A DNA stretch of 64,000 nt from Prorocentrum cordatum (Eukaryota; Sar; Dinophyceae; Prorocentrales; Prorocentraceae): contig CAUYUJ010004536.1 in the NCBI GenBank assembly GCA_963575745.1, positions 207,441-271,440 of the forward strand, given 5' to 3'. This document shows positions 1 to 64,000 of this stretch, piece by piece. Every line of letters starts with the position of its first letter. Positions within the stretch are counted from its first letter, which is position 1. The position numbers and the translations under genes were made by a program. The notes beneath the pieces are model-generated. The model was not told the DNA's origin. It saw only the letters and a program-made list of their open reading frames with translations, and did no database searches.

Positions 1-545
<545 letters not shown>

Positions 546-789
546 GGAAGAGGAGGAACGTAAGGCAGGTGTATCGATCCTGGGGGCCACGTGCGACAAC
601 TTGTGCCACGGGCACATTCCTCACCAGGATCGGCTTCCAGCATCGAGGATGGCGAAGCGGGATGCGACATGGTTAGTGAACACGCGTGATATAATTACCC
701 TGTGACGTACCCAACCCATGTGTATCAATGGAAACGAGGAGTTGGCCGAAACTTGTATGGACAATCAACTTGATTTGTAAGCTACTTGG

Positions 790-2412
790 GTGGCGTCACC
801 GTGCTGGGCCCCGCAAGCAGGCCTCGAAAGTGGCGACAGTTTCACAGATCGCCCCCCCCAAAGGATGGCGAGGTCTAATTTGAATCTGCGTGTGGCGTCA
901 CTGTGCTGGGCCCCCCAGCAGGCCGCGAAAGTGGCGACAGTTTCGCAGATCGCAGCCCCCCAAGGATGGCGAGGTCCCATTTGAATCCGCCGTGGGTGCC
1001 CACTGTGCTGGGCCCCCCAGCAGGCCTCGAAAGTGGCGACAGTTTCACAGATCGCAGCCCCCCAGGGATGGCGAGGTCCCATTTGAGTCCGCCGTGGGTA
1101 CCCACTGTGCTGGGCCCCCCAGCAGCCCTCGAAAGTGGCGCCAGTTTCTCAGATCGCAGCCCCCCAGGGGTGGCGAGGTCACATTTGAGTCCGCCGTGGG
1201 TACCCACTGTGCTGGGCCCCCCAGCAGCCCTCGAAAGTGCTGACAGTTTCGCAGATCGCACCCCCCAAGGGTGGCGATGTCTAATCTGAGTCCGCCGTGT
1301 GTACCCGCTGTGCTGGGCCCCCCAGCAGGCCTCGAACGTGGCGGCAGTTTCACATATCGCAGCCCCCCAGGGATGACGAGGTCTAATTTGAATCCGCCGC
1401 GAGTGCAGACCGTGCCGGGCCCCCCAGCAGCCCTCGAAAGTGGCGACCGTTTCGCAGATCGCAGCCCCCCAGGGATGGCGAGGTCCCATTTGAGTCCGCC
1501 GCGGTTACAGACTGTGCTGGGCTGGCGAGGTCCCATTTGAGTCCGCCGCGGGTGCGGACTGCGCTGGGCCCCCCAGCAGCCCTCGAAAGTGGCGATAGTT
1601 TCGCAGATCGCAGCCCCCCAGGGATGGCGAGGTCCCATTTGAATCCGCCGCGGGTGCAGACTGTGCTGGGCCCCCCAGCAGGCCTCGAAAGTGGCGATAG
1701 TTTCGCAGATCGCAGCCCCCCAAGGATGGCGAGGTGTAATTCGAATCCGCCGCGGGTGCAGACTGCGCTGGGCCCCCCAGCAGCCCTCGAAAGTGGCGCC
1801 AGTTTCGCAAATCGCAGCCCCCCAGGGATGGCGAGGTCTACTTTGAATCCGCCGCGAGTGCAGACTGTGCTGGGCCCCCCAGCAGCCCTCGAAAGTGGCG
1901 CCAGTTTCTCAGATCGCAGCCCCCCAGGGATGGCGAAGTCTAATGTGGATCCGCCGCGAGTGCAGACTGTGCTGGGCCCCCAAGCAGCCCTCGAAAGTGG
2001 CGACAATTTCGCAGATCGCAGCCCCCCAGGGATGGCGAGGTCTACTTTGAATCCGCCGCGAATGCAGACTGTGCTGGGCCCCCCAGCAGGCCTCGAAAAA
2101 GGCGACAGTTTCGCAGATCGCAGCCCCCCAGGGATGGCGAGGTCTACTTTGAATCCGCCGCGAGTGCAGACTGTGCTGCCCCCCCCAGCAGCCCTCGAAA
2201 GTGGCGACAGTTTCGCAGATCGCAGCCCCCCAGGGATGGCGAGGTCCAATTTGAATCCGCCGCGAGTGCAGACTGTGCTGGGCCCCCCAGCAGCCCTCGA
2301 AAGTGGCGACAGTTTCACAGATCGCAGCCCCCAGCCGCGGTGGGTACCCACTGTGCTGGGCCCCCCCGCAGGCCTCGAAAGTGGCGACAGTGTCGCATAT
2401 CGCAGCCCCCCA
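790..2412. repeat. 102-bp tandem minisatellite, about 16 copies
   Basis: A GC-rich unit of 101-102 bp repeats about 16 times; for example the marker CTGTGCTGGGCCCCC recurs at 1105, 1207 and 1308. One unit near 1505-1530 carries an internal deletion. Because 102 is a multiple of three, several frames on both strands stay open across the array. These look like by-products of the period rather than genes. Confidence 0.95.
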
Positions 2413-2875
2413 GCACGCAGCGACGAGCGAGGAGAAAGGCAAGGGGGAAGAGAGGGGCGGGAGGGGGCTGGAAGGAAGGAAGGAATGAAGGAAGTGAGGA
2501 AGGCGACGCGCGAGCAGTGCTCTATTCAAAACGAGAACCCAACGCAGGAGGGTTGGGAAAAAAGAGTAGGTGGGGTTCCTCGGTAGCGTAATTCAATGTT
2601 CGAGCGCATTCTGGAGATCCGTCGTCGCCGCGGCTGAAGTCGACTCGAAATAATGGCAGCGTTGCAGGGCGAGCCACTGCGAGCGGTGGCTGGAGAAATT
2701 CAAACATGTTTAGTCTATCTGTTCATCTAGCATCAATCGCCCAACCAATCCCGCCCGCTGCAACCGGGCGGCCTCGTCGCCGACTGCGACGCGCACCGCG
2801 GCCGCCGCGCCGACCCCGAGAAGGGCCGGGACTAGCGCGCGCCCCTTCTCGCTCATCAATCATCCTCGTAATGCA
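2413..2875. other. Unique sequence, no gene recognised
   Basis: A purine-rich transition (GAGGAAGG) leads out of the minisatellite into ordinary mixed sequence. I see no recognisable coding or RNA feature. Confidence 0.5.
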
Positions 2876-5581
2876 TTATCTAAAGCGCATCCCCCCATCG
2901 CAGCTAGCGCAGTGTCCTAGCCCGCTCGGCCCGTTCACCCTCGCTACCCGCGCTTGCAATTTAGGCGCTATGCTTTGGCCGTCCTTCGCGGCGACGTGCA
3001 CTTCCTGGATTTGTCGCGCTGGTATCGGCTCAATCAACTCGACGGGGCCCCGAGCTTGTCCGTTAATTTCCCGCTGGCTATACGCGCGGCCAACGGCGTA
3101 CAAGCATGGCATGGTCGGGCTGTCGCCATACCTAGCGTCTAGGAGGCACGCGCAACGGAACGCCAACAGAGAGCCCGACGCGCACCGAACATATATCACC
3201 TCGTTCTCAAGGAGGAGCCCTCGCGCCCAGCGCGCGCGCTCCCATGGAAATCTGAAGCGGGCGCTCGGCCGCAGGGGCCCGATCGGCCAGATCTGGCGGA
3301 GAGCGCATCGGCCCCGCAAGGCGAACTGACTAATCGCGCGCGCCCATGAAGATGCGTTCCTCGAGATCCAGAAACAACCTGCATGCAATTGATCCCGAAA
3401 CGTTCTTCTGGGTCATGTAATGAGGGCGCGCTGCCTTGATCAAACGGTTCCTGCGCTCGCAGGAAAACAAGTAGATTCTGTTGAAACTGCGTCCAATGCT
3501 CGGGCGCGTGATGCGTCGGGTGGCGCTCTATCTAGATCGAGCCAGCCCCGTGCAGGGCGGCCGCCAACATGCGGTGCCCACGAATGCGATCGGCCAGCAA
3601 GTCGGCTAGCGCGACCGCGGCGTCTCCGAGAGAGAGTGTATCGCAGATGCCCCCGAGGACCTGCGCGGCCTGGGAACGCTCGCGCATGGCAGTATGATCG
3701 CCCCAAATCCTCTGCCCCAAATGTCGGGGAACGCGGCGTGCATTTTTTCTGAATAGCACATCGGGTTACTTTGGGCGGCGGATCGGCGAGCGTGCTCTCG
3801 CGTGTCGCAGCGCGGCCATGGCCGGCGAGGTCTCGGCGGCAAGACTTTTGATATGCGCGCGCTCCTTGAACGCTACTTTCGAAGCGAGAAGCTTGCGAGG
3901 CAGCGCTCGGAAACGTTCGCTCTTGTTGCCGTCCGCGCACGCGGCCGCAAATTCGTCTAAGCGACGAGGCCTATGCCCGTTCGCACCAAGCGCAACCGCT
4001 AGCCCGTTCACGCGGTGTTGTCCAAGGCCGCCCGATGCCAACAAACAATGCATCCAATCAAAATACGCGGTATATATCGGGCGGTAGTGGTCGCGCAAAC
4101 CCCTGTCATGTGCAAGCGCAGCTGGTTGATAGTAGAGTCCGAGCGATACCTCCACCTCCGAAATCGCACTCTGCGTAATTGCTGTCATTGCAACGCGTTC
4201 GACTCGATGGAGAGATTCCCACATGGACTCATCAGCATGGTGATCGAATTGTTCGGACATCACTTCTCTTTAATGTAATGCGTACTTGCCATGCCTGGCA
4301 TTCCCGGGCTCGCCACTGTAGACTCGACGCCACCCTTGCGGGCGGGATGTGCAAGGTTGGTCCTTGACACTTTAATCGACGCCAAGATTTGCACCATATC
4401 GCATCATGTGTCTCCACTACCTACTCCCCGAAACCTACCCCTATCCCACTCTGGGTCAAACCGTGGCGACCTTGTTAATTGCTCCCAATTCACAACTAAA
4501 TAACAAATAAAGTAGTATGATGTATGACGTAACTGAAACGTAACTGAAACGTAACTCACGCGCAACTGATCGCATCTGGTAGTTATCGCCCGAAATGGCC
4601 AGGGCGGGGGGGTCGCGCGGCGTTCATATGCAGAATGCATTTACCGCACCTGTGGCAGCCGGCGGCGCCCTCGAGGCTCCTGGCACGGGGCGGCGTCTAT
4701 CGGCGTCTTTCGGCTTCAACGCCCACCCCCCCTCCTTTCCTGGCTCGCCCCCCCTTTCCCGTGCCCGCCTTCTCCTTCAAATGCTGCCCGCCGCTCTCTT
4801 CGTCGTCGCCCCGTCGTCGCCATCGCGGTTTCCACCCGCCCGCCCCCCGCCAGATTTAAGTTTGACATCGCCGGGCCTCCTTGCCGGCATTCTCGTCCCG
4901 CACGAAACGCAAGGCAGCGCGTCGCAATATAAATGTGCCGCAACTTCTATAGCCATGTGAACAGCGTATCCCACATTTGAAATTCGGAGCTTGGGTAAAC
5001 GTCGAATGCAGGAGTTGCTGTAGGACACCTGCATGCCCGCCTGATACTTTTTGCAAGAGATCGCGCCCCTCGTCTGCAGATCGAAACTCCTCTGGAAACT
5101 AGCCCAACGTCCAATCGGGCGCAAGGAACTTCCCCACGTTGTCGGGCCTAAGCTGATTCCCAACAACAACCTCGTCACCCCGAAGAATAAGACGCCCTAC
5201 CTTATCTCGCAAGGGCTCAGCGGCGGAACGGCCGAACGAATCAAACGAGCATAAATGATTGATAAGAAAGAACGAGTGTATCATTGTCCGTGCGATTGTC
5301 TTGTCATCTACAGTCGGCAATGTCACATATCGAAGCATGTACCCATAGTTATTGAATATGATCTGACTTTTTGTTGTAATCGCCATCGAACAGTTGTTGA
5401 GCCCCTTCGACTCATCCTCGTCTGGAAAACCTGCGGCAACTCGAGCAGCGGCTCTACACGAAACCTGCACTCCAGCATGTCGCGCGCCAGCTAGAATCCG
5501 CGCCCGCTTATTTCGAGGGGGCGCCATGGGCGAAATCAGCAAGCCTTGGGCCTGAATGTGCGGCAGTACGAGAGAGTTCAA
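2876..5581 (-). pseudogene. Decayed transposase-like gene (family member 1)
   Basis: Several minus-strand fragments in different frames line up, in the same order, with the better preserved copy at 7820-10097. Near 5185 the fragment RLILRGDEVVVGNQL matches IILYGDEAKPGNKL of the other copy. Near 4900 a GTFILRRAALRFVRDENA-like stretch matches the region with GIALGDEA. Near 4045 FDWMHCLLASGG matches HDWAHNLLQG. Conserved acidic positions (GDE..xGN and a later GDEA) and the DWxH motif suggest a DDE-type transposase-like protein, but I cannot assign a family with certainty. The frames are broken by many stops and shifts, so it is a fossil. The limits are approximate; the 2876-3388 part is assigned only by position. 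Confidence 0.5.
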
Positions 5582-5998
5582 ACGATAGCGATCGAATGGA
5601 ACACGCGCTGCGTAGTGTGGATTCTGCTTGCTGGTTAGTATATAGGATTTGTGTGTTCAAATTGTTCAAACCTTTCCATGTCTGTTCATAACTGTTCAGA
5701 CCTTCCGCCTAACGTTTGTAGCTATCTTTCAAACGGATCCTCTGCGTTGCTGCGCTGGCCACAACTAAGTTATGAGTCCCCACACCAATTTCGCAAGTAC
5801 TTAACAACTCTAATATACAAAGTTGTAAGCCGCTTCTACTCACTTACAACCAACCCGACACACATATAACAGCATACATGATGGAATAATTTAACACATT
5901 GTTGCTGATTAGATGACCTGCATATAAGTGTTGTTCACAATGTATGTTTCGAACTAATTTTGTAATTATGTGGCAAACGCATACTGCAAATATTCTTG
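5582..5998. other. AT-richer spacer, no gene recognised
   Basis: This sequence is clearly richer in A and T than its surroundings, with runs such as GTTCAAATTGTTCAAACC. I see no coding frame or RNA gene. Confidence 0.5.
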
Positions 5999-6345
5999 AA
6001 GTGGGGCCCAGACCTGGGGCCTTGACCTGCTGGGCTCTGGACTGGGGCCCGGACCTGAGGTCCGGACCTGAGGTCCGAACCTGAGGTCCGGAACTGAGAT
6101 CCGACCTGGGGCCCAGACCTGGGGCCTGGACCTGCTGGGGTCCGGACCTGGGGCTCAGACCGGGGGCCTGGACCTGCTTGGGTCCGGACTTGAGGTCCGG
6201 GCGTGGGGTCCAGACGGTGCCCAGACCTGAGGTCTGGACCTCAGGTCCGGACCGGTCTGGACCTGGGGCCTGGACCTGGGGCCTGGACCTGGGGTCCGGA
6301 CCTGGGGCCTGGACCTGAGGTCTGGGCCTGGTGCCCTGACTGGCG
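5999..6345. repeat. Short-period GGTCC-rich minisatellite
   Basis: Variants of CCTGGGGCCTGGA and CCTGAGGTCCGGA, about 13 bp each, alternate throughout. GGTCC/GGACC palindromes dominate. The open frames across it are repeat artefacts. Confidence 0.9.
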
Positions 6346-6598
6346 ATCAAATCTGTGTCTTACGCGAGATGACGTAGCGACCTTACGCGGCGGTTTACGC
6401 GGGCCGCCAGCGCGCCGCACCACCTTAGAGTCGAGGGCGTTTACGCGCGACCTTACGCGGGCAGCTTACGTGCCAATGTAGGAGCACACGACTCTGTGTT
6501 CTTGCATCGCTAATCTGCCTTTCCGTCTGGCGAACAGGGTCGGCGCTGCCAGCCTCTAGGCCCTCTCCATTGGCCGACAAGGCATGAAGGATTCTCGC

Positions 6599-6860
6599 CC
6601 CGGTGCCGGTGCCGGTGCCGGTGCCGGTGCCGGTGCCGGTGCCGGTGCCGGTGCCGGTGCCGGTGCCGGTGCCGGTGCCGGTGCCGGTGCCGGCGCCGGT
6701 GCCGGTGCCGGTGCCGGTGCTGGTGCCGGTGCCGGTGCCAATGCCAGTGCTGGTGCCGGTGCCGGTGCCGGTGCTGGTGGCCGGTGCCGGTTGCCGGTTG
6801 CCGGTAGCCGGTGCTGGTGCCAGTGCCGGGGCCGGTGCTGGTGCTGGTGGCCGCTTGGGT
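6599..6860. repeat. (CCGGTG)n hexanucleotide repeat
   Basis: More than 25 near-perfect GGTGCC hexamers are followed by degenerate copies (GGTGCT, TTGCCGG). The same hexamer forms the array at 21,675-22,090. Reading frames through it give poly(Gly-Ala), poly(Pro-Val) or poly(His-Arg) and are not genes. Confidence 0.97.
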
Positions 6861-6969
6861 GGTCGGCGGGCTTGCTATCTTTTGCAACGACTTGCACCAT
6901 TTGGGCTGTGTTACAAGTCGTTACTAACACATGGCCACCTACTTGTGTAACTCGATCCATCAAGTTAGC

Positions 6970-6970
<1 letters not shown>

Positions 6971-7003
<33 letters not shown>
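6971..7003. repeat. Poly(T) tract of 33 bases
   Basis: The tract is an uninterrupted run of T. Read on the minus strand it is a poly(A) run, which could be the tail of a retroposed sequence, but no matching retrocopy was identified beside it. Confidence 0.9.
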
Positions 7004-7004
<1 letters not shown>

Positions 7005-7020
7005 TTTTCAACGGTTGCTA

Positions 7021-7140
7021 ACGACTTAGCTCCGTGTTGGGCTAAGTTGCTAAGTAATTGGCCAAGGGTTGGGCCAGGTTAGCTAAGTACCGCTAACTGA
7101 GTTAGCTAACCTCGCTAACTCACTTAGCGCGGTTTCCTGG
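7021..7140. repeat. TTAGCTAAC-type motif cluster (left of gene block)
   Basis: Short variants of (T)TAGCTAAC / GCTAAGT recur many times, including CTAACTCACTTAGC. The same words recur at 18,913-19,100, on the other side of the minus-strand gene block. Confidence 0.6.
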
Positions 7141-7479
7141 ATATGGTTTTTTTCGGAGCACCAGGGATGTTTTTTTGATATCGGGCTGGCAAAAAAACAT
7201 ACAGTCCCAACGTGGAACCTTCGCTGCCGACCCCCGACCACGTCGCTGCTCAAGGCTGCGAAATTAAAACGTTAAGCCTCCAGTGTCCAGAATTTCTGAG
7301 CAGGCGCTGCCAGTTTCTGAGATTCCCCATTCAGAGCACCTCCGAAGTAGCAGCGTTTCGAATGCAGTGGGGTCCCAGGATCAAGCCCAATCAGGCTTCA
7401 AGACGGCTCCATTCCTGCCTCGCAAGCCAGTAAGACGGCCCAAGCCAACCCGCGTTGGCCCACAGGGCCCAGGAGGTCA

Positions 7480-7564
7480 AGGTGAAGAGGAGAGAGCGGG
7501 AAGAGGAAGAGGAAGAGGATGAGGAGGAGCAGAGGGATGATGAGGGCGGAAAGAATTAGTAGGA

Positions 7565-7597
<33 letters not shown>

Positions 7598-7746
7598 GAG
7601 GAGGTGAAGACAACAAAGTTGATGACGTTGAATGGATGGGCAGGACTGGGATAAGAGGATTGTGATGATGAGGAGGGAGAGGAGACAGGGGAGGCGGCAA
7701 GGAGGAGGAGGGAGGGAGGGGGAGGAGGAGGGAGGAGGAGGAGGAG
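7480..7746. repeat. GAGGAG purine tract
   Basis: The plus strand is almost purely purine (GAGGAGGAAG variants, with a G run near 7565). It resembles the purine-rich cores of the introns in the gene at 15.5-18.8 kb. Confidence 0.85.
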
Positions 7747-7819
7747 CCTTTGCTTTCCTAGTGGGGTCTGGCGGAATTGGCAGCAGCCTGGCTGATTGCG
7801 CAACATAACAAATGTCGTT

Positions 7820-10097
7820 TCACTGGACCAACGCAAGCGGGTGAAGTACAGTGAGCAGGGCGTCGTTGCCACAAAACATAAACACTTCAAGGAAATCATC
7901 CAAGTCAGCCAGCATTGGCTCACAAGACTTCGTCCAAGTGCTGTGCCACGCGTGCGATTCCACACGCCGAAACGGCTGGACCGCAGCGTAACTCACATCA
8001 AACGTCGATGCGAAACAAATCACGCGGGCCACTATCCAACCATCTGCTCACTTCAACGCTATGATGTCACGAACCCATGCAACATCGAATTCGTTGAATC
8101 TTGCTTTGCAAGACGTCTGATGGCGTGTTGTTCCAAAAGTGGCTGTCAAAAACGATGCCAGCTTGGCGGTGGCCGCAGACGGGCCGATCAGACCTACATC
8201 TAAATTCAGCCAAGGAGCGTCATGCAGGTTGTGGGAGCTTTCTGCGACAACCTCGCGGATCACAGATTTCGTATCTTTCTGATGGTCCTCCCCAAACTTC
8301 AATATCGATTTGTGTTTGCGCTCAAGAGGGAGCGTGTGTGGAGGCCACCCCCACCTGGAGACATACTGGGCATGGTGTAGGATGGCATGGCGTTTCCATA
8401 ATGACCCCTCGGTGCCGAACGCCTTCTTGTAAGCGCGCAGAAAATTTTCCGTGGCCTTATCGGCAACTGCTGCTGGAACCTTTCATTTTGCGGTGTTCCA
8501 ATGTATCTGTATGAGGGTACATAATGAGATCATCGCTTCGCATGCGTCAGCATGCATACCACTCGGCATGATCATTGTCCTAAAGAAATGTGCCAGGGGA
8601 AGGTGCATGCTCAGCGCCTCCGCGGCGCTGCAACTCCAATATTTTTTCCAGTTCGAGTCAGCCCTCTTCGCTTTCCACATCGATTCCAGAAACGCCTCTG
8701 CTTGAAAGACGCCTGGGCCACGAGAACGATTCCATAAACTTCAGGATATGATGAGGCTTGAAACCCGATTGACTGATACTCCACACACATAGGAATAACA
8801 CCTGCTGAAATATACCCTGCAATAAATTGTGGGCCCAGTCGTGCACGTTCTGCTTCGGTGGGTTCAACACCTCCTTGAGTTCAGGCCTACGGAGCATGTT
8901 GAAACGAGAATCCGTCCAGCCAAGGCGCTGCTCCTTTTCTTTGAACTCGCCTTTCTTCATGGTGGGCCTGCTCCTCGCCAGGTCATCGATAATGTACTGC
9001 GCAGTTGCCTTCGTGTTGAACTCACATTCGCTGAGAGATGACACTTTCGAATACTCCTTCAAATGCACCGCTCCGTCGAGCGCGCCAGCCGCAACCCAGT
9101 TTTTGCTCGCGATGTTGGCACAGTGTAGGCAACACTTGATGCCTCCGCTGCCCTTGCACAGCCAGATGCTGTGCAAGGCCGCCTCGTCCCCCAAGGCGAT
9201 CCCCAACGTGGCGTGGATGCGGAAGCTCTGCCCGTCATCATAGTCACAGTGGACACCAGCATATCTCAAGTCGTGGCCGTTCGGATTGAACATCCTGTTA
9301 AGAATTTCACCAGCCAGCTGGGCCATCCCAGATTCGCACTCTGCTACATCCACAGATCGCACAACACCGATGCACAGCCACGCGTCCTCCTTGCAGAGTG
9401 CTGCTGCGCCGAGCTCAAGGAATGACATGTATATATTTTATGTTACCCGTTTGTTCCATTGCTTCAATTTGTTCCCAGGCTTTGCCTCGTCCCCATACAA
9501 TATGATGTTCCAAGGATTGTCAATCGAGCAGGGCGCGCGCTGGTTCGCCCTCTCGAGGAAATATCGCCACCGACTGCACTTGCCAAGGGCGTACAAGTAC
9601 GGCACTGGGTCTGCAATGTCAACAGCAATGCGTTTCCCCTTGGTGTTCTCTATGTGCACTGTGCACATCGCAGGCCCGTATGGTGTGTTCTGGAAGGCTT
9701 GCTGATCCCTGGCTGCGCGGATGTCTGCCGTAGAGCATGCATCGGGGATCTCAGACGTGTTGGCCAGCTTGATAAACGCAACAATGGCTACCTTACTTGT
9801 GTGGGGAAGCTGGTGTCGGATCTCGGAAATCCTGCGAAGCTTTGCAGCCCGCTCCATCGGTCCAAAACTGGACTTCTGCCAAAACGGCTGCGGGAGGAGG
9901 AGGAGGAGGACGGAACCACTGTGATGGAGGGGGGACGGGCACATGGGGATGTGTGCTTTCGTTGCAGAACCAGACTTGGTGGTATAGGGGTGGATATCGC
10001 AGAAGGGTGGGAGGCATTTAGGTGTCTCTCTTTCCTTATGTTGCGAATGCGCTGTGCTGCTGCGTAGACAAGCTGCATGGGCCTGCACGTCGGCCAT
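7820..10097 (-). pseudogene. Transposase-like gene with in-frame stop and frameshifts (family member 2)
   Basis: The most continuous part reads from about 9880 down to 8658. It has the motif IILYGDEAKPGNKL near 9495, then a TAA stop at 9438-9440, and after only three codons continues in the same frame as MSFLELGAAAL. The frame then carries RIHATLGIALGDEA (near 9215), a CCLHCAN cysteine pair (near 9110) and HDWAHNLLQG (near 8835). After about 8690 the reading moves to other frames (8680-8483, 8302-8048, 8032-7820). The motif order matches the fossil at 2876-5581. The conserved acidic residues and Cys pair resemble DDE-type transposases, but this is inference. A 45-nt intron starting GTAACA is an alternative to the nonsense mutation. 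A C-rich tract near 9895-9910 may be an intron remnant. The gene points the same way as genes A-C upstream. Confidence 0.6.
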
Positions 10098-10690
10098 TTG
10101 CTATGTTGAATGTATTGCTACACGCTGCGCACATGCACTACATAAGGTTATGCTTGGGAGCCTTAAGGGAACTAGTGTATCCTATTTGGCAACATGCAAC
10201 ATGTGCAACGTCATGACATCTCGTACTTTGGTTCGGACTTCTGTTTGGGCCCCATGCGACCTCGTGCATACCTTCTTTGGGATGTCCGCGTTAGGGTTCC
10301 CTGAGGTAGAGGGCGTCTTAGGATTTTCTTTAGGGGTGGGGCGTCGTGGAGGCGTCCTTAGGGGCGGGGCGCCTGCGGGGCTCCCTCGAGCTTTCGTACT
10401 TCCTCAGTGTGCGTTTTGGGGGGAGGGGGGGGGGGGGGGGGGGACAGGGCCAAGTTTGGATGGATGATGGTAGCGATGATTTGATATGGCAACTGATGGC
10501 TACATTCACCTCGCAAGGTCGCGTGGTCTAATTCGGGGTACGTATACGAAACGCAACTTGCCCAGCTCAGCTGGCTAAATGCTTCCCTGCAATAGCACTC
10601 CCACGCTATATGGGCACGAATCGTACTGATGTTCAGGGCGTGCACGTCACCCACAACGTGCAAAAAAAAAATGCGCTATGCGCGCGAGCG
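10098..10690. other. Intergenic spacer with long G tract
   Basis: No gene was recognised. A nearly pure G run occupies 10,419-10,443, and 10,320-10,375 holds two similar GGGGCGTCGTGGAGG / GGGGCGGGGCG stretches. It separates gene C from the transposase-like pseudogene. Confidence 0.6.
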
Positions 10691-12517
10691 CTAATGCGCG
10701 CTCACAATGTTGAGAGCTTCCTGAAAAGACTTGGCGGGTGCATCGCCATACGGGACTGTCTTCTCGGCGCCCCTGTGTGCGATGTCTGGCCAGACCCTCC
10801 ATCCGTTCTTAGAAGCTGAGTGAGACACCCTGCCTGAGAGGTAAGTTACAGAGCCCACAACGGGCATGGCAGGGCGCTTCGCATCGGGCAAGGCAGTGGC
10901 AGCCGCTGGCCTCTTACGAGGTGGGCCGACGCTTGCTCCGTTGGCAGGCCCGTTGAAACTCTTGGACTCTGTAGGAAACGCCTTGGCCTTGGCCTTGCCT
11001 TTGGCCTTAGCCTTGGCCTTCCCCTTTGGGGCTGGTGTGGTCACGAGGTCCTCCTCACCATCGAGAGCTGGACAGTCTTCGCCCAGCTCTTCAGCTCGTG
11101 CAGCCGCCGCTGAAGCAGCCGCCACGGCAGCCTTCGAGTCAGTGATGTCCGCTGCTTTGACCTTAGCCTGCTTGGCCTTGGCCTTCGCCTTGGCGAGCAT
11201 AACAGCGTACTCGTTTTCGATCTCCTTGACCCTCTGCCCAGCTTCAGCTGCCTCGTCGGGGGCGTCCTTGCCCTTGTCGAACTCAGCGAGGGCAGCAACA
11301 AACTGTTGACCAGCTGGGGCGGCTGCTGGCTGCGGTGGCTTCACCGTGACCTTGGCAGGCGTTTCGAGAAAAGAAGACCCTTGACTTTCAAACAAGCTGG
11401 CCTGACTGTCATTGGCAGAAGTGGCTGAGATTGGCTGCGTATGCTGATGGGCACCGACGCCATGGTGTGACTGCTGCACCATTGCAATCTGCTGAGGCTG
11501 CTTATGGTGCGAGTGCTGCACTGGAGCAGGAGGCTGCCATTGTAGAGGCAGTGGCTGCTGCATCTGCTGGTGGGCCACGCCGCCGATGTGCCAGCTTGGT
11601 TGGCGCTGCTGCTGCGGCCCTGTCATCGCCAGCTGTTGCAATGCCTGCTGCGGCGTGAAACCTTGGCTCTGAGCGGACGCCAAGAACTCATCAACCGTGA
11701 GACTGCCCATCGAGACGTCGTGCTGGACGCGCTTGGAACGTGACGCGTGTTCCTGACGTGCCTTCCCGACGACCTGCGCTGGACCATGCCTCTCACGGCG
11801 TGGTATGCGGGGATGTCTTGCTTGACGGGCGGGTCTGCTGAGTTCGGGTGCATGGCAGCTTGGACCTCGGACGGTAATTCGTATGGGCATTCGGGGATTG
11901 CCCTCGCGATGGGGAGGCTCCCCACAGCAGCGTCGGCACTGACCCTCTTGGCGTTGAAGTCCTTGCCGATCGCGAACACAGCATCATAGAGCATCTTCGC
12001 ATTTATGTCGTCCGACCACGCATGAGAAGCCAGCGTGCCCACCAAATCAGCGCACATCGGGGGGGCTCGGTTTGTGGGTGCCTCCGAGCGACAGCCGATT
12101 GACTATGACGGAAATCTTGGAGGGCGAGTTGAAAGGAATTGCGGGGTCGCTGATGATGTCGTAATCGGACTGCGTGAAATAGTTCAACACGTGGTTCGAC
12201 CCTTTTTGCCAAGCCTGGAATTCGTGTGGTCCGAGCCTGGATGACTTGAAGGAACCGAGCAGCTTCTCCTCCACTGTATTGGACAAGGATGTCTTCTGAG
12301 TCTCGTCGAAGGACGTAACCATTATTGCCTGGAGAATTTCTCGTGCACCAGTGCTGTCTAACGGCATCGAAATGCCCGCAATCATCTTGGACAAGGACGA
12401 GCATAATGAGGAGCGTAGCGTGGTGATCTTGTCTGGACCACCGCGCAAGTCACTCTGCGTGGCAATCAGGTTGGAGGCACCCTTGAGCTCCGCAAGCACT
12501 TTCTCAAGCGTGGACAT
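10691..12517 (-). CDS. Gene C: unknown protein with Gln-rich and KAKAKG regions, frame interrupted twice
   Basis: I do not recognise the family. Translation probably starts at ATG 12,517 (MSTLEKVLAELKG), 63 nt after the SL relict. The first frame runs to 12,047 and must shift at a run of seven G (12,059-12,065) into the frame starting MCADLVGTLASHAW. A second shift near 11,780 leads into the frame that ends at 10,691. The order along the protein is an alpha-helical N-terminal part, a Gln/His-rich middle (QQALQQLAMTGPQQQ), and an Ala/Lys-rich stretch of KAKAKAKQAK and KGKAKAKAKG. A last segment (SKNGWRVWPDIAHRGAEKTV) looks like a small folded domain. The low-complexity Lys-Ala-Gly segment resembles nucleic-acid-binding tails, which is inference. 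The shifts may be sequencing indels, true inactivation or unseen introns. Confidence 0.55.
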
Positions 12518-12580
12518 AGCGTGACACTGATCACCAGACCGCGTGGGCGCCAAAGAAAGGATCGCTCTGCCAAAACCAAT

Positions 12581-12601
12581 TCTTGAGCCAAAATAGGCTA
12601 C
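12581..12601 (-). other. Relict spliced leader upstream of gene C
   Basis: The minus strand reads GTAGCC-T-ATTTTGGCTCAAG. It matches the dinoflagellate SL from GTAGCC to the terminal CAAG with a single inserted T. A genomic SL upstream of a gene is known in dinoflagellates as a mark of reverse-transcribed, trans-spliced mRNA. Confidence 0.85.
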
Positions 12602-12868
12602 ACGCACCCGGAGTATCCAAACATGCAGGAGGAGTTGGATATTGACACGGAAGTGAGGGTAGATCAATTGTATCATGTGGGGATGTCAGAGCTATGAGTT
12701 CGAGTGTTCTTAAACTGCGGGGAAACGTAAAGACGGGGCCCCAGGATATGTTCGGAATCACTTGGCGCATATTCAATCACGATGCATTTCAACGCTACAT
12801 CATCTCAAGTATTCGGTCCATACAAGGGCTGAAGCACTGATCTCACAGTTGTTACTAAATCAAATGGA

Positions 12869-13095
12869 AAGTACACCAATTTCTCATGTTAGAAATTGAG
12901 GTTGACACTGAACGACCTGGATTTCTCATTTTAGAAATTGAGATTGCCACTGGACGACCTGAATTTCTCATTTGAGGAATCGAGGTCAGTCTGGAATAAC
13001 CCCACTTTCTCATTTTAGAAATTGTGGGCGTTCCGGACCAACCCCAATTTCTCAAATGAGAAATTAGCATCAATTTCTCATTTTAGAAAGTGAGG
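12869..13095. repeat. Cluster of short palindromes (AATTTCTCATTTTAGAAATT type)
   Basis: Six copies of an imperfect palindrome with arms ATTTCT and AGAAAT lie about 40-60 bp apart, each followed by a gaggt-c/t-gaccnga-like segment. One copy has the more complete arms AATTTCTCA and TGAGAAATT. The cluster sits between genes B and C. Confidence 0.85.
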
Positions 13096-13224
13096 TCGGT
13101 CCTAAGCGAAAGTTCCTTCAGATACACGCAATCGAGACCACCAAGGCACTGGTTCCTTCGGAGATCGAGGTCTTTAGACGCCAGCAGCACGCACTCGAAA
13201 CGGTACTCAGACAGACTGTTTGGG

Positions 13225-13445
13225 GGTCGGGGTTGCGCTGCGACCACAGCGAGGGAGAGGCAAATCCAGCCGTGACGACGCCAACCCGATTTGCCCAAGT
13301 ACGGTTGGGGGGGGAGGGATCGCGCTGCGACCACAGCGAGGGAGAGGCGAATCCAGCCGAGACGACGATAGCCTGAATAGCCAACCGACGGATGGGAAGT
13401 CAGGATCACGCTGTTATCACAGCGAGGGAAAGGTCAATCCAGCCG
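13225..13445. repeat. 87-bp direct repeat, three copies
   Basis: The core CGCTG-GACCACAGCGAGGGA recurs near 13,236, 13,323 and 13,409 (the last copy diverged), each followed by AATCCAGCCG. It lies in the B-C intergenic region. Confidence 0.8.
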
Positions 13446-13857
13446 TGGTGAAGATGATCCGAGGCAGCGTCTCACTTAACCTTCCCATCCAAATGCGCAC
13501 CCCCAGCCCCGAAGCGAGACGGGATTGTGCAGTTGTTGCGTAGGCCTCAACAAGAACGGTTACGATGATGACGACGATGGTGATGATGGTGTTGATGCTT
13601 ATGTGGGTACCCGTCGCACACGCGACTAGCAGCACCACGCATGCGCGATTGCAAGCGCACTGGGCAGAAGTTGCCATGCCTTGTCAAGGCATGTCGCAAC
13701 AGGGACTGAGCAGCGTTCCCTCCTCCATCCTTCCCTCATTCTCTCTCCCTCCTCCCTTTTCTTCCTCATGCCTACCTCCTCCCCCTCCCCCTCCTCCTCC
13801 TCCTGGGGCGCTGCTAAAGCAGCGAGCTCAATCCAAATCCTAGAGAAACAAGGGAAC

Positions 13858-14544
13858 TCAGGGACCCTTGTATTCAGAGCCAGCGGCAGCGCTGTCATCT
13901 CCATCGGCAGCCGCCTCGGTGTCACTATCAGGCCCCGCGAACTGCCTGCTCGATGCCTTGAGGCGCTTGATCGCTGCAAGCTTCTCAGTCTTGTCCCGCG
14001 CCTTGACGTCGCTTTTCTTGGAAGGGCGCTCGAGCGCGTGAGCCCTCAGGAACGCCCACTGGAGCACCTTGGGGTCGAGGGAGATCATCGCCATGCCGGG
14101 CGCGATGTTAAGTGGCATCACTGTCTTAACATCGGGCACGGTCTCGCCGAGAGGAGTCTTGAAGGGCGGCAGCGTGACTGAGACCAACGAGCTCTCGTGG
14201 CCCTCCTGGGGCCGCTTCAGAGCCGAGACGCCAGCTTTGCGGCGGAACTGTGTGGCATCGCCCGTCTCAGCGTCACCTCCGAGTTCTCCCTTGCTGGCTG
14301 ACGACTGGAGCTCGATGAGCTCGTCAATGAGTGTGGAGGCGATCGTGGAGTACACCTTGGTGCGAAGCAGCCAGTCCTGCATCTTCTTGTCGCCACGCTT
14401 GAGCTGGAACTCCTGGCGTCCGACACATTGTACTTCGACGTCCCACGATGCATAGCCAAATGGGCTGCTGATGTTCACAGTCTTGGTGAAGATGACTTCA
14501 TTCAAAGAAGCGATGGGGGGGCACTCCAACGCTTTGGGAGCCAT
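13858..14544 (-). CDS. Gene B: 228-residue protein of unknown function
   Basis: I do not recognise the family. The start MAPKALECPPIASLN at 14,544 is preferred over the more upstream in-frame Met. It lies 62 nt after an SL-like relict and the sequence upstream is low-complexity. The N-terminal half (about residues 10-75) is a compact mixed hydrophobic segment (SSPFGYASWDVEVQCVGRQE) and looks like a folded domain. The middle is polar. The C-terminus is Lys-rich (RPSKKSDVKARDKTEKLAA) and then acidic (GPDSDTEAAADGDD). The gene is intact in one frame with no intron evident. It sits between genes A and C on the same strand; a functional link among the three is only inferred from order and shared leader relicts. 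Confidence 0.65.
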   Translation of the reverse strand: MAPKALECPPIASLNEVIFTKTVNISSPFGYASWDVEVQCVGRQEFQLKRGDKKMQDWLLRTKVYSTIASTLIDELIELQSSASKGELGGDAETGDATQFRRKAGVSALKRPQEGHESSLVSVTLPPFKTPLGETVPDVKTVMPLNIAPGMAMISLDPKVLQWAFLRAHALERPSKKSDVKARDKTEKLAAIKRLKASSRQFAGPDSDTEAAADGDDSAAAGSEYKGP

Positions 14545-14606
14545 CGCAGGAGCAAGCTTACTGTAAAGAAAGCGGAACACACAGTGTGAGCCTCGAAGTT
14601 TGGCTT

Positions 14607-14626
14607 CTTGCCGAAATGGCTGTACG
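14607..14626 (-). other. Diverged relict spliced leader upstream of gene B
   Basis: The minus strand reads CGTA-CA-GCCATTTCGGC-AAG. It aligns to the SL with one substitution and two 2-nt indels. On its own this is weak; its position 62 nt before the gene B start, like that at genes A, C and the LINE, supports it. Confidence 0.55.
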
Positions 14627-15541
14627 TATGATGGTGATGTCTTGCATGATGTGGCGATGTCTCCTGCCCCCTTCCCCCCTTGGGTCGATGGCAACGTGGA
14701 TGATGACATTGTTGTGGGGGGGGGCGCATGCTGCGCGATGGTGGGGATGTAGCATGGGGGATGGGGGTGGGTGGGTAAATTAAGGCCCATGTCGTGGATG
14801 CGAATCCAGGGTCTCTTATCTTAGGACATGTCTACCTGATTGCCTTACCGAGTATTGATCCACCCACCGAAGACGAATGCGCGTTGTAGCGTCTTGGGCC
14901 GTTTTGGAAACAGTTTGTTTAAGTCGTCATGGGCTTGTCTTGGTTTGATGTGGCACGTCCTTTGGCTTGTCTTGGAAACGCGTTGGGCCCTGTCGGAGCC
15001 CCATCGGGGGTTGGTCAGGGCACGGATAATTATAAACACGAGAGGGGGGAGAACATTGGAGGAAGGGTTGTCAGTCTTTGTGATCTCTGATGTGCGCGAA
15101 GCGCTGGCGAAACTCCAGCCACCGACAGGGGCCGTTGCCTCCGATGATTAGCCATCGGGTTCCAGCGCCATGGCTGGTTGATCAAATGCGTGGAGGCTGC
15201 TCGCCTCGGAAATAAATTCAAAATGAGTTCGCGTCTTCCCGAGCATTCGTACTGTCTCCTCGCCGTATTTGTCATGTCATCATCCTCTCCGCCCCTCGGT
15301 TTTCACATCCTCCTCATCCTCATATCCTTGATCCTCCCTCTCCTCTATCCAAGCCTCATCTTCAGCCTGCTCGAGTTTCATCGCAGCTAGCCTGCGATGC
15401 GTGCGAACGGTAACTTGAGCGATCTACAGTTCACGCAGACAGTGTGAACATACATATTGACGAGAAGCGAACCACAAGCTTCTGCCTGCGCACAGGAAAC
15501 AGCATGTCACACAATGGTTGCGCCACCACGCGCAAAAAAGT
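14627..15541. other. Spacer between genes A and B
   Basis: No gene was recognised. There is a G-rich stretch near 14,714-14,775 (GTGGGGGGGGGC, GGGTGGGTGGG) and mixed sequence beyond it. 15,270-15,370 is CTCCTC-rich. Confidence 0.45.
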
Positions 15542-18500
15542 TCAGCGCCCACGCTTCGCGGGTGACTGTTCGTTGGCGTCAGGGCCAACGCGAGTGCGCT
15601 TCTGCGCGCACCCCTGTGACAAAAATGCGCCTGCCTTCACTTTGGCAGTGTTCTTCAACACTGGAAACTGGATCGTAAAATGCTCAGGGGTGTCGCCAGG
15701 GTGCATCGTGAGCTGAATGTCGTGCGAAACCTTGACCCTGGACATATTCGGGGATTTATCAGTGGGCACGCAGAAGAATGGGCTGACGAAGTCCTGGCCA
15801 CTCTGCTTCCCCGTGACGAATTGCGGCATCAAGTGGAATGCCGTCGGGGGCTTGCTCATGAGGACTCCTAGGTCGACAGCCTTATCAGGGGCTGCAGTGT
15901 TCGGGCCCCTGTGCTTCACAAGCTGAGTGACAGGCGGCGTCGCGAGAGCGTGCGGATCGAAGACCTGCAACGCTTGGATGGCGAACGGATTCGTGTAGAT
16001 CTTGCGCCCCGAGAACTTTGTCTCGGACTCCTCGCTCGCTGCAGTGAGGCACAAACAAATCTGAAACTTCACGTGCTCGATGCGCCAGCTGGTGTTCAGC
16101 GACGGCAGCATGTTGCTAAACGTCAGCACCTCCTGAGGCTTGGCCGTCGTGGGCACCCACATGCCCTTCAGGTTACCAAACACGAGCGCGAGAGGTTCGC
16201 CATCAGCGTGGACTCCTGTCGGTGCTATCGTGGCGATGGCCTCACCGATCTCCTTGATAGTCCACAGCGCGCAAGCGCTGCTGTTCTGGTCGGCCTTCCG
16301 TGGCTTGATGATCGAGCCGGCCTTGTACCCGAGCCACTGAATCTGGTAGGCCGCAGGCTTCACGTCTGACATCTGCTGCGTGGCGACGCTCGCCCTGGGG
16401 GGTTGCGTCTCCACCTGCTGCAGCAGAGCGGCGTTCCGAGTCGGCGCTGCCGACGCGGATCGCACCTTCAGTGATGAAAAAGCTCTTCCTATGTCTCTTC
16501 CTCCTCCTCCTCTTCCTCCTCCTCCTTCTCCTCCTCCTCCCCCTCCCCCTCCCCCTCCTCCTCCTACTTCCCGTTCGGCTTCCCCCCACCTCCTCCCCCT
16601 CCACCCCCTCATCATCACCATCGTCATCATCGCCCATCGCCCGTGCCAGAAAGGCCGGTTTTTGGGCAATGCTGAATTTCGACGGAGTCGGAACGCGTGC
16701 ATCCAGAAATCACCTTGGGCTCTTGCTTGACGGTCGCCCGACAGCGGTTGATCCACGGGTTGTCGATCGGCTGTCCCTTGATGTCGGCGAGCGCGTCGAT
16801 GAATACCTGGGCGGCCTCCTCCAACGTGGCGAAGTCCTTTCCCTCGCGGCTGCTCTTGCCCTTCCGCAAGAGGTGCAGGACTAGGCGCATGTCGTTCTCG
16901 CAGGTGAGTTGCAGCTTTGACCTCAGGCTGATGCCATGCGCGACGCACATGTCTCGGGCGTCGTCCATCATCTTCTCAGCCTTTTGCGCCAAGTCCAGAG
17001 TGGCCTTGTTGCGCAGCTTGCCGAGATCAGAGTCGCGAGTGGGCCCAGCCTTGCCGTCGACCACCTTGTCGATGGGCGAGTTGAGCTGCGCCGAGAGCAC
17101 GGCCACGCGCACCCGCTGCAGAGGAACAACGAGCGACGGCCACGACAGGTTGGCCAGCTTCTCGAAAAACGAGCCGCCGACGTGGCCGAACGTGGCCGAG
17201 GCGCCGCGGGGAACCTGTGGGAGATGGAAAATTGGAGGAGGAGGAGGAAGAACGCATGGTAAGGAGGCCATCGGCACTCGGATTCGGAGAGCGCGACCCG
17301 ATGAGACTACTCGGGCCGAGGATCGAGGATGGAGGGCCGCAGCCCTCGTCCTCGTCAGCGATCCTCGGCCCTGTATTCTCATTCTTAGGGTCCTCGACCC
17401 TCTACCCGAGACAACCCCCTTATCACCACTCATCCTCCTCCTCCTCCTCTCTTCCTCCTCCTCCTCCTCCTCCTTTTCGCCCTCCCCCTCCTCCTCCTCC
17501 TCCTCCTCCTCCTCCTCCTCATCCACCTCCTCTTCCCTGCCATGCAGAGCCTTGAAGACCGCGGTCTTCATGTCGCGCGCCTCCACGATCTGCCCCTGCG
17601 GGACTGCGTGCGCGAACTTGCGCAGCTGCAAGGCCCAGTCCTTCCAGAACGGGTTGGTGAGCAGGCTCTCCTCCATGGCCGCGTCCCACGCGACCTTCTC
17701 GTCGCTGTTGGTCGCCGCGGCCCGCGCGAAGGAGGAGTGCATGGTGAGTAAGCCCTCCAGCTCGGACACATCAGACGTGTCCTTCCTGTTGAGGGCGCTC
17801 ACGCCGATGCGCAGCACATCTGGGAACTCCTGCGCGACGGCGTAGTTGAGCACCTGCCACTCGAGGCCCCTGCTGAGAGCGTCGCGCAAGGTGGGCCACT
17901 TCTGGCACATGTACTCCTCGTCCAAGTAGCCCGATGGTGCAATGAACTCGTCGCTGCATGTCATCTTGCAGCTGATTGCACGGATGGCTGCGTTGCAGTG
18001 CGTGCCGCCGAAGCTCGCGAGCTCCATGACGTCGTGTGGCGGGATGCCGCTCTGGACGCTGAAGCGGCGGTTGAAATCCACCCACTTGCCACCTCTGGAG
18101 TTCCTCTCGGCACCTCAACTGCGAACGAACCGCAGGACGCGCGAGAGTAGCTCCAGCCGGCCCTGCAGTGCTTGCCGAGGTTGCTGGGGCTCTTGGCAAC
18201 CTGGGAGGGTGAATAATGAAAACAGGCCCGCATCCAATATCACGAGTAGCATTCATCATTCCTCTCACTCGTCCTCCTCCTAGTCTCTTCACCCTTGCTC
18301 AGCCCTCCTCCCTCTTCTCCTTCTCATCCTTTACTCGTCCTCTCATTCACCTTCCCACTCTTCTCCTCATCCCTTTCTCTGAGGCCATCCCTCTCCTCCT
18401 CCTCCTCCCCCTCCTCCTCCTCCTCGTCCTCCACCTCCTTCTCCTCCAGCTCCTCCTCCTCCTCCTCCCTTTCCTCCTCCTCCTCCTCCTCCCTTTCCTC

Positions 18501-18788
18501 CTCCTCCTCCTCCTCCTCCTCCTCCCCCTCCTCTTCCTCTCCCACCCTCTCACCTCCCCGATGTCACATTCTCCCCACGCACCTCGAAACCGAAGCCTCC
18601 GCGGTTGTCGGGGCTGACGCCGACGCGGGAGGCCACCGCCGTCGTCGTCCTGAGCAGCTGGGGCCTGGGCTTCAGCACATCTAAGATGCTGTCAGGCCTT
18701 GATCACCTGCCCGTCGCTGTGGAAGCGGGCGATGATCTGCTGCAGCTCCGCCCTGACCTCGCCCAGGGCGCGCTCGACCAGCGCCATG
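15542..18788 (-). CDS. Gene A: large spliced gene of unknown function
   Basis: I do not recognise the family. ATG 18,788 (MALVERALGEVRAELQQ) lies 60 nt after an SL relict. Supported exons are 18,788-18,583, 18,200-17,527, 17,214-16,714 and 16,465-15,542. Removing the three introns joins frames cleanly at K|V and E|V junctions. Two further frame changes (near 18,690 and near 18,080) are needed, so small extra introns or indels exist. Exon 2 encodes KWVDFNRRFSVQSG through ARDMKTAVFKAL; exon 3 reads GHVGGSFFEKLANLSWPS to CRATVKQEPK; exon 4 begins VRSASAAPTRN and ends in a basic tail (QKRTRVG...PAKRGR) that could be a nuclear localisation signal. The protein would be about 750 residues, mostly soluble and helical in the middle. 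No catalytic motif was recognised. Confidence 0.6.
16466..16713 (-). other. Intron 3 of gene A
   Basis: The boundaries are CCCAAG|GTGATTTC and CACTGAAG|GTGCGA. The intron is 248 nt with a GAGGAGGAGG-rich centre. Splicing joins VKQEPK to VRSASAAP at a codon boundary, moving between two long frames. Confidence 0.7.
17215..17526 (-). other. Intron 2 of gene A
   Basis: The boundaries are GAG|GTGGATGAGG and CATCTCCCACAG|GTTCCC. The length is 312 nt, a multiple of three, so an open frame runs through it and encodes a poly-Glu stretch that is not expected in the protein. The first 100 nt are almost pure GAGGAG. Confidence 0.7.
18201..18582 (-). other. Intron 1 of gene A
   Basis: The exon ends TTCGAG, the intron starts GTGCGTGGGG, and it ends CCTCCCAG before GTTGCC. 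It is 382 nt with a GAGGAGG-rich core on the coding strand. AGGT occurs at both boundaries. Confidence 0.7.
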
Positions 18789-18847
18789 ATCGAATATCCT
18801 CGGGGCCCAGCTCCAAAGGACACGAAAGCCAGAGGCCGAAACACACA

Positions 18848-18865
18848 TTGAGCCAAAATGGGCAA
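18848..18865 (-). other. Relict spliced leader upstream of gene A
   Basis: The minus strand contains CCATTTTGGCTCAA, a 14-base perfect match to the 3' part of the dinoflagellate SL; the 5' part (CTTGC) is diverged. It ends 60 nt before the proposed start of gene A. Confidence 0.75.
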
Positions 18866-18912
18866 GGCGGAGCGTTGCATTGAGGGCCTCTCGGGGGCCT
18901 TTTGGCTTGGGG

Positions 18913-19265
18913 CTAGGTGTTGCTAACTCACTTAGTTAACTCACTAACTCACTTAGCTAACACAGTTAGCTAACTGACTTACACAGACTTACCCAAGATC
19001 TTCCCAAGAGATAGCCAACCTATGCTGTGTTGGACGGTCAGCTTATGTAACACTTAGCAACCGCCGTAGCTAAGACCATCCGACCTGAGCTAACATTGTA
19101 CATCGTGAGCTCGGACTTGCCAACTACTTACGTAAGTTGACCTAACATGCTAATGTGTTGTATGTATTTACAGACACATAGCAAGTGATGTAGGTGTGTT
19201 GCTAGATGTTGTTAGGATGATGCTAGTGGTTGCCATGGGGTTGTTAAGTTCTTACAACCAGCGTA
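18913..19265. repeat. TTAGCTAAC-type motif cluster (right of gene block)
   Basis: Repeated short words such as TTAGCTAAC, CTAACTCACTTAG and GTTAGCTAACTGACTTA are dense to about 19,000 and thin out afterwards. They share CTAACTCACTTAGC with the cluster at 7,021-7,140. No gene was recognised in this stretch. Confidence 0.6.
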
Positions 19266-19329
19266 ACTGTTACTGAGGCGGGCTTCCTCCCAAGCGGTGC
19301 TGGTGCGGGCTCTTGTTTTCCCAGAACAT

Positions 19330-20275
19330 CCTTTCCTTCTCCCTCCCGCCTCCCGCCTCCCAGCAGTGCCCCTCCCGCCCCTCCAGGGAGGCCCCGCCTG
19401 AGCGAGGAAGGTAACGGGAACCCATGTTATTTACATGGTTTCGTGCCCTTCCCACCTCTCCAGGGAGGCCCCGCCTGAACGAGGAGGGCATCCCACCCCT
19501 CCAGCAAGGAGGCCCCGCCTGACTGAGCGAGGGGGGTATCGGAAACCCATACTATTTACATGGTTTCGCGCCCCTCCCACCCCTCCAGGGAAGCCCCGTC
19601 TGAGCGAGGAGGGCATCGGAAACCCACACTATTTACATGGTTTCGTGCCCCTCCCTCCCCTCCAGGGAGGCCCCGCCTGAGCGAGGAGGGAATCGGGAAC
19701 CCGTACTATTTACAAGGCTTCCTGCCTTCCCACCTCTCCATGGAGGCCCTGCCTGAGCGAGGAGGGAATCGGAAATCAATAAAGATTACATGGTTTCGCG
19801 CTCCTCCCACCCCTGCAGGCAGGCCCCGCCTGAGCGAGGAGGGTATCGGAAACCCATACTATTTACATGGTTTCGCGCCTTTTCCATCCGCCTGAGCGAG
19901 GAGGGTATCGGAAACCCATACTATTTACATGGTTTCGTGCCCTTCCCACCTCTCCAAGGAGGCCCCGCCTGAGCGAGGAGGGTATCGGAAACCCATGCTA
20001 CTTACATGGTTTCGTGCCCCTTTCACACCTCCAGGGAGGCCCCGCATGAGCGAGGAGGGTATCGGAACTCATGCGATTTACATGTTTTCGTGCCCCTACC
20101 ACCTCTCCAAGGAGGCCCCGTCTGAGCGAGGAGGGTATCGGAAACCCATACTATTTAAATGGTTTCGTGCCCCTCCCGCTGACATGGGTGAGGAGGAAGG
20201 GAGAACATTACCTATCCATCTCACGTCCTACTCCTCCCACTGAGGAGGGTGAGGAGGAGGGGTAGTTCTGCGATG
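19330..20275. repeat. Minisatellite with TTTACATGGTTTCGTGCCC core, ~60-120 bp units
   Basis: Each unit contains TACATGGTTTCG, a C-rich stretch, GGCCCCGCCTGAGCGAGGAGG and CGGAAACCCATACTATT. About eleven units vary in length by internal deletion. Diverged units resume at 20,980-21,115, beyond the GAT microsatellite, so the microsatellite interrupts or has expanded inside the array. Confidence 0.9.
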
Positions 20276-20287
20276 AGGAAGGCTTCA

Positions 20288-20902
20288 GCATGATGATGGT
20301 GATGACGATAGTTACACTGCTGTTCACGATGACGGCGATAATGGTAATGGACGATGACAATGGCGATAACGGTGATTATGATGATGATGCTGATGATGAT
20401 GACGATGATGATGATGACGATGACGATGATGACAACGATGGCGACGACGACGACGAGGATGATGATGCAGATGCTGGTGATGATGACGATGCTGCTACTG
20501 ATGCTGACGTTGCTGGTGCTGTTGATGATGATGACGAAAATGATGATGATGATCATGACGTCCACGATGATGCGGACGATGATGATGCCAAGGACGGTGA
20601 TTGTGATGATGATGACGATGCTGATGATGATGATGCTGATGATGATGATGATGATGACGATGGTGGCGACGACGATGATGATGATGACGATGACGCTGGC
20701 GATGATGATGATGCTGATGATGATGATGAGGATGATGATTATGGTTATGATGATGCCGATGATGCTGACGATGATGATGATGATGATGATGATGTTGATG
20801 ATGTTGATACTGATGATGATGACGATGATGCTGATGACGACGACGATGACGGGGTGACGACGATGCTGCTGATGATGCTGATGATGACGACAATGATGCT
20901 GG

Positions 20903-20940
<38 letters not shown>

Positions 20941-20945
20941 CCGAG
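20288..20945. repeat. GAT/GAC trinucleotide microsatellite
   Basis: Imperfect (GAT)n with GAC, GCT and GGT interruptions runs for about 650 bp. It gives a poly-Asp frame on the plus strand and poly-Ile/His frames on the minus strand; none is considered a gene. Confidence 0.95.
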
Positions 20946-21660
20946 GATGAGGAGGGCGAGCAGGAGCAGGACGAGGAGGAGGAGGACTCGCTTGAACGAG
21001 GAGGGTCGCGGACAGCATTACTCTATACCAGGTTTCGTAGGCCTCCCCCCTTCCAGCGGGGCCACGCCAGAGCGAAGAGGGTATCAACAACCCGTACTAT
21101 TTACAAGGCTTCGTTTCCTGAGCACCTGTCCTCCCTCCTCCTTTCTTTCGTCTGCCTTTTCGTGCGTACTTAGTTACTCGTTCGATGAGCTTCTCCTTCG
21201 TGTTGATGTTGTCGTACCCCATGGGTCCCACGAAACTGTTAATATTTTTTATGTGGGGAAGTGCGTTTGCATAATTTTAGCATTGATTGGACTGCAATCG
21301 ATTCCATTGGGTTTGCACTTGATTGGCTTGCAACCGATTGGATTGCAACCGCTGGGGGGGCGCACAGGGCAGCGACGAGGAGGCGGCGACGGGACGGTGA
21401 CGGCGACGAGCAAGGAACCGCCAGACCGACCCTCAGGCCAAGACGACGGGCGGCGACGACGCAGCAAGGGGGGGCGACGGCAAGGACGGAAAAACCAGAC
21501 CGCCCCTCAAGCCCAGACGACGACGGGCGGCGACAGGGCGGCAACGGCGAGGAGGAGAGAGCCGCCAGACCGCCCCTCAGACGACCCAGCTAATACTAGG
21601 AAAGAAGAGAGAAGGCCCCCTAAGTGCAAGCACTGTTTGGGAAATGTCATGATGTTCAAT
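20946..21660. other. Minisatellite remnants and CGACGG-rich spacer
   Basis: 20,980-21,115 holds two diverged units of the preceding minisatellite. 21,285-21,350 has four copies of a GATTGGATTGCAA-like word. 21,360-21,595 is rich in GGCGACGGG with partial repeats of CAGACCGCCCCTCA. No gene was recognised. Confidence 0.6.
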
Positions 21661-21664
21661 GTCA

Positions 21665-22102
<438 letters not shown>

Positions 22103-22332
22103 CTATAGTGTGGCCGACCCCACACATCTTCAAGTGCGCTCGAATTACGCTCCTCCGCCCAAACCTCTTCCCGCAAGCGGCCCGCTCCGCTTCCCGACAA
22201 CGGCACAAGAGAACCACGTGAGGTTGAGTTTCGTCGGCGCCGTTGCAATACCTGCACCTGGACCAGCAGTGAAAGAGGGACGGGGAGAAGGACGGGGAGA
22301 GGGACAGAGAGAGGGACATATAATATATAGAA

Positions 22333-22338
<6 letters not shown>

Positions 22339-22375
<37 letters not shown>

Positions 22376-22530
22376 AAAGAAAGAGAGAGAGAGAGAGAGA
22401 ACGAGAGAGAGAGAGAGAGTGAGAGAGATTGAGGGTGGGGAGAAAGAGAGAGAGAGATAAACAACAATAATAAGTTTAACGAGAAAGAGAAAGAGAACGA
22501 GAGTGAGAGAGAGAGAGAGAGAGGACGAGA
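22339..22530. repeat. (GA)n microsatellite
   Basis: GAGAGA runs are interrupted by A-rich pieces. The array ends about 45 bp downstream of the stop codon of the LRR gene and may lie in its 3' untranslated region. Confidence 0.9.
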
Positions 22531-22574
22531 AGAAGTGCAGCGAGGGCTCCGGAGACTCCGAGCGGGCAGGCCCC

Positions 22575-25500
22575 TCAGAGAAACACGCCCCTCTGGACCA
22601 CGCCGACGCCCAGACTCTTGAAGTCGCCGCCCACGGGGTGGCCGCCCGCGGCCCACGCCGCGCGCAGCGCGGCCGCGCCCTCGTCCCTCACGCGGTTGCC
22701 GTCGAGGCTGAGGGTCTGCAGGCTCGGCAGGGCGCCCGGGGCCCGGAGGGCCTCCGCCAGGGCGGCCGCGCCCTTGCCCCCCACGCGGTTGGCAGAGAGG
22801 TAGAACACCTGCAGGCGCGGCAGGGCGCCCGGGGCCCGGAGCGCCTCCGCCAGGGCGGCCGCGCCCTCGTCCCCCACGCGGTTGCGGGAGAGGCCGAGCC
22901 ACTGCAGGCGCGGCAGGGCGCCCGGGGCCCGGAGGGCCTCCGCCAGGGCGGCCGCGCCCTCGTCCCCCACGCGGTTGCCGAGGCCGAACACCTGCAGGCT
23001 CGGCAGGGCGCCCGGGGCCCGGAGGGCCTCCGCCAGGGCGGCCGCGCCCTCGTCCCCCACGTAGTTGCCGTTGAGATGGAGGGCCTGCAGGCGCGGCAGG
23101 GCGCCCGGTGCCCGGAGGGTCTCCGCCAGGGCGGCCGCGCCCTCGTTCCCCACGCGGTTGTTGCCGAGGTGGAGCTTCTGCAGGCGCGGCAGGGCGCCTG
23201 GGGCCCGGAGGGCCCCCGCCAGGGCGGCCGCGCCCTCGTCCCCCACGTAGTTGCATTTGAGGTGGAGCTCCTGCAGGCGCGGCAGGGCGCCCGGTGCCCG
23301 GAGGGTCTCCGCCAGGGCGGCCGCGCCCTCGTCCCCCACGGGGTTGTAGTTGAGGTCGAGCTTCTGCAGGCGCGGCAGGGCGCCGGGGGCCCGGAGGGCC
23401 TCCGCCAGGGCGGCCGCGCCCTCGTTCCCCACGCGGATGTCGTTGAGGTGGAGCTCCTGTAGGCGCGGCAGGGCGCCCGGGGCCCAGAGGGCCTCCGCCA
23501 GGGCGGCCGCGCCCTCGTCCCCCACGGGGTTGTTGCCGAGGTAGAACTCCTGCAGGCGCGGCAGGGCGCCCGGGGCCCGGAGGGCCTCCGCCAGGGCGGC
23601 CGCGCCTTGGCCCCCCACGCGGATGTAGTCGAGGTAGAGCACCTGCAGGCGCGGCAGGGCGCCCGGTGCCCGGAGGGCCTCCGCCAGGGCGGCCGCGCCC
23701 TCGTCCCCCACGCGGTTGTTGCCGAGGTGGAGCTCCTGCAGGCGCGGCAGGGCGCCCGGGGCCCGGAGGGCCTCCGCCAGGGCGGCCGCGCCCTCGCCCC
23801 CGACGCGGTTGCCGTTGAGGTGGAGCTCCTGCAGGCGCGGCAGGGCGCCCGGGGCCCGGAGGGCCTCCGCCAGGGCGGCCGCGCCCTCATCCCCCACGCG
23901 GTTGTCGTTGAGGCCGAGCGCCTGCAGGCTCGGCAGAGCGCCCGGGGCCCGGAGGGCCTCCGCCAGGGCGGCCGCGCCCTCGTCCCCCACGCGGTTGCAG
24001 GAGAGGCCGAGCTTCTGCAGGCGCGGCAGGGCAGGGGCCCGGAGGGCCTCCGCCAGGGCGGCCGCGCCCTCGTCCCCAACGCTGTTGCCGTTGAGGCCGA
24101 GGGCCTGCAGGCGCGGCAGGGCGCCCGGGGCCCGGAGGGCCTCCGCCAGGGCGGCCGCGCCCTCGTCCCCCACGCGGCGGTTGTTGTTGAGGCCGAGCTC
24201 CTGCAGGCGCGGCGCGGCGCCCGAAGCAAGCACCGCGGCCACCTGCCTGACCTCCTCGTCCCCCCATTCCAGCGTCTCGTACACCAACCGCTCTGCGGAC
24301 TCGAAGCGCTGCGCGAACGCCGACCGGTACAGCTCGGCAACCCGTGGGCGATCGTCCTTGCCGTTCGTGAAGCCCTTGCTGTGGAGCTCCGCTTCGAAAT
24401 CGTCGGGCAAGGCGGGCGCCTTCCGCCCTGCGGCGCACGTGTGTACAAGCGAAAAGTTAGAGCGCCCGTCGTGGCCATAATATTGATGCTCGTCTCCAGT
24501 GGCTTGTCCGAGATCCACCAAGCAGGCCCAATTCTTTGTCAACATTGCCCATGAGGACTCGCAAAAACACCAGCCGCGGTCGAAATAAGGTACAATGTTG
24601 CCAGATCGGGTGTATGCTGCAGGATTGCCGTAATCATCGGGGAACCGTGTCAGCATGAATACGACTGTGGCAGGGTGGGAGTAGAAACTCCCAAGGCTGT
24701 CCAAGGCATCTTTGAAGAGCTCACGCTCGCGCTCGAAGCGGCCGATTGCGTCGGCCTCAAAGCACTCTGACCTTTCGAGCCGCTGATACGCGCACCGCTG
24801 AGGGGCACCCTTGCAATCCCTGCAGTTCTGATGGATGCAGCAGAAATCCATGAACACTGCCCAGCGGCCAGTGATATTAGGGAAAGGATCTGCAGACAGC
24901 AGCTGCAAAGCCCGGCCCAGGACGCGCAGGTTGTGGCCGTGAGGGTCGGGGTGATTCGCCTGCAACCAGCAATGTGAAATACAAACGATGTGCAGCAGTG
25001 GCACCTGGCCCTCGCCAGTGTCAGCTGTGGCAGCTTTGACCCCGCTGTGGGGCATGAACGCAGTCGGCGGCAAGGCCTGGCGCGGCTCGAGGGTCCCGCC
25101 GGAGCCCGCCCGCTCCACCACCCACTCCGCGTCCACCAGGACAACCGCCCCGCTGCCGAGCACGGGGTCGAGCTCATGGCCGCCGAACTTTTCCCACACA
25201 GCTCCTGCTTCCGCTCCGTCACTTCCACATCCTCCAACTCGGGCAGGTGCGGTAACTGCTGCGCCACGGCCTCGTCGGGGTCTGGCGCGGGGACTCCCGC
25301 GCTCTCTGGCGGCGCGTGCGGCAGCGGCGCCCCGGCATAGGAAAGCGCGGCCATGCCGCGGCGAAGCTCGGCCCGGGCGAAGTCCATGGTGGCGATGTGT
25401 GCGCTCACGCGTTCCTCGACGGCTCTCAGCGACGCGCCTATTGCCTCGACCTGCTGCAGCCGCTCCAGCTGCTGGATCCGCGCAACGAGCTTCACAACCT

Positions 25501-25591
25501 GGCCGTACTCTCCGTTGTCCACCGCCTGCTTGGCGCAATCTTTCAGCGCGGCCACCTGCGTGGCCAGCGCGCCACCATCGCGCGCGGACAT
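22575..25591 (-). CDS. TIR-like domain plus 17 leucine-rich repeats; frame broken by 2-nt insertion
   Basis: Translation most likely starts at ATG 25,591 (MSARDGGALATQ). The first 130 residues include a coiled-coil-like stretch (VVKLVARIQQLERLQQVE) and end ...VTERKQEL. A 2-nt insertion near 25,195-25,200 then breaks the frame. The upstream partial copy lacks it and reads through as ELWEKFGG...ELDPVLGSG. The next domain (about 24,985-24,530) has CISHCW, WAVFMDFCCIHQ and FDRGWCFCESSW, spaced like the TIR-like domains joined to repeats in many protist proteins. This is inference; a catalytic Glu was not pinned down. From about 24,235 follow 17 repeats of 28 residues (84 bp) of the type VGDEGAAALAEALRAPGALPR with LQxLxLxxN, the ribonuclease-inhibitor class of LRR. 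Unit 3 lacks one residue and unit 14 another. A role in recognition or signalling is plausible but not shown. Confidence 0.75.
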
Positions 25592-25685
25592 GCTGTAAGC
25601 GCGGAGGCCGAGTAGGGCAGCCGCAGCGCCGCTCGCAAAAGTGTGCGACGGGCAGCGGGTAGCGATGGGCTGGCGAGTCTTTGCT

Positions 25686-25705
25686 CTTGAACCAAGCTGC
25701 TGCGG
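25686..25705 (-). other. Possible diverged spliced leader relict upstream of LRR gene
   Basis: The minus strand reads CCGCAGC-AGCTTGGTTCAAG. It agrees with the SL at about 16 of 21 positions, including TTGG-TCAAG, and ends 94 nt before the proposed start. The match is weak and could be chance. Confidence 0.3.
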
Positions 25706-25769
25706 ACGCCCCCCTCTCCTTCCACCTCCATCCCCTTCCCTCTCCGCATGCCCCGCCGCTTCCCTTTCC

Positions 25770-26020
25770 GTCACTCCTCTCCACCACCCACTCCGCGTCC
25801 ACCAGGACAATCGCCCCGCTGCCGAGCACGGGGTCAAGCTCAAGGCCGCCGAACTTTTCCCACAGCTCCTACTTCCGCTCCGTCCCTTCTAACTCGGGCA
25901 GGTGCGGCTGCCGCGGCCCCCCGGCGGCCTCGCTGGCCTCCTGCCCCACGGCGCTACCATCGCAGCAACTCCAGCACGAGCGCATCGCAGCCAGCGCGCC
26001 GCCCTCGGGCGCCGACATCT
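25770..26020 (-). pseudogene. Partial upstream copy of the LRR gene 5' end
   Basis: The minus strand encodes MSAPEGGALAA, then after a large internal deletion QPHLPELEGTERK, a TAG where the main copy has CAG, and ELWEKFGGLELDPVLGSG through VDAEWVVER. The main gene has MSARDGGALAT, PHLPELEDVEVTERKQ and the same LDPVLGSG block. Homology stops after VVER. It is a 5' fragment made by tandem duplication. It is useful because it keeps the reading frame that the main copy has lost. Confidence 0.75.
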
Positions 26021-26812
26021 TGGAGGCCGCACGGAGTCCCAGGTGGTCCACCGCACCTCAGCGCCGCGCTGCAGATGTGCGCGACAAGCAGCGTGTCGCA
26101 AGAAGGTCGGAACTGGGGAAACCAATGGTACCGATACCACTGCTCCCCGAACCTCTCCCGGAATGCGTTCTGACCCGGATTTCGAAGCGAGTCCAGCGGT
26201 GGCGACGAGGGCCTCCGAAGAGGCCGAAATAGGGGAAAGCGAAAGAACCGTAATGGCAATGGGCACCTTTTCCTCCTCCGGGGAACTCCCGGGCTCTTGG
26301 GCCAGGCTGCGGACCCCCTCTCTCTTCTCGCCCTCTTTCACTCCACGATTCGCCTCCACCCCCTCTTCCTCGCCCCCCCGCCCCCACTCGTCCGATTCGT
26401 GCCCCCCCCCCCTGGCTCGCCTTCGCTCTCAGCGCCCTCTGCTCTCCTCCCGAGGCAACATTTTCACGGATTGAGGCGGATGGTTTTCAAAATGTGGCTC
26501 TCGCCTCAGCGCCGCGCGCTTTCGAGTATTAACATTTGCAATCCCCACAATGGTGTTTGGGCGCGTTTCAGGGTCTTCAAACGGTTGTCTCCCAGCGAGG
26601 CGGTTCCTTCAGTAAAAATGAACCTTTGTAGAAGCCTGTGAAGAGGGAGCTTGGAGGCATGGTTTATGCCAACACCGTCGATGAGTCTCGGGTTTCCACT
26701 GGTCCTCCTCCTTTTCCTCCTCCTTGTTCCCCCTCTTTCCTCCTGCTCCTCCTCTTCCTCCTCGTCCTCGTCCTCGTCCCCCCCCCTCTCTCCTCCTCCC
26801 CCTCCTCGGCCC
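26021..26812. other. Spacer, no gene recognised
   Basis: Pyrimidine-rich stretches lie at 26,325-26,440 and 26,700-26,810 (CTCCTCCTC). A short word, CTCAGCGCCGCGCG, occurs near 26,050 and 26,503. No convincing coding frame was seen. Confidence 0.45.
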
Positions 26813-26814
26813 GA

Positions 26815-27020
26815 CCAGCGACCCGGATCGGACCTCGAGACTATGGCCGAACAACTCGCGGATCGGCCATCGAGATAATGGCCGAACGAAGCCAGGACGA
26901 CCCAGATCGACCCTCGAGCCTATGGCCGAACGGTCGAGGCCCAAACGACCCAGATCGGCCCTCGAGACTATGGCCGAACGAGGCCCGAACGACCTGGATC
27001 GGCCCTCGAGACCCCAGAGG
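26815..27020. repeat. ~45-bp tandem repeat, five copies
   Basis: Units of the type GATCGGCCCTCGAGACTATG followed by GCCGAACGA recur five times with small length differences. Confidence 0.85.
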
Positions 27021-28086
27021 GTGCGGGGATCGATGCTATAGATCCGCGCGCTGTGGATCGGTAGTGCTAGGTTGTCCGGTCGATGTGGTTCGATGTATGT
27101 ATATGTGTATTTAACCATATCTATATATGGATCTGTATGTGTATACGTAGTGTATACGTAAATGTGTATGCAATGTATATGCATGTGTATGTACATACAT
27201 GCGCGGACACCCTCCGAGCTTTGTGTGTACCGTCAGGGAAGTGAAGTGGTATAACAGTGCTGGCCCTCAATGGTGGTTTATACAACAGCACCCTCCACCG
27301 AGGCCCAGAGGCAATCCGTCGGAAGGTGTCTGAACATACTTTGTTGTGGCGGATCCCCCCGCGGTTTTTCGGCTGGATTCGACCTCCTGTACATCGACCT
27401 CCGCAAAAAAAAACTCCACGAACACCCGGCGCGAACATTCTTCCACGGGTTGCAAGGTCTTCTCCGGCGACTTGGCAAGGCTGGCTTCTCCCCGCTTCTC
27501 ACCCTTCGGCGGACGCAGAGCTGCATCCGCGACCGTGCCCTGCGCACGCGGCGGCGCGAGGGAAGTGCAAGGGGCTGCCTGGCAGGGCAGCTGTGTTCTA
27601 TGAAAGGGCACCGCCCTGCCCGCGCGCGCCGCCCCCCCCCCGAACCCCGAACCCTCGAACAACTGCCGCCGCAGATGCTGGGCCGGTGCGGCGGCGTGGA
27701 ACGGCGCAGTATACTCCGACTTTCACAGAGTCCGCCGACCACCGCTTGCCGGGGGCGACGTGGCGAGTGAGACATTTGGCTGTCGCCCTCCCCGTTTCCC
27801 CCTCCCCTCCCTGCCCCCCTCCCCCTCCCCATCCTCCTCCTCCTCCTCCTCCTCCTCGTGCGTCGCTGCGAACAAGTTCTCTCCCCCTCAGCGCCTACCG
27901 CTGGCCCTGGCCACCTGCGCCTTCAGGGGCGCGGCCCGCCGCGCCCATTCCTCGCTGAGAGCCCCCGGGGGCAGGTAAAGTGAGCGAGGGTTGACAAATA
28001 GCAGATAGGCGGCAGCTGGGACGGACAAACTGGACTTGGTCGGGAGGAAAGTACCAAAGCGACAGATCGGGCAACTGTGAACATCT
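27021..28086. other. Spacer, no gene recognised
   Basis: 27,100-27,200 is a TATG/TGTA-rich patch with many alternating purine-pyrimidine steps. 27,780-27,860 is pyrimidine-rich. A short frame on the minus strand ending at 27,888 (FFKDVHSCPICRFGTFL) could be a remnant of the adjacent retrotransposon's 3' end, but this is uncertain. Confidence 0.4.
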
Positions 28087-29126
28087 TTAAAGAAGGACAG
28101 AGCGGAGGGGGTCAAGGAAGCGGGGGCGTGTCCAATAATGCACAAACGAATCGCAAGCCTCACAACCAAGCGTGCATGAGAGGGCAGTGTCATCATGAAA
28201 ACGCATGGACGTGTGCCAACTGCCAGTGAGAGTCTTCCATATGGCGTTAGTGAATGGCCCTCTCATCTTCAGGAGAAGGGCGCGGACCTCTTCCCAATCC
28301 ACAAAGTCGAGAATCTCACGAGCGTCAGGAAACCACCGAGCGAGACGAGCGGCGAACACCCGACCGAGATCATCAGGGAAGAGTTCCGCAGACAGGACTC
28401 GCATTAACCTACCTTGGAGCTTGATGCACCGAGGGGGTCGGGGGAGGTCAGCGGCAAGGGTCAAGAGCTCCGTCGCGGCCGCCAGCGCAATCGATCCAGC
28501 GCGAGAGAGAGAGGGGGTCCGAGGGAACCCTGCGGCAGCGTCTCCAAGCGTCTCCACAAAAGACGGGCAGGCCCAAAAGGTCGGGGCGGTCTTCCCCGCG
28601 ACCAGGGACACAATCTCGAGGTGTTCGTTGGCAAACTCCCTCAACTGACGCAGAATGACAGCATGCTCAGGGAAGGTGGAAATGGCAGAGCGCATCAGGG
28701 TGGCTGCACATAAAGCTTCAATACTCACAACAGATGGTCCACCCCGAGCTCCGAGGTTCAACCGCGCGGCTTGCGAGATGGCATAGCGTGGGGCACGATA
28801 AAGAGAGGCGAGGGCCGCATGTTCCACTCGGGCGACAGGAGAGGGCAGGGCGGGGCAGGAAGGAGGGAGAGAACAGAACTGGGCAACGTAGCTGAGAATG
28901 GAGATCGCTCGACTGGAGCGCAGATATTGAGTGATGGCCGCTGGCGAATTCCCAGCAGCAGTCACAGCGCATCGCGACGCCCGCTTCAGGATTGTCGCGC
29001 GCCATGACTCGGCGGTGACAGCCGGCCCCAACTGGAGCCCGAGGTACTTCGCAGAGGCTGCGACCTGAAAGGGGCCCCACTCAGGCACAGTGTTCTGAAG
29101 CCAGCGTCTGCACTTGGCAACGAGGG
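28087..29126 (-). pseudogene. LINE ORF2 C-terminal region with zinc-knuckle-like motif
   Basis: After the G tract the frame reads AKYLGLQLGPAVTAESW, the usual post-RT thumb region (YLG-x-x-L), then a helical segment. It ends with LSCTLGCEACDSFVHYWTRP, which resembles the Cys/His motif (C-x2-3-C-x-DS-x2-H) near the end of many LINE ORF2 proteins. It stops at 28,087. Confidence 0.65.
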
Positions 29127-30499
29127 GGGGGGGGGGGGGGGGGGCAAAACGGCCCCGCCAACGGAACCAGGAGACACTGTGATTTCTTGAGAACAAGACA
29201 TGCTAGGGCCTCACTGCACTCAAAAACCGCTTTGAGATGTGTAAGTGCACGACGGGCCATCACCACTGATCCGATGTCGTCAGCGCGCGCCCTTGCAAGG
29301 CTCAGCCGTGGGGTGGGCGCGAAGGGGGGCGAGCAAGAAAGACCATCGGGTGGGCGCTGCAACTGGTTCTCGACATGGTCGTTTCGCTCCTCGGGCTGCC
29401 CCGAGCGCTCCCAGAAGTCAACCAGGAACGGGTGGCTGGCAAGTGCGAAGAGAACGCCTGATCCAGGACAGCCCTGGATGATGCCCACGTCAATGTTGAG
29501 GAGGAATCGGCGCTCTCTCGCGAAGGCCCCGAAGCAGCGAACCCCAGAATGCAGAAGCTCGACGTAGATCCGAAGAGGAGTGGGAACACCAAAGGCCGCC
29601 ACACTGCTGTGAAACCTTTCCTGTGCGACCGATGGGAAGGCCTGTCCGAAGTCAAATGCAAAGAGGGCTGGGGGCCGAACAGCGGCGTCGGGCAACGTAG
29701 ACGCCATCCCACCCCTGGCATCAAGTTCCAAGATGTTCAGTCCAAAGTTGCGGCCTCGTACGAACCCCCTCTGCGAGAAATGAATCCTGTCCTTCAGGGC
29801 CTTGCTGAGATTCTCGAAGATGGCGCCAGTGATGAGCTCATTTGATGATTGTTTGAGCCCCAGAGGGGGAGTTTGATCCGCAGCCCGAGACACGCCGTTC
29901 GAGTCTTGTTCATCCTCCCCTTTAACAATAAAGACCCCCCTGACGTGGTTGAACGACGGTACCATGCCCCCCCCACTATGTAACCACCACAACCCTTCGT
30001 CAAGAATGCTGAGCCCCGCGGGGTGCCGTTTCCAAGCCCTGTATGGGAGCCCATCAAGACCTGGGGCGCTGTCTTCGGATCTCTCAAGGCGAGCTTCCAG
30101 TTGGCGAAGGGAAGGGGGAGGAAGGTCAGAAATATCGATATCAGAAGCGTGATGATGAAGATAGGCTTGCGCAGCATGAACGTGGATCTCTTTCCTGGCG
30201 AAGACAGGCTGCCGCTGGTTGGCCAGCAGCGAGAGGGCAGCGCCAGGCTCGGCGACAACAGACTGGCCGTCCGTTGTTCTGATCCCCTGCAGGGGCATCC
30301 TGCGCCCAAAGGGGCTCCAGAGTCTACTGCGTCGAATTGTGCTTCTCAATTTCCTTCTGGCTTTCGCTCTCGTAATCTCGTCGGTCGCGTCGGAGATGGT
30401 TCTCCTCGGGGCCGCCTGTTTCTGCGTCGGAACCAGCTCGTGGACCGAGTTCGAACGACGATGAAACTCAGGGGCGCCGATCAGCTCCACTGTCCCCAT
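29081..30499 (-). pseudogene. LINE ORF2 reverse transcriptase domain
   Basis: Within 472 codons the RT blocks are recognisable in order: SAPGLDGLPYRAWK, RPADQTPPLGLKQSSNELI-like, FSQRGFVRGRNFG, ALFAFDFGQAFPSV (motif A, with Asp), GIIQGCPGSGVLFALA (motif B) and ARARADDIGSVV (motif C, with ADD in place of the usual YADD). It then runs into a long G tract (29,127-29,148), where the frame changes. The domain would copy element RNA into DNA at the nicked target. Confidence 0.8.
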
Positions 30500-31670
30500 C
30501 CAGCGGGTCGATCCGAAGGAAAAGCTTGCCTAATTCGCAAGACCTCCAAAGCTGTTGGGCATGCCGAAAATCTTGCCGCCAGACTGCTCGACGACTCCCT
30601 TTGATCACCGCCGAGCGCGAATAGGGAGTCGGGCGTCTTGGAGATGAGGCTCTCGCGGGCGAGCTTCGCCGCTTCCCGCGTCATCTGGGTCTGAAATTCC
30701 AGCCGCAGCGGTGGGGTGAGCCTACTCTGAGCACAAACCTCATCAATGTTCTCCAGGAATTGCTGGTACTCGGGTCGATCGCAGACCTCTGGAGGAACGG
30801 GGCGCTCGCTGTCAGGCACAGGTTTCCCAGGGCAAACAACAACCCGAACAGGTCCATGATCAGAGATCCCTTTGCGGTTCAGTAGTTCGGGGGATTCCGC
30901 CACCACGCCTGCAAGACTCATCTGCGTGCGCAGCCACCCAGGGGGCGAGACGAACTGCCTATCGATGTAGGTGGGCATCCGCTTGGGGGCGAAGTGATGG
31001 GGGTGCTCGGGGACCTCGACCTCGACCATTTTCCCGAGGGCTTTCATGAGGGTTCTGCCCTGGGGGGCTCGCCAAGCCGGAAGAGATCGATGGGGGTGCT
31101 TCATCTACCTCGGCGTCGGGCTCCTTCCGCGGGGGCACGCGCGCAAAATTGAAGTCCCCGCTGACCAGGGCCAGGGACTTGGTGGGGTTCGCCTGCGCCT
31201 CCTCCAAATCAGCCAAGATGAGTTCTGCTAGTAGTTCTTTATCTTCGCGGGGAGGCTTATAGTTATGAATGTTGTAATGGGCCAGCGGGGAACTATCATC
31301 CATAGTCAGTGCAACTCGCAAAGTGCGTCCTGGAAGGATTTGCCGAGCACAAACCTCTGGTCCGTGGTCTCTGCGAAAGTGAAAACTGGGGAGGAACGTG
31401 ACAACGCCGCCAGCCTGCTCATTCGAGCAGGAGGAAGCGCACGCCTGGAATTGCAGGCGATTGTTATACAAGAAGTCCGGAATCTCGAGAAGGGTACCAT
31501 GGCTCTCTTGGACTGCTACAGTGGCGCCTTTGGCGAGAAGGCGTCGGAGGAGGGCGAGCTTGGGTTCGCGTCGGGGAACAGAAAGATGGAAGGGGGCTCG
31601 GGCGTTCCAAGTAGTCGGACTGAGGGGCAATTCTTCGGATAGTGGACCTCTCCACCATCTCAGTATGCTG
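30481..31670 (-). pseudogene. LINE ORF2 N-terminus: APE-type endonuclease
   Basis: The frame contains VAVQESHGTLLEIPDF (a QE-type catalytic Glu motif), HYNIHNYKPP and LALVSGDFNFA (the GDFN motif). After a frame change near 31,090 it continues to YIDRQFVSPPGWL and GISDHGPVRV (the SDH motif). These motifs in this order are diagnostic of endonuclease/exonuclease/phosphatase-fold nucleases that nick target DNA for LINE integration. The frame ends at 30,481, and the reverse transcriptase continues in another frame that overlaps it by about 20 nt. Confidence 0.75.
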
Positions 31671-32757
31671 CTAAATAGACCACTGCGGCACCGCCGCAGG
31701 CTGCAAACTGGCCTCGAACCTCCTCTGAACGCTCTCCTTGTCGATCCCCGGCTCCACCAAGTTGGGAACGCACCGCTCGACCTTGGGAGCTTCGTCGCCA
31801 GGCGCAGGGGCGATGCGTGCCAATGGCTTCCAGCTCGCCGAGATCTCGCCCTTCGCTTTGTCCGAAAAGTACATGTTCCCGCTGGCCACGCGCTCAAAGG
31901 CGCGCGCAACAACTTGAGGCCCAGTTCCCCCTTGACCATCGCCCGGTTCTTGTCCGTGCTGATGAATAGCTCAGTTCTGGTGCCATCAATTGCAAGGGCC
32001 GTGTGTCTCTCCCAGTCTCCGTTGGCGAACCTGAGAGCACCGATCGCCTGCGCCGCCTTCCGCTGGGCAAAGGTGGGGTTCCCGCGGGCCCTGACCACGA
32101 AGCGTTCGCCCGCAGGGTCAGAGGAGAAGGTGCAATCCTCCTTGCCGATCTGTGATCTTTCCAGCCGCGCGCCGATGCTAGCTTCGACGTCCTTGGCGGT
32201 GACGACTGCTTTGCTGCGGATGACCAAGATACAAGGGTCCACGTGCCTGTTGAACGATGAATCCTGCACAACAGCCGTCGGCTCCTCTGCTTTGATACAA
32301 TGAATAAGTTGCTGAAGCTCGGCCACTTGGCGCTCCAGCGCGCTGACCCTGAGCTGGGTATGGTTCTGCTGCGCTTGCATGTCGGCGAATCGAGTCTCAA
32401 CCTGCTTGCTGATGTTGTCGCACGACTTGGCCACTCCTGCACCGAACTCCGTGAATTGGACTGCAACTTGGCAACCGCATCGAACAGCTCGTTGCGAGTG
32501 TCGGTGACGAAGGAGCGAAGCGCGGCCACAGCGGTCAGAGCGTCGCCATCTTCGCTGCCCTTGGCCTTCTTGTGGGGGCTGCCACCGGGTGGGAACTGGC
32601 CCCCACTTGTGCCTTCCTGAGATGAGAAGGTGGCAATGGAATCGTAAGCGGCAGCAAGAGAAGCCATCGAAGTCCGATCAGCGTCATGGGCCATGCTGCT
32701 CCGAAGGAGCAGGAAAGGCGGAAGCGGAGGGGAAAGGGGAAATGTCCGCCAGCGCAC
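31671..32757 (-). pseudogene. LINE ORF1: coiled-coil nucleic-acid-binding protein
   Basis: The first frame starts at ATG 32,757 or 32,695 (MAHDADRTSMASLAA) and carries a basic patch (SPHKKAKGSEDGD). Around 32,460 it must shift into the frame with KSCDNISKQVETRFADM and the heptad-like VSALERQVAELQQLI, a coiled coil. This is followed by a segment (CILVIRSKAVVTAKDVEASI...GERFVVRARGN) that resembles the RRM-like fold of L1-type ORF1 proteins. A second shift near 31,900 leads to ASGNMYFSDKAKGEIS and a stop at 31,671. Such proteins bind element RNA. The frameshifts make this copy inactive if they are real. Confidence 0.6.
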
Positions 32758-32815
32758 GACACGCTGGATGGCCTGGAGGGGCTGCCCGCTCGCCGTGGGG
32801 GTCTCTGGTCCCCAC

Positions 32816-32836
32816 CTTGAGCCAAAATGGCAACGG
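32816..32836 (-). other. Relict spliced leader at LINE 5' end
   Basis: The minus strand reads CCGTTGCCATTTTGGCTCAA followed by G. It matches the dinoflagellate SL at 20 of 21 positions. It marks the 5' end of the LINE copy and lies 58 nt before the first Met of ORF1. Confidence 0.93.
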
Positions 32837-33603
32837 ATCTCCTCCTCCTCCTCCTCCTCCTCCTCCTCCCCCTCCTGGGGTCCAACGTGCTATCGGAAAA
32901 AGGAAGGGGCAGGCGCGAGCTCGCCAGCGCACCCCTGGGGGCCTCGGGGGCCTCCGAGTAGCCCCAGGCAGCCAAGAGGGCCCAGGAAGAGCGCCAGGAC
33001 AGACGAAGAAAGCGTCGAAGCAGCCCAGAAAACATCCACGACGACCCAAGATGACTTCAAGGCCGCCCACAGAGCCCCCAAGACGGCCCAACGTGTTCCA
33101 CGAGGACCGCCAGAGAGGCCCCCAAGCCAAACTCGTCGCATTCCCCCAAGACAACGTACGTTTGGAACACACTCGCCTTTTCCGTCCTGACAACCTCCAA
33201 GACTGCCCAAGGGACCGCCAAGATCGTGACAAGACAGTCGACGAGGCCCCCAAGAGAGCCCCCAAACGGCCCAAGACGGCCTGAGACAGCCCCACAGAGG
33301 TCCCAAGACGACCCAAGATGGCTCCAGAAGAGCCCAAGAGAATACGAACTGATATTCGAGCCTTTCCCTCCAAAGTGGCCCCAGGAGTCTCCCAGAATCT
33401 CCCGGGGTGCCCCCGATAGGCTCCAAGAACCATCCAAAACGGCGCCAAGAACCCCCCCACCCCAAGAGACCCCAGCAAGCCTCCCAAATGCACCCAAGAG
33501 CCCTCCAAGAGGCCCCATGAGAGGCATCCCAAGAGACCGTCAGATTGATCCAGTACTTCTGACCCACAGCCCAGGCACGATGGCGGGTAGGGCCGAAGGC
33601 CGC

Positions 33604-33693
33604 TAGATCCGCCGCCCCCTTTTGCTTCAGCAAAGGGGTGCCCGGCGTGCCGAATCCTATCGGTTTTGGTTTTGGTTCTTTTTCCAAAAGAAC
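33604..33693. repeat. Hairpin module M1 (partial: HP3, HP4)
   Basis: HP3 has left arm CCCCTT(T)TGCT and right arm AGCAAAGGGG around a TC loop. HP4 is GTTCTTTT / AAAAGAAC. The HP1 part is missing. Confidence 0.75.
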
Positions 33694-34518
33694 TCTCCCA
33701 ATGGGTTTCGGCCCGTCCCGCCGGGGTCCCGGGATTTTGTCCACGGACCTCACTTCCCCAATTTTCTGCCCCAGACGGCTCCAAGATGGCCAAGATGGCC
33801 TCCAAGATGGTCCAAGATCGCCTCCAAGTCCGCCCAAGATGGTCCAAGGCGGCCTCCAAGACGGCCCAAGAGAGTCCAAGACAGCCCAAGAAGGCCCAAG
33901 AGGCCCCCCAGAGGCCTCCCAGACGGCCCAAGAGGCCTCCAAGAGGTCCTCCAGGAGGGCCCGAAGAAGCCACAATCATTGATTTTCCTTAGGTTTGGAA
34001 GGATTCTGGAATTTACCTCTTCTCGGCATTCCGACGGCTCCAGACGGCCCAAGAGGCCCCCAAGATCGCCCAAGAGGCCCCCAAGACTGCCCCATGACGG
34101 CCCAAGTGGCCTCCAAGATGGCCCCAAGGGGGCCCCAAGACGGCCCAAGAGGCCTCCAAGACGCCCACGATGGCCTCCAAGATGCCCAAGATGGCCTCCA
34201 AGACGGCCCCGAAGCGCCCCAAGAGGGTCCCCCGTTGGCCCAGAAAGGCACCCCAGAGGGCTCCCGACGGCGTCAGACGTGCCAGGAACCCACCAAGATG
34301 GCCGAAGTTGGCTCGAAGCTGGCCCAAAAGGGCTCAAGAGGCCCCCAGGAGGGCCTCCAGGAAGGCCAGAAGAGGCCAAACACATTGATTTTCCTTAGGT
34401 TTTTGACGGATTTTGACCTTTCCTTCTTTTCGGCCTTCCGACGGCCCGAGACGGCCCGAGAGCCCCCAGAGATCGCCCAAAAGGCCTCCAAGGCGGCCAA
34501 GATGACCTTCAAGACGCC

Positions 34519-34605
34519 CACGTGTTCCCCGAAGGCTTTCCAAACCGATTCGGGGAACACATGGTCCGATGGCTTGGCAGGTCTGGCCTCAACGTTCGGC
34601 CACAC
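34519..34605. repeat. Hairpin module M2 (HP1 only)
   Basis: The arms are GTGTTCCCCGAA and TTCGGGGAACAC, with the loop GGCTTTCCAAACCGA, followed by the TCTGGCCTCAACGTTCGGCC tail. The rest of the module is replaced by satellite sub-repeats. Confidence 0.75.
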
Positions 34606-36045
34606 AAGACGGCCAGGATGACCTCCAAGACGGCCCCAGATGGCCTCCAAGTCCGCCCAAAATGGTCCAAGACGGCCTCCAAGACGGCCTCAGAGAGTTC
34701 AAGACGGCCCAAGACTGCCCAAGAGGCCCCCCAGAGGCCTCCCAGACGGCCCAAGAGCTCTCCAAGAGGTCCTCCAGGAGGGCCCGAAGAGGCCAAAATC
34801 ATTTATTTTCTCTAAGATTTGGAAGGATTTTGGAATTTGCTTCTTCTCGGCATTCCGACGGCTCAGGACGGCCCAAGAGGCCCCCAAGATCGCCCAAGAG
34901 GCCCCCAAGACGGCCCCATGACGGCCCAAGTGGCCTCCAAGATGGCCCCACCAAGAGGTCCTCCAGGAGGGCCCGAAGAGGCCAAAATCATGGATTTTCT
35001 TTAGGCTTTGAAGGATTTGGGAATTTGCTTCTTCTCGGCATTCCGACGGCTCAAGACGGCCCAAGAGGCCCCCAAGATCGCCCAAGAGGCCCCCAAGAGG
35101 GCCCCATGACGGCCCAAGTGGCCTCCAAGACGGCCCCAAGAGGGCCCCAAGACGGCCCAAGAGGCCTCCAACACGCCCAAGATGGCCTCCAAGACGCCCA
35201 AGATGGTCTCCAAGACGGCCCCGAAGCGCCCCAAGAGGGTCCCCCGTTGGCCCAGAAAGGCCCCCAAGACGGCTCCCGACGGCGTCAGACGTGCCAGGAA
35301 CCCACCAGGATGGCCGAAGTTGGCTCGAAGCTGGCCCAAGACGACCCAAGAGGCCCCCAAGAGGGCCTCCAAGAAGGCCAGAAGAGGCCAAAAACATTGT
35401 TTTTCCTTAGGGTTTTCGACTGATTTTGACATTTGCTTCTTTTCGGCCTTCCGACGGCCCGAGACGGCCCAAGAGCCCCCAAAGATCGTCGAAAGATCAC
35501 CCAAGAGGCCTCCAAGATGGCCCCAGAACGGCCCAAAAGGGCCCCAAGACGGCTCCCAAGACGGCACAGGAGGCCTTTAAGACGCCCAAGATGGCCTCCA
35601 AGACGGCCCTGGAGCATTCCAAGAGGGACCCAAGTCGGCCCACAGAGGCCCCCCAAACGGCTTCCGACGGCGTCAGACGGACCAGGAGCCCACCAAGACG
35701 GCCGGACATGGCCCTAAGATGGCGCAAGACGGCCCAAGAGGCCTCCAAGAGGGCCTCCAGGAAGGCCCGAAAAGGCCAAAATCATTGATTTACCATGGGT
35801 TCTTGAAGGATTGTGGCATTTGCTTTTTTTCTGCCTTCCGACGACCCGAGGTGGCTCAAATGCCCACAAAGATCGCCCAAGAGGCCCAAGACACGGCCCC
35901 AAGAGGCCCCCGAGACGGCCCAAGAGGTCTCCAAGACGCTCAAGATAGCCTCCAAGACGGCCCAAGAGCCCTCCAAGACGTCCTCCAAGAAGGCCCGAAA
36001 GGGTCAGAATGGCCTCCAGTCGGTCAAGATGACCTTCAAGATGCC

Positions 36046-36273
36046 CACGTGTTCTCCGAAGGCTTTCCAAACCGATTCGGGGAACACGTGGTCCGATAGC
36101 TTGGCAGGCCTCTGGCCACAACCTTCGGCCACATAGGCGCTTCCAGAAAGGCAGGGGGCGGCGGTGATTCGCCGTGGGCGTCTTAGATCCGCCGCCCCCT
36201 GTCGATTCATCGCAGGGGGGCCTGGCGTGCCAGACCATATGGGTTTTGGTTTTGGTTCTTTTTCCAAAAGAAC
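36046..36273. repeat. Hairpin module M3 (complete)
   Basis: HP1 has arms CACGTGTTCTCCGAA and TTCGGGGAACACGTG. HP2 has arms AGGGGGCGGCGG and CCGCCGCCCCCT. HP3 has arms CCCCTG(T)CGAT and ATCGCAGGGG. HP4 is GTTCTTTT / AAAAGAAC. HP2 and HP3 compete for the same C run. Confidence 0.8.
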
Positions 36274-37093
36274 TCTCCCAATGGGTTTCGGCCCGCCCAG
36301 CCGGGGTACCGGGAGGATTGCCAAGGACCTCAATTCCCCAATTTCGTGCCCAAGACGGCTCTAAGATGGCCTCCAAGATGCCTCCAAGACGGCTAGGATG
36401 GCCTCCAAGACGGCTAAGATGGCTTTAAGATGCCTCCAAGACGGCCCAAGAGAGTCCAAGACAGCCCAAGAAGGCCCAAGAGGCCCCCCAGAGGCCTCCC
36501 AGACGGCCCAAGAGCCCTCCAAGAGGTCCTCCAGGAGGGCCCGAAGAGGCCAAAATCATTGATTTTCCGTAGGTTTTGGATAGATTTTGGAATTTGCTTC
36601 TTCTCGGCATTCCGACGGCTCAAGACGGCCCAAGAGGCCCGCACGATCGCCCAAGAGGCCCCCAAGAGGGCCCCATGACGGCCAAAGTGGCCTCCAAGAT
36701 GGCCCCAAGAGTGCCCCAAGAGGCCTCCAACACGCCCAAGATGGCCTCCAAGACGCCCAAGATGGCCTCCAAGACGGCCCCGAAGCGCCCCAAGAGGGTC
36801 CCCCGTTGGCCCAGAAAGGCCCCCAAGACGGCTCCCGACGGCGTCAGACGTGCCAGGAACCCACCAGGATGGCCGAAGTTGGCTCGAAGCTGGCCCAAGA
36901 CGACCCCCCCAAGAGGGCCTCCAGGAAGGCCAGAAGAGGCCAAAAACATTGATTTTCCTTAGGTTTTTGATGGATTTTGACCTTTCCTTCTTTTCGGCCT
37001 TCCGACGGCCCGAGACGGCCCAAGAGCCCCCAAAGATCGCCGAAAGACCGCCCAAGAGGCCTCCAGGACGGCCAAGATGACCTTCAAGATGCC

Positions 37094-37331
37094 CACGTGT
37101 TCCCCGAAGGCTTTCCAAACCGATTCGGGGAACACAACATGGTCCGATGGCTTGGCAGGTCTGGCCTCAACGTTCGGCCACATCGGCGCTTCCAAAAAGG
37201 CAGGGGGCGGATGTGATTCGCCGGGTGGGGCCGAAGGCCGCTAGATCCGCCGCCCCCTGTTGATTCGTCACAGGGGTGCCTGGCGTGTTAAACCCTCTCG
37301 GTTTTGGTTTTGGTTCTTTTTCCAAAAGAAC
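37094..37331. repeat. Hairpin module M4
   Basis: HP1 is intact with a CA insertion after the right arm. HP2 is altered. HP3 has arms CCCCTG(T)TGAT and GTCACAGGGG, pairing with one G-T wobble. HP4 is present. Confidence 0.75.
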
Positions 37332-38698
37332 TCCCCCTGGGGCTCCGGCGCGTCGCGTCCCGCCGGCCACCTGGAAAGGCGCTCAAAACGCATTCGTGCC
37401 TCTGTTTCCTCCAGTTGGCCCAAGATGGCGTTCAAGACGGCCAAGATGGCCCAGGATGGTCTCCAAAACGTCTCCAAGACGGCCCAAAATGGCCTCCAAG
37501 ACGGCTTAGATGGCCCCAAGACGTCTCCAAGACGGCCCAAGATGTACCCAAGACGGTCTACGACGGCCCAACAGGCCCGCAAGAGGCCTCCAAGACAGCC
37601 CAAGAGCCCTTCAAGACGTCCTCCAGGAAGGCCCGAAAGGGCCAAAATCATTGATTTTCCTTAGGTTTTTGAAGAATTTTGGCATTTGCGCCTTTTCGGC
37701 TTTCCGACGGCCCAAGACGGCCCAAGAGGCCCCCAAGATCGCCCAAGAGGCCCCCCAAAGGGCCCCATGACGGCCTAAGTGGCCTCCAAGACGGCCCCAA
37801 GAGGGCACCAAGACGGCCCAAGAGGCCTCCAACACGCCCAAGATGGCCTCCAAGACGCCCAAGATGGTCTCCAAGACAGCCCCGAAGCGCCCAAAGAGGG
37901 CTCCAAGTCGGCCCAGAAAGACCCCCAAGACGGCTCCCGACGGCGTCAGACGTGCCAGGAACCCACCAAGATGGCCGAAGTTGGCTCGAAGATGGCCCAA
38001 GACGGCCCAAGAGGCCCCCAAGAGGGCCTCCAGGAAGGCCAGAAGAGGCCAAAAACATTGTTTGTTTCTAAGGTTTTTGACGGATTTTGACATTTCCTTC
38101 TTTTCGGCCTTCCGATGGCCCGAGACGGCCCAAGAGCCCCCGAAGATCGCCGAAAGATCGCCCAAGAGGCCTCCAAGATGGCCCCAGAACGGCCTAAGAG
38201 GGCTCCAAGACGGCCCCAAGAGGCCCCCAAGACGGCACAGGAGGCATTTAAGACGCCCAAGATGGGCCGCCAAGACGGCTCTGGAGCATTCCAAGAGGGC
38301 CCCAAGTCGGCCCATAGAGGCCCCCCAAACGGCTTCCGACGGCGTCAGACGGACCAGGAGCCCACCAAAACGGCCGGACATGGACCTAAGATGGCGCAAG
38401 ACGGCCCAAGAGGCCTCCAAGAGGGCCTCCAGGAAGGCCAGAAGAGGCCAAAAACATTGCTTAAGGTTTTTGACGGATTTTGACCTTTCCTTCTTTTCGA
38501 CCTTCCGACGGCCCGAGACGGCCCAAGAGCTCCCAAAGATCGCCGAAAGATCGCCCAAGACCCCAAGACGGCCCAAGAGGTCTCCAAGACGCTCAAGATG
38601 GCGTCCAAGACGGCCCAAGAGCCCTCCAAGACGTCCTCCAAGAAGGCCCGAAAGAGTCAAAATGGCCTCCAGACGGCCAAGATGACCTTCAAGATGCC

Positions 38699-38929
38699 CA
38701 CGTGTTCCCCGAAGGCTTTCCAAACCGATTCGGGGAACACAACATGGTCCGATAGCTTGGCAGGTCTGGCCTCAACGTTCGGCCACATAAGGCGCTTCCA
38801 AAAAGGCAGGGGGCGGCGGTGATTCGCCGTAGGCGTCTTCGATCCGCCGCCCCCTTTTGATTTATCAAAGGGGTGCCTGGCGTGCCAAATGATACGGGTT
38901 TTGGTTTTGCTTCTTTTTCCAAAAAGAAC
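38699..38929. repeat. Hairpin module M5
   Basis: HP1 and HP2 are intact. HP3 has arms CCCCTT(T)TGAT and ATCAAAGGGG, fully paired. HP4 has arms TTCTTTTT and AAAAAGAA. Confidence 0.8.
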
Positions 38930-40247
38930 TCCCCCTGGGGCTTCGGCCCGTCCCACCGGCCACCCGGAAAACCCGTCTGTCGTCGCCAAAAACGGCCGTG
39001 TCGCTCGGGACATCCTCAACAAATCGCGAAGATGGCCCAAGATGGCCTCCAAGTCCGCCCAAGATGGTCCAAGACGGCCTCCAAGGCGGCCCAAGAGAGT
39101 CCAAGACGGCCCAAGACGGCCCAAGAGTCCCCCAGAGGCCTCCAAGATGGCCCACGAGGCCTCCAAGAGGTCCTCCAGGAGGGCCCGAAGAGGCCAAAAT
39201 CATTGATTTTCCTTAGGTTTTTGAAGGATTCTGGAATTTGCTTCTTCTCGGCATCCGACGGCTCAAGACGGCCCAAGAGGCCCCCAAGATCGCCCAAGAG
39301 GCCCCCAAGAGGGCCCCATGACGGCCCAAGTGGCCTCCAAGACGGCCCCAAGAGGGCCCCAAGACGGCCCAAGAGGCCTCCACCACGCCCAAGATGGCCA
39401 CCAAGACGCCCAAGATGGCCTCCAAGACGGCCCCGAAGCGCCCCAAGAGGGCCCCAAGTCGGCCCAGAAAGGCCCCCAAGACGGCCCCCGACGGCGTCAG
39501 ACGTGCCAGGAGCCCACCAAGATGGCCGAAGTTGGCTCGAAGCTGGCCCAAGAGGCCCCCGAGAGGGCCTCCAGGAAGGCCAGAAGAGGCCAAAACCATT
39601 GTTTTTTTTTTCTGAGATTTTTGACGGATTTTGACATTTCCTTCTTTTCGACCTTCCGACGGCCCGAGACGGCCCAAGAGCTCCCAAAGATCGCCGAAAG
39701 ATCGCCCAAGAAGCCTCCAAGATTACCCCAGAACGACCCAAGAGGGCCCCCAGAGGCTCCCAAGACGGCACAGGAGGCATTTAAGACGCCCAAGATGGGC
39801 CTCCAAGACGGCCCTGGAGCATTCCAAGAGGGCCCCAAGTCGGCCAGAGGCCCCCCCGAGGGCTTCCGACGGCGTCAGACGGACCAGGAACCCACCAAGA
39901 CGGCCGAACATGGCCCTAAGAGGGCCCAAGACTGCCCAAGAGGCCTCCAAAAGGGCCTCCAGGAAGGCCCGAAAAGGCCCAAATCATTGATTTCCCATAG
40001 GTTTTTGAAGGATTGTGGCCTTTGTTTATTTTCTGCCTTCCGTCGGCCCGAGACGGCCCAAGTGCCCCCAAAGATCGCCCAAGAGGCCCAAGACACGGCC
40101 CCAAGAGGCCCCCAAGACGGCCCAAGAGGTCTCCAAGACGCTCAAGATGGCCTCCAAGACGGCCCAATAGCCCTCCAAGACGTCCTCCCAGAAGGCCTGG
40201 AAGAGTCAAAATGGCCTCCAGACGGCCAGGATGACCTTCAAGATGCC

Positions 40248-40462
40248 CACGTGCTCCACGAAGGCTTTCCAAACCGATTCGGGGAACACATGGTCCGATA
40301 GCTTGGCAGGTCTGGCCTCAACGTTCGGCCACATAGGCGCTTCCAGAAAGGCAGGGGGCGGCGGTGATTCGCCGTAGGCGTCTTCGATCCGCCGCCCCCT
40401 TTTGGGGTGCCTGGCGTGTCGGATGATATGGGTTTTGGTTTTGGTTCTTTTTGCAAAAGAAC
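40248..40462. repeat. Hairpin module M6 (HP3 collapsed)
   Basis: HP1 has one arm mutated (CTCCACGAA). HP2 is intact. HP3 is shortened to CCCC-TTTT-GGGG. HP4 is GTTCTTTT / AAAAGAAC. Confidence 0.75.
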
Positions 40463-41175
40463 TCCTCCTGGGGCTTCGGCCCGTCCCGCTGGCCACCTGG
40501 AAAGATGCCGAAAGATTGTACAGAAATGGTTGCAAAGGGTTTTTCCGTTCCAGACGGCTCCAAGACGCCTCCAAGACGGCCAAGATAGCCTCCTAGACGG
40601 CTAAGATGGGCCCAGGATGCCTCCAAGACGGCCGAAGATGCACCCAAGACGGCCTAAAATTGCCTCAAGATGGCCCAAAACGGCCCAAGAGGCTCCCAAG
40701 AGGCCTCCCAGACGGCCCAAAAAGAGGCCTCCAAAAGGTCCTCCAGGAAGGCCCGACGAGGCCCAAATCATTGATTTCCCTTAGGTTTTTGAAGGATTTT
40801 GGTATTTGCGCCTTTTCGGCTTTCCGACGGCCCAAGAAGACCCAAGAGGCCCCCAAGGTCGCCCCAAGATCGCCCACGAGGCCTCCAAGAGGGACCCAAT
40901 AGGCCTCCAAGACGGCCCCCAGAGGGCCCCAAGACGGCCTAAGAGACCTCCAAGACGCCCAAGATGACCTCCAAGACGGCCCCGAAGCGCCCCACGAGGA
41001 CCCCAAGTCGGTTCAGAGAGGCACCCAAGACGGCTCCCGACGGCGTCGACGTGCCAGGAACCCACAAAGATGGCCGAAGTTGGCTCGAAGCTGGCCCAAG
41101 AGGCCTCCAAGAAGGCCTCCAGGAAAGCCAGAAAAGGCCAAAACCATTGATTGTCCTGAGGTTTTCGAAGGACTT

Positions 41176-41262
41176 GGACGTCACAAGCTGTTTTCAAAGC
41201 GGAGACCCTGATGAACGAACAGCCACGCGTCCTGGCGCTCAGCTGTGAGGCCAACTTCAACC
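41176..41262 (-). repeat. Split direct repeat B2 (3' end of element)
   Basis: This terminal copy of B borders the satellite sequence GAAGGACTT. Confidence 0.95.
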
Positions 41263-41339
41263 TTAGAGAGAAAAACGAGACGGCACTGCATGTGCGTGGA
41301 TCGGGATTGCGCATGTCCGAGAGGGTTCGGGGGGGCGGG

Positions 41340-41525
41340 GGACCAGAGAAGTTCAAAGTAGGAAAATAGAGCCAGATGGCAACAGAGGCAAGAGGAGGCT
41401 CGCCAAAAACATGATCTACCACGGCAGGGTTGCATCATCATCAAGAGGCGACTCATGCTCTGTGAAGCCAATGGGCGACAAACAGACAACAACTCGAGAC
41501 TTCCTTCACGTGCAAGCACAAACCA
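41340..41525 (-). repeat. Split direct repeat A2
   Basis: This is the second copy of A, directly abutting B1 at 41,525/41,526. The junction joins the two element ends. Confidence 0.95.
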
Positions 41526-41612
41526 GGACGTCACAAGCTGTTTTCAAAGCGGAGACCCTGATGAACGAACAGCCACGCGTCCTGGCGCTCAGCTGTGAGG
41601 CCAACTTCAACC
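41526..41612 (-). repeat. Split direct repeat B1
   Basis: The 87-bp repeat contains GGACGTCACAAGCTG and is identical to B2. It lies just downstream of the methyltransferase stop codon. Confidence 0.95.
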
Positions 41613-41632
41613 CAAGCCGTACCCAAAGACGT

Positions 41633-44600
41633 TTACTGGGAGGGCGGGCTAGGGCGATTATACAGGGACGCGCGCCACTCGCTCAAAAGAATTCTGGCCA
41701 GCTTCCTATAGAGGGCGGGTGGATAGGCAGCAGCGATAGCGGTCCATTTCGCACCATTCGGGGCGTTGCCCTCAAGCACGATGTGTTGACGGCCAGACTT
41801 GCTACATATTCCGTTGATCTGATTACACCGACGATCGAGACAGCTGCTATCATGGACATCTATGTTCAGACACAAGAATCTCGTTCGCTTGCGCCAACGA
41901 GCACCTTCCTGGCACTGGTCGAGACATCTTACTACGGCCCCCCGATCTATAAACCCCTGAACCTCTCTCGTGACAAAAACGCGTGAATTCACAGGATGCT
42001 CGAGTATACAGGGAACTCTGAACTTTTCGCAACATTTGATGACAGACAGCGCGGCACGCATGGTCTTATTGCCAGACGCCAGGCGAGCAAGCTGCTTTGC
42101 ACTCAGAAGATGCTGCGGGAGTCCCCAGGGCTGCGATGCCGAGCGGATGGCCCCCACTCGGTCGGCAGCGGTGGTCCAGGGCCCACAAGGCGGTGCCAGC
42201 ATCACGGCCAAGACGCGGCCTGCAGCGATGTCGGAGCACAGGCCTCGCAAGACCTTTCGTCGGGTAAGGTCGCCGCCTGGCCCGTGCAGCGTGTCCCAGA
42301 ACCTGGCTGGCACGCCCATTGCCATTGCGGCGCGCCCAACGCCTCCCTTGCCACTGAAGCAGTCGGCCAGGTATTGGCCAGTCAGGCGTGGTCGAGCTCC
42401 CGCAAGTCGACCGGCGAGGCGCGACCCAAAATGATGTCCGCGAGCTGAGCATCGCAGACCAGGAACACGTTTTGCTGCGCGCTGCTCAGGGTCGCCCACG
42501 TGGCTGCCAGGCGTGCATGCTTCTCGTAGCGGACGACGCTGCGGTTGGTCTTCCACTGTCCGCGCTTCTGCACGTCGGCCAGCCGCCTCCACCTCCTTGC
42601 CGTGTCTATCGAGGCCCCTGAGTGGCGCATCTGATACGGCACCACCTTGGCCTTTACCTGCAGGTCCTGGAGGCATAGGCTGAACATCTTGCAGTACTCT
42701 GGGTACGTGAAGTTCCACAGGCACTCGGGGTGTCCCTCCTTCTTCATCTGACGCAGCACGGGGTCCAAGAAGCGAATCCAGGGCGAGTCTAACTCTAGCG
42801 ACACGTCCCCCAGGCCCGTCTTGTCCCGCAGGTCCTCCTCCTCCGGGAAGAGCCTCAAGGTCCAGAACTCGCACGCCCCCGCCGCTGGCGGCACCAGGCA
42901 GGCCGGCTTCAGAAGCAAAAGGCTGCTGGGGCGGGCGTACACGCTCACCGCTATCAGAGTGAACACCGCCATCTGGAGGCTGCCACGGGCCTTCATGCGC
43001 CACGCCATTGCGCACCACAGCGCCAGCGCCCACGGCTTCCTCGTCCGCGGCGGCTCCAGGCGCCGCCAGGCCCGGAGGCATCTCCAGCCCCGGGGGAGGC
43101 GCCGGGCACCGTTGCGCGAGAAGTCGTGGTTGAAGTGCAGGACGCCAGCCATCAACTTCTCGGCCCAGGAGAGGTGAGTCCCAGCCTGGTGCAAGCCGTT
43201 CAGGTAGCTCACCAACGCCGAGTCTACCACGGAGTCGTCCCTGCTCTTCATGACCTCGTCGATGTCCACCGAGGGCCAGCTCCGACGGGCAAAGTCCCGC
43301 CATCCGTCCCAGGCCCTCTGGTACTCGCGCTGCGTCGGGGTTCGCACGGCCTCCCGCTCCAGGAGAGAGAAGCCCTCCTCGCCGGTGGGCATCCCGTAGT
43401 GGCGGGCCCTGCGCTTCCGCGACTGCGCGAGCCTGCGCTGCCGCGCGGCGCCGGTCACGACCTCGGGCTCGGAGCTCCCGCTGTCGGAGGAGCCGACGCT
43501 CTCTCGCGCTCCCCTCGCGGGCTCCGCTGGCACAGGCACCCTTGTCAGGTCCTCCACCACTCGCCCCAGGCTCCGCGGCAGGGGACGGCTCAGCACAGCC
43601 GTCTTCAGGAGCCCCGACTCGCCCAGCTGACGCTCCCGCCGAGCTGCCGGCAGCGGCTGCGGCGCTATCGGCGGCGCAGGGACAAGCTGCCGCGTGCGCC
43701 TCGCCTCCTGGCCGCGGGCTGACGGCTGCAGGCCAGGCTCCGGGCGAGACGGCGCCAGCTGCCGCGTGCGCCGGCGGCCCGTCTCGAGCCTCGCGCCTCG
43801 CCTGGCCTGCTGGGGGCTCCGAGAGCGGCCCCGCCCGTCTGGCGTTTGAGGGCGCGCAGGCAGCATCGCGGGCCGCGGCGCCATCGGCCGCCCGCTCGGG
43901 CGCGGCCCAGGCGGGAACCCGCCCTGGGCGCGCCTGGGAGCTCTCGAGCTCCAACAGCTCAGCCAGAAGGGTGGATTTTGCGCCGTCAGGATCAAATAGC
44001 CGTGAGGGAAGGTCGGCACAGTTGAGCTCACTGGGTATCCAACGAATCGAACAACGAATGTTTCGGCTTAGACAGACAGCGTGAAATCGACGAATCTGAA
44101 CCAACAAGTTGAAACACGAGCTCCTTCCCCGATTGAAGCTTAGCACGACCGACATATTGTCACAGAGCAGTAACTGACGTATATGGGACCCAAAGACCGT
44201 GGTGGCGATACGATGGATGCTGCTGACCAGGGCTCGGGCCTCCAAGGTCAAGATGCCCTCAGGGTGCTGCCAGGCTCTCGCGAAACAGGGCTCCCACAGG
44301 CCTGCGCGGAGCCCCTGGGCGGGCACCTCCGGGAAGTCCCTCACAACGTCCCACTGGCCCAGCTCCTCCTCATCTTCGGGAAGGCCCTTGAGTTCCCATT
44401 TTCCACTCTCACTCATACCGAAGCCAGCTGCACAGAGCGCAGCCTCTCGAGCACTGTGCGCGCAGCGCCGGCGAAAGCGGGCCCGCTCAGGCACGCGCCC
44501 GACTGACTCCACCAGCTCCTGCGGCCAGAAAGCCCTTGCCAGTCCGTAGCCGTGAAGACTGGCATCTGACTGCTGCGCCATCGGATTCCAAGGCAGCCAC

Positions 44601-46237
44601 CAATCTGACTCCAGGAAGTACATCAGGGAGCTGAAGGCGGCCAGCTCTCGCCGCGCCTCGGTCCATAGCACGGCCGCCTCGTCATAGTGGGCTCGCACAA
44701 AGCCGTGCACTGAATTGAAAGCTGACAAGGTGCCGCGCGAGCAGAGGCCACAAAAGGTTAGGTGGCCCAGCACTGCCTCCACGGCCCAGCCCTTGACACG
44801 GCGGCGGGCTAGGAGGCCCCGCACGGCCTGGCGGCAGCGCCAGAACCGATCACTGGTCACTCGAGTGCGCAACTGGCTGCCGTCGATCTCCGTGCCAAGC
44901 GCCACTGCCATGCCCGGCGCCAGCTCGTCCTTGTGCAACAGTAGGTTCAGCTCGGTGAACTCGCCCGTCAGCTGGTTCATCACGCCGCTCACGAGCTCAG
45001 AGAATAGCGAGAATACCCCCAAGTTGTCGACGTACACGTAGTGCCTGACCTCCTGGGGCGCCCTGCCAGGCGCGAACACGAGCGGTGGCCCATGGTCTGA
45101 CAGACTGGGCCCCCTGAGGAGCGCGCTGCTGCGGCGGCTTACCTCCTCGTTGGCCCGCTGGGCGAAGTAGAGAGACCAGCTGAAGCCCATGGGCAGGACC
45201 TGCCAGCAAGGGTAGATGGCCGTCGACGCCTGCACCTTGGTCCCCTCGACCTCGGTCACGCCGAAAGCCCCAGCCTTGACAGGCGGCAGGCAGAAGTATT
45301 GCGAGAGGGCTGAATCGATCCGCATTCGATGAAAGCAGTCCTTCACGTCCGCCATGCCGATGTACACCTGCTGCGCCTCCAGCGCGGCGCGGAGGTCCTC
45401 GTAACTCGAGAAGCCCGCGTCTGGCATGTGCACCTCGATTCTGGCGAGGCCCTCGCTGCTCAATAGCTCCACCCCAGGAGGATCCCTGAAGTGGGCGTTC
45501 GCGCGGCGGGCGTCGACTACGAGGCGAAGTCGGCGCCGCCCATCCTTCCACACAAAGAACATCCCAATTCTCTCTTTCGGTGTCAGAGTCCACCCCAGAA
45601 TGCCAGCTGACAGCAGCCGACGCACCAGGCCGCGGTACTCCTTGTGGTTGAACTTGAGGACCGAGTCGAAGTACGGCTCGACGTCGGTCGGCAAAGGTGA
45701 CTCTCGTAGCATGCGCTCTTGGCGCTCCCGCAGGAAGGTAAGGGCCTCGCCAGGCAAGAGGTCCTCAAGACGCGGGCAGTCGCTCACGTCCGTCGGCATG
45801 CTGACGAACCCTGCACTGTAGGAGGCGACCGTCGTCGGGCCGCCGCGCCCGTCATATGGCGAGCGGCCCCGCAGCAGCTCCCGGAGGGCCGCCTGCGGCT
45901 CCTGCAACTTGGCGTCCGGCTGCCGGCCCCGAACGAGGCCCTCGAAGCGTGCAAGTACATCCCGCTGCATGCCATTGGCTGGGCCAGGTTGCGAGTCGTA
46001 CCCCGACATCCAGTTGATGGCGTCGACGATCCCGTTGACCTCCAACGCAATCCGAGACTCACGACCGAACTGCCTCGCCCTGCTAGACCTGCCGCGAATT
46101 CGGCGGCCTGCGTCGCCCAGCAGCGGGAGCGGCAGAAAGCTGCGGGCCCCTCGCGAGGGCGGCAAGCGGCCGCCGTCGTGCCCCGGCAAAAAGGGCCCGG
46201 GGGAGGGGCTGAAGCCCCCGGGCCCGGGGGCCGTCAT
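41633..46237 (-). CDS. Retrotransposon ORF3: RT - RNase H - (spacer) - C5 cytosine methyltransferase
   Basis: The frame has 1,534 codons without a stop. Reverse transcriptase occupies about residues 225-500, with LRLVVDARRAN, YIGMADVKDCF (motif A Asp), VLPMGFSWSLYFAQ (motif B) and YVDN at 402-405 in place of YxDD. RNase H follows: D558 (QSDAS), E666, D693 (LCDNMSVV) and D742 (ELNCADLPSR). Residues 1284-1534 form a cytosine-5 methyltransferase-like domain. It has ADCFSGKGGVGRAA (SAM motif I), APPCGPW (catalytic PC motif IV), LEHPVNSR (motif VI), RKRTRFLCLN (motif VIII) and PALYRKLARIL near the end (motif X). The stretch between (about 755-1283) overlaps the recombinase gene in another frame and has no domain of its own. 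Retrotransposon-borne cytosine methyltransferases are known from dinoflagellates. Confidence 0.85.
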   Translation of the reverse strand: MTAPGPGGFSPSPGPFLPGHDGGRLPPSRGARSFLPLPLLGDAGRRIRGRSSRARQFGRESRIALEVNGIVDAINWMSGYDSQPGPANGMQRDVLARFEGLVRGRQPDAKLQEPQAALRELLRGRSPYDGRGGPTTVASYSAGFVSMPTDVSDCPRLEDLLPGEALTFLRERQERMLRESPLPTDVEPYFDSVLKFNHKEYRGLVRRLLSAGILGWTLTPKERIGMFFVWKDGRRRLRLVVDARRANAHFRDPPGVELLSSEGLARIEVHMPDAGFSSYEDLRAALEAQQVYIGMADVKDCFHRMRIDSALSQYFCLPPVKAGAFGVTEVEGTKVQASTAIYPCWQVLPMGFSWSLYFAQRANEEVSRRSSALLRGPSLSDHGPPLVFAPGRAPQEVRHYVYVDNLGVFSLFSELVSGVMNQLTGEFTELNLLLHKDELAPGMAVALGTEIDGSQLRTRVTSDRFWRCRQAVRGLLARRRVKGWAVEAVLGHLTFCGLCSRGTLSAFNSVHGFVRAHYDEAAVLWTEARRELAAFSSLMYFLESDWWLPWNPMAQQSDASLHGYGLARAFWPQELVESVGRVPERARFRRRCAHSAREAALCAAGFGMSESGKWELKGLPEDEEELGQWDVVRDFPEVPAQGLRAGLWEPCFARAWQHPEGILTLEARALVSSIHRIATTVFGSHIRQLLLCDNMSVVLSFNRGRSSCFNLLVQIRRFHAVCLSRNIRCSIRWIPSELNCADLPSRLFDPDGAKSTLLAELLELESSQARPGRVPAWAAPERAADGAAARDAACAPSNARRAGPLSEPPAGQARREARDGPPAHAAAGAVSPGAWPAAVSPRPGGEAHAAACPCAADSAAAAAGSSAGASAGRVGAPEDGCAEPSPAAEPGASGGGPDKGACASGAREGSARERRLLRQRELRARGRDRRRAAAQARAVAEAQGPPLRDAHRRGGLLSPGAGGRANPDAARVPEGLGRMAGLCPSELALGGHRRGHEEQGRLRGRLGVGELPERLAPGWDSPLLGREVDGWRPALQPRLLAQRCPAPPPGLEMPPGLAAPGAAADEEAVGAGAVVRNGVAHEGPWQPPDGGVHSDSGERVRPPQQPFASEAGLPGAASGGGVRVLDLEALPGGGGPAGQDGPGGRVARVRLALDSLLGPRAASDEEGGTPRVPVELHVPRVLQDVQPMPPGPAGKGQGGAVSDAPLRGLDRHGKEVEAAGRRAEARTVEDQPQRRPLREACTPGSHVGDPEQRAAKRVPGLRCSARGHHFGSRLAGRLAGARPRLTGQYLADCFSGKGGVGRAAMAMGVPARFWDTLHGPGGDLTRRKVLRGLCSDIAAGRVLAVMLAPPCGPWTTAADRVGAIRSASQPWGLPQHLLSAKQLARLASGNKTMRAALSVIKCCEKFRVPCILEHPVNSRVFVTREVQGFIDRGAVVRCLDQCQEGARWRKRTRFLCLNIDVHDSSCLDRRCNQINGICSKSGRQHIVLEGNAPNGAKWTAIAAAYPPALYRKLARILLSEWRASLYNRPSPPSQ
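42382..44031 (-). CDS. Retrotransposon ORF4: tyrosine recombinase
   Basis: The 549-codon frame overlaps ORF3 entirely, in a shifted frame. The first 210 residues are Arg/Pro-rich and likely unstructured. An N-terminal core-binding domain starts near residue 230 (TPTQREYQRAWDGWRDFA). The catalytic domain shows R367 (VYARPSSLLLLK), YQMRHSGAS with R469 at the HxxR position (first His replaced by Tyr), GQWK at 491-494, and the nucleophile Y502 (VVRYEKHA). These are the residues of phage-integrase-type recombinases found in DIRS elements, which insert the circular cDNA. The TGA stop at 42,384-42,382 lies within the first codons of the methyltransferase domain, which reads in the -1 frame relative to this ORF. 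Confidence 0.85.
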   Translation of the reverse strand: MSSTVPTFPHGYLILTAQNPPFWLSCWSSRAPRRAQGGFPPGPRPSGRPMAPRPAMLPARPQTPDGRGRSRSPQQARRGARLETGRRRTRQLAPSRPEPGLQPSARGQEARRTRQLVPAPPIAPQPLPAARRERQLGESGLLKTAVLSRPLPRSLGRVVEDLTRVPVPAEPARGARESVGSSDSGSSEPEVVTGAARQRRLAQSRKRRARHYGMPTGEEGFSLLEREAVRTPTQREYQRAWDGWRDFARRSWPSVDIDEVMKSRDDSVVDSALVSYLNGLHQAGTHLSWAEKLMAGVLHFNHDFSRNGARRLPRGWRCLRAWRRLEPPRTRKPWALALWCAMAWRMKARGSLQMAVFTLIAVSVYARPSSLLLLKPACLVPPAAGACEFWTLRLFPEEEDLRDKTGLGDVSLELDSPWIRFLDPVLRQMKKEGHPECLWNFTYPEYCKMFSLCLQDLQVKAKVVPYQMRHSGASIDTARRWRRLADVQKRGQWKTNRSVVRYEKHARLAATWATLSSAQQNVFLVCDAQLADIILGRASPVDLRELDHA

Positions 46238-47757
46238 GGCCCCGTGGAGGCGACGCCCCTGGCCCGGCGGCCGCGCCCGCGGCCGCCTCGGCCGCCACCG
46301 CGCCCCGCACCTGCTGCGTCACCTCCAGCTCCCTCTGCTCCGTCGACTGTCTCTGAAGGCGCCCCGCGTAGCGTGCGCGCCCGATTCTGCGCCTGCTCCA
46401 TCTCGTGCTGCTCCTTCGCCCGCCGGTGGACGTAGCCCCTGAGCTCTGGCCCTGAGACGTCCTCCACCGAGCTCACTTCCTCGAAGAAGCGTGCGTTCGT
46501 CCAGCTCGGCTTGGACGGGTCCGCGTAGGCATCCACCACTGCGGCCACGCGGCGTGTCAACACCTCCACCATCATCAGGCCGCCCATGTTCAACTGGTCA
46601 TATACCCCGCCCTGGTACAAGGCCTCCACGATGGTCCTCAGCTCGTGCACCGCGCGGTCATTCTGCCCGAGGCCCTTCATGCGAATGAAGAGGTCGAGCC
46701 AGAGGCGCGGGTCGCCACCGTGCCTTTCCATGTGCTTGCACATGTGGAGAGCCCCAGGCGGTCCGTCCACCTTCGCGTCTGGGTAGCGCTCCTGCCTCGA
46801 CTCGCCTACCACGTCCCGCCATCGCTTGAACCGCTCGCCCTGCTCGTCGTAGTCGACCCAGAGCGTGCGGGCGTCGGCGTCGCGCTCCTCGCCCAGCGGC
46901 TCCGCCAAGGGCGGCAGCGCCAGCTCGGGCGCAGCCGTGCCGCCCATGGGCTCGGCGGGCTCCTCATCCTCGAGCGGCGCCGCGGCTGCAGCGCGTCGGC
47001 GCTCGGGGCCCAGGGCACGCGCTTGGCCTCTGTCCAGGCCATGCCAGACTGCGGCCTCCTCGGCCACGCGCCCAGGGGCCGGCCCTGCGCCCAGCCGGGC
47101 GAGACGCACTATGCCGCCGTCGGCGGCCCTCAGCACACCGAACGGCTCGGGCCCGTCCTCGAAGCTCAGGCCCTCGATATTCGCCACGTCGACCTCCGTT
47201 CCGATCGCAGCGCCGGGCCCGCCGCTGAGGGCGATCCAGGCCTGACCCGCACCAGGAGCCTCCAGCAGCTTCCCGCCCAGGCGAGCCACGGCCATGCCCA
47301 GGCGCAGCAGGCCGGCCCGCTCCGCGGCCGACAGCTTACCAGCAGCCTCCTGCCAGGTGACCCGCTGGCCGCCCACGGCCACGGCCTCCCTCGGCTCAGG
47401 CAAGGCAGCGTCCATCTCCAGCGCCGCCTGACGGCCCCGCGTCAACGCGTCGGCCAGCTCGTCGGGCCCCAGCTCCTCACGGAAGCGATACAGCCTCCGC
47501 ATCTTGCGCGTCCGCAGTGCCAGCGGGAAGGCTCGGGCAGGCCCAGTCTCGGGGTCCCCACAGCTCATGTCCTCAGCGTAGATGTCACCATCTGGGGTCA
47601 GGACGACCCACTCGCCTTCCGCCGCGTAGTGCAGCAGCACCCGCTCGTGGTCGACGTCGTCGTCGGCGAAACGGCAGACCACGTGCTCCCCTGGGAGCGC
47701 TCTAGTCCACCACTCCCGCCCCGCGTCGCCGCGGAGCCACCCCACGAGCGACGCCAT
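46234..47757 (-). CDS. Retrotransposon ORF2: gag-like protein
   Basis: The start at ATG 47,757 (MASLVGWLRGDAGREW) is preferred, because the upstream in-frame extension only encodes Arg/Ala/Pro-rich shadow of ORF1. The 507-residue protein has an N-terminal domain (EHVVCRFADDDVDHERVLLHY, a chromo- or SH3-like beta segment), a Pro/Ala linker and a helical domain. The helical domain (LWVDYDEQGERFKRWRDVV, then CKHMERHGGDPRLWLDLF and MKGLGQNDRAVHELRTIVEAL) looks like a capsid-type fold. The C-terminus is Gly/Arg-rich. Position just before RT supports a gag role; homology is inferred. Its stop overlaps the RT start as ATGA (46,237-46,234), suggesting reinitiation coupling. Confidence 0.7.
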   Translation of the reverse strand: MASLVGWLRGDAGREWWTRALPGEHVVCRFADDDVDHERVLLHYAAEGEWVVLTPDGDIYAEDMSCGDPETGPARAFPLALRTRKMRRLYRFREELGPDELADALTRGRQAALEMDAALPEPREAVAVGGQRVTWQEAAGKLSAAERAGLLRLGMAVARLGGKLLEAPGAGQAWIALSGGPGAAIGTEVDVANIEGLSFEDGPEPFGVLRAADGGIVRLARLGAGPAPGRVAEEAAVWHGLDRGQARALGPERRRAAAAAPLEDEEPAEPMGGTAAPELALPPLAEPLGEERDADARTLWVDYDEQGERFKRWRDVVGESRQERYPDAKVDGPPGALHMCKHMERHGGDPRLWLDLFIRMKGLGQNDRAVHELRTIVEALYQGGVYDQLNMGGLMMVEVLTRRVAAVVDAYADPSKPSWTNARFFEEVSSVEDVSGPELRGYVHRRAKEQHEMEQAQNRARTLRGAPSETVDGAEGAGGDAAGAGRGGGRGGRGRGRRARGVASTGP

Positions 47758-48229
47758 GCCTGCGAGTGACCACCTTCGCCACCAGCCAGTGCACCAGGCC
47801 TCCAAGCAGCGCTCCAGCGAGCTTCTCAGCCGCCTTCTCGCCAGCCGACGCCTCCGGGCACGCCCTCGCCTCGCAGGCCGGGCAGGCCGCGCACGGCGGC
47901 GGCTCGCAGGCCGGGCAAGCCGCGCAGGGAGGCGGCTCGCAAGCCGGGCAGGCCGCGGCCTCCGGGCAGGCCGCGCACGCCGCCGCCTCTGGGCACGCTG
48001 GGCAGGCAGGGCACGAGAGGTCTGGGCAGGCCGCCTGCCCTGGGCCCCAGCCTGGCCCAAAGAAAGCCGCGGCCTCCAGCGCCAGCACCGCCCAGGCCGG
48101 CAACGCGGCCGCCCCGCCAGGGATGGCGACCGCGTCCATCGACTCTGGACCAGAGAAGCTCAAAGTAGGAAAATAGAGCCAGATGGCAACAGAGGCAAGA
48201 GGAGGCTCGCCAAAAACATGATCTACCAC
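47702..48229 (-). CDS. Retrotransposon ORF1: small Cys-rich protein
   Basis: The frame opens at 48,229 inside A1. A second Met at 48,139 (MDAVAIPGGAAALPA) gives 145 residues and avoids the repeat, so the start is undecided. It has a hydrophobic N-terminal segment (LPAWAVLALEAAAFFG), then about twelve Cys in repeated CPAC/CEPPPCAA units. An amphipathic or membrane-like helix (LAGALLGGLVHWLVAKVV) and a basic tail follow. The Cys spacing is not a standard gag CCHC knuckle. It overlaps ORF2 by about 56 nt. Its function is unknown. Confidence 0.55.
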   Translation of the reverse strand: MVDHVFGEPPLASVAIWLYFPTLSFSGPESMDAVAIPGGAAALPAWAVLALEAAAFFGPGWGPGQAACPDLSCPACPACPEAAACAACPEAAACPACEPPPCAACPACEPPPCAACPACEARACPEASAGEKAAEKLAGALLGGLVHWLVAKVVTRRHGVARGVAPRRRGAGVVD

Positions 48230-48332
48230 GGCAGGGTTGCATCATCATCAAGAGGCGACTCATGCTCTGTGAAGCCAATGGGCGACAAACAGACAACAAC
48301 TCGAGACTTCCTTCACGTGCAAGCACAAACCA
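48147..48332 (-). repeat. Split direct repeat A1 (5' end of element)
   Basis: The repeat is 186 bp and ends in TTGTGCTTGCACGTGAAGG-like sequence read on the minus strand. It differs from A2 only at 48,159 (C versus T at 41,352 on the plus strand). The ORF1 upstream Met lies inside it. Confidence 0.95.
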
Positions 48333-48947
48333 TGACATTTGCTTCTTCTCGGCCTTCCGACAGCTCAAGACGGCCCAAGAGGCCGCCAAGATCGCCCCAA
48401 GATCGCCCAAGAGGCCTCCAAGACAGCCCCAGAACGGCCCAAGAGGCCCCCAAGACGGCCCCAAGAGGCCCCCAAGACGGCCCAGGCGGCCTGTAAGACG
48501 CCCAAGATGGGCCTCCGAGACGGCCCTGAACACCCCAAGAGGGCCCCAAGTCGGCCCAGAGAGGCCCCCCAAACGGCTTCCGATGGCGTCAGACGGGCCA
48601 GGAGCCCACCAAGACGGCCGAAGATGGCCCTAAGATGGCCCAAGATGGCCCAAGAGGCCTCGAAGAGGGCCTCCAGGAAGGCCCGAAAAGGCCCAAATCA
48701 TTGATTTTCCATGAGTTTTTGAAGGATTGTGGCATTTGCTTTTTTTCGGCCTTCCAACGGCCCGAGACGGCCCAAGAGCCCCCGAAGACCGCCCACGAGG
48801 CCCAAGACGGCCCCGAGAGGCACCCAAGACGGCCCAAGAGGCCTCCAAGACGCTCAAGACGGCCTCGAAGACGGCCCAAGAGCCCTCCAAGAAGGCCCGG
48901 AAAGGTCAAAATGGCTTCCAGACGGCCAAGAGGACCTTCAAGATGCC

Positions 48948-49174
48948 CAAGTGTTCCCCGAATGTTTTCCAAACTGATTCGGGGAACACATGGTCCGATG
49001 GCTTGGCAGGTCTGGCCTCAACGTTCGGCCACATAGACACTTCCAAAAAGGCAGGGGGCGGCGGTGATTCGCCGTAGGCGTCTTCGATCCGCCGCCCCCT
49101 GTCGATTCGTCGCAGGCGTGCCTGGCGTGCTCGACGATTTCGGTTTTGGTTTTGGTTCTTTTTCCAAAAAGAAC
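48948..49174. repeat. Hairpin module M7
   Basis: HP1 has arms GTGTTCCCCGAA and TTCGGGGAACAC. HP2 is intact. HP3 has arms CCCCTG(T)CGAT and GTCGCAGGCG, with one mismatch. HP4 has arms GTTCTTTTT and AAAAAGAAC around CC, a perfect 9-bp stem. The copy at 56,233-56,459 is its duplicate. Confidence 0.8.
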
Positions 49175-50655
49175 TCCCCCTGGGGCTTCAGCCCGTCCCG
49201 CCGGCCACCCGAAAGGATCTTCCAGAGGTGGTTGCCGAGGGTTTTCCTGCCCCAGATGGCTCCAAGATGACCCAAGATGGCCTCCACGATGCTTCCAAGA
49301 CGGCCAAGATGGACTCCAAGATGGCCCAAGATGCACCCAAGACGGCCTCAGATGGGCTCAAAACGGCCCAAGACGGCCGAAGAGATCCTAAGAGGCCTCC
49401 ACGTTTGCCCAAGAGGCCTCCAAGACGGCCCAAGGCGACCCAAGAGGCCTCCAAGAGGTCCTCAAGGAGGGCCCGAAGAGGCCAAAATCATTGATTTTCC
49501 ATTGGGTTTTGAAGGATTTTGACATTTGCTTCTTCCTGGCCTTCCGACAGCTCAAGACGGCCCAAGAGGCCGCCAAGATCGCCTACGAGGCCTCCAAGAG
49601 GGCCCCTTGATGGCACAAGCGGCCCCCAAGACGGCCTCAAGAGGGCACAAAGACGAGGCCTCCAAGACGCCCAAGATGGCCTCCAAGACGGCTCCGAAGC
49701 GCCCCAAGAGGACCCAAAATCGGTTCAGAGAGGCCCCCCAAACGGCTTCCGACGGCGTCAGACGGGCCAGGAGCCCACCAAGATGGCCGAAGTTGGCTCG
49801 AAGCTGGCCCAAGACGGCCCAAGAGGCCTCCAATAGGGCCTCTAGGAAGGCCAGAAAAAGGCCAAAAACACGGATATTCAATATTTTGTTGAATGATTTT
49901 GACACTTGCTTCTTTTCGGCCTTCCGACGGCCCGATACGGCCCAAGAGCCCCCACAGATCGCCCAAAGATCGCCCAAGATGCCTCCAAGATGGCTCCAGA
50001 ACGGCCCAAGAGGCCCCCAAGACGGCCCCAAGAGGCCCCCCAGACGGGCCCAGGAGGCTTTTAAGACGCCCAAGATGGCCTCCGAGACGGCCCTGGAGCA
50101 TTCCAAGAGGGCCCCAAATCGGCTAAGAGAGGCCCCCCAAACGGCTTCCGAGGGCGTCGGACGGGCCAGAGGCCCACCAAGACGGCCGAAGATGGCCCTA
50201 AGAGGGCCCAAGACGGCCCAAGAGGCCTCCAAGAGGGCCCCAAGTCGGCTCAGAGAGGCCCCCCAAACGGCTTCCGACGGCGTCAGACGGACCAAGAGCC
50301 CACCAAGACGGCCGAACATGGCCCTAAGAGGGCCCAAGACGGCCCAAGAGGCCTCCAAGAGGGCCTCCAGGAAGGCCCGAAAAGGCCCAAATAATTGATT
50401 TTCCAAAGAGTTTTTGAAGGATTGTGGCATTTGCTTTTTTTTCGGCCTTCCAACGGCCCGAGACGGCCCAAGAGCCCCCGAAGATCGCCCAAGAGGCCCA
50501 AGACGGCCCCAAGAGGCACCCAAGACGGCCCAAGAGGCCTCCAGGACGCTCAAGATGGCCTCCAAGACGGCCCAAGAGCCCTTCAAGACGTCCCCCAAGA
50601 AGGCCCGAAAGGGTGAAAATGGCCTCCAGGCGGCCAAGATGATCTTCAAGATGCC

Positions 50656-50827
50656 AACGTGTTCCCCGAATGCTTTCCAAACCGATTCGGGGAACACATG
50701 GTCCGATAGCTTGGCAGATCTGGCCTCAACGTTCGGCCACGTAGGCGCTTCCAAAAAGGCAGGGGGCGGCGGTGATTCGCCGTAGGCGTCTTCGATCCGC
50801 CGCCCCCTGTGGTCTTGCCACAGGGGT
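50656..50827. repeat. Hairpin module M8
   Basis: HP1 and HP2 are intact. HP3 has a different, fully paired stem: CCCCTGTGG and CCACAGGGG around TCTTG. HP4 is absent; the sequence continues into a TGTCAGGACACCCCCGGGGG stretch. The duplicate lies at 57,941-58,112. Confidence 0.8.
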
Positions 50828-50859
50828 GCCCGGAGTGCTGAATTTCATTTGGTTTTTAG

Positions 50860-53570
50860 TTTGTGTCAGGACACCCCCGGGGGGGTCGATTTATTGCGCT
50901 GGCCACCCAGCCGGCCGCGCAAAACCGCACAATCAGCCGAATTGTTTTGTCCAAGCCGAGAAGGCCTCCATAAGGGGCTCCAGAAGGCCCGAGGAATTAC
51001 CCGATCAAGGTGCCCTAATAGCAGCTAAGGTGCGTGGATTTCCAAATGTCCCAAATATTTAAGCGATGAGGGTGATTTTGCTGATGGTGGTTATGGTGAT
51101 GATGGTTCTGGTGATCCTATGTGTTTTACGCATGTTCCTATGTGTTGTTCCTCTATGGTGGTTTGGCGCGAATGTGTTCTGCGTATGTTCCTGTATATGA
51201 TCTCATGGTTATGCAAATATTATCGGTGCATGATGCGAGCCCAAGACGCATGATCGTCTCAAGACGGAGCTGCGGATGATGACCACGATCAGCGGCAATG
51301 TTTTGTCGAGTACGCTGGACAACACTTCTACGGTCCGAACGGAATGGCAAGAGAGTTGTCTGCTACAACACAGGCTGAGCAGCACCGTGGATCCGAGAAC
51401 ATGGGCACAACAGGCTGAGCAGCACCTTGGTCGCGAGAGCTTGAATCGCAAGCTCCAGGGAGACGTTGTGGTGGCCGACGCATATGATCATCCAAGCGAA
51501 GCGCCGGCAAATACTTTGGAGAGTCTGCGAGACATACGAGGCGGCAGAGGCTGAACCACACCGTGGCCGCGAGAGCACGGCACGGAACAAATGCAGGAGG
51601 GAGCGCAAGACTGCGCGCCACGGTCGGCAAGCTAGCAAGCATCGCGGCAAAACGGTAGTCCAACGTTTCAGTCTACACGGGGATCCAGAAGGCCTCCCCC
51701 CCCCGGTCTCCCTTGATGGCGTACTGTGGAGCGTGCGGGCCGCCTTCGCGGGCGGCGCGCCAGTGAGGTTTGCGAGGGCGTTCGCCGCGCGAGAGCGCTT
51801 CTCGGTTGACGCGGGACGCGCGCTGACGGCGAGGCGGCGCAGGCGCTGCGCGCGCAGCCGCATCTTCGAAGCTGTAGCTGCCAACGTGCCGGAGAGCATG
51901 CTGGAGAGCAGACCGCGCTCGGGGTCTGCGCGCGCGGACAGCGCCAGGGCCACCTGGAACTTCTTACCGCGCAGCCGGGATACCTCCAACGCTGTGAGAC
52001 CGTTCAGCAACCCGTGACATGGTGAGATTCGCGTAGGTCAATCGTCGTGCCCTCCGTACTTGCAGTGTCTTTGGCCTGGGCGGTGGTGATCTTGTGCCCT
52101 GAGCCCCCCTCTGCTTCTGTCGATGGCTTCGTGCAGCTGGCCACGAGCTCCCCTTGGCTACGCGCACGTTCGACTACAAAGTCCACCATTTACACTCATG
52201 TGACCCTTCCTTGACCTCTACGACCTGGCGATCCATATTGTGCAGCAACTAGCACGGATGGAGTGAGCCTCCTCTTTCGAAACGGGGCCCTCGCGTGAGA
52301 CTTCGGCGAAGCATACGCGCACGACTTAGACATCCTGCAACGCCTAGACGGATGGAGGGCCATAGGCGTCTTCCAAGTGAGGGATTATCGTTTACAACAA
52401 GGCCCTCGTCTGACTGGCGGACCGACTGGCTTCTCGTCATTCAAGGGGGGTCGCCCGCAATGCAAAGGAATACTTGTTTGGACTTATGAGGACGGGACTT
52501 CGGACGGGAGGGTGTACTGCAGCATCGGTTGATGCATCTTGGGTTTACTCTGGTCCTCCTTCTCCTCTTCCTCCATCCTCGTCTCTCTACCCCCGCCCCG
52601 CACCTCAAGTCGCACACGCTCCCCGATGGACCCATTCTTTGCTGCGGTCCACAGAGACAGAAGACAATCGAAACATATGACCGTAAACGTTCGGAGGTCC
52701 GCGCGGAATTCTTGACACGGCGCTGGACCGCACACCCGTTTACCGGCGCGCGGACCGTGCGGGGGGCGCCGTGCAGGGGTGGCGGGGAGATGGGCCCAAC
52801 GCCGAGCCAAGCACTCTGCGCGTGCATCTGAACGTTTATGATGACTGCTTTTTCTGGTCTTCGAGTGGCGTTCACGCTCCCCGACGGACCGATCCTTCGC
52901 TTCAGTCCACGGGCGGGCGTTCCTGGTGGCGGCGTCGTTCTGCGACGAGGTGACCGCGACCAATCGAATCGGGGATCGACTACAGAATTGATTTACCCCA
53001 AAATTATTTTTCTCGTCGGATGAAAAATGTTAGCCAGCGTGGGCCGCAAACAATGTGTTTCTAGCAGTATATGGTGTGCAATATATGTGGACCTTCTACG
53101 TTGCGCACTATATGTGGTGCAATATATGCTGTGTAATGTATTTGGTGCAATTTGTGTGAACGAACTTAAGTTGCGCGATACGTTTTCTTATTCGGTGTTT
53201 CGACATTGGGCGAAAGCGGGGGAGGGGGAGTCTGACTCCAGACCTCTGCTTAATGCGACTGATTGGAACAGTGTGTCCTGTGGGGGAAACTTCTGGGGAG
53301 ATCCTACGGGGGAAACCGAATCCGATTAGAATCGATTTGGATTCCGATTAGAATCTCCAGGATTTGCAATTCCAGAGGATCCCGCAACAACTGGCTCCCC
53401 CCGGGGTACACCGCAACCGTCGCCCTGGAGCCCTTGTCTTCCCAACCACCCTGTGTTGTTGGGTCCTCGTGCTGAAGAGACTGCGCCCGGCGTTCCTTCC
53501 TCCTTCCTTCCTCCTCTTCCTCCTCCCCCTCCTCCCTCCTCCCATCCCTGCCTCGCCTCCCCCACCCAAC
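50860..53570. other. Duplicated region without recognised gene
   Basis: It is repeated at 58,145-60,855. A minus-strand frame at 52,010-51,363 (start MLNGLTALEVSRLRGKKF) has a plausible helical N-terminal part followed by low-quality sequence; I cannot identify it, and confidence that it is a gene is low. 52,610-52,930 contains two related segments with CTCCCCGATGGACC and CTCCCCGACGGACC, each near CCGTAAACGTTCGG or GAACGTTTATG. 53,060-53,150 has repeats of TATATGTGGTGCAATATATG. 53,490-53,560 is CTCCTCC-rich. Confidence 0.4.
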
Positions 53571-53574
53571 ACAA

Positions 53575-54441
53575 CGTTTCGTGGCCCCCGTGGCGGTGTC
53601 GGTGTCCCCCCACCCCGCATAGCGATTCGTGGCCCCATAGGTAGGAGCTCCACCTAAGGCCCCAGTGGCGGTGTCCACATGCGTCTACCCCACCCAGCAC
53701 AGCGCTTCGGGGCCCTACAAGGAGCTCCACCTAAGGCCCCAGTGGCGGTGTCCACATCTGCCCCCCCCTCAGCACAGCGTTGCGTGGTCCCATATGGAGC
53801 TCCACCTAAGGCTCCAATAACGGTGTTCACATGCGTCTCCCCCGCCTAGCAAAGCGATTCGTGGCCCCATATGGTGCTACACCTAAAGCCCCAGTGGCGA
53901 TGTCCACGTTCGTCCCCCCCACCCAGCACAGCGCTTCGTGGCCCCATAGGGAGCTCCACCTAAGGCCACAGTGACGGTGCCCACATGCGTTTCCCCCACC
54001 CAGTACAGCGTTTCGTGGCCCCACAGGGGACATCACCTCCACCTACTGTTCCAGTGGCCTGTGCCCACACCAGTCTCCCCCACCCATCACAGCGTTTCGT
54101 AACCCCATGTGGTGCTACACCTGAGGCTCCAGTGGCGGTGCCCGGCATCTGTTTCCCCACCCAACTCAACCTTCGTGGCCGCCATAGGGAGCTCCACCTA
54201 AGACCCCCGTGGCGGTGTCGCATTGCGTCCCCCCACCCAACACAACGCTTCGTGGCCCCATAAGGAGCTCCACCTAAGGCCCTAGTGCGGTGTCCACGTG
54301 CGTCTGCCCCACCCAGCGCGTTGATTGGTGGCCCTATGGGGAGCTCCACCGAAGGCCCCAGCGGCGGTGTCCACGAGCGTCCCCCCCACCCAGCACAGCG
54401 CTTCGTGGCCCCATAGGGAGCTCCACCTAAGGCCACAGTGG
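53575..54441. repeat. 77-bp minisatellite, copy 1 (11 units)
   Basis: Units contain CACAGCGCTTCGTGGCCCCA, then GGAGCTCCACCTAAGGCCC, then CAGTGGCGGTGTCCACATGC. The period is about 77 bp. It ends at the junction with the truncated gag-like ORF. Confidence 0.95.
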
Positions 54442-55042
54442 CCTCGAAGCTCAGGCCCTCGATATTCGCCACGTCGACCTCCGTTCCGATCGCAGCGCCG
54501 GGCCCGCCGCTGAGGGCGATCCAGGCCTGACCCGCACCAGGAGCCTCCAGCAGCTTCCCGCCCAGGCGAGCCACGGCCATGCCCAGGCGCAGCAGGCCGG
54601 CCCGCTCCGCGGCCGACAGCTTACCAGCAGCCTCCTGCCAGGTGACCCGCTGGCCGCCCACGGCCACGGCCTCCCTCGGCTCAGGCAAGGCAGCGTCCAT
54701 CTCCAGCGCCGCCTGACGGCCCCGCGTCAACGCGTCGGCCAGCTCGTCGGGCCCCAGCTCCTCACGGAAGCGATACAGCCTCCGCATCTTGCGCGTCCGC
54801 AGTGCCAGCGGGAAGGCTCGGGCAGGCCCAGTCTCGGGGTCCCCACAGCTCATGTCCTCAGCGTAGATGTCACCATCTGGGGTCAGGACGACCCACTCGC
54901 CTTCCGCCGCGTAGTGCAGCAGCACCCGCTCGTGGTCGACGTCGTCGTCGGCGAAACGGCAGACCACGTGCTCCCCTGGGAGCGCTCTAGTCCACCACTC
55001 CCGCCCCGCGTCGCCGCGGAGCCACCCCACGAGCGACGCCAT
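54442..55042 (-). pseudogene. Truncated copy of gag-like ORF2
   Basis: It copies the first 200 codons of ORF2 (start ATG 55,042), then is cut at 54,442. The frame remains open into the adjacent minisatellite, giving a chimeric tail with no expected function. Confidence 0.9.
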
Positions 55043-55514
55043 GCCTGCGAGTGACCACCTTCGCCACCAGCCAGTGCACCAGGCCTCCAAGCAGCGCTCC
55101 AGCGAGCTTCTCAGCCGCCTTCTCGCCAGCCGACGCCTCCGGGCACGCCCTCGCCTCGCAGGCCGGGCAGGCCGCGCACGGCGGCGGCTCGCAGGCCGGG
55201 CAAGCCGCGCAGGGAGGCGGCTCGCAAGCCGGGCAGGCCGCGGCCTCCGGGCAGGCCGCGCACGCCGCCGCCTCTGGGCACGCTGGGCAGGCAGGGCACG
55301 AGAGGTCTGGGCAGGCCGCCTGCCCTGGGCCCCAGCCTGGCCCAAAGAAAGCCGCGGCCTCCAGCGCCAGCACCGCCCAGGCCGGCAACGCGGCCGCCCC
55401 GCCAGGGATGGCGACCGCGTCCATCGACTCTGGACCAGAGAAGCTCAAAGTAGGAAAATAGAGCCAGATGGCAACAGAGGCAAGAGGAGGCTCGCCAAAA
55501 ACATGATCTACCAC
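54987..55514 (-). CDS. Duplicate of retrotransposon ORF1 (Cys-rich)
   Basis: It is a duplicate of the 48,229-47,702 frame with its A1 repeat at 55,432-55,617. RT, recombinase, methyltransferase and the 3' repeats are absent from this copy, so it cannot move by itself. Confidence 0.6.
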   Translation of the reverse strand: MVDHVFGEPPLASVAIWLYFPTLSFSGPESMDAVAIPGGAAALPAWAVLALEAAAFFGPGWGPGQAACPDLSCPACPACPEAAACAACPEAAACPACEPPPCAACPACEPPPCAACPACEARACPEASAGEKAAEKLAGALLGGLVHWLVAKVVTRRHGVARGVAPRRRGAGVVD

Positions 55515-55617
55515 GGCAGGGTTGCATCATCATCAAGAGGCGACTCATGCTCTGTGAAGCCAATGGGCGACAAACAGACAACAACTCGAGACTTCCTTCA
55601 CGTGCAAGCACAAACCA

Positions 55618-58112
55618 TGACATTTGCTTCTTCTCGGCCTTCCGACAGCTCAAGACGGCCCAAGAGGCCGCCAAGATCGCCCCAAGATCGCCCAAGAGGC
55701 CTCCAAGACAGCCCCAGAACGGCCCAAGAGGCCCCCAAGACGGCCCCAAGAGGCCCCCAAGACGGCCCAGGCGGCCTGTAAGACGCCCAAGATGGGCCTC
55801 CGAGACGGCCCTGAACACCCCAAGAGGGCCCCAAGTCGGCCCAGAGAGGCCCCCCAAACGGCTTCCGATGGCGTCAGACGGGCCAGGAGCCCACCAAGAC
55901 GGCCGAAGATGGCCCTAAGATGGCCCAAGATGGCCCAAGAGGCCTCGAAGAGGGCCTCCAGGAAGGCCCGAAAAGGCCCAAATCATTGATTTTCCATGAG
56001 TTTTTGAAGGATTGTGGCATTTGCTTTTTTTCGGCCTTCCAACGGCCCGAGACGGCCCAAGAGCCCCCGAAGACCGCCCACGAGGCCCAAGACGGCCCCG
56101 AGAGGCACCCAAGACGGCCCAAGAGGCCTCCAAGACGCTCAAGACGGCCTCGAAGACGGCCCAAGAGCCCTCCAAGAAGGCCCGGAAAGGTCAAAATGGC
56201 TTCCAGACGGCCAAGAGGACCTTCAAGATGCCCAAGTGTTCCCCGAATGTTTTCCAAACTGATTCGGGGAACACATGGTCCGATGGCTTGGCAGGTCTGG
56301 CCTCAACGTTCGGCCACATAGACACTTCCAAAAAGGCAGGGGGCGGCGGTGATTCGCCGTAGGCGTCTTCGATCCGCCGCCCCCTGTCGATTCGTCGCAG
56401 GCGTGCCTGGCGTGCTCGACGATTTCGGTTTTGGTTTTGGTTCTTTTTCCAAAAAGAACTCCCCCTGGGGCTTCAGCCCGTCCCGCCGGCCACCCGAAAG
56501 GATCTTCCAGAGGTGGTTGCCGAGGGTTTTCCTGCCCCAGATGGCTCCAAGATGACCCAAGATGGCCTCCACGATGCTTCCAAGACGGCCAAGATGGACT
56601 CCAAGATGGCCCAAGATGCACCCAAGACGGCCTCAGATGGGCTCAAAACGGCCCAAGACGGCCGAAGAGATCCTAAGAGGCCTCCACGTTTGCCCAAGAG
56701 GCCTCCAAGACGGCCCAAGGCGACCCAAGAGGCCTCCAAGAGGTCCTCAAGGAGGGCCCGAAGAGGCCAAAATCATTGATTTTCCATTGGGTTTTGAAGG
56801 ATTTTGACATTTGCTTCTTCCTGGCCTTCCGACAGCTCAAGACGGCCCAAGAGGCCGCCAAGATCGCCTACGAGGCCTCCAAGAGGGCCCCTTGATGGCA
56901 CAAGCGGCCCCCAAGACGGCCTCAAGAGGGCACAAAGACGAGGCCTCCAAGACGCCCAAGATGGCCTCCAAGACGGCTCCGAAGCGCCCCAAGAGGACCC
57001 AAAATCGGTTCAGAGAGGCCCCCCAAACGGCTTCCGACGGCGTCAGACGGGCCAGGAGCCCACCAAGATGGCCGAAGTTGGCTCGAAGCTGGCCCAAGAC
57101 GGCCCAAGAGGCCTCCAATAGGGCCTCTAGGAAGGCCAGAAAAAGGCCAAAAACACGGATATTCAATATTTTGTTGAATGATTTTGACACTTGCTTCTTT
57201 TCGGCCTTCCGACGGCCCGATACGGCCCAAGAGCCCCCACAGATCGCCCAAAGATCGCCCAAGATGCCTCCAAGATGGCTCCAGAACGGCCCAAGAGGCC
57301 CCCAAGACGGCCCCAAGAGGCCCCCCAGACGGGCCCAGGAGGCTTTTAAGACGCCCAAGATGGCCTCCGAGACGGCCCTGGAGCATTCCAAGAGGGCCCC
57401 AAATCGGCTAAGAGAGGCCCCCCAAACGGCTTCCGAGGGCGTCGGACGGGCCAGAGGCCCACCAAGACGGCCGAAGATGGCCCTAAGAGGGCCCAAGACG
57501 GCCCAAGAGGCCTCCAAGAGGGCCCCAAGTCGGCTCAGAGAGGCCCCCCAAACGGCTTCCGACGGCGTCAGACGGACCAAGAGCCCACCAAGACGGCCGA
57601 ACATGGCCCTAAGAGGGCCCAAGACGGCCCAAGAGGCCTCCAAGAGGGCCTCCAGGAAGGCCCGAAAAGGCCCAAATAATTGATTTTCCAAAGAGTTTTT
57701 GAAGGATTGTGGCATTTGCTTTTTTTTCGGCCTTCCAACGGCCCGAGACGGCCCAAGAGCCCCCGAAGATCGCCCAAGAGGCCCAAGACGGCCCCAAGAG
57801 GCACCCAAGACGGCCCAAGAGGCCTCCAGGACGCTCAAGATGGCCTCCAAGACGGCCCAAGAGCCCTTCAAGACGTCCCCCAAGAAGGCCCGAAAGGGTG
57901 AAAATGGCCTCCAGGCGGCCAAGATGATCTTCAAGATGCCAACGTGTTCCCCGAATGCTTTCCAAACCGATTCGGGGAACACATGGTCCGATAGCTTGGC
58001 AGATCTGGCCTCAACGTTCGGCCACGTAGGCGCTTCCAAAAAGGCAGGGGGCGGCGGTGATTCGCCGTAGGCGTCTTCGATCCGCCGCCCCCTGTGGTCT
58101 TGCCACAGGGGT
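55618..58112. repeat. Satellite array, duplicated copy
   Basis: It duplicates 48,333-50,827, including hairpin modules at 56,233-56,459 and 57,941-58,112. Confidence 0.9.
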
Positions 58113-60859
58113 GCCCGGAGTGCTGAATTTCATTTGGTTTTTAGTTTGTGTCAGGACACCCCCGGGGGGGTCGATTTATTGCGCTGGCCACCCAGCCGGC
58201 CGCGCAAAACCGCACAATCAGCCGAATTGTTTTGTCCAAGCCGAGAAGGCCTCCAAAAGGGGCTCCAGAAGGCCCGAGGAATTACCCGATCAAGGTGCCC
58301 TAATAGCAGCTAAGGTGCGTGGATTTCCAAATGTCCCAAATATTTAAGCGATGAGGATGATTTTGCTGATGGTGGTTATGGTGATGATGGTTCTGGTGAT
58401 CCTATGTGTTTTACGCATGTTCCTATGTGTTGTTCCTCTATGGTGGTTTGGCGCGAATGTGTTCTGCGTATGTTCCTGTATATGATCTCATGGTTATGCA
58501 AATATTATCGGTGCATGATGCGAGCCCAAGACGCATGATCGTCTCAAGACGGAGCTGCGGATGATGACCACGATCAGCGGCAATGTTTTGTCGAGTACGC
58601 TGGACAACACTTCTACGGTCCGAACGGAATGGCAAGAGAGTTGTCTGCTACAACACAGGCTGAGCAGCACCGTGGATCCGAGAACATGGGCACAACAGGC
58701 TGAGCAGCACCTTGGTCGCGAGAGCTTGAATCGCAAGCTCCAGGGAGACGTTGTGGTGGCCGACGCATATGATCATCCAAGCGAAGCGCCGGCAAATACT
58801 TTGGAGAGTCTGCGAGACATACGAGGCGGCAGAGGCTGAACCACACCGTGGCCGCGAGAGCACGGCACGGAACAAATGCAGGAGGGAGCGCAAGACTGCG
58901 CGCCACGGTCGGCAAGCTAGCAAGCATCGCGGCAAAACGGTAGTCCAACGTTTCAGTCTACACGGGGATCCAGAAGGCCTCCCCCCCCCGGTCTCCCTTG
59001 ATGGCGTACTGTGGAGCGTGCGGGCCGCCTTCGCGGGCGGCGCGCCAGTGAGGTTTGCGAGGGCGTTCGCCGCGCGAGAGCGCTTCTCGGTTGACGCGGG
59101 ACGCGCGCTGACGGCGAGGCGGCGCAGGCGCTGCGCGCGCAGCCGCATCTTCGAAGCTGTAGCTGCCAACGTGCCGGAGAGCATGCTGGAGAGCAGACCG
59201 CGCTCGGGGTCTGCGCGCGCGGACAGCGCCAGGGCCACCTGGAACTTCTTACCGCGCAGCCGGGATACCTCCAACGCTGTGAGACCGTTCAGCAACCCGT
59301 GACATGGTGAGATTCGCGTAGGTCAATCGTCGTGCCCTCCGTACTTGCAGTGTCTTTGGCCTGGGCGGTGGTGATCTTGTGCCCTGAGCCCCCCTCTGCT
59401 TCTGTCGATGGCTTCGTGCAGCTGGCCACGAGCTCCCCTTGGCTACGCGCACGTTCGACTACAAAGTCCACCATTTACACTCATGTGACCCTTCCTTGAC
59501 CTCTACGACCTGGCGATCCATATTGTGCAGCAACTAGCACGGATGGAGTGAGCCTCCTCTTTCGAAACGGGGCCCTCGCGTGAGACTTCGGCGAAGCATA
59601 CGCGCACGACTTAGACATCCTGCAACGCCTAGACGGATGGAGGGCCATAGGCGTCTTCCAAGTGAGGGATTATCGTTTACAACAAGGCCCTCGTCTGACT
59701 GGCGGACCGACTGGCTTCTCGTCATTCAAGGGGGGTCGCCCGCAATGCAAAGGAATACTTGTTTGGACTTATGAGGACGGGACTTCGGACGGGAGGGTGT
59801 ACTGCAGCATCGGTTGATGCATCTTGGGTTTACTCTGGTCCTCCTTCTCCTCTTCCTCCATCCTCGTCTCTCTACCCCCGCCCCGCACCTCAAGTCGCAC
59901 ACGCTCCCCGATGGACCCATTCTTTGCTGCGGTCCACAGAGACAGAAGACAATCGAAACATATGACCGTAAACGTTCGGAGGTCCGCGCGGAATTCTTGA
60001 CACGGCGCTGGACCGCACACCCGTTTACCGGCGCGCGGACCGTGCGGGGGGCGCCGTGCAGGGGTGGCGGGGAGATGGGCCCAACGCCGAGCCAAGCACT
60101 CTGCGCGTGCATCTGAACGTTTATGATGACTGCTTTTTCTGGTCTTCGAGTGGCGTTCACGCTCCCCGACGGACCGATCCTTCGCTTCAGTCCACGGGCG
60201 GGCGTTCCTGGTGGCGGCGTCGTTCTGCGACGAGGTGACCGCGACCAATCGAATCGGGGATCGACTACAGAATTGATTTACCCCAAAATTATTTTTCTCG
60301 TCGGATGAAAAATGTTAGCCAGCGTGGGCCGCAAACAATGTGTTTCTAGCAGTATATGGTGTGCAATATATGTGGACCTTCTACGTTGCGCACTATATGT
60401 GGTGCAATATATGCTGTGTAATGTATTTGGTGCAATTTGTGTGAACGAACTTAAGTTGCGCGATACGTTTTCTTATTCGGTGTTTCGACATTGGGCGAAA
60501 GCGGGGGAGGGGGAGTCTGACTCCAGACCTCTGCTTAATGCGACTGATTGGAACAGTGTGTCCTGTGGGGGAAACTTCTGGGGAGATCCTACGGGGGAAA
60601 CCGAATCCGATTAGAATCGATTTGGATTCCGATTCGAATCTCCAGGATTTGCAATTCCAGAGGATCCCGCAACAACTGGCTCCCCCCGGGGTACACCGCA
60701 ACCGTCGCCCTGGAGCCCTTGTCTTCCCAACCACCCTGTGTTGTTGGGTCCTCGTGCTGAAGAGACTGCGCCCGGCGTTCCTTCCTCCTTCCTTCCTCCT
60801 CTTCCTCCTCCCCCTCCTCCCTCCTCCCATCCCTGCCTCGCCTCCCCCACCCAACACAA

Positions 60860-62660
60860 CGTTTCGTGGCCCCCGTGGCGGTGTCGGTGTCCCCCCACCC
60901 CGCATAGCGATTCGTGGCCCCATAGGTAGGAGCTCCACCTAAGGCCCCAGTGGCGGTGTCCACATGCGTCTACCCCACCCAGCACAGCGCTTCGGGGCCC
61001 TACAAGGAGCTCCACCTAAGGCCCCAGTGGCGGTGTCCACATCTGCCCCCCCCTCAGCACAGCGTTGCGTGGTCCCATATGGAGCTCCACCTAAGGCTCC
61101 AATAACGGTGTTCACATGCGTCTCCCCCGCCTAGCAAAGCGATTCGTGGCCCCATATGGTGCTACACCTAAAGCCCCAGTGGCGATGTCCACGTTCGTCC
61201 CCCCCACCCAGCACAGCGCTTCGTGGCCCCATAGGGAGCTCCACCTAAGGCCACAGTGACGGTGCCCACATGCGTTTCCCCCACCCAGTACAGCGTTTCG
61301 TGGCCCCACAGGGGACATCACCTCCACCTACTGTTCCAGTGGCGGTGCCCACATGCGTCTCCCCCACCCATCACAGCGTTTCGTAACCCCATGTGGTGCT
61401 ACACCTGAGGCTCCAGTGGCGGTGCCCGCATCTGTTTCCCCCACCCAACACAACGCTTCGTGGCCCCATAGGGAGCTCCACCTAAGACCCCCGTGGCGGT
61501 GTCGCATTGCGTCTCCCCCACCCAACACAACGCTTCGTGGCCCCATAAGGAGCTCCACCTAAGGCCCTAGTGCGGTGTCCACGTGCGTCTGCCCCACCCA
61601 GCGCGTTGATTGGTGGCCCTATGGGGAGCTCCACCGAAGGCCCCAGCGGCGGTGTCCACGAGCGTCCCCCCCACCCAGCACAGCGCTTCGTGGCCCCATA
61701 GGGAGCTCCACCTAAGGCCACAGTGGCGGTGCTCACATGCGTTTCCCCCGCCCAGTACAGCGTTTCGTGGCCCCACAGGGGACATCACCTCCACCTACGG
61801 TTCCAGTGGCGGTGCCCACATGCGTCTCCCCCACCCATCACAGCGTTTCGTAACCCCATGTGGTGCTACACATGAGGCTCCAGTGGCGGTGCCCGCATCT
61901 GTTCCCCCCACCCAACACAACGCTTCGTGGCCCCATAGGGAGCTCCACCTAAGACCCCAGTGGCGGTGTCCCATTGCGTCTCCCCCACCCAACACAACGC
62001 TTCGTGGCCCCATAGGGAGCTCCACCTAAGGCCCTAGTGGCGGTGTCCACATGCGTCTGCCCCACCCAGCGCATTGATTCGTGGCCCCATGGGGAGCTCC
62101 ACCGAAGGCCCCAATGGCGGTGTCCACATGCGTCTACCCCACGCAGCACAACGCTTCGTGGCCCCATAAGGAGCTCCACGTAAGGCCCCAATGAAGGTGT
62201 CCACGTGCGTCTGCCAAACCCAGCACAGCGTTTCGAGGCCCGACAGGGAGCCCGACCTAAGGCCCCACTGGCGGTGTCCACATGTTCCCCCCCACTCAGT
62301 ACAGCGCTGCGTGCTCCCATATGGAGCTCCACGTAGGCCCCAGTGGCGGTGTCCACATGCGTTTGTCCCACCCAACACAGCGTTTCGCGGCCTCATAGAA
62401 AACCCCACCTAAGGCCCCACTGGCGGTGTCCACATGTTCCCCCCCACTCAGCACAGCGTTGCATGGTTCCATATGGAGCTCCACCGAAGGCTCCAGTGGC
62501 GGTGTTCACACGCGTCTCCCCACCCAACACAGCGCTTCGTGGCCCCCCAAAGAACTCCACCGAAAACCCCAATGGCAAAGTTCGCATGCGTCTCCCCCGC
62601 CCAGCACAGCCTTTCGTGGCCCATATGGGGGCTCCACCGAAGGCGACACCCACAACTGGA
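60860..62660. repeat. 77-bp minisatellite, copy 2 and its continuation (~23 units)
   Basis: The units are of the same type as 53,575-54,441 but the array is longer; units after 61,726 have no counterpart in copy 1. For example CACCCAACA recurs at 61,442 and 61,519, 77 bp apart. Units diverge progressively towards 62,660. Confidence 0.95.
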
Positions 62661-64000
62661 GTAGTAACAACAACGTATGGCTGGGTCCTTTCGCCAGGCT
62701 GATTATTTTTCCCGAGAGCCGCGACGAAAACGCAATGCACACTTGCGCGACACAGCGGTTCGTGTGTCCACCTAAATGGGGGGACGTGTTTACCCCACAT
62801 GATTGAAACAGGCGCCAAAAACAGCCAACATCTACTCCATGGGGGGTGTGGGGGGGGGTGGCGAAGGCTCGCGCCGATTGGCAAAATAATCTAAAACAAA
62901 ACGACCACTTGTGGTTTCTCAGTTGTGCAACTTTTGCAATGCTGTGTACATCCCGTGTTGTTGCAAACATCCCACCCACCCATCCGCAACTTGGTTTGCA
63001 AAGCCCATGCGGTGGCGATTGCGATGCAGGCTTGGCGTTGGTTGGTGCATCTCCGCGGCCGCGCCAACCCAAGCACGCGCGCGCGCAGCAGCCAGCTAGT
63101 TTGGCGCGACCGACGCGAACGCGGTGGCGCTGACCGCTCGGCTCATCCCAGCGGGCACTTCAGTGCGAATCGTCGACTCGGGCGGGCGCGGTATCAGGGC
63201 AACGTCGACAACGGCAGCCACGATGATGATCGTACCGATACTGGTGACGATGGTCACAACGACGGCGGCAATACCAGTGGCGGCGCCGATGCTGATCACG
63301 CCGGCGACGATGACGGCGTCCGCGCGTCGGTGGTGAATTTTTTGGAAGGAGTTCGATTTACGCGCGCGGCCGACGCGCGAGTGGCCCGCGTGGTATGATT
63401 TGACACGGATCGGGCCCTCCCAGCGCGCGCGCACGGGCGTTCGAATGATTTCGACATGCGGCGCGGGAGGCCAGTTTGGCATAACTTAATGAACCAGTTG
63501 AAACAAACAATGTTTTTTGCTGTCTAAGGATTCGCAACAGCGCGGGCGACGGTTTTCGTGACAACTGATGTTGCAAAACCATGTGTTCACAAATTTCCGG
63601 GACACTCGATTCGGAAAACCGTATGGCACCTTTGGTTTTTGAAGGATGTCGGCATGCGCTCGCGACGTCGCGCGCGTGTGCACTTCGTCTCATTTGTTGC
63701 GAAAGATTTCTGCTGACAGCTCATGATTTTTGCTAGACGAGTGCGCGCGTTTTTTTTTTGCAGAAGATGAGGGGGCGGTGGTACCGGTTTGGCTGGGATG
63801 GTATGAACTCACAGCTCGGATGGACGATGGGGCAACACCACATGTAACTTGCAATGCGAAAAAGGGGGTCCGTTAAGTCTGGGAGGGGTGGGCCGATCCT
63901 AATATGCTCTCAGAAACGAGAATATGAATGGTGCAACTCACCTATGCTCGCAGTGAGTTGTGAACCTCACGGCTCGAGCAATCATCCCACCCACCCACCC
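62661..64000. other. Right end, no gene recognised
   Basis: A minus-strand frame at 63,482-63,096 has a long hydrophobic stretch (VVVTIVTSIGTIIIVAAVV), but it coincides with a GATGATCGT/GACGGC trinucleotide-like tract and is probably fortuitous. 63,940-64,000 ends in CCCACCCACC repeats. I see no domain, tRNA or SL relict. Confidence 0.4.

Follow-up and report, generated by a model that had tools for sequence, protein, structure and literature searches.

A complete split-direct-repeat tyrosine-recombinase retrotransposon of Prorocentrum cordatum with a divergent C5-type methyltransferase at the end of its Pol frame

Here we describe a complete split-direct-repeat tyrosine-recombinase retrotransposon on the minus strand (41176..48332) of a 64,000-nucleotide stretch of Prorocentrum cordatum DNA (the window), and identify the C-terminal domain of its Pol protein as a divergent member of the C5 cytosine methyltransferases, and not of the Dam type, from a predicted structure, profile comparison and conserved Cys and Glu residues. 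Judged from its sequence, the element is probably an intact, recently inserted PAT-like retrotransposon of a Prorocentrum-type dinoflagellate, a grading that extends to the mechanism proposed below. The tyrosine recombinase (YR) gene is nested in a second frame inside Pol, between the reverse transcriptase (RT) and RNase H on one side and the methyltransferase (MT) on the other.

The order A1-ORFs-B1-A2-B2 claimed in a preliminary description of this DNA is borne out, with ends exact to the base (Table 1). Repeats A1 and A2 are identical except at 1 of 186 positions, and B1 and B2 agree at all 83; the element ends hold no inverted pair of at least 20 nt, the terminal repeats being direct. The same description had proposed a recent insertion, which is supported, and had counted five open frames. 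We count four coding frames (the short 5′ ORF, gag, Pol and YR), since the 1534-aa Pol frame, which starts with RT, includes the methyltransferase as its C-terminal part. The RT with YVDN, the RNase H, the tyrosine recombinase and the methyltransferase-like domain that had been described are all present, the motifs of the last reading PC, E-H-P and KRT. The gag-like ORF gave no significant match, zinc finger included, in a Pfam search.

Table 1. Features of the element, in window coordinates, from its 5′ to its 3′ end
Feature	Position	Strand	Remarks
Target-derived 4 nt, 5′ of element	48333..48336	-	GTCA; varies between copies, matches closest satellite units at empty site
Repeat A1, 5′ end	48147..48332	-	starts TGGTTTG
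Short 5′ ORF, 145 aa, putative	47702..48139	-	CPAC-type Cys repeats and two hydrophobic stretches; seen in window copy
gag-like ORF	46234..47757	-	ATG at 47757; stop overlaps Pol start (ATGA)
Pol ORF, 1534 aa	41633..46237	-	RT - RNase H - open linker - C5 methyltransferase
RT and RNase H, approx. Pol aa 160-770	43928..45760	-	YVDN = aa 402-405
Tyrosine recombinase (YR) gene, 500 aa	42382..43884	-	+1 frame, nested within Pol
C5 methyltransferase domain, Pol aa 1289-1534	41636..42373	-	Cys1351, Glu1413, C1442/C1471/C1478/H1485
Repeat B1	41530..41612	-	
GTCC spacer, B1 to A2	41526..41529	-	read as circle-junction record; GTCC at 21/21 places
Repeat A2	41340..41525	-	
77 nt separating A2 from B2	41263..41339	-	outside both repeats
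Repeat B2	41180..41262	-	
3′ terminal GTCC	41176..41179	-	GTCC at 20/21 places

The layout, A and B repeats included, was found again in all 20 further copies fetched, which were hand-picked from the best 32 of 144 genome matches and are not a random sample, and in 3/3 copies from divergent families. This recurrence shows that the layout is not due to chance. The three divergent copies were picked for long open frames, a bias shared by the shuffle fractions reported for them below. The methyltransferase family comprises dozens of copies in one genome and has members in other dinoflagellates, and searches of viral and genome collections turned up no relative. The host genome measures 4.13 Gb. 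A match at 54442-55621 was considered as a second insertion and rejected, being part of a 6.9-kb tandem duplication. A DIRS1-type element was rejected because the terminal repeats are direct and the ends lack inverted ones of 20 nt or more, and the Ngaro / VIPER class, which has no MT domain, was set aside given the presence of one here.

The RVT_1 match in the window (E 1.3e-4, 22.2 bits) lies under the Pfam cut-off of 29.6, and RVT_1 was matched in 11 of 24 Pol sequences, a set that includes chimeric gene models. Conserved RT/RNase H columns extend across 107 relatives and the window, the RNase H-type motifs being recognised by eye; of 155 RT matches, 120 were covered by the listing; Y402 of YVDN is variable in 4/12 copies. 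Because only protein homologs of 0.55-1.75 times the query length were considered, Pol products that stop after RNase H are under-represented.

The predicted model of the C-terminal domain has a C5 methyltransferase fold, and its nearest folds are C5 enzymes, with HhaI, DNMT3 and DNMT1 structures tied. Motifs I, IV (PPC), VI (E-N/H-P), VIII and X follow in that order with putative catalytic Cys and Glu residues, motifs I and IV having been aligned by profile and VI to X assigned by eye. The Cys letter is missing in 6/72 domains, and among 69 long-tailed relatives the domain is absent in 8 and partial in 5. The family is invisible to Pfam: PF00145 (DNA_methylase), which the preliminary description had named as a check, went unmatched in the window and four homologs at E 10, and at E 1 it matched none of 24 Pol sequences including the window (16 with the full domain, 2 with part of it). 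The domain has no significant Pfam match and no Pfam Dam match, the sole methylase-type row (N6_N4_Mtase, E 0.29, 25 residues of homolog P0005) being at chance level. NCBIfam and PDB sequence searches returned nothing significant, and the top PDB profile row, a DNMT2 at E 0.87, is not significant either.

The methyltransferase of classical DIRS elements is described as Dam-like, and an adenine enzyme of that kind, the PF05869 type, was weighed here and rejected as very improbable: a profile comparison with six Dam-family proteins gave 7% and E 0.005, while C5 enzymes supply the nearest folds and share the motif order I-IV(PPC)-VI-VIII-X. The 50 VIA and Foldseek matches listed for the MT contain no amino-methyltransferases, an absence that is not itself evidence. 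The earlier assignment to the C5 rather than the adenine type is upheld by fold, profile comparison and motifs. It is also rather unlikely that the C5 fold serves here for nucleic-acid binding, or for RNA methylation, in RNA or cDNA handling instead of for DNA methylation. The great distance from DNMTs in sequence (8-16% identity), a C/C/C/H cluster at the expected target-recognition region and the DNMT2 row above would suit such a role, and RNA methylation is raised for the LINE type in the excerpted text of de Mendoza et al. (PMC5890265). Set against this, the Cys, the Glu and the motif I residues are conserved, dN/dS is 0.13, and SymbioDIRS-Dnmt3 domains, although a different domain, methylate CG in yeast according to the part of the literature drawn on here. 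We retain the reading as a C5 cytosine methyltransferase.

The recombinase has a Cre/Xer/integrase fold and conserved R-K-R-W-Y residues, the usual His of HxxR being mostly Tyr in this family, and begins with MAP[K/R], a start found in several homologs. A Pfam check gave no match for the recombinase; its identity as a tyrosine recombinase, as first described, is supported by the fold and the conserved residues. The stretch of Pol that separates RNase H from the methyltransferase accommodates the entire YR gene in the +1 frame. The methyltransferase had been described as placed after the recombinase, and it does come last; it is neither a separate ORF nor joined to the recombinase, being fused to RT/RNase H. 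Nesting is supported in 54/54 relatives tested and the +1 position is conserved in 55/55 linkers, with the other sense frame exceeding shuffles in 2/55. This test covered the sense frames after removal of one linker of <200 aa, and its profile may include YR homologs from elements that also contributed linkers. In synonymous shuffles, the Pol frame across YR is open beyond chance both in the window (529 codons, starting 29 codons ahead of the inferred YR start) and in the three divergent copies.

Chance open frames are rejected by these shuffles. That the open Pol frame over YR and its MT tail could be a product of GC-rich chance or of annotation is hardly credible: a GC content of 66% favours long open frames, and copies and relatives were partly chosen or filtered for them, but the shuffles, the constant +1 position and the dN/dS of the methyltransferase in the Pol frame all speak against an artefact. 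The methyltransferase (dN/dS 0.13), RT (0.13) and recombinase (0.11) are under similar purifying selection, whereas the overlapped linker (0.77) is not. These values come from 20 places (19 copies and the window, L023 being left out as a duplicate of L022), of which 12 Pol and 13 YR sequences remained after filtering for length and stops; a single in-frame stop was tolerated, that codon being skipped.

A Pol frame kept open through YR makes sense if the methyltransferase must stay tethered to RT. Alternatively, the methyltransferase could be mainly a separate protein, made from an internal start or by a shift from the YR frame and acting in trans on host DNA. The YR stop at 42382 and the beginning of MT motif I at about 42373 are close enough for a short shift to join YR to MT; a Met stands 3-4 residues ahead of the motif I Y/F in 4/12 MT-query matches and within about 19 residues of motif I in 12 of 56 linkers (expected, about 11%, or 6); and an automatic P. 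cordatum gene model, P0133, combines parts of YR and MT with parts of the RNase H region. For such a protein, however, the Pol frame would be needless over about 500 YR codons, yet it is open in the window and the three divergent copies, and the window's closest Met before motif I (aa 1289) is at aa 1188. We regard a mainly separate protein as quite unlikely, a separate MT product being possible in some families, and proceed with the tethered enzyme.

Empty-site and copy-end comparison found no target-site duplication. The 5′ 4 nt vary between copies, with ACGG, AGGA, CATA and AAGA among them and GTCC at 0/20 readable places. Empty-site satellite units carry GTCA in the six best of 23 and in 10/23 overall, and GTCC in 0/23. 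At 4/20 readable 5′ ends, GTC is common to GTCC, as GTCA (window, L037) or GTCT (L031, L035). Four such ends exceed the one or so expected by chance, and partial core matching may help in integration. The shared GTC would also fit a reading in which the variable 4 nt are untemplated additions or mutations, or in which, as the DIRS1 model has it, homology at the core is required for integration; the GTCA of the satellite units, none of which has GTCC, and the dissimilar 5′ ends of the other copies make this unlikely, and favour 4 nt derived from the target.

The best-supported mechanism, as far as the letters of the element can indicate, is self-methylation of cDNA. The B1-GTCC-A2 unit would allow RT to restore complete ends and to produce a double-stranded cDNA circle joined at B-GTCC-A, and the tethered methyltransferase would methylate cytosines of this cDNA. 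A 4-nt overlap, in which not every base must match, would then serve the recombinase as the site of exchange between circle and genome; the inserted copy would have the target's own 4 nt at its 5′ end, GTCC at its 3′ end and no target-site duplication. Integrases of the Tn916/Tn1549 type act on a circle that carries a short spacer, joining it to a target whose overlap differs in sequence, and Tn1549 integrase structures are among the YR fold matches. This coupling-sequence integration is like the proposed circle joining in how it works and is compared in that respect only, Tn916 and Tn1549 being bacterial conjugative elements with no RT. The methyl marks might let a new copy resemble host CG-methylated DNA, or might protect it from deamination or degradation, a role proposed for SymbioDIRS-Dnmt3 in the excerpted PMC5890265. 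CpG observed/expected is 0.94 in the element and 0.71 in the flank; the element is not CpG-depleted and so bears no deamination footprint, which counts against the mechanism. The same excerpts report no difference in deamination footprint between SymbioDIRS-Dnmt and DIRS without DNMT either (PMC5890265).

More broadly, it is modestly probable that a third, Pfam-invisible C5 lineage, not Dnmt3, resides in the Pol of split-repeat tyrosine-recombinase retrotransposons of several dinoflagellate genera, fused to RT through an overlapping YR and methylating nascent cDNA, with the circle integrating across a heterologous 4-nt overlap. If this is true, the methyltransferase may also be present in elements that have been scored as "DIRS without DNMT", and the question of why retroelements keep DNA methyltransferases becomes testable. 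Pfam-based counts miss a methyltransferase family, which bears on the origin of heavy CG methylation in dinoflagellate genomes. The roughly 500 dual-coded codons would be the cost of keeping the enzyme attached to RT, and may constitute unusually direct evidence for that attachment.

Known systems share parts of this design, the comparisons being with selected passages of each source. Ngaro and VIPER elements have A1-B1-A2-B2 repeats, YR and RT/RH, but are described without an MT (PMC4157794, PMC6681497). DIRS1-like elements share gag, YR, Pol (RT-RH-MT), long YR/Pol overlaps and the lack of a target-site duplication; they differ in having inverted terminal repeats, complementary internal regions and a 3-bp circular junction where the present element has direct repeats, and the catalytic domain of their YR is encoded at the 3′ end, free of overlap, whereas here it is wholly overlapped with the MT behind it (PMC3266345). 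PAT-like elements (Pat1, Toc3, Kangaroo) resemble ours in their A1-B1-A2-B2 split direct repeats and their RT, MT and YR domains, with a Gag zinc finger in Pat1 only and none in Toc/Kangaroo (PMC4157794). Unlike the present domain, the MT of the DIRS group, PAT included, is described in the passages seen as a Dam-like adenine type; and in Kangaroo and nematode Pat1, as far as those passages go, MT and YR are separated by the internal repeats, whereas here both domains precede the repeats, with MT last. DIRS elements with a cytosine methyltransferase in Pol were published in 2018 by de Mendoza et al. (PMC5890265, in part), and the combination is already known and less novel than the preliminary description implied. 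As portrayed there, SymbioDIRS-Dnmt3 is likewise a dinoflagellate DIRS-type element with A-coding-B-A-B repeats, a cytosine methyltransferase in a Pol ORF with RT, a separate tyrosine-recombinase ORF and purifying selection on the methyltransferase; its domain, however, was found with PF00145 and belongs to the Dnmt3 clade, while that of the window has no PF00145 match (PMC5890265). The text passages of that paper, with which the comparison is by description, do not mention YR nesting between RNase H and MT (PMC5890265), and the architecture in the window may be the same as one of the two SymbioDIRS-Dnmt forms.

Minus-strand split direct repeats bound the retrotransposon in the window; A1 and A2 show 1 mismatch over 186 positions, while B1 and B2 are identical over 83. 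Pol runs from reverse transcriptase (RT) and RNase H through a linker to a methyltransferase domain (MT), read from its predicted structure, sequence profile and conserved Cys/Glu as a putative divergent C5 cytosine type, with the tyrosine recombinase (YR) in the +1 frame over the linker. The gag stop overlaps the Pol start as ATGA. The short 5′ ORF (47702-48139, minus strand), which overlaps the start of gag, contains two hydrophobic stretches along with cysteine repeats of the CPAC type; an Ectocarpus DIRS element has been described with fast-diverging 5′ ORFs that include a membrane protein (PMC3537659, partial text). Between A2 and B2 lie 77 nt (41263-41339) outside both repeats, with a possible part in rebuilding the ends; the gap has the same length in genomic copies L022, L024, L025 and L027.

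Features of the element, in window positions
Feature	Position	Strand	Remark
Repeat A1	48332..48147	minus	5′ end of element
Short 5′ ORF, then gag, then Pol	between A1 and B1	minus	
Repeat B1	41612..41530	minus	
GTCC	between B1 and A2	minus	
Repeat A2	41525..41340	minus	
Repeat B2	41262..41180	minus	
GTCC	terminal, after B2	minus	

From the 4.13-Gb assembly (21,875 contigs), 20 further copies were examined, chosen from the best matches. All 20 have the order A1...MT-B1-A2-B2, and the split-repeat layout of the preliminary description, with both A and B, recurs throughout these chosen copies. Pol is free of stops and frame breaks in 9 of 21 (copies plus window; tblastn count). The flanks of L022 and L023 are shared, and the two appear to be a single insertion present on two contigs. 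Two subfamilies with a common Pol differ in their repeats, one comprising L026 and L028-L041, the other the window and L022-L025 and L027: A repeats align between them at about 80-85% identity over only about 60 nt, and B ends in AGATCTCGGGAC in the former in place of ACAGCTTGTGAC. The MT of L026 is 96.8% identical, yet its repeats are of the other type, as if termini had been exchanged.

Synonymous shuffling of 529 YR-frame codons in the window left on average 6.8 stops in the Pol frame, where none is observed, and only 3 of 20,000 shuffles were stop-free; the third frame holds 23 stops. Nesting and frame are the same in three copies, picked for long frames, that belong to families of about 35-39% identity in Pol (stop-free shuffles 0.6%, 0/5000 and 0.22%). 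In a protein-only test, the Pol linker of each relative was tested for compatibility with a YR catalytic block read in the +1 frame, with the window and the P. cordatum gene model P0133 excluded from the YR profile. Each of the 55 linkers (54 relatives and the window) outscored its whole set of 20 shuffles as well as the other sense frame, with the match 83-95 aa upstream of MT; the other sense frame exceeded shuffles in 2 of 55.

Among the 120 RT matches listed, MT is full in 57, partial in 7 and absent in 56; among the 69 of these with at least 450 aa beyond the RT-RNase H match, the counts are 56, 5 and 8. Sources of full or partial domains include Symbiodinium (P0087, P0107), Prorocentrum (P0097, P0120, P0130), one Lingulodinium match (P0002) and, under the label Skav, two gene models (P0005, P0074), which we take to be from Fugacium kawagutii. 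In the RT region the window shares 87-98% identity with the first twelve matches listed, all from Prorocentrum cordatum. Median dN/dS in Pol (12 sequences with a usable frame) is 0.13 for both RT-RNase H and MT, regions outside the overlap; the linker (0.77) and, in 13 sequences, the conserved (0.11) and N-terminal (0.75) parts of YR are biased by the overlap and their values are descriptive only. Divergence across the window and 55 relatives is equal for RT and MT (0.513 and 0.512) and much greater for the linker (0.80); RT and MT distances are correlated (r 0.76; 0/2000 permutations). The host assembly also holds at least 129 matches to the C5 methylase family PF00145; many of them lie within open frames some 380-580 aa long, which may be LINE-type DNMT ORFs like those of Symbiodinium.

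The spacer between B1 and A2 is GTCC in 21 of 21 elements (copies plus window), and the 3′ terminus is GTCC in 20 (GTCT in L038). The 5′ terminus is TGGTTTG in 20, L036 being eroded; the four preceding nucleotides vary, are never GTCC and have GTC in common with it in four. The joined flanks of the window insertion align across the junction to 23 satellite units, four of them copies inside a tandem duplication. Opposite the 3′ GTCC these units read GTCA in the six best and in 10 of 23 overall, and GTCC in none; GTCA also stands at the window element's 5′ end. By eye, L037 and L041 occupy the identical satellite phase, with GTCA and GCCA. On an empty-site comparison for the window and inspection of these two by eye, extended to the remaining copies by inference, we interpret the pattern as recombinase-mediated exchange over a 4-nt overlap in which a full match would not be required; integration would keep the target's 4 nt on the left and the circle's GTCC on the right. 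Since three insertions (window, L037, L041) lie by eye at one phase, the family may prefer this satellite as a target.

The degenerate satellite (about 33200-41100 and 48337-50700) is built of CCAAGAGGCC / CCAAGACGGCC units, arranged in a higher-order repeat of roughly 400 bp. A direct tandem duplication of 6.9 kb (47157-54058 / 54442-61343; 3 mismatches over 6902 positions; copies 383 bp apart) spans the element's 5′ end and flank, and is either a recent event or an assembly artefact. At 22665-24223, an array of 16.8 copies of a 93-bp unit gives the impression of leucine-rich repeat coding.

Beyond anatomy, frames, conservation and junction pattern, which are directly observed, the B1-GTCC-A2 unit may give rise to circular cDNA, whose cytosines the tethered MT would methylate, possibly as camouflage or protection. 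SymbioDIRS-Dnmt3 serves as the precedent in print: in the accessible text of PMC5890265, its isolated domains produce CG methylation in yeast, self-methylation of cDNA is proposed, and SymbioDIRS-Dnmt does not differ from DIRS without DNMT in a CpG comparison. Here, CpG decay was not seen in the element (observed/expected 0.94 vs 0.71 in the satellite-rich flank).

Our literature search, which covered listings and passages of papers together with part of the text of the 2018 SymbioDIRS paper, returned no description of the Pfam-invisible, putatively C5 family, of complete nesting of YR between RNase H and MT, the open frame being under selection, or of the 4-nt junction pattern. Dinoflagellate retroelements with cytosine methyltransferases were already known, as the preliminary description had stated: SymbioDIRS-Dnmt3 is a published DIRS with a C5 enzyme in Pol (PMC5890265, partial text). 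Long YR/Pol overlaps are also known in DIRS1-like elements, but there, in the accessible text of PMC3266345, the YR catalytic part lies outside the overlap, whereas here YR is wholly nested.
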